This document shows positions 1-42,531 of a stretch of DNA of 42,531 nucleotides, in pieces. The notes under the pieces are model-generated. The model had not been told where the DNA came from, made no database searches, and saw only the letters and a list, made by a program, of their open reading frames with translations. The DNA lies in the NCBI GenBank assembly GCA_025927955.1, contig JAICKK010000008.1:1-42531 (forward strand), read 5' to 3'. The stretch comes from Nocardioidaceae bacterium (GTDB taxonomy: Bacteria; Actinomycetota; Actinomycetes; Propionibacteriales; Nocardioidaceae). Each line of letters starts with the position of its first letter. Positions within the stretch are counted from its first letter, which is position 1. A program made the translations under genes and the position numbers.

Positions 1-1
1 C

Positions 2-2215
2 CGGGTGTCGATGATCGTCACCTACGGCACCATCAAGGCCAAGCAGGCGGTCAAGGACTCCTCCCGGATCCTGGGCTACCCGTTCGCGATGGGTGACCGG
101 ATCACCAAGGCGATGCCGGCTGCCGTCATGGGCAAGGACGTCCCGCTGCGCGACATCTTCGACAAGGACCACGCCCGGTACGGCGAGGGCGGGGAGTTCC
201 GCTCGCTCTACGAGAGCGACGCGGACGTCACCAAGGTGGTCGACACCGCCATCGGCATCGAGGGCCTCAAGCGCCAGTGGGGCGTCCACGCCGCCGGCGT
301 GATCATGTCCAGCGCTCCGCTGCAGGACGTCATCCCGGTGATGAAGCGCGAGCAGGACGGCGCGATCATCACCCAGTTCGACTACCCGACGTGCGAGCGC
401 CTGGGCCTGATCAAGATGGACTTCCTGGGCCTGCGCAACCTGACGATCCTCGACGACGCGCTGATCAACATCACCAACAACCGGGGCGAGAAGGTGGTCC
501 TGGAGGACCTTCTGCTCGACGACGAGCCGACCTACCGGCTGCTCTCGCGCGGCGACACGCTCGGGGTCTTCCAGCTCGACGGCGGGCCGATGCGCGCGCT
601 GCTGCGGAGCATGCGTCCGGACACCTTCGAGGACATCTCCGCCGTGGGTGCCCTCTACCGGCCCGGGCCGATGGGTGCCGACTCGCACAACAAGTACGCC
701 CGGCGCAAGAACGGCCGGGAGGAGGTCACCCCGATCCACCCGGAGCTGGCCGAGCCGCTCGCCGACATCCTGGGGGAGACCTACGGCCTGATCGTCTACC
801 AGGAGCAGGTCATGGCGATCGCCCAGAAGCTCGCCGGCTACTCCCTCGGGCAGGCGGACCTGCTGCGCCGGGCCATGGGCAAGAAGAAGAAGGCCGAGCT
901 CGACAAGCAGTTCGAGGCGTTCTCCAACGGCATGACCGAGCGCGGCTACTCGATGAGCGCCGTGCAGACGCTGTGGGACATCCTGCTGCCGTTCTCCGAC
1001 TACGCCTTCAACAAGGCGCACTCGGCGGCCTACGGCCTGGTCTCCTACTGGACGGCCTACCTCAAGGCGAACTACCCCAGCGAGTACATGGCAGCGGTCC
1101 TCACCTCCGTCAAGGACGACAAGGACAAGATGGCCGTCTACCTCAACGAGTGCCGCCGGATGGGCATCAAGGTGCTGCCGCCCGACGTCAACGAGTCCGA
1201 GGCGACCTTCACCCCGGTCGGCAGCGACATCCGCTTCGGTCTCTCCGCGGTCCGCAACGTCGGCATCCACGTCGTCGACGCCATCGTGGCCTCCCGGCGC
1301 GAGCAGGGCCGGTTCGCGGACTTCGCGGACTTCATGGGCAAGGTGCCGACGCTGGTGTGCAACAAGCGCGTCGTGGAGTCCCTGATCAAGGCCGGGGCCT
1401 TCGACTCCCTGGGCCACCGCCGCCGTGCGCTGGTGACCATCCACGAGACCGCGGTCGACCAGTACGCCGACATCAAGCGCAACGAGGCCATCGGGCAGGA
1501 CTCGCTGTTCGGCGCGTTCGACGACGACGCCGGCGGTGCGCTCGGGATCACCATCGCGGTCCCCGGCATCGACGACTGGGACAAGCAGACGCTGCTCGGT
1601 CACGAGCGGGAGATGCTGGGGCTCTACGTCTCCGACCACCCGCTGATGGGGCTCGAGCACATCCTCTCCGTCGGCACCGACTGCACCATCGGCCAGCTGC
1701 TCCTCGACGAGGACCGCCCGGACGGGTCCACCGTGACGGTCTCCGGACTGATCACCTCCGTGCAGCGCAAGATCACCAAGCGCGGCGATGCCTGGGCGAT
1801 GCTCACGCTGGAGGACCTCGAGGGCGGCATCGACGTGCTGCTGTTCCCGAGCACCTACCAGCTCGCGAGCACGCTGCTCAACGAGGACGCGATCGTCACC
1901 GTCAAGGGCCGGCTCTCGCGCTCGAAGGACCAGCCCGAGCTGCACGGCCAGGAGGTGACGGTGCCCGACGTCACCGAGGGACCCTCGGGCCCCGTGGTGG
2001 TCAGCATGCCCTCGACCCGGTGCACGATGCCCGTGGTCGAGCAGCTCAAGGAGGTCCTGGGCACCCATCCCGGGACCTGCGAAGTACGGTTGCGACTGAT
2101 GACCAGGACCTCCACGACGGTGATGAGGGTCGACGACCGGCTGCGCGTGGCCGCGAGCCCGGCCCTGTTCGCCGACCTCAAGGCGCTGCTGGGGCCGAAC
2201 TGCCTCGCCGGCTGA
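2..2215 (+). CDS. dnaE: DNA polymerase III subunit alpha, C-terminal part (5' truncated by window edge)
   Basis: This is the replicative DNA polymerase alpha subunit. About 738 C-terminal residues are present, of roughly 1,180 in actinobacterial DnaE1. The frame is open to the window edge, so the GTG at position 5 is an internal valine and not a start. Visible family blocks are the polymerase segment GTIKAKQAVKDSSR, GVHAAGVIMS, the fingers segment FNKAHSAAYGLVSYW, a helix-hairpin-helix region (around QGRFADFADFMGKV) and a C-terminal OB-fold (TVSGLITSVQRKITKRGDAWA). The PHP domain and the catalytic aspartates lie upstream of the window. The stop codon overlaps the next start by one base, so the two genes are probably translationally coupled. 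Identification is very secure. Confidence 0.97.
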   Translation, partial: RVSMIVTYGTIKAKQAVKDSSRILGYPFAMGDRITKAMPAAVMGKDVPLRDIFDKDHARYGEGGEFRSLYESDADVTKVVDTAIGIEGLKRQWGVHAAGVIMSSAPLQDVIPVMKREQDGAIITQFDYPTCERLGLIKMDFLGLRNLTILDDALINITNNRGEKVVLEDLLLDDEPTYRLLSRGDTLGVFQLDGGPMRALLRSMRPDTFEDISAVGALYRPGPMGADSHNKYARRKNGREEVTPIHPELAEPLADILGETYGLIVYQEQVMAIAQKLAGYSLGQADLLRRAMGKKKKAELDKQFEAFSNGMTERGYSMSAVQTLWDILLPFSDYAFNKAHSAAYGLVSYWTAYLKANYPSEYMAAVLTSVKDDKDKMAVYLNECRRMGIKVLPPDVNESEATFTPVGSDIRFGLSAVRNVGIHVVDAIVASRREQGRFADFADFMGKVPTLVCNKRVVESLIKAGAFDSLGHRRRALVTIHETAVDQYADIKRNEAIGQDSLFGAFDDDAGGALGITIAVPGIDDWDKQTLLGHEREMLGLYVSDHPLMGLEHILSVGTDCTIGQLLLDEDRPDGSTVTVSGLITSVQRKITKRGDAWAMLTLEDLEGGIDVLLFPSTYQLASTLLNEDAIVTVKGRLSRSKDQPELHGQEVTVPDVTEGPSGPVVVSMPSTRCTMPVVEQLKEVLGTHPGTCEVRLRLMTRTSTTVMRVDDRLRVAASPALFADLKALLGPNCLAG

Positions 2216-2826
2216 TGCGACGCTCCGGCGCCCCCGCTGCCGAGGCCGGTGCCCGGGCGGACCGGTCCGGCGGACGCGCCTCCCGGCCGCTGCAGGAGGC
2301 CGTCGTGGTCCTCGGCGCCCTGCTGGTGCTCGGCGCGGTGTGCGGTGTGGTGTGGTCCCAGGTGGTCACACCGGCGCTGTTCACCAAGCTCGCCAAGGGT
2401 GCCGTGATGGGGGAGGTCGAGCTCGGCCAGCAGTTCGCCCGCGACGGCTGGTACGTCGTGATCGCGCTCGTGGCCGGCCTGCTCTCCGGCGTCACCGTCC
2501 TGCGCTGGCGTCCCCGCGCACCGCTGCTGGGCGTCGGGCTGCTGCTGGTCGGATGCTGCCTCGCCGCAGCGGTGATGGCCTGGGTCGGCCACCTTCTCGG
2601 GCCCGGCGACCCCCAGCCGCTGCTGAGCGCGGCGAAGGTCGGCGCCCACGTGCCCCAGCGGCTGCGGGTGGACACCTTCGTGGTCTACCTGGGCTGGCCG
2701 TTCGGCGTGCTGGTGGGCGCCTTGCTGGTGCTGTTGGGCCCCGACCGCTCCGGCGCGGCGGTGCCCCGCGCCGACGTGGGCGGGCAGCCTGCCGAATCCG
2801 CCCCGCCGGAGCGGCGCACCTTCTAG
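2215..2826 (+). CDS. Four-helix membrane protein downstream of dnaE (possibly DUF2567)
   Basis: This is a 203-residue integral membrane protein of unknown function. Its ATG shares its A with the dnaE TGA stop (TGATG), so it is likely co-translated with dnaE. A charged N-terminus of about 25 residues is followed by four hydrophobic segments, at roughly residues 28-48 (VVVLGALLVLGAVCGVVW), 82-99, 108-130 and 158-178. Between segments 1 and 2 is a soluble loop, VTPALFTKLAKGAVMGEVELG. The tail is Pro/Ala/Arg rich. Topology and position after dnaE resemble the actinobacterial DUF2567 family, but I assign that from memory and not from a profile. No catalytic motif is visible. Confidence 0.8.
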   Translation: MRRSGAPAAEAGARADRSGGRASRPLQEAVVVLGALLVLGAVCGVVWSQVVTPALFTKLAKGAVMGEVELGQQFARDGWYVVIALVAGLLSGVTVLRWRPRAPLLGVGLLLVGCCLAAAVMAWVGHLLGPGDPQPLLSAAKVGAHVPQRLRVDTFVVYLGWPFGVLVGALLVLLGPDRSGAAVPRADVGGQPAESAPPERRTF

Positions 2827-2881
2827 GCTTGAGGCTCGCATGTCGTCCGGCCGGGAGCCCCCGGTCGATCCTGGGGGAACC

Positions 2882-4471
2882 ATGTCCGACCACACCGCTG
2901 CCCAGCCCGAGTACCTCGGCCCCGACCCGTCCGCGCCGCGGCGGTCCGGTGGCGGGCGGCGCGCCGGCATCTTCGCCGCGGCCGCGGTCGCCGTGCTCGC
3001 CGCGATGGGTGCCGGGGCCTACGGGGCCGTCCAGCTGTTCGCCGGCGGCAGCTCCCCGGCGAGCGCGATCCCCGCGAGCGCGATCGGCTACGTGAGCCTG
3101 GACCTCGACCCGTCGGCCTCCCAGAAGATCGAGGCCATCAAGATCATCCGCAAGTTCCCGGCGCTCAGGAAGGCGATCAGGCTCGGCAGCCGGGACGACG
3201 TGCGCCGACGGATCTTCGACGAGATCGACAAGGAGGGGCACTGTTCGCAGCTGAGCTACCAGCGCGACGTGGAGCCGTGGATCGGTGACAGGGTCGCGCT
3301 GGCCGCTGTCCCTGCGGCGCACCACAGGATCGTCCCGCTCGTCGCGCTCCAGGTCCGTGACCAGGACAAGGCCAGGGCCGGCGCCAGCAGGCTGAGCAGC
3401 TGTGAGCGCTCCGGCGACCCGACCGCGGTGGCGTACGTCGGCGACTACATGCTGCTCGGCGAGCGGCAGCCCGAGGTGGACGCGATGGCGAGGGCCGCGA
3501 CGGCTGCCCCCCTGCAGGACGACCCCGGGTTCGAGACCTGGATGACCCGCACGGGTGACCCGGGGATCCTCACGATGTACGCCGCCCGGAACGCCGTGGA
3601 TGTGGTCCTGCGGTCGCAGAGCGGGTGGGGCGGCCGCGGCGCGAGCGGTGCCGCAGCACCGGAGGACAGGCAGCTCGCCAGCGCGTTCAAGGACTTCGGT
3701 GGCGCCGCCGGTGTCCTGCGGTTCAAGGACGGTGCGGTGGAGGCGGAGCTCCAGGCCAAGGGTCTGGGCCCGGCTGGAGGTCCGGTCGGCACCGGTCGGG
3801 GACCCGACGTGCGGTCGCTGCCCGCGTCGACGGCCGCGGTGCTGTCCCTGTCGTTCCAGAAGGGCTGGCTGAACGGGTACGTCGACCAGCTCCGCAGCAC
3901 GCTCGGCGCCGGCGAGGTCGACTCGGCGCTGTCGCAGGCGGAGCAGCAGACCGGTCTGAGGCTTCCCCAGGACATCGAGACGCTGCTCGGAGACGGGCTG
4001 AGCGTCTCGGTGGACTCCAGCACCGACCTCCACGCGCTGGCGAGCTCGCCCGACCCGTCGCGGGTGGCCGCCGGGATCCGGATCAAGGGCGACGCCGAGA
4101 GGATCAGGGCAGTCATCGCCAGGCTCGAGGCCGCGGCCGGCGCCTCGGGCGACATCGTGAAGGTGCACAGCCGGGGCGACACCGTGGTGGTCGGAACCGA
4201 CGGTGCCTACCTCCGAACGCTGTTGCAGAGCGGTGACCTCGGGTCGTCTCCCTCGTTCGAGGCGGCGGTCCCCGAGCCGACCCGCGCCGGCGCGGTGCTG
4301 TTCGTGAGCTTCGACGCGGGCAACGGGTGGGCGCAACGGCTGGCGGACGAGCTGTCCGACGGCGACCCCGACGTCAAGGCGAACATCGCACCCCTCGACG
4401 CCCTCGGCGTCAGCGGCTGGGTGGACAAGGACAAGGTCCAGCACTCGCTGCTCCGGTTGACCACGGACTGA
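2882..4471 (+). CDS. DUF3352 domain-containing membrane-anchored protein
   Basis: This 529-residue protein has a cytoplasmic Pro/Ser-rich N-terminus, one transmembrane helix at about residues 25-48 (GIFAAAAVAVLAAMGAGAYG) and a large predicted extracytoplasmic region, the arrangement of actinobacterial DUF3352 proteins. Recognisable blocks are the post-helix ASAIGYVSLDLDPSASQK and the distal LPQDIETLLGDGLSVSVDS. I chose the ATG at 2882 over the in-frame ATG at 2840 because a purine-rich GGGGGAA lies just upstream. The first 14 residues of the longer version look like leader sequence. Function is unknown. It follows the dnaE pair by about 55 bases on the same strand and may belong to that transcription unit. 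Confidence 0.88.
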   Translation: MSDHTAAQPEYLGPDPSAPRRSGGGRRAGIFAAAAVAVLAAMGAGAYGAVQLFAGGSSPASAIPASAIGYVSLDLDPSASQKIEAIKIIRKFPALRKAIRLGSRDDVRRRIFDEIDKEGHCSQLSYQRDVEPWIGDRVALAAVPAAHHRIVPLVALQVRDQDKARAGASRLSSCERSGDPTAVAYVGDYMLLGERQPEVDAMARAATAAPLQDDPGFETWMTRTGDPGILTMYAARNAVDVVLRSQSGWGGRGASGAAAPEDRQLASAFKDFGGAAGVLRFKDGAVEAELQAKGLGPAGGPVGTGRGPDVRSLPASTAAVLSLSFQKGWLNGYVDQLRSTLGAGEVDSALSQAEQQTGLRLPQDIETLLGDGLSVSVDSSTDLHALASSPDPSRVAAGIRIKGDAERIRAVIARLEAAAGASGDIVKVHSRGDTVVVGTDGAYLRTLLQSGDLGSSPSFEAAVPEPTRAGAVLFVSFDAGNGWAQRLADELSDGDPDVKANIAPLDALGVSGWVDKDKVQHSLLRLTTD

Positions 4472-4554
4472 CGCCGGACCCGCACCACCGCGGCCTGCTC
4501 GGGCGGCGGCTGACGAGGCTCGCAGCGTCCTGCGCCTGCGTCGCGGGCGAGTCC

Positions 4555-4584
4555 TTGTGGCGCGCCCGCCCGCGGCGATACGCT
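4555..4584 (+). promoter_or_regulatory. Putative metF promoter (-35 TTGTGG / -10 TACGCT)
   Basis: A TTGTGG hexamer at 4555-4560 is followed after 18 bases by TACGCT (4579-4584), which fits the TANNNT -10 pattern of actinobacteria. The predicted start of transcription falls near 4591, immediately before the paired operators. This is inferred from spacing and position only. Confidence 0.4.
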
Positions 4585-4594
4585 CGGGCCACCA

Positions 4595-4630
4595 ATTGCG
4601 TATCGCGAAATGAGTTGCTCCTTGCGCAAC
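4595..4630. promoter_or_regulatory. Paired 17-bp operator upstream of metF (predicted IclR-2 sites)
   Basis: Two 17-bp palindrome-like sites have centres at 4603 and 4622, exactly 19 bp apart. The proximal site, GTTGCTCCTTGCGCAAC (4614-4630), matches 11 of 12 arm bases of the GTTGCG-N5-CGCAAC consensus derived from the dehydrogenase and betB promoters. The distal site, ATTGCGTATCGCGAAAT (4595-4611), matches 9 of 12. The same pair geometry occurs at three other promoters in this window. Assignment to the IclR protein encoded at 19037-19810 is inference. Confidence 0.65.
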
Positions 4631-4663
4631 AGCGGAAGAAAGTTCGCGGCCTTCCTGGCCGAC

Positions 4664-5491
4664 ATGGTGTCCTCGGCTCGCTACGAGGTGCTCCCCACCG
4701 GCTCCATCGAGGACAAGGTGCTCGAGCACCTGTCCCGGGACCGCACGGTCACGGTGACGGCCTCGCCGGCCAAGGGCATCGAGGCGACGCTGTCACTGAC
4801 CGAGCGGCTCGCGCGGGCCGGCTACCACGCCGTACCCCACCTCGCGGCGCGGATGGTCAGCGGCCGAGCCGAGCTGAGCGAGATCTGCGCCCGGATGCGG
4901 GAGGCCGGCGTCACGACGGTGTTCGTGCCCGGCGGTGACCAGGACCCGCCCGCGGGGTCCTACACGGCCGCCCTCGACCTGCTGGCGGACCTCACCGAGC
5001 TCGGGCGGCCGTTCGCCGAGGTCGGCATCACCGGCTACCCCGAGTCGCACCCGACCATCAGCGACGACCTCACGATCCAGTCCATGTGGGACAAGCGCCA
5101 GCACGCCACCCACATCGTGAGCAACCTCAGCTTCGACCCGGCCGTCATCGGCTCGTGGGTGGACCGGCTGCGGGCCAGGGGCGTCACCATCCCGATGCTG
5201 CTCGGCATCCCGGGCCCGATCGACCGCGCCAAGCTGCTCTCGATGGCGACCAAGATCGGCGTCGGCGACTCCACCCGCTTCCTGGCCAAGCACAAGGGCA
5301 CGTTCGCCCGGCTGGCGGCGCCGGGCGGCTTCACCGGGGAGCGGTTCCTCGAGCAGTGTGCGCCGGTGCTGGCTCGCCCCGAGGCGCTGGTCACCGGCCT
5401 GCACGTCTACACGTTCAACCAGGTGGCCGAGACCGAGGCCTGGCGACGGGAGTACCTCGACCGGCTCACGGCGGTCGGGTCCCGCGGCTGA
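4664..5491 (+). CDS. metF: Methylenetetrahydrofolate reductase family protein (MetF-like)
   Basis: This 275-residue FAD-dependent TIM-barrel protein interconverts 5-methyl-THF and 5,10-methylene-THF. Family signatures are TVTASPAKGIEATLSLTERL near the N-terminus, HLAARMV, the FVPGGDQDPPAGSY loop, GITGYPESHP, and the C-terminal GLHVYTFNQVAETEAW. An in-frame ATG at 4610 would add 18 residues, but it would put the operator pair inside the coding region. The ATG at 4664 lies 42 bases after the proximal operator centre, matching the 31-49 base spacing at the other three operator-bearing genes, so I chose it. It has no strong ribosome site. Because it shares operators with betaine genes, I infer that it runs oxidatively to clear methyl-THF made by the corrinoid module. 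Its 3' end converges with the sulfatase gene. Confidence 0.88.
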   Translation: MVSSARYEVLPTGSIEDKVLEHLSRDRTVTVTASPAKGIEATLSLTERLARAGYHAVPHLAARMVSGRAELSEICARMREAGVTTVFVPGGDQDPPAGSYTAALDLLADLTELGRPFAEVGITGYPESHPTISDDLTIQSMWDKRQHATHIVSNLSFDPAVIGSWVDRLRARGVTIPMLLGIPGPIDRAKLLSMATKIGVGDSTRFLAKHKGTFARLAAPGGFTGERFLEQCAPVLARPEALVTGLHVYTFNQVAETEAWRREYLDRLTAVGSRG

Positions 5492-5496
5492 GCCGC
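5484..5496. terminator. Short GC hairpin between convergent metF and sulfatase genes
   Basis: GCGGCTGAGCCGC is a perfect short inverted repeat spanning the metF stop, with only six bases between the convergent stops. It could act as a bidirectional terminator, but it has no T-tract and the stem is short. Confidence 0.3.
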
Positions 5497-5497
5497 C

Positions 5498-7387
5498 TCA
5501 CCTCCCCGTGCTGAACAGCCCGCGCTCGCCGTAGCGGTGGCCGACGGACAGGTCGTACTGCACCATCCGGTAGTCGTGCAGCAGCCGGGCGGTGCGCGCC
5601 GGTAGCCGGTGGGGGTCCAGCCGGTGACCTCGCGCGTCGAGCAGGGTCCCGTCCTCCATGGTGGGCACCGCGTGGCGCAGCTCCTGCAGCAGCGCGTAGT
5701 ACGGCGGGACGGTCGCGTTCGCGCGCTGCAGCGCGAGGTCCATGAAGTGGGCCGGGCTGGTCGTCGGCTGCGGGGACGTGGGGCCGGGGAAGTTGGCCCA
5801 GACGAAGAAGGGCGTCTGGTGCATGGTCCGGTCACCGTTCGCGGCGAAGACCGAGTCGGGATAGCTGCCGGGAAGGTGGTCGCCGTAGAAGACGACGACC
5901 GTCTTCTCCGAGGACGAGCGCAGGCTGTCGATGAGCTGGTGCAGCGCCCGGTCGGTGTAGGTCAGCCCACGGGCGTACTGGCCCACGTCGGGCAGCGGCT
6001 GGCCGTCGGGGCCCCGGACCGAGAGCGGCGCGTCGTAGCGGCCGGCGTAGGGCATGTGGTTCTGCATGGTCACCAGGTTCACGAACACCGGCCTGCGCTC
6101 GCGGCGCAGGGTGCGCTCGACCTCGTGGAAGGCCGACGCGTCGGAGATGTAGCCGTCGTGCCCGATCCGGTGGGCCTCGTGCATGGTCGTGTCGTGGATG
6201 AACCTCTCGAAGCCGAAGCTGCGGTACACGTCGCTGCGCCGGTACATCTGCGTGGTGTACGGGTGGATGGCCACCGCGCGGTGGCCGTCGTGCTCCAGCC
6301 AGCGCACGACCGAGGGGAAGGAGTGGTAGCGCGGCACCAGCTCCTGGTAGGGCACCTCCATCTGCGGGGGGAGCAGGGACAGCGACATGCCGGTGAGCGC
6401 CTCGAACTCCATGTTCGCGGTGCCGCCCCCGATGTCCTGGGCGCGCATCCAGCCGGAGGTGGTGTGCCTCATCAGCCGCCGGGTGTAGGGGATCGGGTCG
6501 CGGCCGACGTGCACACCGGCGAGCGCCTCGGGGTCGCTGAAGGACTCGCTGAGGACCATCACCACGTTGACGTCCGAGAGCCCGCGGGGGTCGCGCGTGC
6601 GGTTGATCCGGTCGGCGGCCTCCCGGTACCTCGCGACGATGCGGCCCATCTCGGCCCGGCTGTACCCGGCCGGCGCCGGCCGGGGCGGGATGTCGACGTT
6701 GTAGAGGAACCCGCCCACGAAGCCGTTGGTCAGGTAGTTGCGCTGCTGGCTGTACGGGCGCCACTGGGCGCCCAGGGCGTCGTAGGCGGCTCGTGCGGCG
6801 TTGCGAGGGCTGTTGAAGTGGGACAGGTAGGCCAGCGCCACCAGGCACAGCGTCGCTGTCAGCGCACGGAGCGCGAGGCGGCGGCCGCGGCTGCCCCGCT
6901 CCCGCACGCGGCGGGCGGGGAACCTCCGGGACAGGGCGCGTACGGCCAGGAACCCGAGCACCGCCACCACGACGAAGCTCACGGTCAGCACCACGACCGT
7001 CGGCACGCCCACCATGTCGATGAGGAACCCGATGTCGCCGGTGAACCGCATGTCGGCGGGGTAGATCGGCTCGCGACGGACGCGGAGCTTGTTGTAGTCG
7101 GCGTAGGCCATGGCCGCGGTCACACACGCGGAGACGGCGACGGTCAGCGACAGCCGACCGGTGACCGCGTGGACCAGGCCGACGACCAGCCAGACGACCA
7201 GGCTGCCGAGGGCGAACAGCACGAAGTACGCCGCCGGACGGTGGTGCCAGGCCTGGTGGTAGGTGGCGGTCAGCGGCGTGAGCTCGAGCACCAGGTTGCA
7301 CAGCACGGCGACCACGGCCGTGCCCAGCAGGCCGGGCAGGTACGTCGCGGACGACGTCCTCGGTCGTCCTCTTCCACGTCTGGTCAC
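5498..7387 (-). CDS. LTA synthase-like membrane sulfatase/phosphoglycerol transferase family protein
   Basis: This 629-residue protein has about five transmembrane helices in residues 19-188, followed by an extracellular alkaline phosphatase/sulfatase-fold domain. The catalytic set of LtaS-type enzymes is visible. A metal-binding Glu sits in VVMVLSESFSDP (about E281), a candidate Thr nucleophile in GGGTANMEFEALTG (about T323) and a metal-binding Asp-His pair in VVFYGDHLPGSYPD near residue 500. Family members transfer phosphoglycerol or related groups to cell-surface polymers. The substrate here is unknown, since most actinobacteria lack classical LTA. The GTG start overlaps the upstream gene's stop (GTGA), so the two are coupled. 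Confidence 0.88.
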   Translation of the reverse strand: MTRRGRGRPRTSSATYLPGLLGTAVVAVLCNLVLELTPLTATYHQAWHHRPAAYFVLFALGSLVVWLVVGLVHAVTGRLSLTVAVSACVTAAMAYADYNKLRVRREPIYPADMRFTGDIGFLIDMVGVPTVVVLTVSFVVVAVLGFLAVRALSRRFPARRVRERGSRGRRLALRALTATLCLVALAYLSHFNSPRNAARAAYDALGAQWRPYSQQRNYLTNGFVGGFLYNVDIPPRPAPAGYSRAEMGRIVARYREAADRINRTRDPRGLSDVNVVMVLSESFSDPEALAGVHVGRDPIPYTRRLMRHTTSGWMRAQDIGGGTANMEFEALTGMSLSLLPPQMEVPYQELVPRYHSFPSVVRWLEHDGHRAVAIHPYTTQMYRRSDVYRSFGFERFIHDTTMHEAHRIGHDGYISDASAFHEVERTLRRERRPVFVNLVTMQNHMPYAGRYDAPLSVRGPDGQPLPDVGQYARGLTYTDRALHQLIDSLRSSSEKTVVVFYGDHLPGSYPDSVFAANGDRTMHQTPFFVWANFPGPTSPQPTTSPAHFMDLALQRANATVPPYYALLQELRHAVPTMEDGTLLDARGHRLDPHRLPARTARLLHDYRMVQYDLSVGHRYGERGLFSTGR

Positions 7388-8190
7388 GAGAGGTCCGCAG
7401 CCGCCAGCCACTCGCCGAACGTCACGGTGCCCAACATCACAGGTCCCGACGTCAGGGGGCCCGACGTCGGGGGGCCCTCGCCGGAGCCGCCGGGGGTGCC
7501 CGCACCCGATGGCAGCAGGGCACCGGCGGCCATGGCGCGTCCGGCCCGGCCGGGCACCCGGACGGGGACCACCCAGCGCCGGCGGCCGGTGCGTGCGGCC
7601 ACCGCACGGGCCAGGTCGACGAGCTCGTGCACCTCCGGGCCGGCCAGCTCCGGGGCGAGCCCGGCGGGAGGCGCCGTGGCGAGCCCGGCCAGCCGCTCGC
7701 CGACCTCGGCCGCGGCCACCGGCTGCACCCGCATCCGCGGCACGAGCGCGAGCGGCCCGCTGATCCGCGACAGCAGCTGGCCGGCGAACTCGTGGAACTG
7801 GGTGGCCCGCAGCAGCGTCCAGGGCAGCGGACCGGACCGCACGAGCTCCTCCTGGCGCCGCTTCCCGGCGTAGTAGCCGCTGTCCACCCGGTCGACGCCG
7901 ACGATGGAGAGCGCGACGTGGTGACGCACGCCGGCCCGTTCGCCGGCGTCCAGGAGGTGCCGGGTGCCGTCGGTGAAGAACCCGACGGACGCGCGTCGGG
8001 TGAACGCCGAGACGTTGGTCACGTCGACCACGGCCTCGACCCCCGACAGGGCCTCGTCCAGGCCGCGCCCGCTCGCCACGTCGACCCCGAGCGAGCGGCT
8101 CAGGACGACCGGCTCGTGACCGGCCCGCGCCAGGGCCCGAACGGTGTGGGCGCCTACGACGCCGGTCCCGCCGGCGACTGCCACACGCAT
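7384..8190 (-). CDS. NAD(P)H-binding atypical SDR (NmrA/SDR_a5-like)
   Basis: This 268-residue protein begins with the dinucleotide-binding motif VAGGTGVVGAHTVRALARAGHE. It continues with an extended-SDR-like core (VVDVTNVSAF, HHVALSIVGVDRVDSGYYAGKR, PWTLLRATQFHEF). The YxxxK pair appears as YYAGK. Proteins of this group are quinone or NADPH sensors or reductases, and the exact reaction cannot be read here. The C-terminus contains a TSGP-repeat (GPPTSGPLTSGP), encoded by direct repeats of a CCCGACGTC-containing unit at about 7445-7480. A strong GAGGGAGG ribosome site precedes the ATG. Its stop overlaps the sulfatase start. Confidence 0.85.
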   Translation of the reverse strand: MRVAVAGGTGVVGAHTVRALARAGHEPVVLSRSLGVDVASGRGLDEALSGVEAVVDVTNVSAFTRRASVGFFTDGTRHLLDAGERAGVRHHVALSIVGVDRVDSGYYAGKRRQEELVRSGPLPWTLLRATQFHEFAGQLLSRISGPLALVPRMRVQPVAAAEVGERLAGLATAPPAGLAPELAGPEVHELVDLARAVAARTGRRRWVVPVRVPGRAGRAMAAGALLPSGAGTPGGSGEGPPTSGPLTSGPVMLGTVTFGEWLAAADLS

Positions 8191-8378
8191 GAAGGCCTCC
8201 CTCGGGCACGGCCCGGATGGTTGCTCGAGTCTCTGCTCGGACGCTCGCTCGGCTGGTGGCTGGGCACCCGCCAGTGCCGGGCCCCCCCACGCCCTCTTGA
8301 GAGAGGATAGGAGGCGAGGCGACCGGCCACCAAAAGCGGCACACCCATCCCCGCCCGGTCGCCGGAGAGGGCCGCACC
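8191..8378. other. Divergent intergenic region between SDR gene and small membrane ORF
   Basis: This 188-base region separates the minus-strand SDR gene from a plus-strand small ORF and must hold promoters for both directions. The less GC-rich patch TTGAGAGAGGATAGGAGG near 8300-8317 is the most promoter-like segment. I see no convincing paired -35/-10 hexamers, operator palindrome or RNA. Confidence 0.35.
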
Positions 8379-8528
8379 GTGAGACGCCTCCGCCTGCGTC
8401 GTGGCCCCGGCTTCGGCCGCGGGTTCGGTCACCTGTTCGGGCTGCTGTTCCTGTTCCGCCACCCGGTGGTCCTGGTGGTGGTCGTGGTGGTGGTGGTCGT
8501 GGTGCTGCTCTACCGGCGCCGGCGCTGA
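8379..8528 (+). CDS. Small single-pass membrane protein (49 aa) with deca-valine helix
   Basis: This short ORF starts at GTG 8379, about 8 bases after a GGAGAGG ribosome site, and ends at TGA 8528. The product has an arginine-rich N-terminus (MRRLRLRRGPGFGRGFG), a phenylalanine/leucine stretch, and a transmembrane segment of ten consecutive valines followed by LLYRRRR. Both ends are strongly positive. The poly-valine stretch uses only GTG and GTC codons, so low-complexity DNA could have produced it by chance. The good ribosome site and clean start-helix-stop organisation argue for a real gene. Function is unknown. Confidence 0.5.
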   Translation: MRRLRLRRGPGFGRGFGHLFGLLFLFRHPVVLVVVVVVVVVVLLYRRRR

Positions 8529-8559
8529 CCCTGGTCCGGGGAGGCGCCGCTCGCGTCGT

Positions 8560-8612
8560 ACCGGGCTGTTTGCAAGCCGCGCACCGGGCTGTTTGCAAGC
8601 TGCGCACCGGGG
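8560..8612. repeat. Tandem 23-bp direct repeat upstream of sugar transporter
   Basis: Two adjacent 23-bp copies lie at 8560-8582 and 8583-8605, differing by one base, plus the first six bases of a third copy. Each contains ACCGGGCTGTTTGCAAGC with a TTGCAA core. They end about 50 bases before the transporter GTG start, so they may be tandem regulator sites overlapping or near the promoter. No regulator for them is encoded nearby. Confidence 0.6.
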
Positions 8613-8657
8613 AACATCTCTCGACGAGGCGTTGCTGCCGGCGGAGAAGAGGCTGTC

Positions 8658-10127
8658 GTGTCACAGACGGACGAGCACGCGACGGGGGACGAGGAGGAGG
8701 AGCAGAGCGTCCTCGCGGGGCTGGACTCGTCCGCGATGACCTCGCTCTACTGGTACCTCGCCCTGCTGGCCTGCATCGGCGGCTTCCTGTTCGGCTACGA
8801 CACGGCCGTCATCGGCTCGGTCCTCGACTTCATCCCCTACCACCTGTCGGCGTTCTGGACCGGCTACCTGGTGGCGGGGGCCTCGCTCGGTGCCGCGGTC
8901 GGCGCGCTGGCGGCCGGACCGCTGACCGACCGGTTCGGCCGGAAGTCGCTGCTGATGGCAGATGCTGCCATCTACGCCGTCGGCGCGCTCCTGTCGGCGT
9001 TTACCGTCGACGCCGCGATGCTGATCTCCTCACGGACGCTGATCGGCCTCGCGGTCGGCGCCGACTCGGCCATCGCCACGGCCTACATCGCGGAGTTCGC
9101 GCCCAAGGGGCGCCGCGGGCAGCTGAGCATCATCCAGCAGTGGATGATCACCGTCGGCATCCTCGTCTCCTACCTCCTGGCGCTGCTGATCTTCATCGTC
9201 GCTCCGGGCTCGGCGAGGACCCTGGACTGGCGGCTGATCCTCGGCCTCGGCGCGATCCCGGCGGCCGTCGCGGTCGCCCTGCGCGCCCGGATGCCCGAGT
9301 CGCCGAGGTGGCTGATCCAGCAGGGGCGCTACGCCGACACCCGCACGGCCCTCGGCAAGCTCGGCGTCGACGTGTCGGAGGACCAGGTACGACGGACCGC
9401 GGAGCGAATCCTCGAGGCCGAGCACCGCGACGAGCAGCGCAACGTGTGGACGCCGGGGGTCAAGCGGGCCCTCGCGGTGATCTCGGTGTTCTTCGTCTTC
9501 CAGCAGATCACCGGCATCAACGTGCCGTTCTACTACGGCCCGACGCTGCTCGGCGGCCTGTTCAAGCACCCGGGCGACACGGCCGTGCACGCCGCCATCG
9601 CCGGCCTCATCTCCGCGGCGATCCTCGGGGCGGTCAACGTGGTCGCCACCTACTTCGGCTTCCGGTTCATCGACAAGGCGGGGCGACGCCCGCTGGCGCT
9701 GATCGGCTACTCCGGGATGGTGGTGTTCATGCTGGTGGCCGCCGTGGGCGTCGCCTGGCTCACCGGCACCCCGAAGGTCGTCGTGGTCATGGTCGGGTTC
9801 TCGATCTTCATCGCCTCCTTCGCGATGGGCGTCGGCGGCACCGGATGGCTGCTGCAGGGCGAGGTCTTCCCCACCGCGGTCCGGGGCCGGGCCGCGGCCA
9901 CCGGGGCCGGGGTGAACTGGATCGCGAACTTCGCGCTGATCGAGGCGTTCCCGGCGATGCAGTCCGCGTTCGGGCTGGCCGGTGTGATGGTGCTGCTCGC
10001 GGCCCTGGCGCTGCTGGCGATCGGCTTCGTCGCGAAGTTCCTGCCCGAGACCAAGGGGCTCTCGGTCGAGGACGTCGTCGCCGTGTTCGAGCGGGAGGCG
10101 GCCGGGTCGGCGGCGACGTCCCGCTAG
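8658..10127 (+). CDS. MFS sugar porter family transporter
   Basis: This 489-residue, 12-helix transporter belongs to the sugar porter family (xylose, inositol, galactose and related proton symporters). Diagnostic motifs are GGFLFGYDTAVIG in helix 1, the loop motif DRFGRKSLL, PESPRWLIQQGR after helix 6, QQITGINVPFYYGP in helix 7, DKAGRRPLALIG, and PETKGLSVEDV after helix 12. Substrate is not readable from sequence. The GTG start has an AAGAGG ribosome site. It is preceded by a tandem 23-bp repeat that may control it. Its TAG stop lies inside the same CTAG tetranucleotide as the stop of the convergent DUF1638 gene. Confidence 0.92.
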   Translation: MSQTDEHATGDEEEEQSVLAGLDSSAMTSLYWYLALLACIGGFLFGYDTAVIGSVLDFIPYHLSAFWTGYLVAGASLGAAVGALAAGPLTDRFGRKSLLMADAAIYAVGALLSAFTVDAAMLISSRTLIGLAVGADSAIATAYIAEFAPKGRRGQLSIIQQWMITVGILVSYLLALLIFIVAPGSARTLDWRLILGLGAIPAAVAVALRARMPESPRWLIQQGRYADTRTALGKLGVDVSEDQVRRTAERILEAEHRDEQRNVWTPGVKRALAVISVFFVFQQITGINVPFYYGPTLLGGLFKHPGDTAVHAAIAGLISAAILGAVNVVATYFGFRFIDKAGRRPLALIGYSGMVVFMLVAAVGVAWLTGTPKVVVVMVGFSIFIASFAMGVGGTGWLLQGEVFPTAVRGRAAATGAGVNWIANFALIEAFPAMQSAFGLAGVMVLLAALALLAIGFVAKFLPETKGLSVEDVVAVFEREAAGSAATSR

Positions 10128-10822
10128 ACCCGCCCCGCCGCCGCAGCCTCGGCAGCCGCGAGGAGGCCGGCGCGGGCCAGCAGGTCGCGCAGCGAGCGCT
10201 CCAGGCCGGTGTGCCCGGTGGGGACGACGCTCAGCGGCAGCCCGACCCGGTCGGCGGCCCGCTGCGCCGCGGCCCGGAGCTCGGGGTCCGGCTTCTGCGC
10301 CAGCCACACCATCGAGGTGTAGTGCCCGAAGTAGTCCTCGCGCAGCTCGGGGTAGCGGTCCAGGCCCAGCTCGGCGACGACCGTGCGGTCGAACGAGCGC
10401 ACCAGGAAGTCGGTGAGCACGTAGGTGCCCGCCTGCTTCTCGAACATCGCCCGCATCCGCTCGGCGCCGCCGTAGACGTCGTAGCAGTGCAGCCCCTCCA
10501 GCCGGGCCAGCCCGTGCCGCCGGCACACCTCGTCCAGGGCCCCGTAGGTGCCGCAGTCGGCGTACCCGACGGCCACGGCGTGGTAGCGCTCGCGCAGGTC
10601 GAGCGCGAGCCGCTCCACCTCGCCGGCGATGCGCTCGGGACGGTTGTGCAGCAGCGGGGGGAGCGGGACCACGTCGACCGGCCAGCCCTGCTCGGCGACC
10701 ACCTCGGCGCACGGCTGGGCGATCGCGCCGCAGGCGACCAGGCCGATCCGGGGCTCAGCCGGGGAACGCGAGGAGGTCGACGAACCGGTCGTTGAAGTCG
10801 GTGCGGTCGGAGAGCTCGACAT
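10124..10822 (-). CDS. DUF1638 domain-containing protein
   Basis: This 232-residue protein of unknown function is the last gene of the corrinoid operon. Recognisable blocks are IGLVACGAIAQP, AVGYADCGTYGALDEVC and LEGLHCYDVYGG, with clustered Cys/His/Asp that could bind a metal or cofactor. The ATG at 10822 is the only plausible start. It follows an excellent GGAGGAGGTGG site and lies 68 bases inside the upstream activator gene. The first 22 residues are Ser/Thr rich and are read from the activator's C-terminal coding DNA. DUF1638 proteins are, to my recollection, found near corrinoid methyltransferase genes in methanogens and other anaerobes. I infer an accessory role in corrinoid or methyl-group handling. 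Confidence 0.85.
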   Translation of the reverse strand: MSSSPTAPTSTTGSSTSSRSPAEPRIGLVACGAIAQPCAEVVAEQGWPVDVVPLPPLLHNRPERIAGEVERLALDLRERYHAVAVGYADCGTYGALDEVCRRHGLARLEGLHCYDVYGGAERMRAMFEKQAGTYVLTDFLVRSFDRTVVAELGLDRYPELREDYFGHYTSMVWLAQKPDPELRAAAQRAADRVGLPLSVVPTGHTGLERSLRDLLARAGLLAAAEAAAAGRV

Positions 10823-12704
10823 AGGCCACCTCCTCCAGCAGGGCCAGGGCGCCGGCGCGCTCGCGGATGCTCAGCAGGCTCATCTTCGCGCCCTCGCCGG
10901 CGACGTTGCCCGCCGAGACGATGCGCAGCACCGGGATCTTGGGGACCAGGCCGATGCGGACGGCGGCGGCGGGCGAGAGGTAGCTGCCGAAGGACCCCGC
11001 GAGCAGCACCTGCTGCACGTCGGCGGCGGCGAGGCCGAGCTGCTCGAGCAGCAGCGTCCAGCCGGTGGCGATCGCGCCCTTGGCGAACTGCAGCTCCCGC
11101 ACGTCGCGCTGGGAGAGGTAGACCGACTCCTCGGGGGGGCTGCCCGGCTCCGGGCGGTGCAGCACGAACACCCGCTCCTGGCCGACGGCGGTGAGCCGGT
11201 CGGCGACGAAGGGTGCCGTCTCCTTGGCCCGCTCGTCGCTGACGAAGCGCCCGGAGCCGTCCAGCAGGCCGGCCCGGACCAGCTCGGAGACCACGTCGAC
11301 GAGCCCGGAGCCGCACAGCCCCTGCGGCTCCACGTCGCCGATCACGCCCAGCGACACCCCGCCCTCGATGTCCTGGTCGATGCGCACGACCTCGATGGCC
11401 CCGTCGGCGGCCCGCATCCCGCAGCGGATCGCGCCGCCCTCGAAGGCCGGTCCGGCGGGGGCCGCCGTCGACACGATGGTGTCGCCGTCGCTCAGCACGA
11501 TCTCGCAGTTGGTGCCCACGTCGATGAACAGCCGGACCCGCTTGTCGCGGTCCATCCCGGTCGCGAGCATGCCCGAGACGATGTCGCCCCCGACGTACGC
11601 GCCGAGCGCCGGGAAGACCACGGCCCGCGCCCGCGGGTGCAGCTCGAGCCCGAGGTCGCTGGCCAGCAGCGAGGGCAGGGTGGCGCTCGACATCACGAAC
11701 GGTGCCACGCCCAGGGGCTCCGGGTCGATGCCGAGGACCAGGGCCGTCATGGTCGCGTTGCCGGCGAGCGCGACCTCGTAGACCTCCTCGGGGGCGACGC
11801 CGGCCTCGTCCAGGACGTTGCCGGTCAGCTCGACCAGGGTCTCGCGGGCCAGGTCCCGCAGCCGGGGCAGCGCCTGGGGGTCCAGCATCGTGGCGCTGAT
11901 CCGGGTGATCACGTCGCCGCCGAACGGCTGCTGCTTGTTCAGCATCGACGCGACCGCGGCGGGCGTGCCCGTGGCGGTGTCGATGAGCGTCGCGACGACC
12001 GTCGTGGTGCCGAGGTCGAAGGCCACGGCGAACCGGCGCTGCGTGGTGTCGCCCGGCTCCACGTCGATGAGCGCCTCGTCGACCACCACGGCGGTGAGCT
12101 TGTAGTCGGACTGCCGGAGCACGCCGGGGAGCCGCCGCAGCACGTGCAGGTCGGGGGTCAGCTCGAGGTCGTCGATCGCGTCGGTCACCCGCTGGAGGTC
12201 CGTGCGCTGGTCGGAGAGCGTCGGCTCGGTCAGCTCGACGTAGCGCTTCTGGATCGCCGGGCGCAGGATCACCTGCCGGCCCACCCCGAGAGTGGCCGCC
12301 TTCGGCCGCGTGGTCAGCGGCGGCACCTCCACCTTCAGCGCTGCCGAGGCGTGCGCCAGGCACGCCAGCCGCCAGCCGGCCTCCAGCTGCTCGCCGGTGA
12401 ACGAGCGCGCGTCGAGCCGGTGCACGGGGACGTCACCGGAGAGCACCTGCACCTTGCACTTCTTGCAGGTGCCGTGCCCCCCGCACGTGGAGTCGATCGC
12501 GATGCCGTTCCAGCTGGCCGCGTCGAAGACGCTGACCCCCGTCGGGACGCGGACCTCGCGTCCCGACGGCGAGAAGGAGAGCTCGACCCGGCCGGACCCG
12601 TCGTGGGGTGTCGTCCCGGGGCCGTCCGGCGGGTCGATGAGCCCCTCCCGTCGAAGAGAGTCCACCTCGAAGTCGGGGGGACCGGACCGCTGTTCGTCGT
12701 CCAT
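10755..12704 (-). CDS. Reductive activator of corrinoid protein: [2Fe-2S] ferredoxin plus ASKHA ATPase (RACo/DUF4445 type)
   Basis: This 649-residue protein would reduce accidentally oxidised Co(II) corrinoid back to Co(I) in an ATP-dependent step. An N-terminal plant-type ferredoxin domain has four cysteines at 74, 80, 83 and 115 (CGGHGTCKKCK and LACLA). A middle linker follows, then an ASKHA ATPase domain beginning at the phosphate-1 motif AVAFDLGTTTVVATL (about 226-240), with FIDVGTNCEIVL and LLAGSFGSYLSP further on. The C-terminal 2x[4Fe-4S] domain of methanogen RamA is absent, so this is the RACo-type layout. The ATG at 12704 shares one base with the upstream stop. An ORF extension to 12926 overlaps the methyltransferase gene and is rejected. 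Calling it an activator for the neighbouring corrinoid protein is supported by the operon. Confidence 0.92.
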   Translation of the reverse strand: MDDEQRSGPPDFEVDSLRREGLIDPPDGPGTTPHDGSGRVELSFSPSGREVRVPTGVSVFDAASWNGIAIDSTCGGHGTCKKCKVQVLSGDVPVHRLDARSFTGEQLEAGWRLACLAHASAALKVEVPPLTTRPKAATLGVGRQVILRPAIQKRYVELTEPTLSDQRTDLQRVTDAIDDLELTPDLHVLRRLPGVLRQSDYKLTAVVVDEALIDVEPGDTTQRRFAVAFDLGTTTVVATLIDTATGTPAAVASMLNKQQPFGGDVITRISATMLDPQALPRLRDLARETLVELTGNVLDEAGVAPEEVYEVALAGNATMTALVLGIDPEPLGVAPFVMSSATLPSLLASDLGLELHPRARAVVFPALGAYVGGDIVSGMLATGMDRDKRVRLFIDVGTNCEIVLSDGDTIVSTAAPAGPAFEGGAIRCGMRAADGAIEVVRIDQDIEGGVSLGVIGDVEPQGLCGSGLVDVVSELVRAGLLDGSGRFVSDERAKETAPFVADRLTAVGQERVFVLHRPEPGSPPEESVYLSQRDVRELQFAKGAIATGWTLLLEQLGLAAADVQQVLLAGSFGSYLSPAAAVRIGLVPKIPVLRIVSAGNVAGEGAKMSLLSIRERAGALALLEEVAYVELSDRTDFNDRFVDLLAFPG

Positions 12705-13584
12705 CAGGCTTGTGCGGCCTGCTTCTTGCGGTGGCTCGCGATCCAGCTCGTGCCCCACTCGTCGTGGTTCAGCAGCAGGTCCGCGGCCTTGACGGCGTCC
12801 ACGATCTGCGGTGAGCGGGCGTCCATGATGGCGCTGGTCAGACCGGCGGTCATCGCCATCGGCAGGAACGCGGCGCCGATCGTGTGCCGGTCCGGCATGC
12901 CGAAGGAGACGTTGGAGGCGCCGCACGTCATGTTGAGGCCGTAGCCGTCGCGGATCCGGAGCATGGTCTCCAGCGTGGTCGTCACCATCGAGGTGTCCGC
13001 GCCGATGGGCATCGCGAGCGGGTCGATGACGATGTCCTGCTTGGCGATGCCGTACTCGCCGGTGGCCACCTCGACGATGTGCTGCACGAGCTCGAGGCGA
13101 CGGTCCGCCTCCATGGGGATCTCTTCGGCGTCGTTGGGCAGCGCGATGATCGCGGCGTCGTACTTCTTGACCAGCGGCAGGATCGCGGCCATCCGGTCGT
13201 CCTCGGCGGTGATCGAGTTGACCAGCGCCCGGCCGCGGTAGGCGGCCAGACCGGCCTCGATGGCCTCGACGACCGAGGAGTCGATGCAGATCGGCTTGTC
13301 GGTGAGCTCCTGCACGAGGGTGACCGCCTTGGCGAGCAGCTCGGGCTCGTCGGTCATCGGCACGCCCATGTTCACGTCGAGCACGTCCGCGCCGCCCTCG
13401 ACCTGCGCCTTGACGTCGCGCTCGATGGCCGACAGGTCGCCCGCGCGCAGCTGCTCCTGGAAGATGCGGCGACCGGTGGGGTTGATCCGCTCGCCGATCA
13501 GGCAGAACCTCCGCCCGTGGCCGATGACCACCTCGGTGCCCGTCCCGCGCAGGGTCGTCTCCAGCAGCTCGGCAGTGCTGGTGC

Positions 13585-13588
<4 letters not shown>
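12704..13588 (-). CDS. Methylcorrinoid:tetrahydrofolate methyltransferase (pterin-binding, MtgA/MtvA-like)
   Basis: This 294-residue TIM-barrel protein has a pterin-binding (DHPS-like) domain. Motifs include FCLIGERINPTGRR at the start, GGADVLDVNMGVP, PICIDSSVVEAIEAGL, LVNSITAEDDR, IVIDPLAMPIG and NMTCGASNVSFGMPDR. These match the MtgA, AcsE and MetH pterin-binding group, which moves a methyl group between a corrinoid and tetrahydrofolate. Here it would take the methyl from the upstream-encoded corrinoid protein and make 5-methyl-THF. ATGA overlaps the corrinoid gene stop, and its own TGA overlaps the activator ATG. The name MtgA assumes glycine betaine as methyl donor, which is inferred from context. 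Confidence 0.92.
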
Positions 13589-14246
<658 letters not shown>

Positions 14247-14250
<4 letters not shown>

Positions 14251-15041
14251 GCCACGCCTTCCTCGGTGGGGCTGTTGCTGGTGCGGGTGCGCCGGGGTGC
14301 CGGACGCCCGAGCAGTGCCGACAGGTGGTCGGCCTGCTGGATCAGGAGCCGGCCGAGCTGGTCCGCACGGCTCTGCAGCCGGGCGGTCGGGCCGGAGACG
14401 CCGATCGCGCACATCACGCCGTCACGGCCCTCGACCGGGGCGGCGATGGCGCTCAGCCCCGTCTCGAGCTCGTCGATGCTGACGGCGTAGCGCTGGCGGC
14501 GGACGAGGTCGAGCTCCTCGCGGAGCGCCTCGAGGGTCGTGATGGTCCGGTCGGTACGGCGCTCGAGGCGCCGCTCCGGCATCGGCAGGAGCCCGAAGGC
14601 GTAGAGCACCTTGCCCAGCGACGAGCAGTGCGAGGGCACGTCGACCTGGTTCCAGTCGCGCGCGGCCAGCAGGTAGGTCGACTCGACCTGGCCGACGTGC
14701 ACCACGCCGGTCCCGCGCGGGACGCCGAGATGGACGGTCTCGCCGGTGCGCTCGCCCACCGCCTCGAGCACCGGGCGCGCGATCCGGGCGACCTGGGGCC
14801 AGGGGTCGTGCACCGCGGCGTGCAGCGCGAACAGCGGTCCCGCCACGTAGCCGCCGGTCTCGTCGCGCTCGACCAGGTCGGTGCGCTCGAGTGCCGCGAG
14901 CAGCCGGGAGGTGGTGGACCGGGCCAGGCCGCTGACGTCGCTGAGCTCGGTGAAGCTGACCGGCTCGTCAGCGCGCACCACGAGGTCGATCAGCGCCGCG
15001 GCACGGTCGACGGCCTGGGTGCCGCCGGGGGTGCTGGCCAT
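14247..15041 (-). CDS. IclR family transcriptional regulator (corrinoid operon)
   Basis: This 264-residue regulator has an N-terminal winged helix-turn-helix at about residues 10-65 (FTELSDVSGLARSTTSRLLAALE) and a C-terminal IclR effector domain. Typical effector blocks are VEAVGE-type helix, CSSLGKVLYAF, YAVSIDELETGLSAIAAPV and GVSGPTARL. It is the first gene of the minus-strand corrinoid operon and is divergent from the MttB-family methyltransferase gene. The 11-9-11 inverted repeat in the shared intergenic region (15081-15111) is its likely operator. The effector is unknown, and a quaternary amine or its demethylated product would be logical. Confidence 0.93.
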
Positions 15042-15080
15042 CTGGTCCTCGGGTGTGCTCGACGCGATGTGCTGGGTGTT

Positions 15081-15111
15081 TCATCATGTGGAACCGACTC
15101 CCACATGATGA
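15081..15111. promoter_or_regulatory. Perfect 11-9-11 inverted repeat, predicted operator of the corrinoid module
   Basis: TCATCATGTGG at 15081-15091 and CCACATGATGA at 15101-15111 are exact reverse complements separated by 9 bases. The repeat is in the divergent control region, 40 bases upstream of the IclR gene. Just after it lies TAGGAT (15115-15120), a good -10 hexamer for the methyltransferase gene, so the repeat overlaps the expected RNA polymerase site. This sequence is unlike the GTTGCG/CGCAAC operators elsewhere in the window. Confidence 0.75.
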
Positions 15112-15152
15112 GGTTAGGATCTGATCGAGCGCCGGTCAAGCGCCTGCCGCAC

Positions 15153-15167
15153 ACCGGGTCCCCCGGT
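15153..15167 (+). other. Short hairpin in 5' leader of MttB-family gene
   Basis: ACCGGG-TCC-CCCGGT is a perfect six-base stem with a three-base loop inside the predicted leader of about 107 bases between the -10 element (15115-15120) and the ATG at 15234. It could be a minor regulatory structure. I saw no B12-box to suggest a cobalamin riboswitch. Confidence 0.3.
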
Positions 15168-15233
15168 CATGGCAGCATGCGGACCGTCGCCCTGGTCGGG
15201 GTCCGGTTCAACGCGTCACGTGGAGGTTGGTCA

Positions 15234-16673
15234 ATGTTCCGCAACACCATGCCGAGGTACGAGATCCTCTCCGAGGACGCCATGGCGAAGCTCGACGCCG
15301 GGTGGCGGCGCCTGGTCAGCGAGGTCGGCGTGGAGTTCGACAGCGACCGGGCGCTCGACCTGTTCCGCGAGGCGGGCCAGAAGGTCGAGGGCCAGTGCGT
15401 GTACCTCGACCCCGAGTTCGTGCTCGAGCAGGTCGCCAAGGCGCCGCACGAGTTCGACGTCCAGGCGCGCAACCCCGAGCACAGCATCCACATCGGCGGG
15501 GACTCCATGGCCTTCGGCGCCGTCTACGGGCCGCCGTTCGTCCGTGAGGGCGACGTCCGCCGGGACGCGACCATGAACGACTTCGAGCGGTTCACCAAGC
15601 TGGCGCAGTCCTTCCCGGTGCTCGACTCCGCCGGTGGCGTGATCTGCGAGCCCAACGACACGCCCCTGGACTCCCGCCACCTCGACATGACGTTCGCGCT
15701 GCAGACCCTGACCGACAAGGTCTACATGGGCAACGTGGTGTCCGGCGTCAACGCCGCCGACACGATCGCGATGGGCGAGATCCTGTTCGGCGGTCGGGAG
15801 ACCATCGAGCGGACGCCGGTGTCGATCTCGCTGATCAACTGCAACTCGCCGCTGCGCTGGGACTCCCGGATGCTGGAGGCGCTGTTCGAGTACACCGCCG
15901 CCGGCCAGCCCTGCGTGCTGACGCCGTTCATCCTCATGGGCGCGATGTCGCCGGTCACGATCCCCGCCGCCCTCGTGCAGCAGATCGCCGAGGCGCTGTC
16001 GGGCATCACGCTGGCCCAGCTCGTCCGCCCCGGCGCCCCGGTCATCTTCGGGTCGTTCCTGTCCAACATCGACATGCAGTCCGGGTCGCCGACGTTCGGC
16101 ACCCCCGAGTCGGGCATCGGGCTGCTGTGCACCGGTCAGATCGCCCGGCACTTCGGCCTGCCGTTCCGCTCCGGTGGCGGGCTGACGTCCTCGCAGGTCG
16201 CCGACGCGCAGGCCGGCTACGAGGCGCTGATGACGATGCTGCCGACGTTCCTGGCCGGCACCAACTGGGTGATGCACTCCGCGGGCTGGCTCGAGGGCGG
16301 CCTGGTGGCCGGCTTCGAGAAGTTCATCGTCGACGTGGAGATCCTCCAGATGATGCAGGCGGAGTTCCAGCCGCTGGAGATCGACGAGGACTCGCTCGCC
16401 TTCGGCGCGCACCAGGAGGTCGGCCACGGCGGTCACTTCCTCGGCGCCATGCACACCATGGAGCGGTTCCGCACCTGCTTCTACCGTCCGATGCTGTCCT
16501 CGTCGGACAACTACGAGCGGTGGATGCGCACCGGCGGCCTCGACGCGAACGCCCGGGCCACGAAGATCTACCAGAAGACGCTCGAGGAGTACGTCGCCCC
16601 GCCGCTCGACGACGCCGTCCGCGAGGAGCTGCAGGAGTACGTCGTACGCCGTCGCAAGGAGCTCGGCGACTGA
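15234..16673 (+). CDS. MttB-superfamily (non-pyrrolysine) methyltransferase, probable glycine betaine:corrinoid methyltransferase (MtgB-like)
   Basis: This 479-residue TIM-barrel enzyme transfers a methyl group from a quaternary amine to a Co(I) corrinoid protein. Family blocks include MFRNTMPRYEILSEDAM, VGVEFDSDRALDLFREAG, FGAVYGPPFVREGDVRRDA, VISGVNAADT-like VSGVNAADTIAMGEILFGG, FILMGAMSPVTIPAALVQQ and AFGAHQEVGHGGHFLGAMHT. The frame is complete with no in-frame TAG, so it is the pyrrolysine-free branch that contains MtgB. The ATG at 15234 has a TGGAGG site. It diverges from the operon for its corrinoid partner and activator. Betaine uptake, betaine synthesis and dimethylglycine oxidation genes nearby make glycine betaine the best substrate guess. 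Carnitine, proline betaine or another betaine remain possible. Confidence 0.9.
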   Translation: MFRNTMPRYEILSEDAMAKLDAGWRRLVSEVGVEFDSDRALDLFREAGQKVEGQCVYLDPEFVLEQVAKAPHEFDVQARNPEHSIHIGGDSMAFGAVYGPPFVREGDVRRDATMNDFERFTKLAQSFPVLDSAGGVICEPNDTPLDSRHLDMTFALQTLTDKVYMGNVVSGVNAADTIAMGEILFGGRETIERTPVSISLINCNSPLRWDSRMLEALFEYTAAGQPCVLTPFILMGAMSPVTIPAALVQQIAEALSGITLAQLVRPGAPVIFGSFLSNIDMQSGSPTFGTPESGIGLLCTGQIARHFGLPFRSGGGLTSSQVADAQAGYEALMTMLPTFLAGTNWVMHSAGWLEGGLVAGFEKFIVDVEILQMMQAEFQPLEIDEDSLAFGAHQEVGHGGHFLGAMHTMERFRTCFYRPMLSSSDNYERWMRTGGLDANARATKIYQKTLEEYVAPPLDDAVREELQEYVVRRRKELGD

Positions 16674-16692
16674 CCTGTTCGGGCGTGCCTGC

Positions 16693-16842
16693 GGTTTCCC
16701 TGGGGGCCCAGCGAAACGTGCACGCCCCCTGTGTTGCAACGGCGGGGGTGTGCCGGTTTCCCTGGGGGCCCAGCGAAACGTGCACGCCCCCTGTGTTGCA
16801 ACGGCGGGGGTGTGCCGGTTTCCCTGGGGGCCCAGGGAAACC
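16693..16842. repeat. Double-hairpin intergenic repeat, 62-bp unit in 2.4 tandem copies
   Basis: Two 62-bp copies (16693-16754 and 16755-16816) are followed by a truncated third (16817-16842). Each full unit folds into two hairpins. The first is GTTTCCCTGGG/CCCAGCGAAAC. The second is a CACGCCCCC/GGGGGTGTG stem enclosing TTGCAAC. The last partial copy, GGTTTCCCTGGG-GG-CCCAGGGAAACC, is a perfect palindrome. They lie between the convergent methyltransferase and AbiEi-like genes and could terminate both transcripts. A related copy in opposite orientation lies beyond the AbiEi-like gene. Confidence 0.85.
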
Positions 16843-16856
16843 GACGGCGCCCACGC

Positions 16857-17810
16857 TCAGGCGCTGTGGTCGCCGGTCATCCGCTGGCGGGCGCGACGGG
16901 CCATGAGCGCGGGGTTGGAGAGCTCCTGCCAGGTCGCGCGTTCGACGGAGAAGCCAGTGGCCCGGCGCAGCGCGTCCTCGCGCCTCTTCTCCTCGAAGAC
17001 GACGTCGCCGGGCTCCTGTCCAGGCTTCAGCAGCCGTCCGTACTTGACCTTCCCGTCGAACTCGAACAGCAGCCCCCGGCGCGGCCAGGCCAGGTCGGTG
17101 ATGCCGACCAGCATCCCGTCCCGGTCGTAGACGTGGTACTGCACCTCGGGCCGCGGAAGGCCCTGGCTCCAGTAGACGTAGCGCGCCCGGCTCTCGCCGA
17201 CGGACTCGGCGCGTCCGTCCGCCAGCCGAAGCGTCAGGTCGACCGTCCGGTTGCCCTGGCGACGCGAGACGCGTGCGTGCGCCTCGTTGAGGTCGTCCTC
17301 GTCCACTCGTCCGGCGTGCAGGGCGGAGTCGGCGACGACCATGCCCCTCTCCACGCCCGCGCGGGCGATCGTCTCGATGACGCAACGGGCCTCCTTCAGC
17401 ACGGGTAGGCCGTCCACGATCTCGATGTCGTCATCGGTGATCGGGCCCTCGTGATGGACCACGTCGCGCTCGACGCTGCCGGAGCGACCGTCTCGCCGTG
17501 TCACGTGCACCCTCGAGAGGTCGATCCTCCAGACGTCACACCCCCCGCGCATCAGCAGGCCGCTCACCCTGCTGAGCACCACCGCATCGCCGTGGGAGTG
17601 CAGGACCGCTCGGGCGAGTCGACGATGTCGCTCGTTGGCGTCGAGGTTCACCCAGACCACGGTCGGGCAGTAGGCCCCCTTGCGCACCCGCGTCCAGGTT
17701 CCGGTGCGGAGCATGGTGCGGATGAAGCGGTCGTCCAGCCCGACGGCCAGCACGTCGCGCCGGGCGATGAAGCCCTGCCCCGTCTCCAGTGCTGCGAAGT
17801 ACTCGTCCAC
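16857..17810 (-). CDS. AbiEi-antitoxin-like N-terminus fused to DUF559/Vsr-like nuclease-fold protein
   Basis: This 317-residue protein starts with a winged-helix segment typical of AbiEi-type 'transcriptional regulator' domains (FIARRDVLAVGLDDRFIRTML, WTRVRKGAYCP). It ends with a PD-(D/E)xK-like region: ESVGESRARYVYW, then GITDLAWPRRGLLFEFDGK with the spaced Asp and the E-x-D-G-K set, then VVFEEKRREDALRRATG. Actinobacteria carry many such genes, with unproven roles that may include stress or defence. It begins with GTG 17810. No partner AbiEii nucleotidyltransferase is adjacent, so a complete type IV toxin-antitoxin pair is not present. It is flanked on both sides by double-hairpin repeats in opposite orientation. 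Confidence 0.75.
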   Translation of the reverse strand: MDEYFAALETGQGFIARRDVLAVGLDDRFIRTMLRTGTWTRVRKGAYCPTVVWVNLDANERHRRLARAVLHSHGDAVVLSRVSGLLMRGGCDVWRIDLSRVHVTRRDGRSGSVERDVVHHEGPITDDDIEIVDGLPVLKEARCVIETIARAGVERGMVVADSALHAGRVDEDDLNEAHARVSRRQGNRTVDLTLRLADGRAESVGESRARYVYWSQGLPRPEVQYHVYDRDGMLVGITDLAWPRRGLLFEFDGKVKYGRLLKPGQEPGDVVFEEKRREDALRRATGFSVERATWQELSNPALMARRARQRMTGDHSA

Positions 17811-17954
17811 GCGACGACTGTGCAGCGAGTCCGGGACGTCTCGAGCGCGTCATCGCTTCGTTGGGGAACGGCGCTCGCCCTCGCCTGTGGTGGACGAGAA
17901 GCGGCTCGTCGGGTGACGGCGCGGCTGCACGCCGTACACCCCCGACGTTTCTGT
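17811..17954. other. Non-coding stretch upstream of the AbiEi-like gene
   Basis: These 144 bases between the AbiEi-like GTG start and the inverted hairpin repeat must contain its promoter. I see no clear hexamers, palindromes or supported ORF. Confidence 0.3.
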
Positions 17955-18013
17955 CACACCCCTGCCGTTGCAACAGCAGGGGTGTGCACGTTTCGCTGGG
18001 GGCCCAGGGAAAC
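17955..18013. repeat. Double-hairpin intergenic repeat, inverted copy downstream of purU
   Basis: Perfect 11-bp arms CACACCCCTGC (17955-17965) and GCAGGGGTGTG (17976-17986) enclose a loop with TTGCAAC. They are followed by GTTTCGCTGGG/CCCAGGGAAAC (17990-18013, one mismatch). The reverse complement aligns closely with the 62-bp unit at 16693. It lies just past the purU stop and probably terminates purU. Confidence 0.85.
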
Positions 18014-18033
18014 GGGCGCCCGCCCCGGAGGGG

Positions 18034-18918
18034 TCAGCGGAAGACGACGGTCTTGTGGCCGTTGAGGAGGACGCGGGACTCGGCGTGCCAGCGGACGGCC
18101 CGGGAGAGGACCTGGCTCTCGACGTCGCGGCCGGCAGCCGCGAGCTCGGTGGGGCCGTAGCGGTGGTCCACCCGCATCACGTCCTGCTCGATGATCGGGC
18201 CCTCGTCGAGGTCGGCGGTCACGTAGTGCGCGGTCGCGCCGACCAGCTTGACACCCCGGTCGAACGCCTGGTGGTAGGGCCGGGCGCCCTTGAAGCTCGG
18301 CAGGAACGAGTGGTGGATGTTGATCGCCCGGCCCTCCAGGGCGCGACAGGTGTCGTCGGAGATCACCTGCATGTAGCGGGCCAGCACGACGAGGTGGACG
18401 TCGAGGGAGTCGACGAGGCCGAGCATCTGCCTCTCCGCGTCGGCCTTCGTCTCGGGCGTCACCGGGATGTGGTGGTAGGGCACCCCGTAGGACTTCACCA
18501 TCGCCTCGCAGTCGAGGTGGTTCGAGACCACGCCGGCCACGTCGATCTGCAGCGCGTCCCTGCTCCACCGGAAGAGCAGGTCGTTGAGGCAGTGGCTGAA
18601 CTTCGAGACCAGGATCAGCGTCCGGTACGGCGCGGTGGCGTCCCACAGCTCCCAGGTCATCGAGAACCGCTCGGCCACGCCCGCGAACGCCGAGCGCAGC
18701 GTCTCCAGGAGCTCGGGCACCGGCGAGGCGCTGTCCACCGCGAACTTCACCCTCATGAAGAAGCGGTCCTCGGCCAGGTCGTCGAACTGCTGGCTCTCCA
18801 AGATGTTGGCGTGCTGCTCGACGAGGAGCCCGGTCACGGCGTGCACGAGGCCGGGCCGGTCGGGACAGAGGAGGGTCAGCACGAACGTGGGCGCGCTCGA
18901 GGCGCTGCGGGCGGTCAT
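18034..18918 (-). CDS. purU: Formyltetrahydrofolate deformylase
   Basis: This 294-residue enzyme hydrolyses 10-formyl-THF to formate and THF. An N-terminal ACT domain (FVLTLLCPDRPGLVHAVTGLL, residues about 12-85) precedes a formyltransferase-fold domain. Family and active-site blocks include RTLILVSKFSHCLNDLLFRW, VVSNHLDCEAMVKSYGVPYHHIPV, ARYMQVISD, INIHHSFLPSFKGARPYHQA and ATAHYVTADLDEGPIIEQD, containing the catalytic N-x-H-x-S and the later Asp. It is divergent from the second IclR gene and shares its operator pair. In this setting PurU would discharge excess one-carbon units from betaine demethylation as formate and regenerate THF. Confidence 0.96.
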   Translation of the reverse strand: MTARSASSAPTFVLTLLCPDRPGLVHAVTGLLVEQHANILESQQFDDLAEDRFFMRVKFAVDSASPVPELLETLRSAFAGVAERFSMTWELWDATAPYRTLILVSKFSHCLNDLLFRWSRDALQIDVAGVVSNHLDCEAMVKSYGVPYHHIPVTPETKADAERQMLGLVDSLDVHLVVLARYMQVISDDTCRALEGRAINIHHSFLPSFKGARPYHQAFDRGVKLVGATAHYVTADLDEGPIIEQDVMRVDHRYGPTELAAAGRDVESQVLSRAVRWHAESRVLLNGHKTVVFR

Positions 18919-18978
18919 GGCGCCCCGTTGTACCCGTGCCCGGGGGCCCGCGTCAACGCGGCGCCCACCAAACGGCTC

Positions 18979-19014
18979 GTTGCGCTACTCGAAACTCGTC
19001 CTGTCATACGCAAC
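18979..19014. promoter_or_regulatory. Paired 17-bp operator between purU and iclR-2
   Basis: GTTGCGCTACTCGAAAC (18979-18995) and GTCCTGTCATACGCAAC (18998-19014) have centres at 18987 and 19006, again 19 bp apart. The first matches 11 of 12 arm bases of the consensus and the second mainly the right arm. The site can control both divergent genes, including autoregulation of the IclR gene. Confidence 0.65.
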
Positions 19015-19036
19015 AGGTCTGCGCTACGGTCAGCAC

Positions 19037-19810
19037 GTGACCCACGCCACCGAGACCGCTCCGGGCGTGCAGTCGGTCGACCGGGCGCTCACCATCCTCG
19101 GCATCCTGGCACGGCTGGGCGAGGCCGGGGTCACCGAGATCGCCGGCGAGCTCGCCGTCCACAAGAGCACCGCGTTCCGCCTGGTGGCGACGCTGGAGTC
19201 CCACGGCATGGTCGAGCAGAACGAGGACCGCGGCAAGTACCGTCTCGGCGTGGGGGTGCTCCGCCTGGCCGGGGCGACGACCGCCCGCCTCGACGTGGTC
19301 CAGGAGGCCCGCCCGGTCTGCCGCAAGCTGGCGGCCGACTCGGGGGAGACGGTCAACATCGCGGTCCTCTCCGACCGCTCGGCGCTCTACCTGGACCAGG
19401 TGGCCGGCCAGTCGGCGCTGCAGTCGCACAACTGGGTCGGCCAGCACATCCCGCTGCACGCCACCTCGAACGGCAAGGTGCTGCTCTCCGGTCTGTCCGG
19501 CGAGGAGGTGGACCAGCGGCTGCCCCGGCTGCCGTCCTACACCCCCGGCACCGTGACCAGCCGCGCCCGGCTGCGGCGCGAGCTCGCCGAGGTGCGCGAG
19601 CAGGGGTACGCCGTGGCGGTCGACGAGCTGGAGGTCGGGCTGACGGCCATCGCGGCACCCATCCGCAACGCGCACGGCGACGTCATCGCGTCGCTGAGCG
19701 TGTCCGGGCCCACGTTCCGGCTGGGCGAGACCAGGGTCAAGGAGCTGGTACCGGCCGTCGTCGACGCGTCCGACGAGGTGTCGAGGAGGCTAGGTCACGG
19801 AACGGCGTAG
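19037..19810 (+). CDS. IclR family transcriptional regulator (betaine catabolic genes)
   Basis: This 257-residue regulator begins with GTG at 19037. The winged helix-turn-helix spans about residues 10-65 (GVTEIAGELAVHKSTAFRLVATLESHGMV). The effector-binding domain has LHATSNGKVLLSGL, YAVAVDELEVGLTAIAAPIRNAHGD and LSVSGPTFRLGE. It is divergent from purU and precedes betB. Operator pairs of one design stand before this gene, betB, the dimethylglycine dehydrogenase gene and metF, which makes it the prime candidate for the binding protein. Whether it represses or activates is not shown. The sites lie at or after predicted transcription starts, which favours repression. Confidence 0.94.
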   Translation: MTHATETAPGVQSVDRALTILGILARLGEAGVTEIAGELAVHKSTAFRLVATLESHGMVEQNEDRGKYRLGVGVLRLAGATTARLDVVQEARPVCRKLAADSGETVNIAVLSDRSALYLDQVAGQSALQSHNWVGQHIPLHATSNGKVLLSGLSGEEVDQRLPRLPSYTPGTVTSRARLRRELAEVREQGYAVAVDELEVGLTAIAAPIRNAHGDVIASLSVSGPTFRLGETRVKELVPAVVDASDEVSRRLGHGTA

Positions 19811-19825
19811 ACGTCCTCCAGACGC

Positions 19826-19854
19826 TTGACGGGCTTGGGCGCAGCCGCAAAGGT
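19826..19854 (+). promoter_or_regulatory. Putative betB operon promoter (TTGACG / AAAGGT)
   Basis: TTGACG at 19826-19831 is separated by 17 bases from AAAGGT (19849-19854). The -35 is strong and the -10 weak. The paired operator starts immediately after the -10 and would cover the transcription start. Confidence 0.4.
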
Positions 19855-19890
19855 GTTGCGTGTTGCACTTCAGGTTGCGACATACGCAAC
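19855..19890. promoter_or_regulatory. Paired 17-bp operator upstream of betB
   Basis: The proximal site GTTGCGACATACGCAAC (19874-19890) has perfect six-base arms. The distal site GTTGCGTGTTGCACTTC (19855-19871) has a perfect left arm and a degenerate right arm. Centres are 19863 and 19882, 19 bp apart. The region ends 29 bases before the betB GTG. Confidence 0.75.
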
Positions 19891-19919
19891 CTTCATCACG
19901 ACAGGACGGGACGGGCAGG

Positions 19920-21401
19920 GTGCCGGATCTTTACATCGGGGGCCGATGGGAGGCCGCTCGCGACGGCGGCCGGCGGGAGATCCGCTGTCCGGCGGACGGC
20001 AGCCTCGTGGCCGAGGTGGACGAGGCCGGCCCCGAGGACAGCGCCGCGGCCGTCGAGGCGGCACGCAGCGCCTTCGACGACGGCGCCTGGTCGGGGTCGT
20101 CGTCGCTGGAGCGCGGCCGCCTGCTGCACCGGGTCGCCGACCTCCTCGAGCGCGACAAGGCCGACGTGGCCCGCGCCGAGTCGCTGGACACCGGCAAGCG
20201 CTACGTCGAGAGCCAGTACGACGTCGACGACGTCGTCGGCGTCTTCCGGCACTACGGCAACGTGGCCGCCGAGGACGCCGGACGGCTGGTGGACACCGGA
20301 CGCCCCGACGTCGTGAGCCGGGTCGTGCACGAGCCGATCGGCGTCTGCGGCCTGATCACCCCGTGGAACTACCCGCTGCTGCAGACCTCCTGGAAGGTGG
20401 CGCCGGCGCTGGCGGCGGGCAACACGTTCGTGCTCAAGCCCAGCGAGCTGACGCCGTCGACAGCGGTGCACCTCATGCGGCTGCTCGAGGAGGCGGGCGT
20501 GCCGCCCGGCGTGGCGAACCTGGTCCTCGGCGCCGGCCCGCGGGCGGGCGCCCCGCTCAGCGAGCACCCCCGCGTGGACCTGGTCTCGTTCACCGGGGGC
20601 CTGGCCACCGGCAAGCGGATCATGGTCGCCGCCGCGGAGACGGTCAAGAAGGTCGCCCTCGAGCTGGGCGGCAAGAACCCCAACGTGGTCTTCGCCGACG
20701 CCGACCTCGACGCGGCCATGGACTTCGCGCTCACCGCGGTCTTCCTGCACTCCGGCCAGGTCTGCTCCGCCGGCGCCCGGCTGGTCATCGAGGAGTCGGT
20801 CCACGACGCCTTCGTCGACGAGCTGGTGGACCGGGCGGGCCGGATCCGCCTCGGTGGTCCCTTCGACGACCGCGCCGAGACCGGGCCGCTGATCTCCGAG
20901 GCGCACCGCGACAAGGTCGAGCAGTACGTCGCGCTCGGGCTCAAGGAGGGCGCGACACTGCGCTGCGGCGGGGCCCGGCCCCCCGGCGACGCGCTCGCCG
21001 CCGGGTTCTACTACCTGCCCACCATCCTCGACGGCTGCGACAGCTCCATGTCCGTCGTGCACGACGAGTCGTTCGGCCCGGTGCTGACCGTCGAGACGTT
21101 CCGCACCGAGGACGAGGCGGTCGCGGTCGCCAACGACAGCATCTACGGCCTCGCCGGTGCCGTGTGGACCCAGAACGCCGGCAGGGCCGAGCGGGTCGCG
21201 GCGCGGATGCGGATGGGCACCGTGTGGATCAACGACTACCACCCGTACGTCCCGCAGGCCGAGTGGGGCGGCTACAAGCAGTCCGGGATCGGGCGCGAGC
21301 TCGGCGCCGCGGGCCTCGAGGAGTACCGCGAGTCCAAGCACATCTGGCACAACGTCCGGCCCGCGCCGCAACGCTGGTTCGACGGGGCCGACGAGACCTG
21401 A
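19920..21401 (+). CDS. betB: Betaine aldehyde dehydrogenase
   Basis: This 493-residue aldehyde dehydrogenase would oxidise betaine aldehyde to glycine betaine with NAD(P)+. The cofactor and catalytic set is complete: Asn150 in TPWNYPLL, Glu248 in [18 protein letters not shown], and Cys282 in [12 protein letters not shown]. The C-terminal motif is [14 protein letters not shown]. The GTG at 19920 gives a normal family length and N-terminus (PDLYIGGRW). An upstream ATG at 19860 would lie inside the operator pair and is rejected. It is the first gene of betB-betA-proV-proW-proX. The specific substrate rests on adjacency to betA and betaine transport, because general aldehyde dehydrogenases share these motifs. 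Confidence 0.93.
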
Positions 21402-21411
21402 GGAGGTGGAC

Positions 21412-23127
21412 GTGAGCAGCCAGGACGCAAGGTACGACTACGTCATCGTGGGCGGGGGGTCGGCCGGCTGCGCGCTGGCGAACCGGCTCAGCGCCGATCC
21501 CGCCACGACGGTCCTCGTGCTCGAGGCCGGTCGCAGCGACTTCCGGCTCGACCCGTTCATCCACATGCCCGCCGCGCTGCCGTACCCGATCGGCAACCGG
21601 CTCTACGACTGGAAGTACGAGTCGGAGCCCGAGCCGTACATGGACGGGCGACGCGTCTACCACGCGCGCGGCAAGGTCCTCGGCGGCTCGAGCAGCATCA
21701 ACGGGATGATCTTCCAGCGCGGCAACCCGCTGGACTACGAGCGGTGGGCCGCGGACAAGGGCATGGAGTCGTGGGACTACGCCCACTGCCTGCCCTACTT
21801 CAAGCGCATGGAGACGTGCCTGGCCGGCGCCGACCTGTGGCGCGGTGGCAGCGGACCGCTGGTGATGGAGCGCGGCCCGGCGACCAGCCCGCTGTTCGGC
21901 GCGTTCTTCGAGGCCGTGCAGCAGGCCGGCCACCCGCTCACCGACGACGTCAACGGCTACCGGCAGGAGGGGTTCGCGCCCTTCGACCGCAACGTCCACC
22001 GGGGGCGGCGCCTCAGCGCGGCGCGGGCCTACCTGCACCCCGTGCTCGACCGCAAGAACCTCCGCGTCGAGACGCTCGCGATGGTGACGGGCCTCACCCG
22101 GCAGGGCGCGCGGGTCACCGGCGTGGAGTACCACCGTCCCGGGCGCGGCCACCGCCGGGCGCGCGCCGGTGAGGTCATCCTCTGCGGCGGCGCGATCAAC
22201 TCCCCGCAGCTGCTGCTGCTGTCCGGCATCGGTCCGAAGGAGGATCTGGAGCGGCTCGGCGTCGACGTCGTCGCGGACCTGCCCGGGGTCGGCGCCAACC
22301 TGCAGGACCACCTCGAGGTCTACATCCAGTACGCCTCCAAGCAGCCGGTGTCGATCGGCCCGTGGCTCAAGCACCGGCACAAGCCCCGCATCGGTGCGGA
22401 GTGGCTGTTCCTGCGCCGCGGCGTCGGCTCCTCGAACCACTTCGAGGCCGGCGGCTTCATCCGCAGCAACGACCGGGTCGACTACCCGAACCTGATGTTC
22501 CACTTCCTGCCCATCGCGATCCGGTACGACGGGTCGCGGCCGGCCGCCGAGCACGGCTACCAGGTGCACATCGGGCCGATGTACTCCGACGTGCGCGGGT
22601 CGCTCACGCTGACGTCGCGCGACCCCCTCGAGCACCCGGCACTGCGGTTCAACTACCTCTCGACGGAGAACGACCGGCGGGAGTGGATAGAGATGGTGCG
22701 CGCGGCCCGCCACATCCTCAACCAGCCCGCGTTCGACGTCTTCAACGCCGGTGAGCTCTCGCCCGGTCCGTCGGTGGAGAGCGACCAGGAGATCCTCGAC
22801 TGGGTGGCCAAGGACGCCGAGACCGCGCTGCATCCGTCCTGCACCGCGCGGATGGGCGTGGACGAGATGTCGGTGCTGGACCCCGAGACGCTGAGGGTCC
22901 ACGGCGTCGACGGGCTGCGGGTCGTGGACGCGTCCGCGATGCCCTACATCACCAACGGCAACATCTACGCGCCGGTGATGATGCTGGCCGAGAAGGCCGC
23001 CGACCTGATCGCCGGCAACACCCCGCTGCCGCCCTCGGACGCGCCGTTCTACCGCTACCGCGAGCACGACCCGCTCTACCCACCCGGGCACCCGCTGCAC
23101 GAGCTGAGCCAAGGAGGTCGACGATGA
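21412..23127 (+). CDS. betA: Choline dehydrogenase-like GMC oxidoreductase
   Basis: This 571-residue FAD enzyme of the GMC family would oxidise choline to betaine aldehyde. The N-terminal ADP-binding motif is [18 protein letters not shown] signatures are [15 protein letters not shown] and [15 protein letters not shown]. Catalytic His474 is in [10 protein letters not shown], and the second Asn of TNGNIYAP (N517) aligns with the catalytic Asn/His. Proteobacterial BetA usually has GNLNAP here, so the Tyr two residues after N517 is a local difference and the substrate range may differ. A strong AGGAGGTG site overlaps the betB stop, and the betA stop overlaps the proV ATG (ATGA), showing tight coupling. 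Confidence 0.9.
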
Positions 23128-24260
23128 CACAGACGCGGACGTACGACGACCAGAACGACGGCCAGAAGGACGGCCAGAAGGACGGCCAGAGGGGCGGCCG
23201 TAACGACGGGGCTCCGGACGGGGCCGGCGAGTCGGCCCTGTCGGTCCGCGACCTGTGGAAGATCTTCGGGGCCCGGGCCGACAAGGTCATCGGCACCCCG
23301 GACGCCGACCTGCCGCGCAAGCAGCTGCAGGCCAAGACCGGCTGCGTCGCCGCGGTCAAGGACGTGTCGTTCGACGTCCGGCCCGGAGAGGTGTTCGTGG
23401 TGATGGGGCTGTCCGGCTCCGGCAAGTCCACGCTGGTGCGCCTGCTCACCCGGCTCATCGAGCCGACCGCCGGCACGGTGACGATCGGCGGGGAGGACGT
23501 CACGAAGGCCGACGCGGGCAGGCTGCGCGACCTGCGCCGGCACCACGTCGCGATGGTCTTCCAGCACTTCGGTCTGCTGCCGCACCGCACGGTGATGGAC
23601 AACGTCGGCTTCGGGCTGGAGGTCCGCGGCGTCGCGAAGGGAGAGCGCCGAGCGAGGGCCCAGGAGATGGTCGACCTGGTGGGCCTGGCCGGCAACGAGG
23701 GGTCCTTCCCCGACCAGCTCTCGGGCGGCATGCAGCAGCGGGTGGGCCTGGCCCGGGCGCTCGCGGTCGACCCGACCCTGATGATGTTCGACGAGCCCTT
23801 CTCCGCCCTGGACCCGCTCATCCGGCGCGACATGCAGAACGAGGTCATCCGCCTGCACCACGAGGTCGGCAAGACGATGGTCTTCATCACCCATGACCTG
23901 CAGGAGGCGCTCAAGCTCGGCGACCGGATCCTCATCATGCGCGACGGCGAGATCGTGCAGATCGGTGAGCCGGCGGAGATCGTCGCGTCACCGGCCGACG
24001 ACTACGTCCGCGACTTCGTCAGCGACGTCCCACGCTCGCACGTGCTGACCCTGCGCTACGTGTGCCGCCGCCCCGACGGCGGCGATCCCGGCGAGGGGCC
24101 GGCCCTCCAGGCCGACGAGGTGGTGCGCGACGCCGCCCGTCAGGTCCTCGCCGCGCACGGGCCGGTGCGGGTGTACGACGGCGAGGACTTCCTCGGCATC
24201 GTCGACGACGAGGACATCCTGCGCGTGGTGGTCGCGGAGGAGGAGGCGGTGGGCTCGTGA
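23124..24260 (+). CDS. proV: Glycine betaine/proline ABC transporter ATP-binding protein
   Basis: This 378-residue ATPase energises quaternary amine import. It has Walker [11 protein letters not shown]-loop [13 protein letters not shown], signature [16 protein letters not shown], Walker [14 protein letters not shown] and H-loop [16 protein letters not shown]-terminal CBS-like segment ([19 protein letters not shown]) is typical of ProV/OpuAA and may sense ionic strength. The N-terminal 35 residues are a non-conserved hydrophilic tail with DGQK repeats. ATGA overlap with betA and GTGA overlap with proW indicate one operon. Confidence 0.96.
23157..23192 (+). repeat. Three tandem 12-bp repeats in proV 5' coding region
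   Basis: The unit GACGGCCAGAAG occurs three times in a row, the last with one change, encoding (DGQK)2-DGQR. The repeat keeps frame and sits in a tail outside the ATPase fold, so copy-number change would be tolerated. Confidence 0.8.
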
Positions 24261-26260
24261 GCACCACCGTGACCCGACGGCCCTCGGCCCCGCCCGTGCG
24301 GGAGGAGCAGCCGCGGGTCGAGGAGCACCGGCCCCAGCACACGTTCGGGCGGATCCTCGCCGTGGTGGCGGTCTGGGTCGTCGGCTGGGCGGTGCTGCGA
24401 GGTCACCAGACCCTGTCGCTGCCGGGGGCCCAGCTCTCCGACTTCCAGAAGTGGCTCAACGGCGTCAAGAACTCCTTCGACGCCGCGCGCGAGACGAACC
24501 CGGCGTTCAAGATCGTCGGTGGCATCAGCGACGGGCTCAACTGGGTCTTCCTGCACCTGCAGTACCTCTTCAGCACCCCGGCGCCCGGCCGTCCCGTCCC
24601 CGAGGTCGGCTGGGTCGGCGTGCTGGCGATCCTGGTGTTCGTCGCGTTCGCGCTCGCCGGCGTCAGGTGCGCCGTGCTGGTGCTGCTCGGGACGCTGGCG
24701 TTCGGCTTCCTCGGCTACTGGCAGGAGAGCATCGACACGCTGCTCATCACCCTGCTCGCGGTCCTGATCTGTGTCGTGATCGGCGTCCCCATCGGCATCT
24801 GGATGGCCCGGAGCAAGGGGGCCAGGGCCGCCATCACACCGGTGCTCGACGGCATGCAGACCATGCCGTCGTTCGCCTACCTCGAGCCCCTGGCGCTGAT
24901 CTTCGGCATCGGCACGGCCTCGGCGATCGTGCTGACCGTGATCTACGCCGTCCCGCCGCTGATCCGCATCACCGAGCACGGCATCCGCGGCGTCTCCGAG
25001 GGCGCGGTCGAGGCCTCCCGGTCGCTGGGGTGCACCTCACCACAGCTGCTGCGCAAGGTGCAGCTGCCCATGGCCCGCCGCACGATCGTGGTGGGCGTCA
25101 ACCAGTGCATGATGGCCGCGCTCGCGATGGCGATCATCGCGGCGTTCGTCAGCGGCCCGGGGCTCGGCGTCCCCGTGATGCAGTCCCTGGCGGCGCTCGA
25201 CATCGGTGGCGCGGCGGTCTCCGGCGGTCTGATCGTGGTCGTCGCGATCATGCTGGACCGCACCACGACCGCGGCCAGCGAGCGGGCGGAGCTGCTCGCG
25301 CGCGCCGGCCGGCGGCACGTGCAGACGCGCAGGATCGTGCTGGCGGTGCTGGCCGTGGTCACCGTCGTGGCCATCTACGTCTCGAGGCTGCGCCTGTCCG
25401 CGGCGCAGTTCCCCAGCAGCCCGGCGCTCCAGCGCCCGGTGTCCACGTTCATCTCCTCGGTCACCGACACGGTGGTCAACTCCATCGAGAAGGCGACGAC
25501 GGCGTTCGCCAACGTGGTCAGCTACGGGCTGATCAACCCGCTGCAGTCGGTGCTGGCGGCCTCACCGTGGTGGCTCAGCGCCCTGGCCATCCTCGCGCTC
25601 GCCTACGTGCTGGGCGGCTGGCGCCCGGCCGTCACGGCGCTGGTCTGCGAGGCGGTCCTGCTCGGCGTCGGGCTGTGGAACGACTCGATGATCACGCTCA
25701 CCTCCGTGCTCGTCGCCACCATCCTCGTGGTGATCGTCTCGGTGGTCCTGGGGGTGTGGATGGGTCGCAGGCGGCGGGTGGACACCATCCTGCGGCCGTT
25801 CCTGGACGCCCTGCAGACCATCCCGCCGTTCGTCTACCTGGTGCCGGCGCTCGCGCTGTTCCCGCCCTCGCGGTTCACCGCGATCGTGGCCGCGCTGGCC
25901 TACGGCGTGCCGATCGCGACCAAGCTGGTGGCCGACGGCATCCGCGGCGTCTCGCCCACCTCGGTGGAGGCGGCCGAGGCCTCGGGCGCCACCGCGTGGC
26001 AGATGATCGCCAAGGTCCAGCTGCCGATGGCGCGGGCGGCCGTCGTCCTGGCGACCAACCAGGGCCTGCTGTACGTGCTGTCCATGGTGGTCATCGGCGG
26101 CCTGGTCGGCGGCGGCTCCCTCGGCTACTTCGTGGTGGCCGGCTTCTCGCAGGACCAGCTGTTCGGCAAGGGCCTGGCGGCGGGCATCGCCATCACCGCG
26201 CTGGGCATCATGCTCGACCGCATCGCCCGGCACGCCGCCGCGCGGCACGGGCGCGTCTGA
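24257..26260 (+). CDS. proW: Glycine betaine ABC transporter permease, two ProW domains fused in tandem
   Basis: This 667-residue protein contains two complete BPD-type permease domains, where E. coli ProW (354 residues) has one. Each half has its own EAA-type coupling loop: [21 protein letters not shown] in the first and [21 protein letters not shown] in the second. Each half also has its own core ([20 protein letters not shown] and [19 protein letters not shown]). The first half carries a long periplasmic loop near residues 50-110. A single chain can therefore supply both membrane halves of the importer. The GTG start overlaps the proV stop (GTGA). The halves are diverged, so this is an old duplication and not a recent assembly error. 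Confidence 0.95.
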
Positions 26261-26314
26261 CCCGGGCACCATCGGGCCCGGCAACACCTGACTCGGCAAC
26301 ATCTAGGAGGAGAA
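26261..26314. other. proW-proX spacer with short direct repeats
   Basis: The 54-base gap contains CGGCAACACCT and CGGCAACATCT as near-direct repeats, followed by the AGGAGGAGAA ribosome site of proX. The repeats are not palindromic. They may affect local mRNA processing, giving more binding protein than membrane parts, but nothing proves this. Confidence 0.35.
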
Positions 26315-27301
26315 GTGGCACAACGCAACATCAGAGGCGCCGGCGGCATCAGAGCCTTGTGGCTGGTGGCCCTGACGGCGATCGCGGGCCTGGTGCTCGC
26401 CGGCTGCGGGGGGTCGAACATCAAGTCGACCAACACCGCGAGCGGCAAGAGCTGCGGGCAGTTCAACATCGCGGTCAACCCGTGGGTCGGCTACGAGGCG
26501 GACGCGTACGTCGTCGGCACCGTCGCCCAGCAGAAGCTCGGCTGCCAGGTCTCCTACAAGAACCTCAAGGAGGAGGTGTCCTGGCAGGGCTTCGGCAGCG
26601 GTGACGTGGACGTGGTCCTGGAGAACTGGGGGCACCCCGACCTCGTGAAGAAGTACATCAAGGGCAACCACACCGCCGAGGACGCCGGGCCGACCGGCAA
26701 CATCGGCGTGATCGGCTGGTACGTGCCGCCGTGGCTGGCCAAGGCGCACCCGGACATCCTGAACTGGAAGAACCTCAACAAGTACGCCTCGAAGTTCAAG
26801 ACCTCCGAGTCCGGCGGCAAGGGCCAGTTCCTCGACGGCGACCCGTCCTTCGTGACCAACGACGAGGCGCTGGTGAAGAACCTGAACCTGAACTTCAAGG
26901 TCGTCTACGCCGGCAGCGAGACCGCGCTGATCCAGGCCTACCGCAAGGCCGAGAAGAACCACACGTGGGTGATCGGCTACTTCTACGCCCCGCAGTGGTT
27001 CCTCTCCGAGGTGCCGATGAAGAAGGTCAGCCTGCCCAAGTACACGCCCGGCTGCGACTCGAACCCGGCGAAGATCGCCTGCGACTACCCGAAGTACAAC
27101 CTCAACAAGGTCGTCGCCACCAGGTTCGCCAAGTCCAAGAGCCCGGCGTACACGCTGGTCAAGAACTTCCACTGGACCAACGACGACCAGAACCTGGTCG
27201 CGAAGTACATCGCGGCCGACCACATGAACCCGGCGGACGCCGCGAAGAAGTGGATCGACGCGAACCCGGACAAGGTCAAGGCCTGGCTGCAGGGCACCTG
27301 A
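26315..27301 (+). CDS. proX: Glycine betaine ABC transporter substrate-binding lipoprotein
   Basis: This 328-residue extracellular binding protein has a lipoprotein signal peptide ending in LVLAGC, with lipidation at Cys31. The OpuAC/ProX fold follows, with aromatic-rich ligand segments (NPWVGYEA, LENWGHPD and IGWYVPPWLA) of the type that form a Trp/Tyr cage for trimethylammonium groups. The terminal region MNPADAAKKWIDANPDKVKAWL is family-typical. It starts at GTG 26315 with a strong AGGAGGAG site. It completes the betB-betA-proVWX operon and indicates that betaine or choline is taken up as a substrate for catabolism as well as for osmoprotection. Confidence 0.95.
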   Translation: MAQRNIRGAGGIRALWLVALTAIAGLVLAGCGGSNIKSTNTASGKSCGQFNIAVNPWVGYEADAYVVGTVAQQKLGCQVSYKNLKEEVSWQGFGSGDVDVVLENWGHPDLVKKYIKGNHTAEDAGPTGNIGVIGWYVPPWLAKAHPDILNWKNLNKYASKFKTSESGGKGQFLDGDPSFVTNDEALVKNLNLNFKVVYAGSETALIQAYRKAEKNHTWVIGYFYAPQWFLSEVPMKKVSLPKYTPGCDSNPAKIACDYPKYNLNKVVATRFAKSKSPAYTLVKNFHWTNDDQNLVAKYIAADHMNPADAAKKWIDANPDKVKAWLQGT

Positions 27302-27325
27302 GCGCCCGCTCCGGCCGTTCGGCAG

Positions 27326-27359
27326 GCGGCGGGCCGTCGGTTCTCCGACGGGCCGCCGC
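27326..27359 (+). terminator. GC-rich hairpin terminator after proX
   Basis: A 15-base-pair stem with one mismatch encloses the loop TTCT (27341-27344) about 25 bases after the proX stop. It has no clear T-run, as is common for actinobacterial terminators. It separates the bet-pro operon from the dimethylglycine dehydrogenase promoter. Confidence 0.7.
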
Positions 27360-27366
27360 GTCCGTG

Positions 27367-27395
27367 TTGACAGCGCGCGGGCGACGGCGGAGGAT
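27367..27395 (+). promoter_or_regulatory. Putative dimethylglycine dehydrogenase promoter (TTGACA / GAGGAT)
   Basis: A consensus -35 TTGACA (27367-27372) is 17 bases from GAGGAT (27390-27395). The expected start of transcription is near 27402, directly before the operator pair. Confidence 0.55.
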
Positions 27396-27403
27396 GAGGC
27401 GTT

Positions 27404-27439
27404 GTTCCGAATAGCGCACGAGGTTGCGTGATACGCAAC
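27404..27439. promoter_or_regulatory. Paired 17-bp operator upstream of dimethylglycine dehydrogenase
   Basis: The proximal site GTTGCGTGATACGCAAC (27423-27439) is a near-perfect palindrome with seven-base arms. The distal site GTTCCGAATAGCGCACG (27404-27420) matches 9 of 12 arm bases. Centres are 27412 and 27431, 19 bp apart. The pair sits just downstream of the predicted transcription start, as expected for a repressor. Confidence 0.75.
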
Positions 27440-27479
27440 AACTCAGCTCACCCGTCGTACGTCGAGAAGGGAGGCCTCC

Positions 27480-30035
27480 ATGGCCTCGGTCCCCACCTCC
27501 GCCCGCGTCGTCGTCATCGGCGCCGGCATCGTCGGCAACAGCCTGGTGTACCACCTGGCCCGGCTGGGGTGGCGCGACATCGTGCAGATCGACAAGGGGC
27601 CGCTGCCGAACCCCGGCGGCTCCACCGGTCACGCCTCGAACTTCATCTTCCCGGTCGACCACTCCCGCGAGATCACCGACCTCACCCTGGACTCGGTCAG
27701 GCAGTACCAGGAGATGGGCGTCTTCACGCAGTCAGGCGGCTTCGAGGTGGCCCGCACCGAGGAGCGCATGGAGGAGCTGCGCCGGCGGATGTCCTCGGCC
27801 AAGGCGTGGGGCATCGAGTCCGAGCTGGTCACCCCCGAGCAGGTCGTCGAGAAGGTCCCGTTCCTCGACGCCGACCGGATCGTCGGCGCCTTCTGGACAC
27901 CGACGGTCGGCGTGGTCGACTCGCTGCGCGCCGGCACCATCATGCGCGAGCGGGCGCTCGAGCTCGGCGTGCTCACCGTGGTGCCCACCGTCGAGGTCAC
28001 CGGCCTGGACACCGAGGACGGGCCCACCGGTCCCACCGTCAAGCGCGTCCGCACCACCGGCGGGGACATCGAGGCCGAGACCGTCGTCATCGCGTGCGGC
28101 GTGTGGAGCCCGAAGATCGGCGACATGGCCGGCATCAGCATCCCCCTCACCCCCGCCGTGCACCAGATGATCAGCGTCGGGCCGTGCCCGCAGCTCGCCG
28201 AGCGCGAGGGGGAGATCAGCTTCCCCATCGTCCGGGACATGGACACCTTCTGCTACGAGCGGCAGCACGGCGCCGACATGGAGGTCGGCTCCTACGCGCA
28301 CCGCGCGATCCTCCACGAGCCGGAGGAGATCCCCTCGATCGAGCAGGCCAAGCTGTCGCCGACCGAGATGCCCTTCACCTCCGAGGACTTCGACCCCCAG
28401 CTGGAGCAGGCCTTCGAGCTGATGCCCGAGCTGCTGGGCGCCGAGGGCGCGGAGATCCGCTACGCCATCAACGGCCTGCTCTCGCTGACCTGCGACGGCA
28501 GCCCGATCCTCGGCGAGAGCGAGGTCAAGAACCTCTGGACCGCCTCGGCCGTGTGGGTCAAGGAGGGCCCCGGCGTGGGCCGGGCCGTCGCGGAGTGGAT
28601 GACGCACGGCGAGTCCGAGATCGACGTCTCGGCCTCGGACATCGCGCGCTTCTACCCGCACCAGATGCGGCGCGAGCACACGAGGCTGCGCACCACCGAG
28701 TCGTTCATCAAGACCTACGGCATCGTCCACCCCTCCGAGCAGTACGAGTCCGACCGCGACCAGCGGCTCGCGCCCATGCACGACTCCGAGGTCAAGCTGG
28801 GGGCGCGGTTCTTCGAGGCCGTCGGCTGGGAGCGTCCCCAGTGGTACGAGTCGAACGCCGACCTCTTGGACGTGTACGGCGAGGCGGTGATGCCCCGCGA
28901 GCACGAGTGGGACTCCCGCTGGTGGAGCCCGATCGTCAACGCCGAGCACCTGCGCATGCGGGAGTCCGCCGGTGTCATCGACCTGACCGCCTTCGCGATC
29001 TTCGACGTCACCGGTCCCGGTGCGCTCGACGCCGTCCAGCGCACCTGCGTCGCCCAGTGCGACGTCGCGGTCGGCCGGGTCATCTACACCCCCGTGCTCG
29101 ACCACAAGGGCGGCTTCCGGTCAGACCTGACCGTGATGCGCCTGGGCGAGGAGCACTTCCGGGTCGTCACCGGCGGCGCCCACGGCATGGCCGACAAGAA
29201 GTGGTTCGCCGACCAGCTGCCCGGTGACGGGTCCGCGCGGCTGAGCGACGTCACCGACGAGATCTCCACGATCGGCCTGTGGGGGCCCCGCGCGCGCGAC
29301 ATCCTCGGCTCGCTGACGTCGGAGGACGTCAGCCACGAGGGGTTCGGCTTCCTCACCTGCCGCGAGATCGCGCTGCGGACGGGTGGTGGCCGCGAGGTGA
29401 GCGTGCTCGCGTCGCGGATCTCCTACGTCGGCGAGCTCGGCTGGGAGCTCTACGTGCCGATGGGGCAGGCGGCCGCGGTCTGGGACGCGCTGCTCGAGGC
29501 CGGCGCCCCGCACGGCGCCCGCCCGGTGGGCATCGGCGTCTACGCGACGACCGGACGCATCGAGAAGGGCTACCGCGCGTTCGGCTACGAGCTCGACGGC
29601 GAGCGCACGATCATGGAGGCCGGCATGGCCCGGCCCAAGGTGAAGAAGGCCGACTTCGTCGGCAAGGAGGCCTACCTGCAACAGCGCGACGGGGCCCAGT
29701 CGTCCTCCGGGCCGAAGACGGTGCTGTGCACGCTGAGCGTCGACGACCACACCTCGGCGAGCGGGGTCAAGCGCTACATGCTCGGCGGGGAGCCGATCCT
29801 CACCCGCGACGGTGCCACGCTGACCGACGGGCACGGCCACCACCCCTACGTCACCACGGCGGGATCCGCCCCCTCGCTCGGCAAGCACCTGCTGATGGCC
29901 TACCTCCCGCCGGAGGAGGCCCGGGTCGGCAACGAGCTCGCGGTGTCCTACATGGAGGAGTTGTACCCGGTGACCGTGGCGGCGGCCGACGCGACGCCGC
30001 TGTTCGACCCGTCCAACGACCGGATCAAGGGCTAG
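27480..30035 (+). CDS. Dimethylglycine/sarcosine dehydrogenase (FAD oxidoreductase-GcvT fusion)
   Basis: This 851-residue enzyme would oxidatively demethylate N,N-dimethylglycine (or sarcosine), passing the one-carbon unit to THF and electrons to ETF. The N-terminal DAO domain has VVVIGAGIVGNSLVYHLARLGW and then GGSTGHAS, whose His51 matches the covalent-FAD histidine of dimethylglycine oxidase/dehydrogenase. The C-terminal half is a GcvT-like folate-binding domain (GVIDLTAFAIFDVTGPGALDA-type start, YVGELGWELYVP, GYRAFGYEL). A GGGAGG ribosome site precedes the ATG. It has its own promoter with the operator pair and is followed 9 bases later by etfB. Choosing between dimethylglycine and sarcosine is not possible from sequence alone. 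Confidence 0.93.
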   Translation: MASVPTSARVVVIGAGIVGNSLVYHLARLGWRDIVQIDKGPLPNPGGSTGHASNFIFPVDHSREITDLTLDSVRQYQEMGVFTQSGGFEVARTEERMEELRRRMSSAKAWGIESELVTPEQVVEKVPFLDADRIVGAFWTPTVGVVDSLRAGTIMRERALELGVLTVVPTVEVTGLDTEDGPTGPTVKRVRTTGGDIEAETVVIACGVWSPKIGDMAGISIPLTPAVHQMISVGPCPQLAEREGEISFPIVRDMDTFCYERQHGADMEVGSYAHRAILHEPEEIPSIEQAKLSPTEMPFTSEDFDPQLEQAFELMPELLGAEGAEIRYAINGLLSLTCDGSPILGESEVKNLWTASAVWVKEGPGVGRAVAEWMTHGESEIDVSASDIARFYPHQMRREHTRLRTTESFIKTYGIVHPSEQYESDRDQRLAPMHDSEVKLGARFFEAVGWERPQWYESNADLLDVYGEAVMPREHEWDSRWWSPIVNAEHLRMRESAGVIDLTAFAIFDVTGPGALDAVQRTCVAQCDVAVGRVIYTPVLDHKGGFRSDLTVMRLGEEHFRVVTGGAHGMADKKWFADQLPGDGSARLSDVTDEISTIGLWGPRARDILGSLTSEDVSHEGFGFLTCREIALRTGGGREVSVLASRISYVGELGWELYVPMGQAAAVWDALLEAGAPHGARPVGIGVYATTGRIEKGYRAFGYELDGERTIMEAGMARPKVKKADFVGKEAYLQQRDGAQSSSGPKTVLCTLSVDDHTSASGVKRYMLGGEPILTRDGATLTDGHGHHPYVTTAGSAPSLGKHLLMAYLPPEEARVGNELAVSYMEELYPVTVAAADATPLFDPSNDRIKG

Positions 30036-30044
30036 GAGCACCTG

Positions 30045-30842
30045 ATGGCCAACCCTTCGACAGGCTCAGGACGGCGCGTCCTCGTCTGCATCAAGCGCGT
30101 CCCGGACCTCGGCGGCGAGATCTCGCTCACCGCCGACGGCATGTCCGTCGACGACTCGAACCTCGGCCACACTGTCAGCCCCCACGAGGAGGCGGCGGTC
30201 GAGCTGGCGATCCAGACCGCCAAGGACACCGGGGGAGAGGCGACCGTCCTCACCCTCGGCTCCTCCGACGCGGTCGAGCAGCTGCGCAACGCCCTGGCGC
30301 TCGGCTGCACCGGCGCGGTGCTGGTGGAGGCCGACGCCTCGGCCTACGGTCCGGCCGACGTCGCCGCGGCCATCGCGGACGTGGTCCGCGAGCACGAGCG
30401 CGCCGGGACGACCTACGACCTGGTGCTGCTCGGGAACGACGCCTCGGACACCGGCGACTTCCAGGTCGGCATCCGGCTGTCCTACCTGCTCGACCGGCCG
30501 GTCGTCGCCGGGGTGTCAACGCTGGGCGTCAGCGGTGACCGGGTCACTGCGCGGGGCCAGTCGCCCGACGGCGGCACCGAGATCTACGAGGTGCCGCTGC
30601 CGGCGGTGCTGACCGTGATGGAGGGCGGCGTGGAGCCGCGCTACCCGTCGATCCCCGGGCGCATGAAGGCCAAGAAGATCAAGATCGAGGAGATCGCCCC
30701 GTCCGGTGAGCCGGCCGGCTCCGGCCGCGTGCGGCTCACGCTGCCACCCGCGCAGCCGAGCCAGGTCACGGTGCTCGGCGAGGGACCCGAGGCGGCCGGT
30801 GCGGTCGTCGACCTGCTGGAGAAGCTGGGAGTCACGCGATGA
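30045..30842 (+). CDS. etfB: Electron transfer flavoprotein subunit beta
   Basis: This 265-residue ETF beta subunit accepts electrons from the dehydrogenase just upstream and forms a heterodimer with the next gene's product. Typical blocks are VLVCIKRVPDLGGEI, HEEAAVELAIQTAKDTGGEATVLTLG, LVLLGNDASDTGDFQVG, and PLPAVLTVMEGGVEPRYPSIPGRMKAKKIKI with the recognition-loop region. A TAGGAG site overlaps the previous stop. Residues 4-9 (PSTGSG) are encoded by a short dispersed repeat that also occurs in ybaK. The beta and alpha genes overlap (ATGA). Placement next to the dehydrogenase suggests a dedicated ETF, as in proteobacterial dgc-etf clusters. Confidence 0.94.
   Translation: MANPSTGSGRRVLVCIKRVPDLGGEISLTADGMSVDDSNLGHTVSPHEEAAVELAIQTAKDTGGEATVLTLGSSDAVEQLRNALALGCTGAVLVEADASAYGPADVAAAIADVVREHERAGTTYDLVLLGNDASDTGDFQVGIRLSYLLDRPVVAGVSTLGVSGDRVTARGQSPDGGTEIYEVPLPAVLTVMEGGVEPRYPSIPGRMKAKKIKIEEIAPSGEPAGSGRVRLTLPPAQPSQVTVLGEGPEAAGAVVDLLEKLGVTR
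30053..30074 (+). repeat. Short dispersed repeat (TTCGACAGGCTCAG) in etfB 5' end
   Basis: CTTCGACAGGCTCAGGACGG lies at codons 3-10 of etfB. An inverted, nearly identical copy lies in ybaK (41436-41456). Sixteen of 18 core bases agree, and both are read as Ser-Thr-Gly-Ser. I recall this element as a common dispersed repeat in Nocardioides-like genomes. Confidence 0.65.
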
Positions 30843-31822
30843 CGGTGCTGGTGCTGGTCGAGACCGAGACGGAGGCCGAGGGCGCTGCGGTGGCCGAGGT
30901 CTCCCGCGAGACGCTGACGCTCGCCCGCGCACTCGGCGACGTGCACGCCCTCGTCGTCGGCGAGGCACCGCCGGCCGTCGTCGAGCAGCTCGCGTCGTAC
31001 GGCGTGCAGCGGGTGCTCGTCGCGGGGGGCGAGGCCTACTCCTCCTACGCCGCCGCCGCCTGGGCGACCGCCGTCGTGGCGGCCGTCCGCGGCGGAGACC
31101 AGGTGACGGCGGTGGCCGCCGCGGGGACGCCGCGGGGCAACGAGGTGCTCGCGCACGTCGCCTGCCGCCTCGGCGTCGCGATGGCCGCCAACGTGGTCTC
31201 CGTCGAGGGTGACGCGCCGATGACGGTCTCGCGCCAGGTGCTGGGAGGCTCGGCGCTCGAGGTGATGCCGCTGGCCGACTCCGTGGCGGTGCTCTCCGTC
31301 GCGGGCCACGCGTGCGACCCGAGGCCCGCGGAGAGCGCGAGCTCGCCGGAGGTCGAGGCGCTGCAGGTCGAGGTGCCCGAGGCCGACCTGCGCGCGCGGG
31401 TGGTCCGCACGGAGCCGGGGGAGCCCGACGAGTCGGGCAGCCTCAAGTCGGCACGGGTCGTCGTCGGTGCCGGTCGGGGCGCGGGCAGCGCCGACGGGTT
31501 CAAGGACCTGGTGGAGCTGACCGAGCTGCTCGACAACGCGGCGCTCGGCGTCTCGCGGGTGGTGACCAGCCTCGGCTGGCGACCGCACCACGAGCAGGTC
31601 GGCCAGACCGGCAGCCGGGTCACCCCCGACCTGTACCTGGCCTGCGGCATCAGCGGCGCGATCCAGCACTGGGCGGGGATGTCGAGCTCCAAGACGATCC
31701 TGGCGATCAACACCGATCCGGACGCCCCCATGGTGACCAAGGCGCACTACGCGGTCATCGGCGACCTCCACGAGATCGTGCCCGCGATCAACGAGGAGCT
31801 GCGCCGCCGGCGCGCCGGTTGA
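30839..31822 (+). CDS. etfA: Electron transfer flavoprotein subunit alpha
   Basis: This 327-residue ETF alpha subunit has an N-terminal nucleotide-binding-like domain (VLVLVETETEAEG, VVEQLASYGVQRVLVAGGEAY). Its C-terminal FAD domain carries the signature region LYLACGISGAIQHWAGMSSS followed by ILAINTDPDAPM. VVTSLGWRPHHEQVGQTG is also family-typical. The ATG overlaps the etfB TGA. Electrons would leave EtfAB to an ETF:quinone oxidoreductase not encoded here. Confidence 0.95.
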   Translation: MTVLVLVETETEAEGAAVAEVSRETLTLARALGDVHALVVGEAPPAVVEQLASYGVQRVLVAGGEAYSSYAAAAWATAVVAAVRGGDQVTAVAAAGTPRGNEVLAHVACRLGVAMAANVVSVEGDAPMTVSRQVLGGSALEVMPLADSVAVLSVAGHACDPRPAESASSPEVEALQVEVPEADLRARVVRTEPGEPDESGSLKSARVVVGAGRGAGSADGFKDLVELTELLDNAALGVSRVVTSLGWRPHHEQVGQTGSRVTPDLYLACGISGAIQHWAGMSSSKTILAINTDPDAPMVTKAHYAVIGDLHEIVPAINEELRRRRAG

Positions 31823-31853
31823 GGATCGCCCGCACCGGGAGCAGACTGAGCCC

Positions 31854-32177
31854 GTGCCCCGGCGTCGCGTCGACCTGCTGGCCGCGGGTGCGTGCCTGCT
31901 GACCCTGGTGATGCTGGTGGCGTACCTCCGGCTGATCCACGCCCAGGACGGCTCGCCGGCGGCGTGGGCCGTGGCCGTCCTGCTCGTGGCGGCCGCCGGC
32001 ACCGCGTACGCGACGTCGCGCCGGGCGTCCCACCGGCGCCCGGTGCTCGTGGCGTGCTCGGTGCTGCTGGTCGGGCTCGGGCTCCTCGCCATCCTCACGA
32101 TCGGGCTGCCGATCGTCCTCGCCGGCCTGCTGTGCCTGGCGGCGGCGGCGCGTTTGACCGGTCCCGCCTCTGGGTAG
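31854..32177 (+). CDS. Small hypothetical membrane protein (107 aa)
   Basis: This small protein of unknown function has three to four hydrophobic helices: LLAAGACLLTLVMLVAYL, AWAVAVLLVAAAGTAYA, LVACSVLLVGLGLLAIL and IGLPIVLAGLLCLAAAA. It starts with GTG 31854, 31 bases after etfA, without a strong ribosome site. The frame and hydrophobic periodicity look real and no competing frame is better. It may belong to the etf transcript or be independent. Confidence 0.6.
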   Translation: MPRRRVDLLAAGACLLTLVMLVAYLRLIHAQDGSPAAWAVAVLLVAAAGTAYATSRRASHRRPVLVACSVLLVGLGLLAILTIGLPIVLAGLLCLAAAARLTGPASG

Positions 32178-32189
32178 TCCCGCTTCGGG

Positions 32190-33488
32190 ATGCCCACCAA
32201 CACGATCGCCACGAGCCAGCGGTGGCAGCGGCTCATGCCGCTGGTCTTCGTCACCTACAGCCTGGCCTACCTCGACCGGTCCAACTACTCGATCGGCGTC
32301 GCCGGGGGCCTCAAGCACGACCTCGGACTGGACGCCAGCGCGTCCGCGCTCCTCGGGGCGCTGTTCTTCGTCGGCTACTTCCTCTTCCAGATCCCGGCCG
32401 CGCACTACGCGGAGAACAAGAGCGTCAGCCGGCTGATCTTCTGGACGGTCCTGCTCTGGGGCGTCCTCGCGGCCGCCCAGGGCGTCATCCCCACGCTGTG
32501 GCTGCTGATGGTCGACCGGTTCCTGCTCGGTGTCGTCGAGGCCGCGGTGCTGCCGGCGATGCTGATCTTCCTCACCCACTGGTTCAGCCGATCCGAGCGC
32601 GGTCGGGCCAACACCTTCCTGATCCTCGGGAACCCGATCACCGTCATGTGGCTCTCGGCGGTGTCCGGCTACCTGATCGCCGCCACCAGCTGGCGCTGGA
32701 TGTTCATCTTCGAAGGTGCGCCGGCGATCATCTGGGCGTTCGTCTTCCGGATCCTGGTCGCCGACCGGCCCCGCGACGCCGGCTGGCTGGCGGCCTCGGA
32801 GCTCCACGACATCGAGTCCCGGCTGGCGGCCGAGCAGGAGGACCTGCAGCCGGTCCACGGCGGCTACCGCGAGGCGCTGGCGTCGCGCAACGTGCTCGTG
32901 CTGTCGGCCCAGTACCTGCTGTGGAGCATCGGCGTCTACGGGTTCGTGTTCTGGCTCCCGTCGATCCTCAAGACCGCCCGCGACAACGGCATCGGCCTGA
33001 TCGGGCTGCTCTCCGCGGCGCCGTACGCGCTGGCCGCGATCGCGATGCTGGTCGCCTCCCGCTACTCCGACCGCAGCGGCAACCGGCGCGAGTTCGTCTG
33101 GCCGTTCCTGCTCGCCGGCGCCGTGCTCTTCACCGCCTCGGTGCTGCTCGGCACCGGGCACTACTGGGTCTCCTACGGCCTGCTGTTCCTCACCGCAGGC
33201 TGCATCTACGCGCCGTACGGCCCCTACTTCGCGCTGATCCCGGAGTTCCTCCCGCAGAGCGTGTCGGGTGCGGCGATGGCCCTGGTCAACAGCGCCGGGG
33301 CGGTCGGCGGCTTCGTCGGTGCGTACGTCGTGGGCTGGCTGCAGGGCAGCTTCGGCAACGGCGCCGCCTACACCTTCATGGCCATCGCGCTGTTCGCCTC
33401 GGCGGTGCTGATGTTCGGCGTGCGTACCCGCGGGCGTCGTGGCGTCGACGTCGAGCCGCGACCGCTGCGCCGGGAGAGGACGGCATGA
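32190..33488 (+). CDS. MFS transporter, anion:cation symporter (ACS)-like
   Basis: This 432-residue, 12-helix transporter resembles the ACS group that imports organic acids such as hexuronates, tartrate or phthalate. Useful motifs are LAYLDRSNYSIG in helix 1, FFVGYFLFQIPAAHYAEN in helix 2, RFLLGVVEAAVLPAMLIFLTHWF in helix 4, and SWRWMFIFEGAPAIIW in helix 6. The ATG follows a TCCCG-CTT-CGGGA mini-hairpin that overlaps the start, and no strong ribosome site is seen. Its stop overlaps the start of a 2-hydroxyacid dehydrogenase (ATGA), suggesting that the transporter brings in the substrate or a precursor. Confidence 0.9.
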   Translation: MPTNTIATSQRWQRLMPLVFVTYSLAYLDRSNYSIGVAGGLKHDLGLDASASALLGALFFVGYFLFQIPAAHYAENKSVSRLIFWTVLLWGVLAAAQGVIPTLWLLMVDRFLLGVVEAAVLPAMLIFLTHWFSRSERGRANTFLILGNPITVMWLSAVSGYLIAATSWRWMFIFEGAPAIIWAFVFRILVADRPRDAGWLAASELHDIESRLAAEQEDLQPVHGGYREALASRNVLVLSAQYLLWSIGVYGFVFWLPSILKTARDNGIGLIGLLSAAPYALAAIAMLVASRYSDRSGNRREFVWPFLLAGAVLFTASVLLGTGHYWVSYGLLFLTAGCIYAPYGPYFALIPEFLPQSVSGAAMALVNSAGAVGGFVGAYVVGWLQGSFGNGAAYTFMAIALFASAVLMFGVRTRGRRGVDVEPRPLRRERTA

Positions 33489-34558
33489 CGGTGCTCGGGG
33501 CGGAGCACGGCGAGCAGCCCACCCTCCTCGTCGCCACCCCGCTCGAGCCGGAGCTGGTCGAGCGCATCCGCCGGGAGGCTCCCGGTGTCGAGGTGCTCTT
33601 CGACCCCGAGCTGCTGCCGGCGCCCCGCTATCCCAGCGACCACCGCGGCGACACGTCCTTCCGGCGGACCCCCGAGCAGCAGGGCCGTCTCGAGGACCTG
33701 GTCCGTCGGGCCGACGTGGTCCTCGGGGTTCCGGGCGAGACCGCCGCGGGCCTGCGTGACCTGGTGGCCGGCGCACCGCGCCTGCGCTGGGTGCAGGGCA
33801 CCGCGGCCGGTGCCGGGCAGATGGTGCGCGAGGCCGCCCTCGACGCGGACACGCTGCGCCGGGTGACCTTCACCAGCAGCATCGGGGTGCACGCGACCCA
33901 GCTCGCCGAGTGGGCGGTGCTCGGGCTGCTCTACTTCGTCAAGGACGTGCCGCGACTTCTGCGCGACGCCGAGGCGCGCAGCTGGCCGCACTACCCGGTC
34001 AGGGAGCTGCGGGCACAGCGTCTCGTGGTCGTCGGGCTGGGACACATCGGGCGCGAGGTGGCCCACTGCGCACGGGCTCTCGGCATGCACGTGACCGGGG
34101 TCCGCCGCCGCCCGTCCGAGTCCGACCTGTCCTACGTCGACGAGGTCGCCGTGCTCGCGGACCTGCCCGACGTCCTCGAGCGCTGCGAGGCGGTGGTGCT
34201 CGCGCTCCCCTCGACGGCCGCCACGGACGGGCTGTTCGGGGCCGAGCTCCTCGCCGCCATGCCCGAGGGCGGCGTCCTCGTCAACGTCGGCCGGGGGGCG
34301 ACCGTGGACGAGCCGGCGCTCGTGGCCGCGCTGCGCAGCGGCCACCTGTGCGGAGCCGCCCTCGACGTGGTCGCGACCGAGCCGCTGCCACCGGACAGCC
34401 CCCTGTGGGACCTCGACAACGTCCTGCTCAGCCCGCACACCGCCGCCTTGTCCACCCAGGAGAACGAGCGGATCGTCGACGTGCTCCTCGACAACCTGCA
34501 CCGGCTCGCGCAGGGGCGTGCGCTGCGCAACGTCGTGGACACCGAGCACTTCTACTGA
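33485..34558 (+). CDS. D-isomer-specific 2-hydroxyacid dehydrogenase family protein
   Basis: This 357-residue NAD(P)-dependent dehydrogenase interconverts 2-oxo and D-2-hydroxy acids. The cofactor motif is VVVGLGHIGREVAHCARALGM. The catalytic triad is visible as Arg in LVNVGRGATVDE, Glu in DVVATEPLPPDSPLW and His in LLSPHTAAL. It overlaps the ACS-type transporter gene (ATGA). The substrate (glyoxylate, hydroxypyruvate or another 2-oxoacid) cannot be told. A link to glycine or serine metabolism downstream of betaine breakdown is possible but speculative. Confidence 0.93.
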   Translation: MTVLGAEHGEQPTLLVATPLEPELVERIRREAPGVEVLFDPELLPAPRYPSDHRGDTSFRRTPEQQGRLEDLVRRADVVLGVPGETAAGLRDLVAGAPRLRWVQGTAAGAGQMVREAALDADTLRRVTFTSSIGVHATQLAEWAVLGLLYFVKDVPRLLRDAEARSWPHYPVRELRAQRLVVVGLGHIGREVAHCARALGMHVTGVRRRPSESDLSYVDEVAVLADLPDVLERCEAVVLALPSTAATDGLFGAELLAAMPEGGVLVNVGRGATVDEPALVAALRSGHLCGAALDVVATEPLPPDSPLWDLDNVLLSPHTAALSTQENERIVDVLLDNLHRLAQGRALRNVVDTEHFY

Positions 34559-34568
34559 GCGGGCGGGA

Positions 34569-36020
34569 ATGTCCGCGCCCGGACGGGACTTGCAGCCTCA
34601 CGTGACCCGGACCGAGCAGCCGCAGGTCAGCCGTCGAGACGTGGGCCTGCGCTCCGAGCGCGGACCCGTGCTCCTGGCGGTGATGCTCTCGACCGCGCTC
34701 GTGGCGCTCGACTCGACCATCGTGGCCACGGCCGTGCCGTCGATCGTCCACGACCTCGGCGGCTTCCGCGAGTTCCCGTGGCTGTTCTCGACCTACCTGC
34801 TGGCCCAGGCGGCGACCGTCCCCGTGAACGGCAAGCTGGCCGACCTCTTCGGACGCAAACCGCTGATGTACTACGGCATCGGCGTGTTCCTGCTCGGGTC
34901 GGTGCTCTGCGGCGCCGCGTGGAGCATGCCGGTGCTGATCGGCGCCCGGGCCCTGCAGGGGCTCGGCGCGGGCGCCGTTCAGCCCATCGGGATGACGGTG
35001 ATCGGCGACATCTACACGTTGCGCGAGCGCGCCAAGGTCCAGGGGTACGTCGCGAGCGTCTGGGGCATCTCGTCGGTCGTCGGGCCCACCGTCGGCGGTG
35101 TCTTCAGCCAGCTGCTCAGCTGGCGGTTCATCTTCTGGGTCAACATCCCCCTGTGCCTGCTCGCCGCCTGGATGCTGCGGCGCTTCTCCGAGCGCGTCGA
35201 GCGCAGGAGCGCGAAGGTGGACTACGCGGGCGCGGTGCTCCTGACCGTGGCCACCACGCTGGTCGTGCTCGGCCTGCTCGAGGGCGGCCAGAGCTGGTCC
35301 TGGACCGGGTGGCAGACCCCGGCGGTGTTCGGCTCGGCGGCCCTGCTGCTCGCCGGGTTCGTGCTCGTGGAGCGCGCCGCCGCCGAGCCGGTGCTGCCGC
35401 TGTGGGTCTTCACCAGCCGGACGCTGGTCGTCACCGGGGCGATCTCCTTCCTGGTCGGTGGCCTGGTGCTCGGGCTCTCGTCGTACGTGCCGACGCTGGG
35501 CCAGGAGGTGGTCGGAGCCTCCGCGATCCTCAGCGGGCTGACCCTCGGGGCCCTCTCGCTCGGGTGGCCCGTGGCGGCCGCCGTCTCGGGTCGGCTCTAC
35601 CTCGGCGTCGGCTTCCGGGCGACCGGGCTCCTGGGCGTCGGCCTGTCCCTGGCCGGGGCGGTGGCGCTGGTCGCCATCAGCCCCGCCGGGGCGCTGTGGC
35701 ACGTGGCGCTCGCCTGCCTGCTCATCGGCTTCGGCATGGGGTGGGTCGCGTCCCCGGCGCTCGTCGTGGCGCAGTCCAGCGTCGAGTGGGGACAGCGGGG
35801 GGTGGCCACCGCGACCAACATGTTCGGCCGGTCCGTCGGCTCGGCGGTGGGCGTCGCCGTGTTCGGGGCCATCGTCAACGCGGCCACCGGCGCGCACCCC
35901 TCGGCAGCGACCCTGGCCACCGGCGTCCACCGCGTGTTCCTCGGCATCCTGGCGATCACCGTCGTCATCGCCGCGCTCGAGCTGGTCATGCCGGCGCGGC
36001 TGACGTCGCGGACGCCGTAG
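34569..36020 (+). CDS. MFS drug transporter, DHA2 (EmrB/QacA-like)
   Basis: This 483-residue multidrug-type exporter shows the DHA2 motifs ALDSTIVATAVPSIVHDLGG in helix 1, GKLADLFGRKPLMYYG (motif A) and GARALQGLGAGAVQPIGM in helix 4. Motif C is present as WGISSVVGPTVGGVFSQLLSWRFIFWVNIP. About 13-14 helices can be counted. The ATG at 34569 with upstream GGGCGGGA is preferred over the in-frame ATG at 34518, which would overlap the dehydrogenase gene by 41 bases. It follows that gene by 10 bases. Cargo is unknown. Confidence 0.93.
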   Translation: MSAPGRDLQPHVTRTEQPQVSRRDVGLRSERGPVLLAVMLSTALVALDSTIVATAVPSIVHDLGGFREFPWLFSTYLLAQAATVPVNGKLADLFGRKPLMYYGIGVFLLGSVLCGAAWSMPVLIGARALQGLGAGAVQPIGMTVIGDIYTLRERAKVQGYVASVWGISSVVGPTVGGVFSQLLSWRFIFWVNIPLCLLAAWMLRRFSERVERRSAKVDYAGAVLLTVATTLVVLGLLEGGQSWSWTGWQTPAVFGSAALLLAGFVLVERAAAEPVLPLWVFTSRTLVVTGAISFLVGGLVLGLSSYVPTLGQEVVGASAILSGLTLGALSLGWPVAAAVSGRLYLGVGFRATGLLGVGLSLAGAVALVAISPAGALWHVALACLLIGFGMGWVASPALVVAQSSVEWGQRGVATATNMFGRSVGSAVGVAVFGAIVNAATGAHPSAATLATGVHRVFLGILAITVVIAALELVMPARLTSRTP

Positions 36021-36078
36021 CGGGCCGGTGGTCGCCGCCGGGCGTCGCCGGGTCCTTGATGCGTCCGGGAGGTCGGAG

Positions 36079-36084
36079 GATACT
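36079..36084 (+). promoter_or_regulatory. Putative -10 element of furA (leaderless start)
   Basis: GATACT lies seven bases before the GTG at 36091, so transcription would start at or next to the start codon. Mycobacterial furA is also expressed as a leaderless transcript. Inferred from spacing. Confidence 0.4.
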
Positions 36085-36090
36085 GCCCGC

Positions 36091-36534
36091 GTGGCCACGA
36101 GCTCGGACGACGAGCACCTGCTGCGCGGGGCGGCGCTCCGCGTCACACGTCCACGGTTGGCGGTGCTGGCCGCGGTGCACGCGCATCCGCACGCGGACAC
36201 CGAGTCCATCATCAGCGCCGCACGACGCGAGCTCCCCCGGGTGTCCCACCAGGCCGTCTACGACGTGCTGCGTGCGCTGACCGCCGCGGGGCTGGTGCGG
36301 CGCATCCAGCCCTCCGGCTCGGTGGCTCGCTACGAGTCACGGGTCGGCGACAACCACCACCACGTGGTCTGCCGGTCGTGCGGTGCCATCGCCGACGCCG
36401 ACTGCGCCGTCGGCCGGGCCCCGTGCCTGACCCCGTCGACCGCCCGGGCGTTCTCGGTCGACGAGGCCGAGGTCGTCTACTGGGGCCTGTGCGCGGGCTG
36501 CGTCGCGGCGGCCCCCGCCACGACCGGTGGGTGA
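36091..36534 (+). CDS. furA: Fur family transcriptional regulator (FurA)
   Basis: This 147-residue metalloregulator has a winged helix at about residues 15-80 (VTRPRLAVLAAVHAHPHADTES, VSHQAVYDVLRALTAAGLVRRI). Its dimerisation/metal domain has HHHVVCRSCG and the C-terminal YWGLCAGC, supplying two CxxC zinc pairs plus histidines. It sits 48 bases upstream of katG, the classical furA-katG arrangement in which FurA represses both genes under metal or redox control. I prefer GTG 36091 over an in-frame upstream start (36028) because of the -10 element and family length. Confidence 0.93.
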   Translation: MATSSDDEHLLRGAALRVTRPRLAVLAAVHAHPHADTESIISAARRELPRVSHQAVYDVLRALTAAGLVRRIQPSGSVARYESRVGDNHHHVVCRSCGAIADADCAVGRAPCLTPSTARAFSVDEAEVVYWGLCAGCVAAAPATTGG

Positions 36535-38769
<2,235 letters not shown>

Positions 38770-38815
38770 GGGCGCCCGTGCGCGAGCCGACCGCGGCGGT
38801 CGTAGGTTGAGGTCC

Positions 38816-39871
38816 ATGGAGTACCGCAGCCTCGGACGCACCGGAATGCAGGTCAGCCCGCTCTGCCTGGGAGCGATGATGTTCGGCGCCTGGGGGGAGC
38901 CCGACCACGACGCGTCGGTGAGGATCATCCACCGCGCACTCGATGCCGGCATCAACTTCGTCGACACCGCCGACGTGTACTCCCAGGGCGAGTCCGAGAC
39001 CATCGTCGGCAAGGCCCTGGCCGGCGGCCGCCGCGACGACGTCGTCCTCGCCACCAAGGTGCACGGGCAGATGGGTGTCCCGCTCGACGCCCCTCCCGGC
39101 ACGCAGGGTGACCCGAACAAGCGGGGCAACTCCCGCCGCTGGATCGTCCGGGAGGTCGAGGCCAGCCTGCGCCGGCTGCAGACCGACTGGATCGACCTCT
39201 ACCAGATCCACCGGCCCGACCCGGACACCGACATCGAGGAGACTCTCGGCGCGCTGACCGAGCTGCAGCGGCAGGGCAAGATCCGGGCCTTCGGCTGCTC
39301 CACCTTCCCCGCCCACCAGGTCGTCGAGTCCCACTGGGTCGCGGAGCGCCGCGGCCTGGGCAGGTTCGCCACCGAGCAGCCGCCGTACTCCCTGCTCGTG
39401 CGGGGGATCGAGGCCGAGCTGCTGCCGGTCGCCGAGAGGTACGGCATGGGCGTGCTGCCGTGGAGCCCGCTCGCGGGTGGCTGGCTCACCGGCAGGTACC
39501 GCAAGGGCCAGGACGTCCCGCAGTCACGGCGCGCCGCTCGGATGCCGGCGCGATACGACCTGTCCGAGCCGGCGAACCACGCCAAGCTCGACGCCGTCGA
39601 GGACCTCGCCGTGCTCGCCGAGGAGAGCGGGATGTCGCTGGTGCACCTCGCCCTCGCGTTCACGCTCTCGCACCGGGCGGTCACGGCGCCGATCATCGGC
39701 CCTCGCACCATGGAGCACCTCGAGTCCCAGCTGGGTGCCGCCGACGTCACGCTCCCCCCGGACGTGCTGGACCGGATCGACGAGATCGTGCCGCCGGGCA
39801 CCACGGTCTCGGCCTTCGACCGTGGCTACGTCGCACCGGCCACCCAGGACGAGCGGCTGCGCCGCCGCTGA
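38816..39871 (+). CDS. Aldo/keto reductase
   Basis: This 351-residue NADPH-dependent (beta/alpha)8 oxidoreductase resembles the YajO/voltage-gated potassium channel beta-like group. The catalytic tetrad is seen as Asp and Tyr in FVDTADVYSQGESE, Lys in LATKVHGQMG and His in LYQIHRPDPD. The cofactor end has APIIGPRTMEHLESQL. The ATG at 38816 follows a TGAGG site, and the frame could also start at TTG 38807. It is a probable monocistronic gene after katG. Substrate is unknown. Confidence 0.93.
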   Translation: MEYRSLGRTGMQVSPLCLGAMMFGAWGEPDHDASVRIIHRALDAGINFVDTADVYSQGESETIVGKALAGGRRDDVVLATKVHGQMGVPLDAPPGTQGDPNKRGNSRRWIVREVEASLRRLQTDWIDLYQIHRPDPDTDIEETLGALTELQRQGKIRAFGCSTFPAHQVVESHWVAERRGLGRFATEQPPYSLLVRGIEAELLPVAERYGMGVLPWSPLAGGWLTGRYRKGQDVPQSRRAARMPARYDLSEPANHAKLDAVEDLAVLAEESGMSLVHLALAFTLSHRAVTAPIIGPRTMEHLESQLGAADVTLPPDVLDRIDEIVPPGTTVSAFDRGYVAPATQDERLRRR

Positions 39872-39886
39872 GCGGCCGCCTCGGAC

Positions 39887-41095
39887 GTGCCGGTGAGGAC
39901 CCGGGCGCGACGACTCGTCCGGGCGCTCGCCGCCGCGGTCGCGCTGGTCCTGCTCCTGGCCCTCGGGTACGGCGTGCTGGTCGACGTGCGGCACGAGCGG
40001 CCGGCGCCGCTGCCGGAGCCCGGTGGGCCGCACCCGGTGGGGCGAACGATGTTCACGTGGACCGACCACTCGCGTGCCGGCACGGGCAGCGGGCCGCGCG
40101 ACGGACGGCAGCTCTCCGTCTGGTTGTGGTACCCCGCCGCGCCCGGCACCGGGCAGCGCGCGCCGTACCTGCCCGGGCCCTGGCGCGGTCTGCACCTGCC
40201 CGGACCGGTCGGCCTGGGGGAGTCGGACGTGGACGCGGTGCGCGCCCACGAGCTGGACGGTGCCGCCGTGGCGCCCGGGAGGCTCCCTCTGGTGGTGCTG
40301 ATGCCGGGGCTGGGGTTCGCGGCGCCGCAGTACACGGCGACCGCTGTCGACCTCGCGAGCCGCGGCTACCTCGTCGCCGGCGTGACCCCGACCGGCAGCG
40401 CCAACCTCACCGTCCTGCACGGGCATGCGGTCCACGCCACGCGGGCCGGGAACCCGCCCGGCTTCGACGGCGGTCACTCGCGGGCCGCCTCCCGCGTCGC
40501 CGAGCGGCTGCTCGGCGTGTGGGCGGCCGACGCGCGCTTCGCCGTGACCCAGGTGCGCCGCCTCCGCGGACGCTTCACGGGCCACCTCTCCGGGGGCCGG
40601 GTCGCCTACGTCGGCCACTCGTTCGGTGGCGCCGCGGCGCTGCAGGCATGCCGCGACGACCCGCGGTGTGCGGGAGCCGCGGACCTCGACGGGGCACAGT
40701 ACGGGACGGTGCTCACGTCCGGCCTGGACGCGCCCCTGCTGCTGGTGGGGCACGACGGCTCCTGCGTCACGGGTGTCTGCCGCCCGAGGGATGCCGGTGA
40801 CCGCGCCGACCGGGACGTGGCCCGACGGCTGCTCGCCCGGAGCGCGGGACCCTCGTGGAGCCTCGGGCTGGACGACACCGAGCACTTCGACTTCACCGAC
40901 TACTCCTCCTACTACCTGGCGCTCCCGCTGCACCTGCTGCTGCCCGTCGGCTCCCTGCCGCGGAACCGGGCGCTGGCGGTGAGCGACGCCTACCTGGCCG
41001 CCTTCCTCCGCGTGGCCGAGGGGCACCCCGTCCCGCCGCTGCTGGGCGGGTCGCGCACGCCGTACCCGCAAGCCCATCTGCGTCGGCAGCGCTGA
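39887..41095 (+). CDS. Secreted/anchored alpha/beta hydrolase (PAF acetylhydrolase-like)
   Basis: This 402-residue protein has an N-terminal signal anchor (about residues 11-33, LVRALAAAVALVLLLALGYGVLV). A hydrolase domain related to platelet-activating-factor acetylhydrolases and Streptomyces lipases follows. The nucleophile elbow is YVGHSFGGAAA, an Asp follows in AADLDGAQYG, and a His is in LDDTEHFDFTDYS. The start region QLSVWLWYPAAPGTGQ is typical of this group. Two close cysteines (SCVTGVC) may form a disulphide. GTG 39887 lies 15 bases after the aldo/keto reductase stop. Substrate is uncertain (short-chain ester or phospholipid). Confidence 0.85.
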   Translation: MPVRTRARRLVRALAAAVALVLLLALGYGVLVDVRHERPAPLPEPGGPHPVGRTMFTWTDHSRAGTGSGPRDGRQLSVWLWYPAAPGTGQRAPYLPGPWRGLHLPGPVGLGESDVDAVRAHELDGAAVAPGRLPLVVLMPGLGFAAPQYTATAVDLASRGYLVAGVTPTGSANLTVLHGHAVHATRAGNPPGFDGGHSRAASRVAERLLGVWAADARFAVTQVRRLRGRFTGHLSGGRVAYVGHSFGGAAALQACRDDPRCAGAADLDGAQYGTVLTSGLDAPLLLVGHDGSCVTGVCRPRDAGDRADRDVARRLLARSAGPSWSLGLDDTEHFDFTDYSSYYLALPLHLLLPVGSLPRNRALAVSDAYLAAFLRVAEGHPVPPLLGGSRTPYPQAHLRRQR

Positions 41096-41119
41096 CGGCG
41101 CCACCGGGCGCGGACCGGC

Positions 41120-41638
41120 TCAGCCGGGACGGCCGATCGCGGCGACGACCGCGCCGGTGACCCGGACCAGGTCCGCCGGGGACAGGGCGAGGTCCAGGCC
41201 GCGGCGCCCTCCCGAGACGTAGACGACGTCGAAGGACAGCGCCGACTCGTCGAGCACCGTGGGGAGCGCCTTGCGCTGGCCGACGGGTGAGATGCCGCCC
41301 ACGACGTACCCGGTCGCGCGCTCGGCCTCGGCCGGCTCGGCCATCGTCGCGCGCTTCCCGCCGACGGCCGCGGCGAGCGCCTTGAGGTCGAGCCGCCCGG
41401 AGACCGGGACCACGCCCACGACCAGCCGCCCGCCTCGTGCTGAGCCTGTCGAGGCGTCGACCGAGGCCAGCAGCGTCTTGAGGACCTGGCGGGGCTCGAG
41501 CCCCAGCACGGCGGCCGCCTCCAGCCCGAAGGACGTGGCGCCCGGGTCGTGCTCGTAGGCGTGCTCGGTGAAGGGCACGCCGGCGCGGCTGAGGGCCACG
41601 GTGGCGGGGGTGCCGCCGGCTCGCCGCCTGCTCGCCAT
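41120..41638 (-). CDS. ybaK: Cys-tRNA(Pro) deacylase, YbaK/EbsC family
   Basis: This 172-residue editing enzyme hydrolyses Cys-tRNAPro. Core segments are EHAYEHDPGATSFGLEAAAVLG, VLKTLLASVD with the conserved Lys, VVPVSGRLDLKALAAAVGGKRATMA, and GYVVGGISPVGQRKALPTVLDE. The ATG at 41638 gives the normal family length. The longer frame to 41956 runs through the LON gene and is rejected. A surface loop after the first strand (DASTGSARGG) is encoded by the same short dispersed repeat found in etfB. It lies 10 bases downstream of the LON-domain gene on the same strand. Confidence 0.93.
   Translation of the reverse strand: MASRRRAGGTPATVALSRAGVPFTEHAYEHDPGATSFGLEAAAVLGLEPRQVLKTLLASVDASTGSARGGRLVVGVVPVSGRLDLKALAAAVGGKRATMAEPAEAERATGYVVGGISPVGQRKALPTVLDESALSFDVVYVSGGRRGLDLALSPADLVRVTGAVVAAIGRPG
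41436..41456 (-). repeat. Short dispersed repeat (TCGACAGGCTCAG) in ybaK
   Basis: The minus-strand sequence CGCCTCGACAGGCTCAGCACG codes for ASTGSAR within YbaK and matches the etfB copy at 30053-30074 in sequence and reading frame. It appears as an in-frame insertion in a loop. Confidence 0.65.
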
Positions 41639-41648
41639 CTCCGCGCGC

Positions 41649-42323
41649 CTAGTTGGGGGACCAGCCGGTGCGGGCGACCTCGGTGGCCGGCAGCGACGGG
41701 ATCGCGCGCATGGCCCGCATCTCGCCGACCAGGGCGTGCCGCAGCAGCACCAGCCGGTCCAGGGCGGTGTCGGCCTCCAGCAGCGACTGGCGCTCCTGCA
41801 GGGTGAGCAGGCAGGTCGCGGCCAGGCTGTAGGAGAGGTACTGCGGGTCGCGTGGCAGCTCGCCGTCGAGGACCGCGCCGCCCCGCAGCTCGGAGAGCCG
41901 CCGGCGGTACTCCTCGAACGTGGCCAGCGTGCGCCCGGCCTCGTGGGCGACGTCACGCCCCTTGGGGGTGCGCTCCTCGAGGAGGTCGACGTCCCCCACC
42001 AGGTAGCTGCCGGAGGTGTCCAGCCCGTCGAGCCGCAGCCGCTGGCGGCCGACCACCTCGATGTCGAAGCGGCCGTCCTCGTACGGCTCCACCGAGGTCA
42101 TCTGCACCAGGCACCCGACCCGGTGGACGGACTGGACGCCGTGGCGACCCACCTCGTAGCCCTCGCGGATGGCCACGATGCCGAACAGGCGCATGGACCG
42201 GTCGGGGATCGTCAGCAGGTGGTGCACCAGGGCGCGGTAGCGGTCCTCGAAGACGTGCAGCGGCATCCTCACCCCAGGGAACACCACGGTGTTCAGGGGG
42301 AAGACGGGCAGCTGCTCGCGCAC
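41649..42323 (-). CDS. LON peptidase substrate-binding domain-containing protein
   Basis: This protein of about 224 residues contains only the N-terminal LON/PUA-like domain (LPVFPLNTVVFPGVRMPLHVFEDRYRALV, FGIVAIREGYEVG, GCLVQMTSVEPYEDGRFDIEVVG) and a helical tail. There is no AAA or protease domain, as in the stand-alone family. The GTG at 42323 gives the family-typical start REQLPVFPLN. A TATGTT -10 hexamer lies seven bases upstream on the minus strand, suggesting a leaderless transcript. A GTG at 42368 is an alternative start that would add 15 residues. It heads a two-gene unit with ybaK. Confidence 0.9.
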   Translation of the reverse strand: MREQLPVFPLNTVVFPGVRMPLHVFEDRYRALVHHLLTIPDRSMRLFGIVAIREGYEVGRHGVQSVHRVGCLVQMTSVEPYEDGRFDIEVVGRQRLRLDGLDTSGSYLVGDVDLLEERTPKGRDVAHEAGRTLATFEEYRRRLSELRGGAVLDGELPRDPQYLSYSLAATCLLTLQERQSLLEADTALDRLVLLRHALVGEMRAMRAIPSLPATEVARTGWSPN

Positions 42324-42368
42324 CACGCCAACATAGGCGACTCGGCCGCGGTCCCCGGCGTGAACCAC

Positions 42369-42531
42369 CGTCGGGAGCGCCGACGTCTCCGCCCCAGTAC
42401 CGCGGCAGGCAACGTTCGCCCGCTGCGCGCCGCCTGGCGGGCACCCGGCGGCGTTCTCGAAGACTCGACGATGCTTCGCATCGCCTTCGCTTCTCGGCCT
42501 TGCCGGGCACTCCGCCAGACGACGCTCGCCG
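42369..42531. other. Window end, no supported gene
   Basis: These 163 bases upstream of the LON-domain gene hold the short hairpin CGATGC-TTC-GCATCG (about 42469-42483) and no frame I can support. In related actinobacteria hisD often lies beyond this point, but nothing of it can be recognised here. Confidence 0.3.

What the first reader, a model, noticed from the sequence alone, without database searches (positions are those of the whole stretch)
10124..16673. Complete corrinoid-dependent quaternary amine demethylation module in an apparently aerobic actinobacterium
Seen: an MttB-family methyltransferase without in-frame TAG, a corrinoid protein with GDVHDIG, a pterin-binding methyltransferase, a [2Fe-2S]/ASKHA activator, a DUF1638 protein and an IclR regulator, all overlapping or divergent. 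Known: this component set (MtgB, MtgC, MtgA and a RACE/RACo activator) was characterised for glycine betaine in anaerobes such as Desulfitobacterium and acetogens. Inference: beside betAB, proVWX and dimethylglycine dehydrogenase it supplies the missing first demethylation of glycine betaine. The same window encodes KatG, so the system would have to work with Co(I) chemistry in an oxygen-using cell.
Basis: partly seen in the sequence, partly recalled or inferred. Interest (0 to 1): 0.9.

Follow-up and report, generated by a model that had tools for sequence, protein, structure and literature searches.

The report
B12-dependent betaine demethylation genes in actinobacteria
An oxygen-using actinobacterium carries a full vitamin-B12-based gene set that very probably strips one methyl group from the common osmolyte glycine betaine and hands it to folate; the same kind of system was shown in 2025 in a marine aerobic proteobacterium, but its actinobacterial branch, including small genomes where it seems to stand in for normal methionine synthase, looks new.

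Summary
Window 10124-16673 holds DUF1638, a RACo-type activator, a folate:corrinoid methyltransferase, a corrinoid protein, an IclR regulator and a divergent, pyrrolysine-free MttB-family enzyme. The block is conserved in Nocardioidaceae and other Actinomycetes. Choline oxidation, betaine uptake, a dimethylglycine-dehydrogenase-type protein and PurU accompany it. Glycine betaine is the best-supported substrate, from gene context; pocket residues do not discriminate between quaternary amines. The claimed surprise is largely pre-empted: aerobic Ruegeria pomeroyi uses MtgBCD with RamA and DUF1638 (PMC12478193), and Paracoccus and Sinorhizobium replicons carry the same set. What looks new is the actinobacterial branch. 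In one streamlined family (carriers 1.3-2.1 Mb; probably Nanopelagicaceae/acI) the module co-occurs with a stand-alone homocysteine-methyltransferase subunit (both 18, only one of them 3, of 121 genomes), and MetH is mostly lost (present in 2 of 13 carriers, 17 of 20 non-carriers). Nothing was tested biochemically.

The parts
4610..5491 (+). MetF2: divergent single-chain methylenetetrahydrofolate reductase, proposed methyl-THF oxidation step
   Evidence: PF02219 E 7.3e-10 above cut-off; TIGR00676 E 8e-14 below cut-off. Found in 58 of 61 named loci with 9.9 kb left flank; within 300 bp of DUF1638 in 38 of the 61 named loci that have both, 300-1500 bp in 14, further in 9. The genome's canonical MetF is elsewhere
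10124..10822 (-). DUF1638 protein, presumed helper of corrinoid reactivation; Cys31, Cys90, Cys113, His59, His112 invariant in 85 of 85 sequences (83 actinobacterial, 2 alphaproteobacterial)
   Evidence: PF07796, alignment, AF2 model pLDDT 90 with no PDB match at E <= 0.001
10755..12704 (-). RACo-type reductive activator: [2Fe-2S] domain plus ASKHA ATPase
   Evidence: four Pfam domains above cut-off; PDB 3zyy E 2.7e-98
12704..13588 (-). MtgD (= MtgA): methylcorrinoid/tetrahydrofolate methyltransferase
   Evidence: PF00809; NF005719 319 bits, cut-off 259
13585..14250 (-). MtgC: corrinoid protein with DxHxxG motif (GDVHDIG)
   Evidence: PF02310, PF02607; best NCBIfam model MtgC NF047996, 198 bits, below cut-off 370
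14247..15041 (-). IclR-family regulator, divergent from mtgB
   Evidence: PF09339, PF01614; present in 74 of 75 named loci with enough flank
15081..15111 (.). operator-like inverted repeat TCATCATGTGG-9 nt-CCACATGATGA in the iclR-mtgB gap, followed by a TAGGAT -10-like site
   Evidence: a dyad of this form in 39 of 81 intergenic stretches; the window's arm pair in 4, the pair CATGATGTGG/CCACATCATG (both arms changed together) in 26. Binding not tested
15234..16673 (+). MtgB: MttB-family (non-pyrrolysine) quaternary amine:corrinoid methyltransferase, proposed glycine betaine methyltransferase
   Evidence: PF06253 E 1.4e-188; PDB 9yce glycine betaine methyltransferase E 3.5e-121
18034..18918 (-). 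PurU, formyltetrahydrofolate deformylase (would release the oxidised methyl as formate)
   Evidence: TIGR00655 333 bits, cut-off 286; found right of mtgB in 47 of 62 named loci with 9.9 kb right flank
19037..19810 (+). second IclR-family regulator
   Evidence: an IclR-family match right of mtgB in 57 of 62 named loci
19920..21401 (+). BetB-like betaine aldehyde dehydrogenase
   Evidence: TIGR01804 611 bits, below cut-off 669
21406..23127 (+). BetA choline dehydrogenase
   Evidence: TIGR01810 820 bits, cut-off 732
23124..24260 (+). ProV-like ABC ATPase for betaine/choline uptake
   Evidence: TIGR01186 351 bits, cut-off 327
24257..26260 (+). ProW-like permease, assigned from sequence reading and position
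   Evidence: no family scan was run on it
26315..27301 (+). ProX-like betaine/choline binding protein
   Evidence: TIGR03414 E 1.5e-15, below cut-off
27480..30035 (+). dimethylglycine/sarcosine dehydrogenase-type protein (FAD oxidoreductase plus GcvT folate domain)
   Evidence: PF01266, PF16350, PF01571, PF08669; no NCBIfam model above cut-off
30045..31822 (+). EtfB and EtfA, likely electron acceptor of the dehydrogenase
   Evidence: PF01012, PF00766

Best explanation
It is an aerobic-type MtgBCD glycine betaine demethylase. MtgB transfers one N-methyl of glycine betaine to Co(I) on MtgC, leaving dimethylglycine. MtgD moves the methyl from methyl-Co(III)-MtgC to tetrahydrofolate, and MetF2 oxidises methyl-THF to methylene-THF. 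FolD-type steps (FolD was not searched for) and PurU then release formate. When Co(I) is oxidised to Co(II) the RACo-type ATPase, fed electrons through its [2Fe-2S] domain and helped by DUF1638, resets it. BetA and BetB make glycine betaine from choline, a ProVWX-like ABC system imports these compounds, and the DMGDH/GcvT flavoprotein with ETF removes later methyls. IclR controls the divergent promoter. Shown by sequence: gene content, family membership, synteny. Inferred: substrate, direction of methyl flow, roles of MetF2 and DUF1638, regulation.
For: Families and motifs. Conserved block: MtgC 74 of 74, MtgD 72 of 72, RACo 65 of 65, DUF1638 64 of 64 named loci with enough flank. At least one choline/betaine/DMG gene in 53 of 55 named loci >= 19 kb and in 18 of 20 other loci. 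PDB relatives include the glycine betaine methyltransferase 9yce (E 3.5e-121) and 2qne. The four pocket residues proposed from docking for D. hafniense MtgB (Y94, N199, R309, H345; PMC6855144, passages seen) are Y99, N203, R313, H349 here, while Pyl-MttB has V, C, Y, Y. The same gene set on Paracoccus methylovorus and Sinorhizobium meliloti replicons, and mutants showing that mtgC and mtgD are needed for betaine growth in R. pomeroyi (PMC12478193; abstract, passages, Results part 1, the distribution section and Discussion seen). One PF06253 gene in the genome; no GbcA at cut-off.
Against: No biochemical test here, and in PMC12478193 MtgB itself was assigned by proteomics and homology, not by a mutant (as far as the parts read show). 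In the MtgB tree the actinobacterial clade joins neither D. hafniense MtgB nor the S. meliloti/Paracoccus cluster-linked MtgB (4yyc clade), but Leisingera and S. meliloti paralogs of unproved substrate. Identity is 41% to 2qne and 45% to 4yyc. The pocket residues are conserved in 145-148 of 148 rows of non-Pyl homologues (duplicates included), also in other contexts, so they do not prove betaine specificity; a fifth proposed residue (F353) is Gly here. Two of two f18 loci (8-9 Mb genomes) and two named loci lack choline/betaine genes nearby. MtgC scores below NCBI's MtgC cut-off. The genome is 87% complete, so absences are weak.
Confidence: 0.82

Rival explanations
1. The MttB-family enzyme demethylates another trimethylammonium compound (choline, carnitine, proline betaine or other) and glycine betaine is handled otherwise.
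For: MttB-superfamily relatives with different substrates share one corrinoid partner in Eubacterium (PMC12478193, Discussion); MthB of E. limosum did not use glycine betaine, choline, carnitine or proline betaine but used phosphocholine (PMC12155760, passages seen); the clade differs from characterised MtgB; pocket residues do not discriminate.
Against: BetA and BetB beside it make glycine betaine from choline and a DMGDH-type protein would take the product; one PF06253 gene in the genome and no GbcA at cut-off.
Confidence: 0.12
2. A BHMT or a Rieske monooxygenase elsewhere in the genome does the first demethylation and the MtgBCD block has a minor role.
For: A BHMT-like protein (L003; PRK07534 293 bits, cut-off 338) and three PF00848 proteins whose best NCBIfam model is GbcA exist in the genome.
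Against: L003 scores 188 bits against PDB methionine synthase and 91 against PDB BHMT, and PMC12478193 argues that such bacterial proteins are MtgE; Rieske scores are 156-189 against 670; these genes lie on other contigs than the window.
Confidence: 0.07
3. The module mainly works as a split methionine synthase (methyl-THF to Co to homocysteine via MtgE), with MtgB as an extra methyl entry. This overlaps with the best explanation and is not exclusive of it.
For: MtgE co-occurs with MtgC in family f27 and MetH is mostly lost in carriers there; mtgE within the left flank in 9 of 61 named loci; R. pomeroyi mtgC and mtgD mutants are methionine auxotrophs (PMC12478193).
Against: In the window's genome MetH is present and the MtgE-like gene is on another contig; 8 of 8 family f1 carriers have MetH, as do both g76 carriers of f27, so methionine is not the only reason to keep the block.
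Confidence: 0.15

Closest known systems
MtgBCD(E) of Ruegeria pomeroyi DSS-3 (PMC12478193)
   Same: MtgB, MtgC, MtgD, a reductive activator, DUF1638 and a second MetF; aerobic host; later DMG and sarcosine demethylation.
   Different: Host phylum; genes in one choline-to-glycine block; IclR neighbours; MetH present in the window's genome. R. pomeroyi sequences were not in hand, so no direct alignment was made.
Sinorhizobium meliloti Ak57 and Paracoccus methylovorus p1 clusters
   Same: Same annotated set: ASKHA protein, MtgD, MTHFR, MTHFR C-terminal protein, DUF1638, MtgC, MtgB; S. meliloti also a formyl transferase and bmt.
   Different: Identities 45-46% MtgB, 46% MtgC, 45-47% MtgD, 28-31% activator, 38-42% DUF1638; MetVF-type reductase pair instead of the single-chain MetF2; another MtgB clade.
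Desulfitobacterium hafniense MtgB (PDB 2qne, 9yce) with its MtgC and MtgA
   Same: MttB-family enzyme (41% identity), corrinoid protein, folate methyltransferase; four proposed pocket residues kept.
   Different: Anaerobe; in the tree it falls outside the clade of the 65 other non-Pyl sequences, support 0.94. Only its MtgB was compared.
BHMT and GbcAB monooxygenase
   Same: Same net first demethylation of glycine betaine.
   Different: Unrelated mechanisms; not met at curated cut-offs in this 87% complete genome.

Membership tests
MttB superfamily, non-pyrrolysine (PF06253) | PF06253 over the whole protein | tested here: met
   E 1.4e-188, 627 bits, cut-off 25
MttB superfamily, non-pyrrolysine (PF06253) | no in-frame TAG / no pyrrolysine | tested here: met
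   no stops inside; Leu318 at the Pyl column
MtgB glycine betaine methyltransferase | methyl transfer from glycine betaine to Co(I) | not testable with these tools
   needs an enzyme assay
MtgB glycine betaine methyltransferase | pocket residues proposed for D. hafniense MtgB | tested here: inconclusive
   4 of 5 kept (Y99, N203, R313, H349; F353 is G357) but also kept in 145-148 of 148 rows of non-Pyl homologues
MtgB glycine betaine methyltransferase | clusters with characterised MtgB | tested here: not met
   separate clade from 2qne and from 4yyc; only these anchors were in hand
MtgC corrinoid protein | B12-binding fold with DxHxxG motif | tested here: met
   PF02310, PF02607, GDVHDIG
MtgC corrinoid protein | NCBI MtgC model cut-off | tested here: not met
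   best model NF047996, 198 bits, cut-off 370
MtgD/MtgA folate methyltransferase | methyl-THF:corrinoid methyltransferase model | tested here: met
   NF005719 319 bits, cut-off 259
RACo-type reductive activator | Fer2 plus RACo linker, middle and ASKHA domains | tested here: met
   all four Pfam models above cut-off; the narrower AcsV model NF040756 is below its cut-off (428 of 800)
R. pomeroyi-type aerobic MtgBCD(E) system | B, C, D, activator and DUF1638 all present | tested here: met
R. pomeroyi-type aerobic MtgBCD(E) system | second MetF encoded with the module | tested here: met
   MetF2, 4.6 kb from DUF1638 in the window, closer in most relatives
R. pomeroyi-type aerobic MtgBCD(E) system | MetH absent, so that the module also makes methionine | tested here: not met
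   MetH at G000:C32; no MetH in 11 of 13 f27 carriers
GbcA glycine betaine monooxygenase | NF058607 cut-off 670 bits | tested here: not met
   158, 156 and 189 bits for the three PF00848 proteins

The most novel reading that the evidence does not exclude
In streamlined actinobacteria (family f27, probably Nanopelagicaceae/acI), MtgC, MtgD and MtgE are the only methionine synthase, and MtgB plugs into the same corrinoid carrier. Glycine betaine could then methylate homocysteine directly over cobalt without folate, a multi-protein B12-dependent counterpart of BHMT. Cells that cannot make B12 would tie methionine supply and betaine use to imported B12. In Nocardioidaceae the MetVF-type reductase pair of this block was swapped for a divergent single-chain MetF2.
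Probability: 0.45. Interest if true: 0.75.

Novelty: new member of a known kind. Interest (0 to 1): 0.55.

Why it matters
It extends aerobic B12-dependent glycine betaine demethylation, proved only recently in a marine proteobacterium, to cultured Nocardioides and other Actinomycetes and, by inference, to abundant freshwater bacteria. It offers a route for betaine use where GbcAB and true BHMT are not found, ties it to vitamin B12, and predicts which actinobacteria could do without MetH because a shared corrinoid module makes methionine. It also singles out DUF1638, with three invariant cysteines and no confident PDB fold match, as an untested redox or corrinoid helper.

Tried and rejected
Pyrrolysine: rejected, no in-frame stop and Leu at that column. 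B12 or other riboswitches: none at Rfam gathering score in window, L122, L126, L127, L130, L037 (6 of the 12 sources first asked for). DUF1638 fold: no Foldseek match at E <= 0.001, best E 7.6e-3; weak PDB sequence hits to viral glycoprotein L (E 0.001-0.002) look like chance. GbcA and BHMT as alternative routes: below curated cut-offs. Pocket residues as proof of betaine specificity: rejected because they do not discriminate. Literature: 10 searches of the held library listed no paper whose title or abstract opening describes an actinobacterial MtgBCD module; PMC12478193 states that 5% of its marine mtgC reads were Actinomycetota. Only eight papers were opened, most for passages only; most subscription papers and all preprints are outside that library.

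Corrections to my own notes: entry 1 says 11 f27 carriers, the count is 13; entry 2 says that in PMC5301498 the betaine transporter and formate dehydrogenase are only in acI-C1, but the table shows acI-A7.

Rows dropped: of 41 class genomes with a match, G043 (only a 41% paralog fragment) was not given, so 40 of 41 were examined. In one search, 20 of the 102 f27 genomes without an MtgC match were examined; one of them, G403, turned out to have MtgE and may be a carrier with a missing contig. The MtgB tree used 67 of 151 rows. Stretches around the block were fetched from 20 of the 40 close carriers. Results against a simple swap: both g76 carriers keep MetH, and weak partial MetE-family matches occur in G000 and in two of four f40 genomes.


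Full report
What is there. Searches confirm the six genes at the stated coordinates, with overlaps that suggest an operon (IclR, MtgC, MtgD, RACo, DUF1638 on the minus strand) and a divergent MttB-family gene. The MttB protein has no in-frame stop; Leu318 sits where PDB 7xcl (MttB) has pyrrolysine. PDB relatives are 4yyc, 2qne and 9yce 'glycine betaine methyltransferase', E 3e-132 to 4e-121; identity is 45% to 4yyc, 41% to 2qne, 26% to Pyl-MttB. That 2qne is D. hafniense MtgB is stated in PMC9842639; that 4yyc is from S. meliloti is recalled, and in the tree it pairs with the S. meliloti locus L153. The activator has all RACo domains and a [2Fe-2S] domain. The folate methyltransferase passes the NCBI cut-off for methyl-THF:corrinoid methyltransferase.

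Missed parts. A gene at 4610-5491 is a divergent methylenetetrahydrofolate reductase. 58 of 61 named loci with 9.9 kb of left flank have it; where both are present it is within 300 bp of DUF1638 in 38 of 61. In the window 4.6 kb (a sulfatase-family gene, other ORFs and a sugar porter) lie between them. A canonical MetF is elsewhere in the genome. In other families two genes sit between mtgC and mtgD: a PF12225 protein (called MetV here, a recalled name) and a MetF; the MetF is found in 17 of 20 such unnamed loci and in none of the 80 named loci at E 1e-8. Paracoccus and Sinorhizobium have the same pair. So Nocardioidaceae and related named loci seem to have swapped MetVF for a single-chain MetF2 (inference). 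PurU at 18034-18918 passes its cut-off; FTHFS is right of mtgB in 19 of 62 named loci, and formate dehydrogenase and FdhD genes lie near the block in L122.

Who has it. The genome is a 3.79 Mb draft in 284 contigs, 87% complete, taken as Nocardioidaceae because the nearest named loci are Nocardioidaceae MAGs (93 and 92% MtgB identity) and Nocardioides isolates. In a class sample 41 of 394 genomes match at 1e-60 and 40 of 394 have the close form, at least 66% identity. In a phylum sample 29 of 396 match at 1e-100, apart from G000 and G671 at 38-47%. The genome-contig scan confirmed 434 relatives, of which the best 80 were kept.

Substrate. Of 55 named loci of at least 19 kb, 53 have at least one choline, betaine or dimethylglycine gene in reach (BetA or BetB 42, ProVWX-type 44, DMGDH 20); of 20 further loci, 18 (identity floors were set for BetA, BetB, ProV and DMGDH, none for ProW and ProX). 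The exceptions are L062, L112 and both f18 loci. The chain choline, betaine aldehyde, glycine betaine, dimethylglycine lacks only the betaine demethylation step, and the genome shows one PF06253 gene. Three PF00848 proteins are far below the GbcA cut-off. The BHMT-like protein L003 scores higher against PDB MetH than against PDB BHMT. The pocket residues proposed from docking in PMC6855144 (passages seen) are kept in four of five places, but also in 145-148 of 148 rows of non-Pyl homologues, so they only separate these enzymes from Pyl-MttB. In a 67-sequence tree the actinobacterial clade (50 sequences, support 0.95) joins one Jatrophihabitans paralog and then Leisingera and S. meliloti paralogs (0.995), not the S. 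meliloti/Paracoccus cluster enzyme and not D. hafniense MtgB. Substrate therefore rests on gene context and remains an inference.

Prior work. PMC12478193 (PNAS 2025; abstract, passages, first part of Results, distribution section and Discussion seen) shows that aerobic Ruegeria pomeroyi needs MtgC and MtgD for glycine betaine growth and for methionine, and that two MtgB-type proteins, RamA, DUF1638 and MetF2 rise on N-osmolytes; 108 of its 156 marine genomes with MtgBCD lack MetH. It mentions Actinomycetota as 5% of mtgC reads.

A second role. PF02574 searches show MetH (open frame above 1000 aa) in 19 of 40 carrier genomes: 8 of 8 in the window's family f1, 5 of 5 in f18, 2 of 13 in f27, 0 of 4 in f40, and 4 of 9 in f26, f35, f39 and f42 together; one further genome (G060, 926 aa) is ambiguous. 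In f27 none of 13 carriers has a MetE-family match. Among 20 of the 102 f27 genomes without an MtgC match, 17 have MetH. Fisher p 1.6e-4 ignores relatedness; the contrast also appears within genera g32 and g100, but not in g76, whose two carriers keep MetH. MtgC is found in 19 of 121 f27 genomes, an MtgE-like protein in 20 of 121, both in 18; G473 has only MtgC, G403 and G453 only MtgE. The stand-alone homocysteine methyltransferases of five non-carriers (L164-L167, L170) read like MmuM (typed by eye after the profiles of L003 and L004) and do not match MtgE at 1e-80. All 13 f27 carriers keep a stand-alone protein of about 300 aa.

What f27 is. Its carriers are 1.3-2.1 Mb; six of the carrier loci have 46-50% G+C. 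G193 is one contig of 1,506,415 bases; PMC5301498 (passages and tables seen) gives acI-A7 strain IMCC19121 as 1.506 Mbp, 45.5% G+C, and marks it as the only one of four acI strains with a glycine betaine/proline ABC transporter, formate dehydrogenase and molybdenum cofactor, all four lacking B12 synthesis. That fits f27 being Nanopelagicaceae and G193 being that strain, but it is an inference from size and traits.

Regulation and unknown part. The iclR-mtgB gap has an 11-bp inverted repeat at 15081-15111. A dyad of this form occurs in 39 of 81 intergenic stretches; in 26 both arms carry the changed letter together (CATGATGTGG/CCACATCATG), in 4 the window's form. DUF1638 has Cys31, Cys90, Cys113, His59 and His112 invariant in 85 of 85 sequences; its AF2 model (pLDDT 90) has no PDB match at E <= 0.001. 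PMC12478193 names DUF1638 as predicted to help recharge cobalamin; an Fe-S or corrinoid site is my guess.

Verdict. A real, well conserved module and a new branch of a known kind of system. The most interesting part is not oxygen tolerance, already shown in Ruegeria, but the likely sharing of one corrinoid carrier by betaine demethylation and methionine synthesis in streamlined actinobacteria.

Noticed in passing
window 16674-16861 and 17955-18037: GC-rich palindromic repeat (core GTTTCCCTGGGGGCCCAGGGAAAC): three copies right after mtgB and one 1.2 kb on, flanking an AbiEi_4-type gene (16857-17810) between mtgB and purU; none expected in 100 shuffles; exact matches in 3 of 172 loci, all three copies of the window itself.
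   Followed up: partly
window 10124-10822: DUF1638: three cysteines and two histidines invariant in 85 of 85 sequences, well-predicted model without a confident PDB match.
   Followed up: partly
L122-L126, L140, L141 (unnamed streamlined genomes, family f27): The block sits with betAB- and proVWX-like genes and, in L122, formate dehydrogenase and FdhD genes; may explain why acI-A7 alone among four acI strains has a betaine transporter and formate dehydrogenase.
   Followed up: partly
window 4610-5491: Best plasmid-borne matches to MetF2 are mostly haloarchaeal (39-43% identity) plus Rhodococcus opacus (39%), hinting at transfer of this divergent reductase.
   Followed up: no
G671 (unnamed, same phylum): Four MtgB paralogs of 72, 65, 59 and 56% identity in one genome, suggesting several methylated substrates.
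   Followed up: no
L154 (Leisingera sp. plasmid), L156 (S. meliloti plasmid): MttB-family genes without mtgC or mtgD within 9 kb, beside MmgE/PrpD and hydantoinase genes or a betaine ABC and FAD oxidoreductase; among the sampled sequences the nearest outgroup to the actinobacterial enzymes.
   Followed up: no
window 5498-10127: A sulfatase-family gene, other ORFs and a sugar porter MFS gene separate MetF2 from DUF1638 here, unlike in most relatives.
   Followed up: partly
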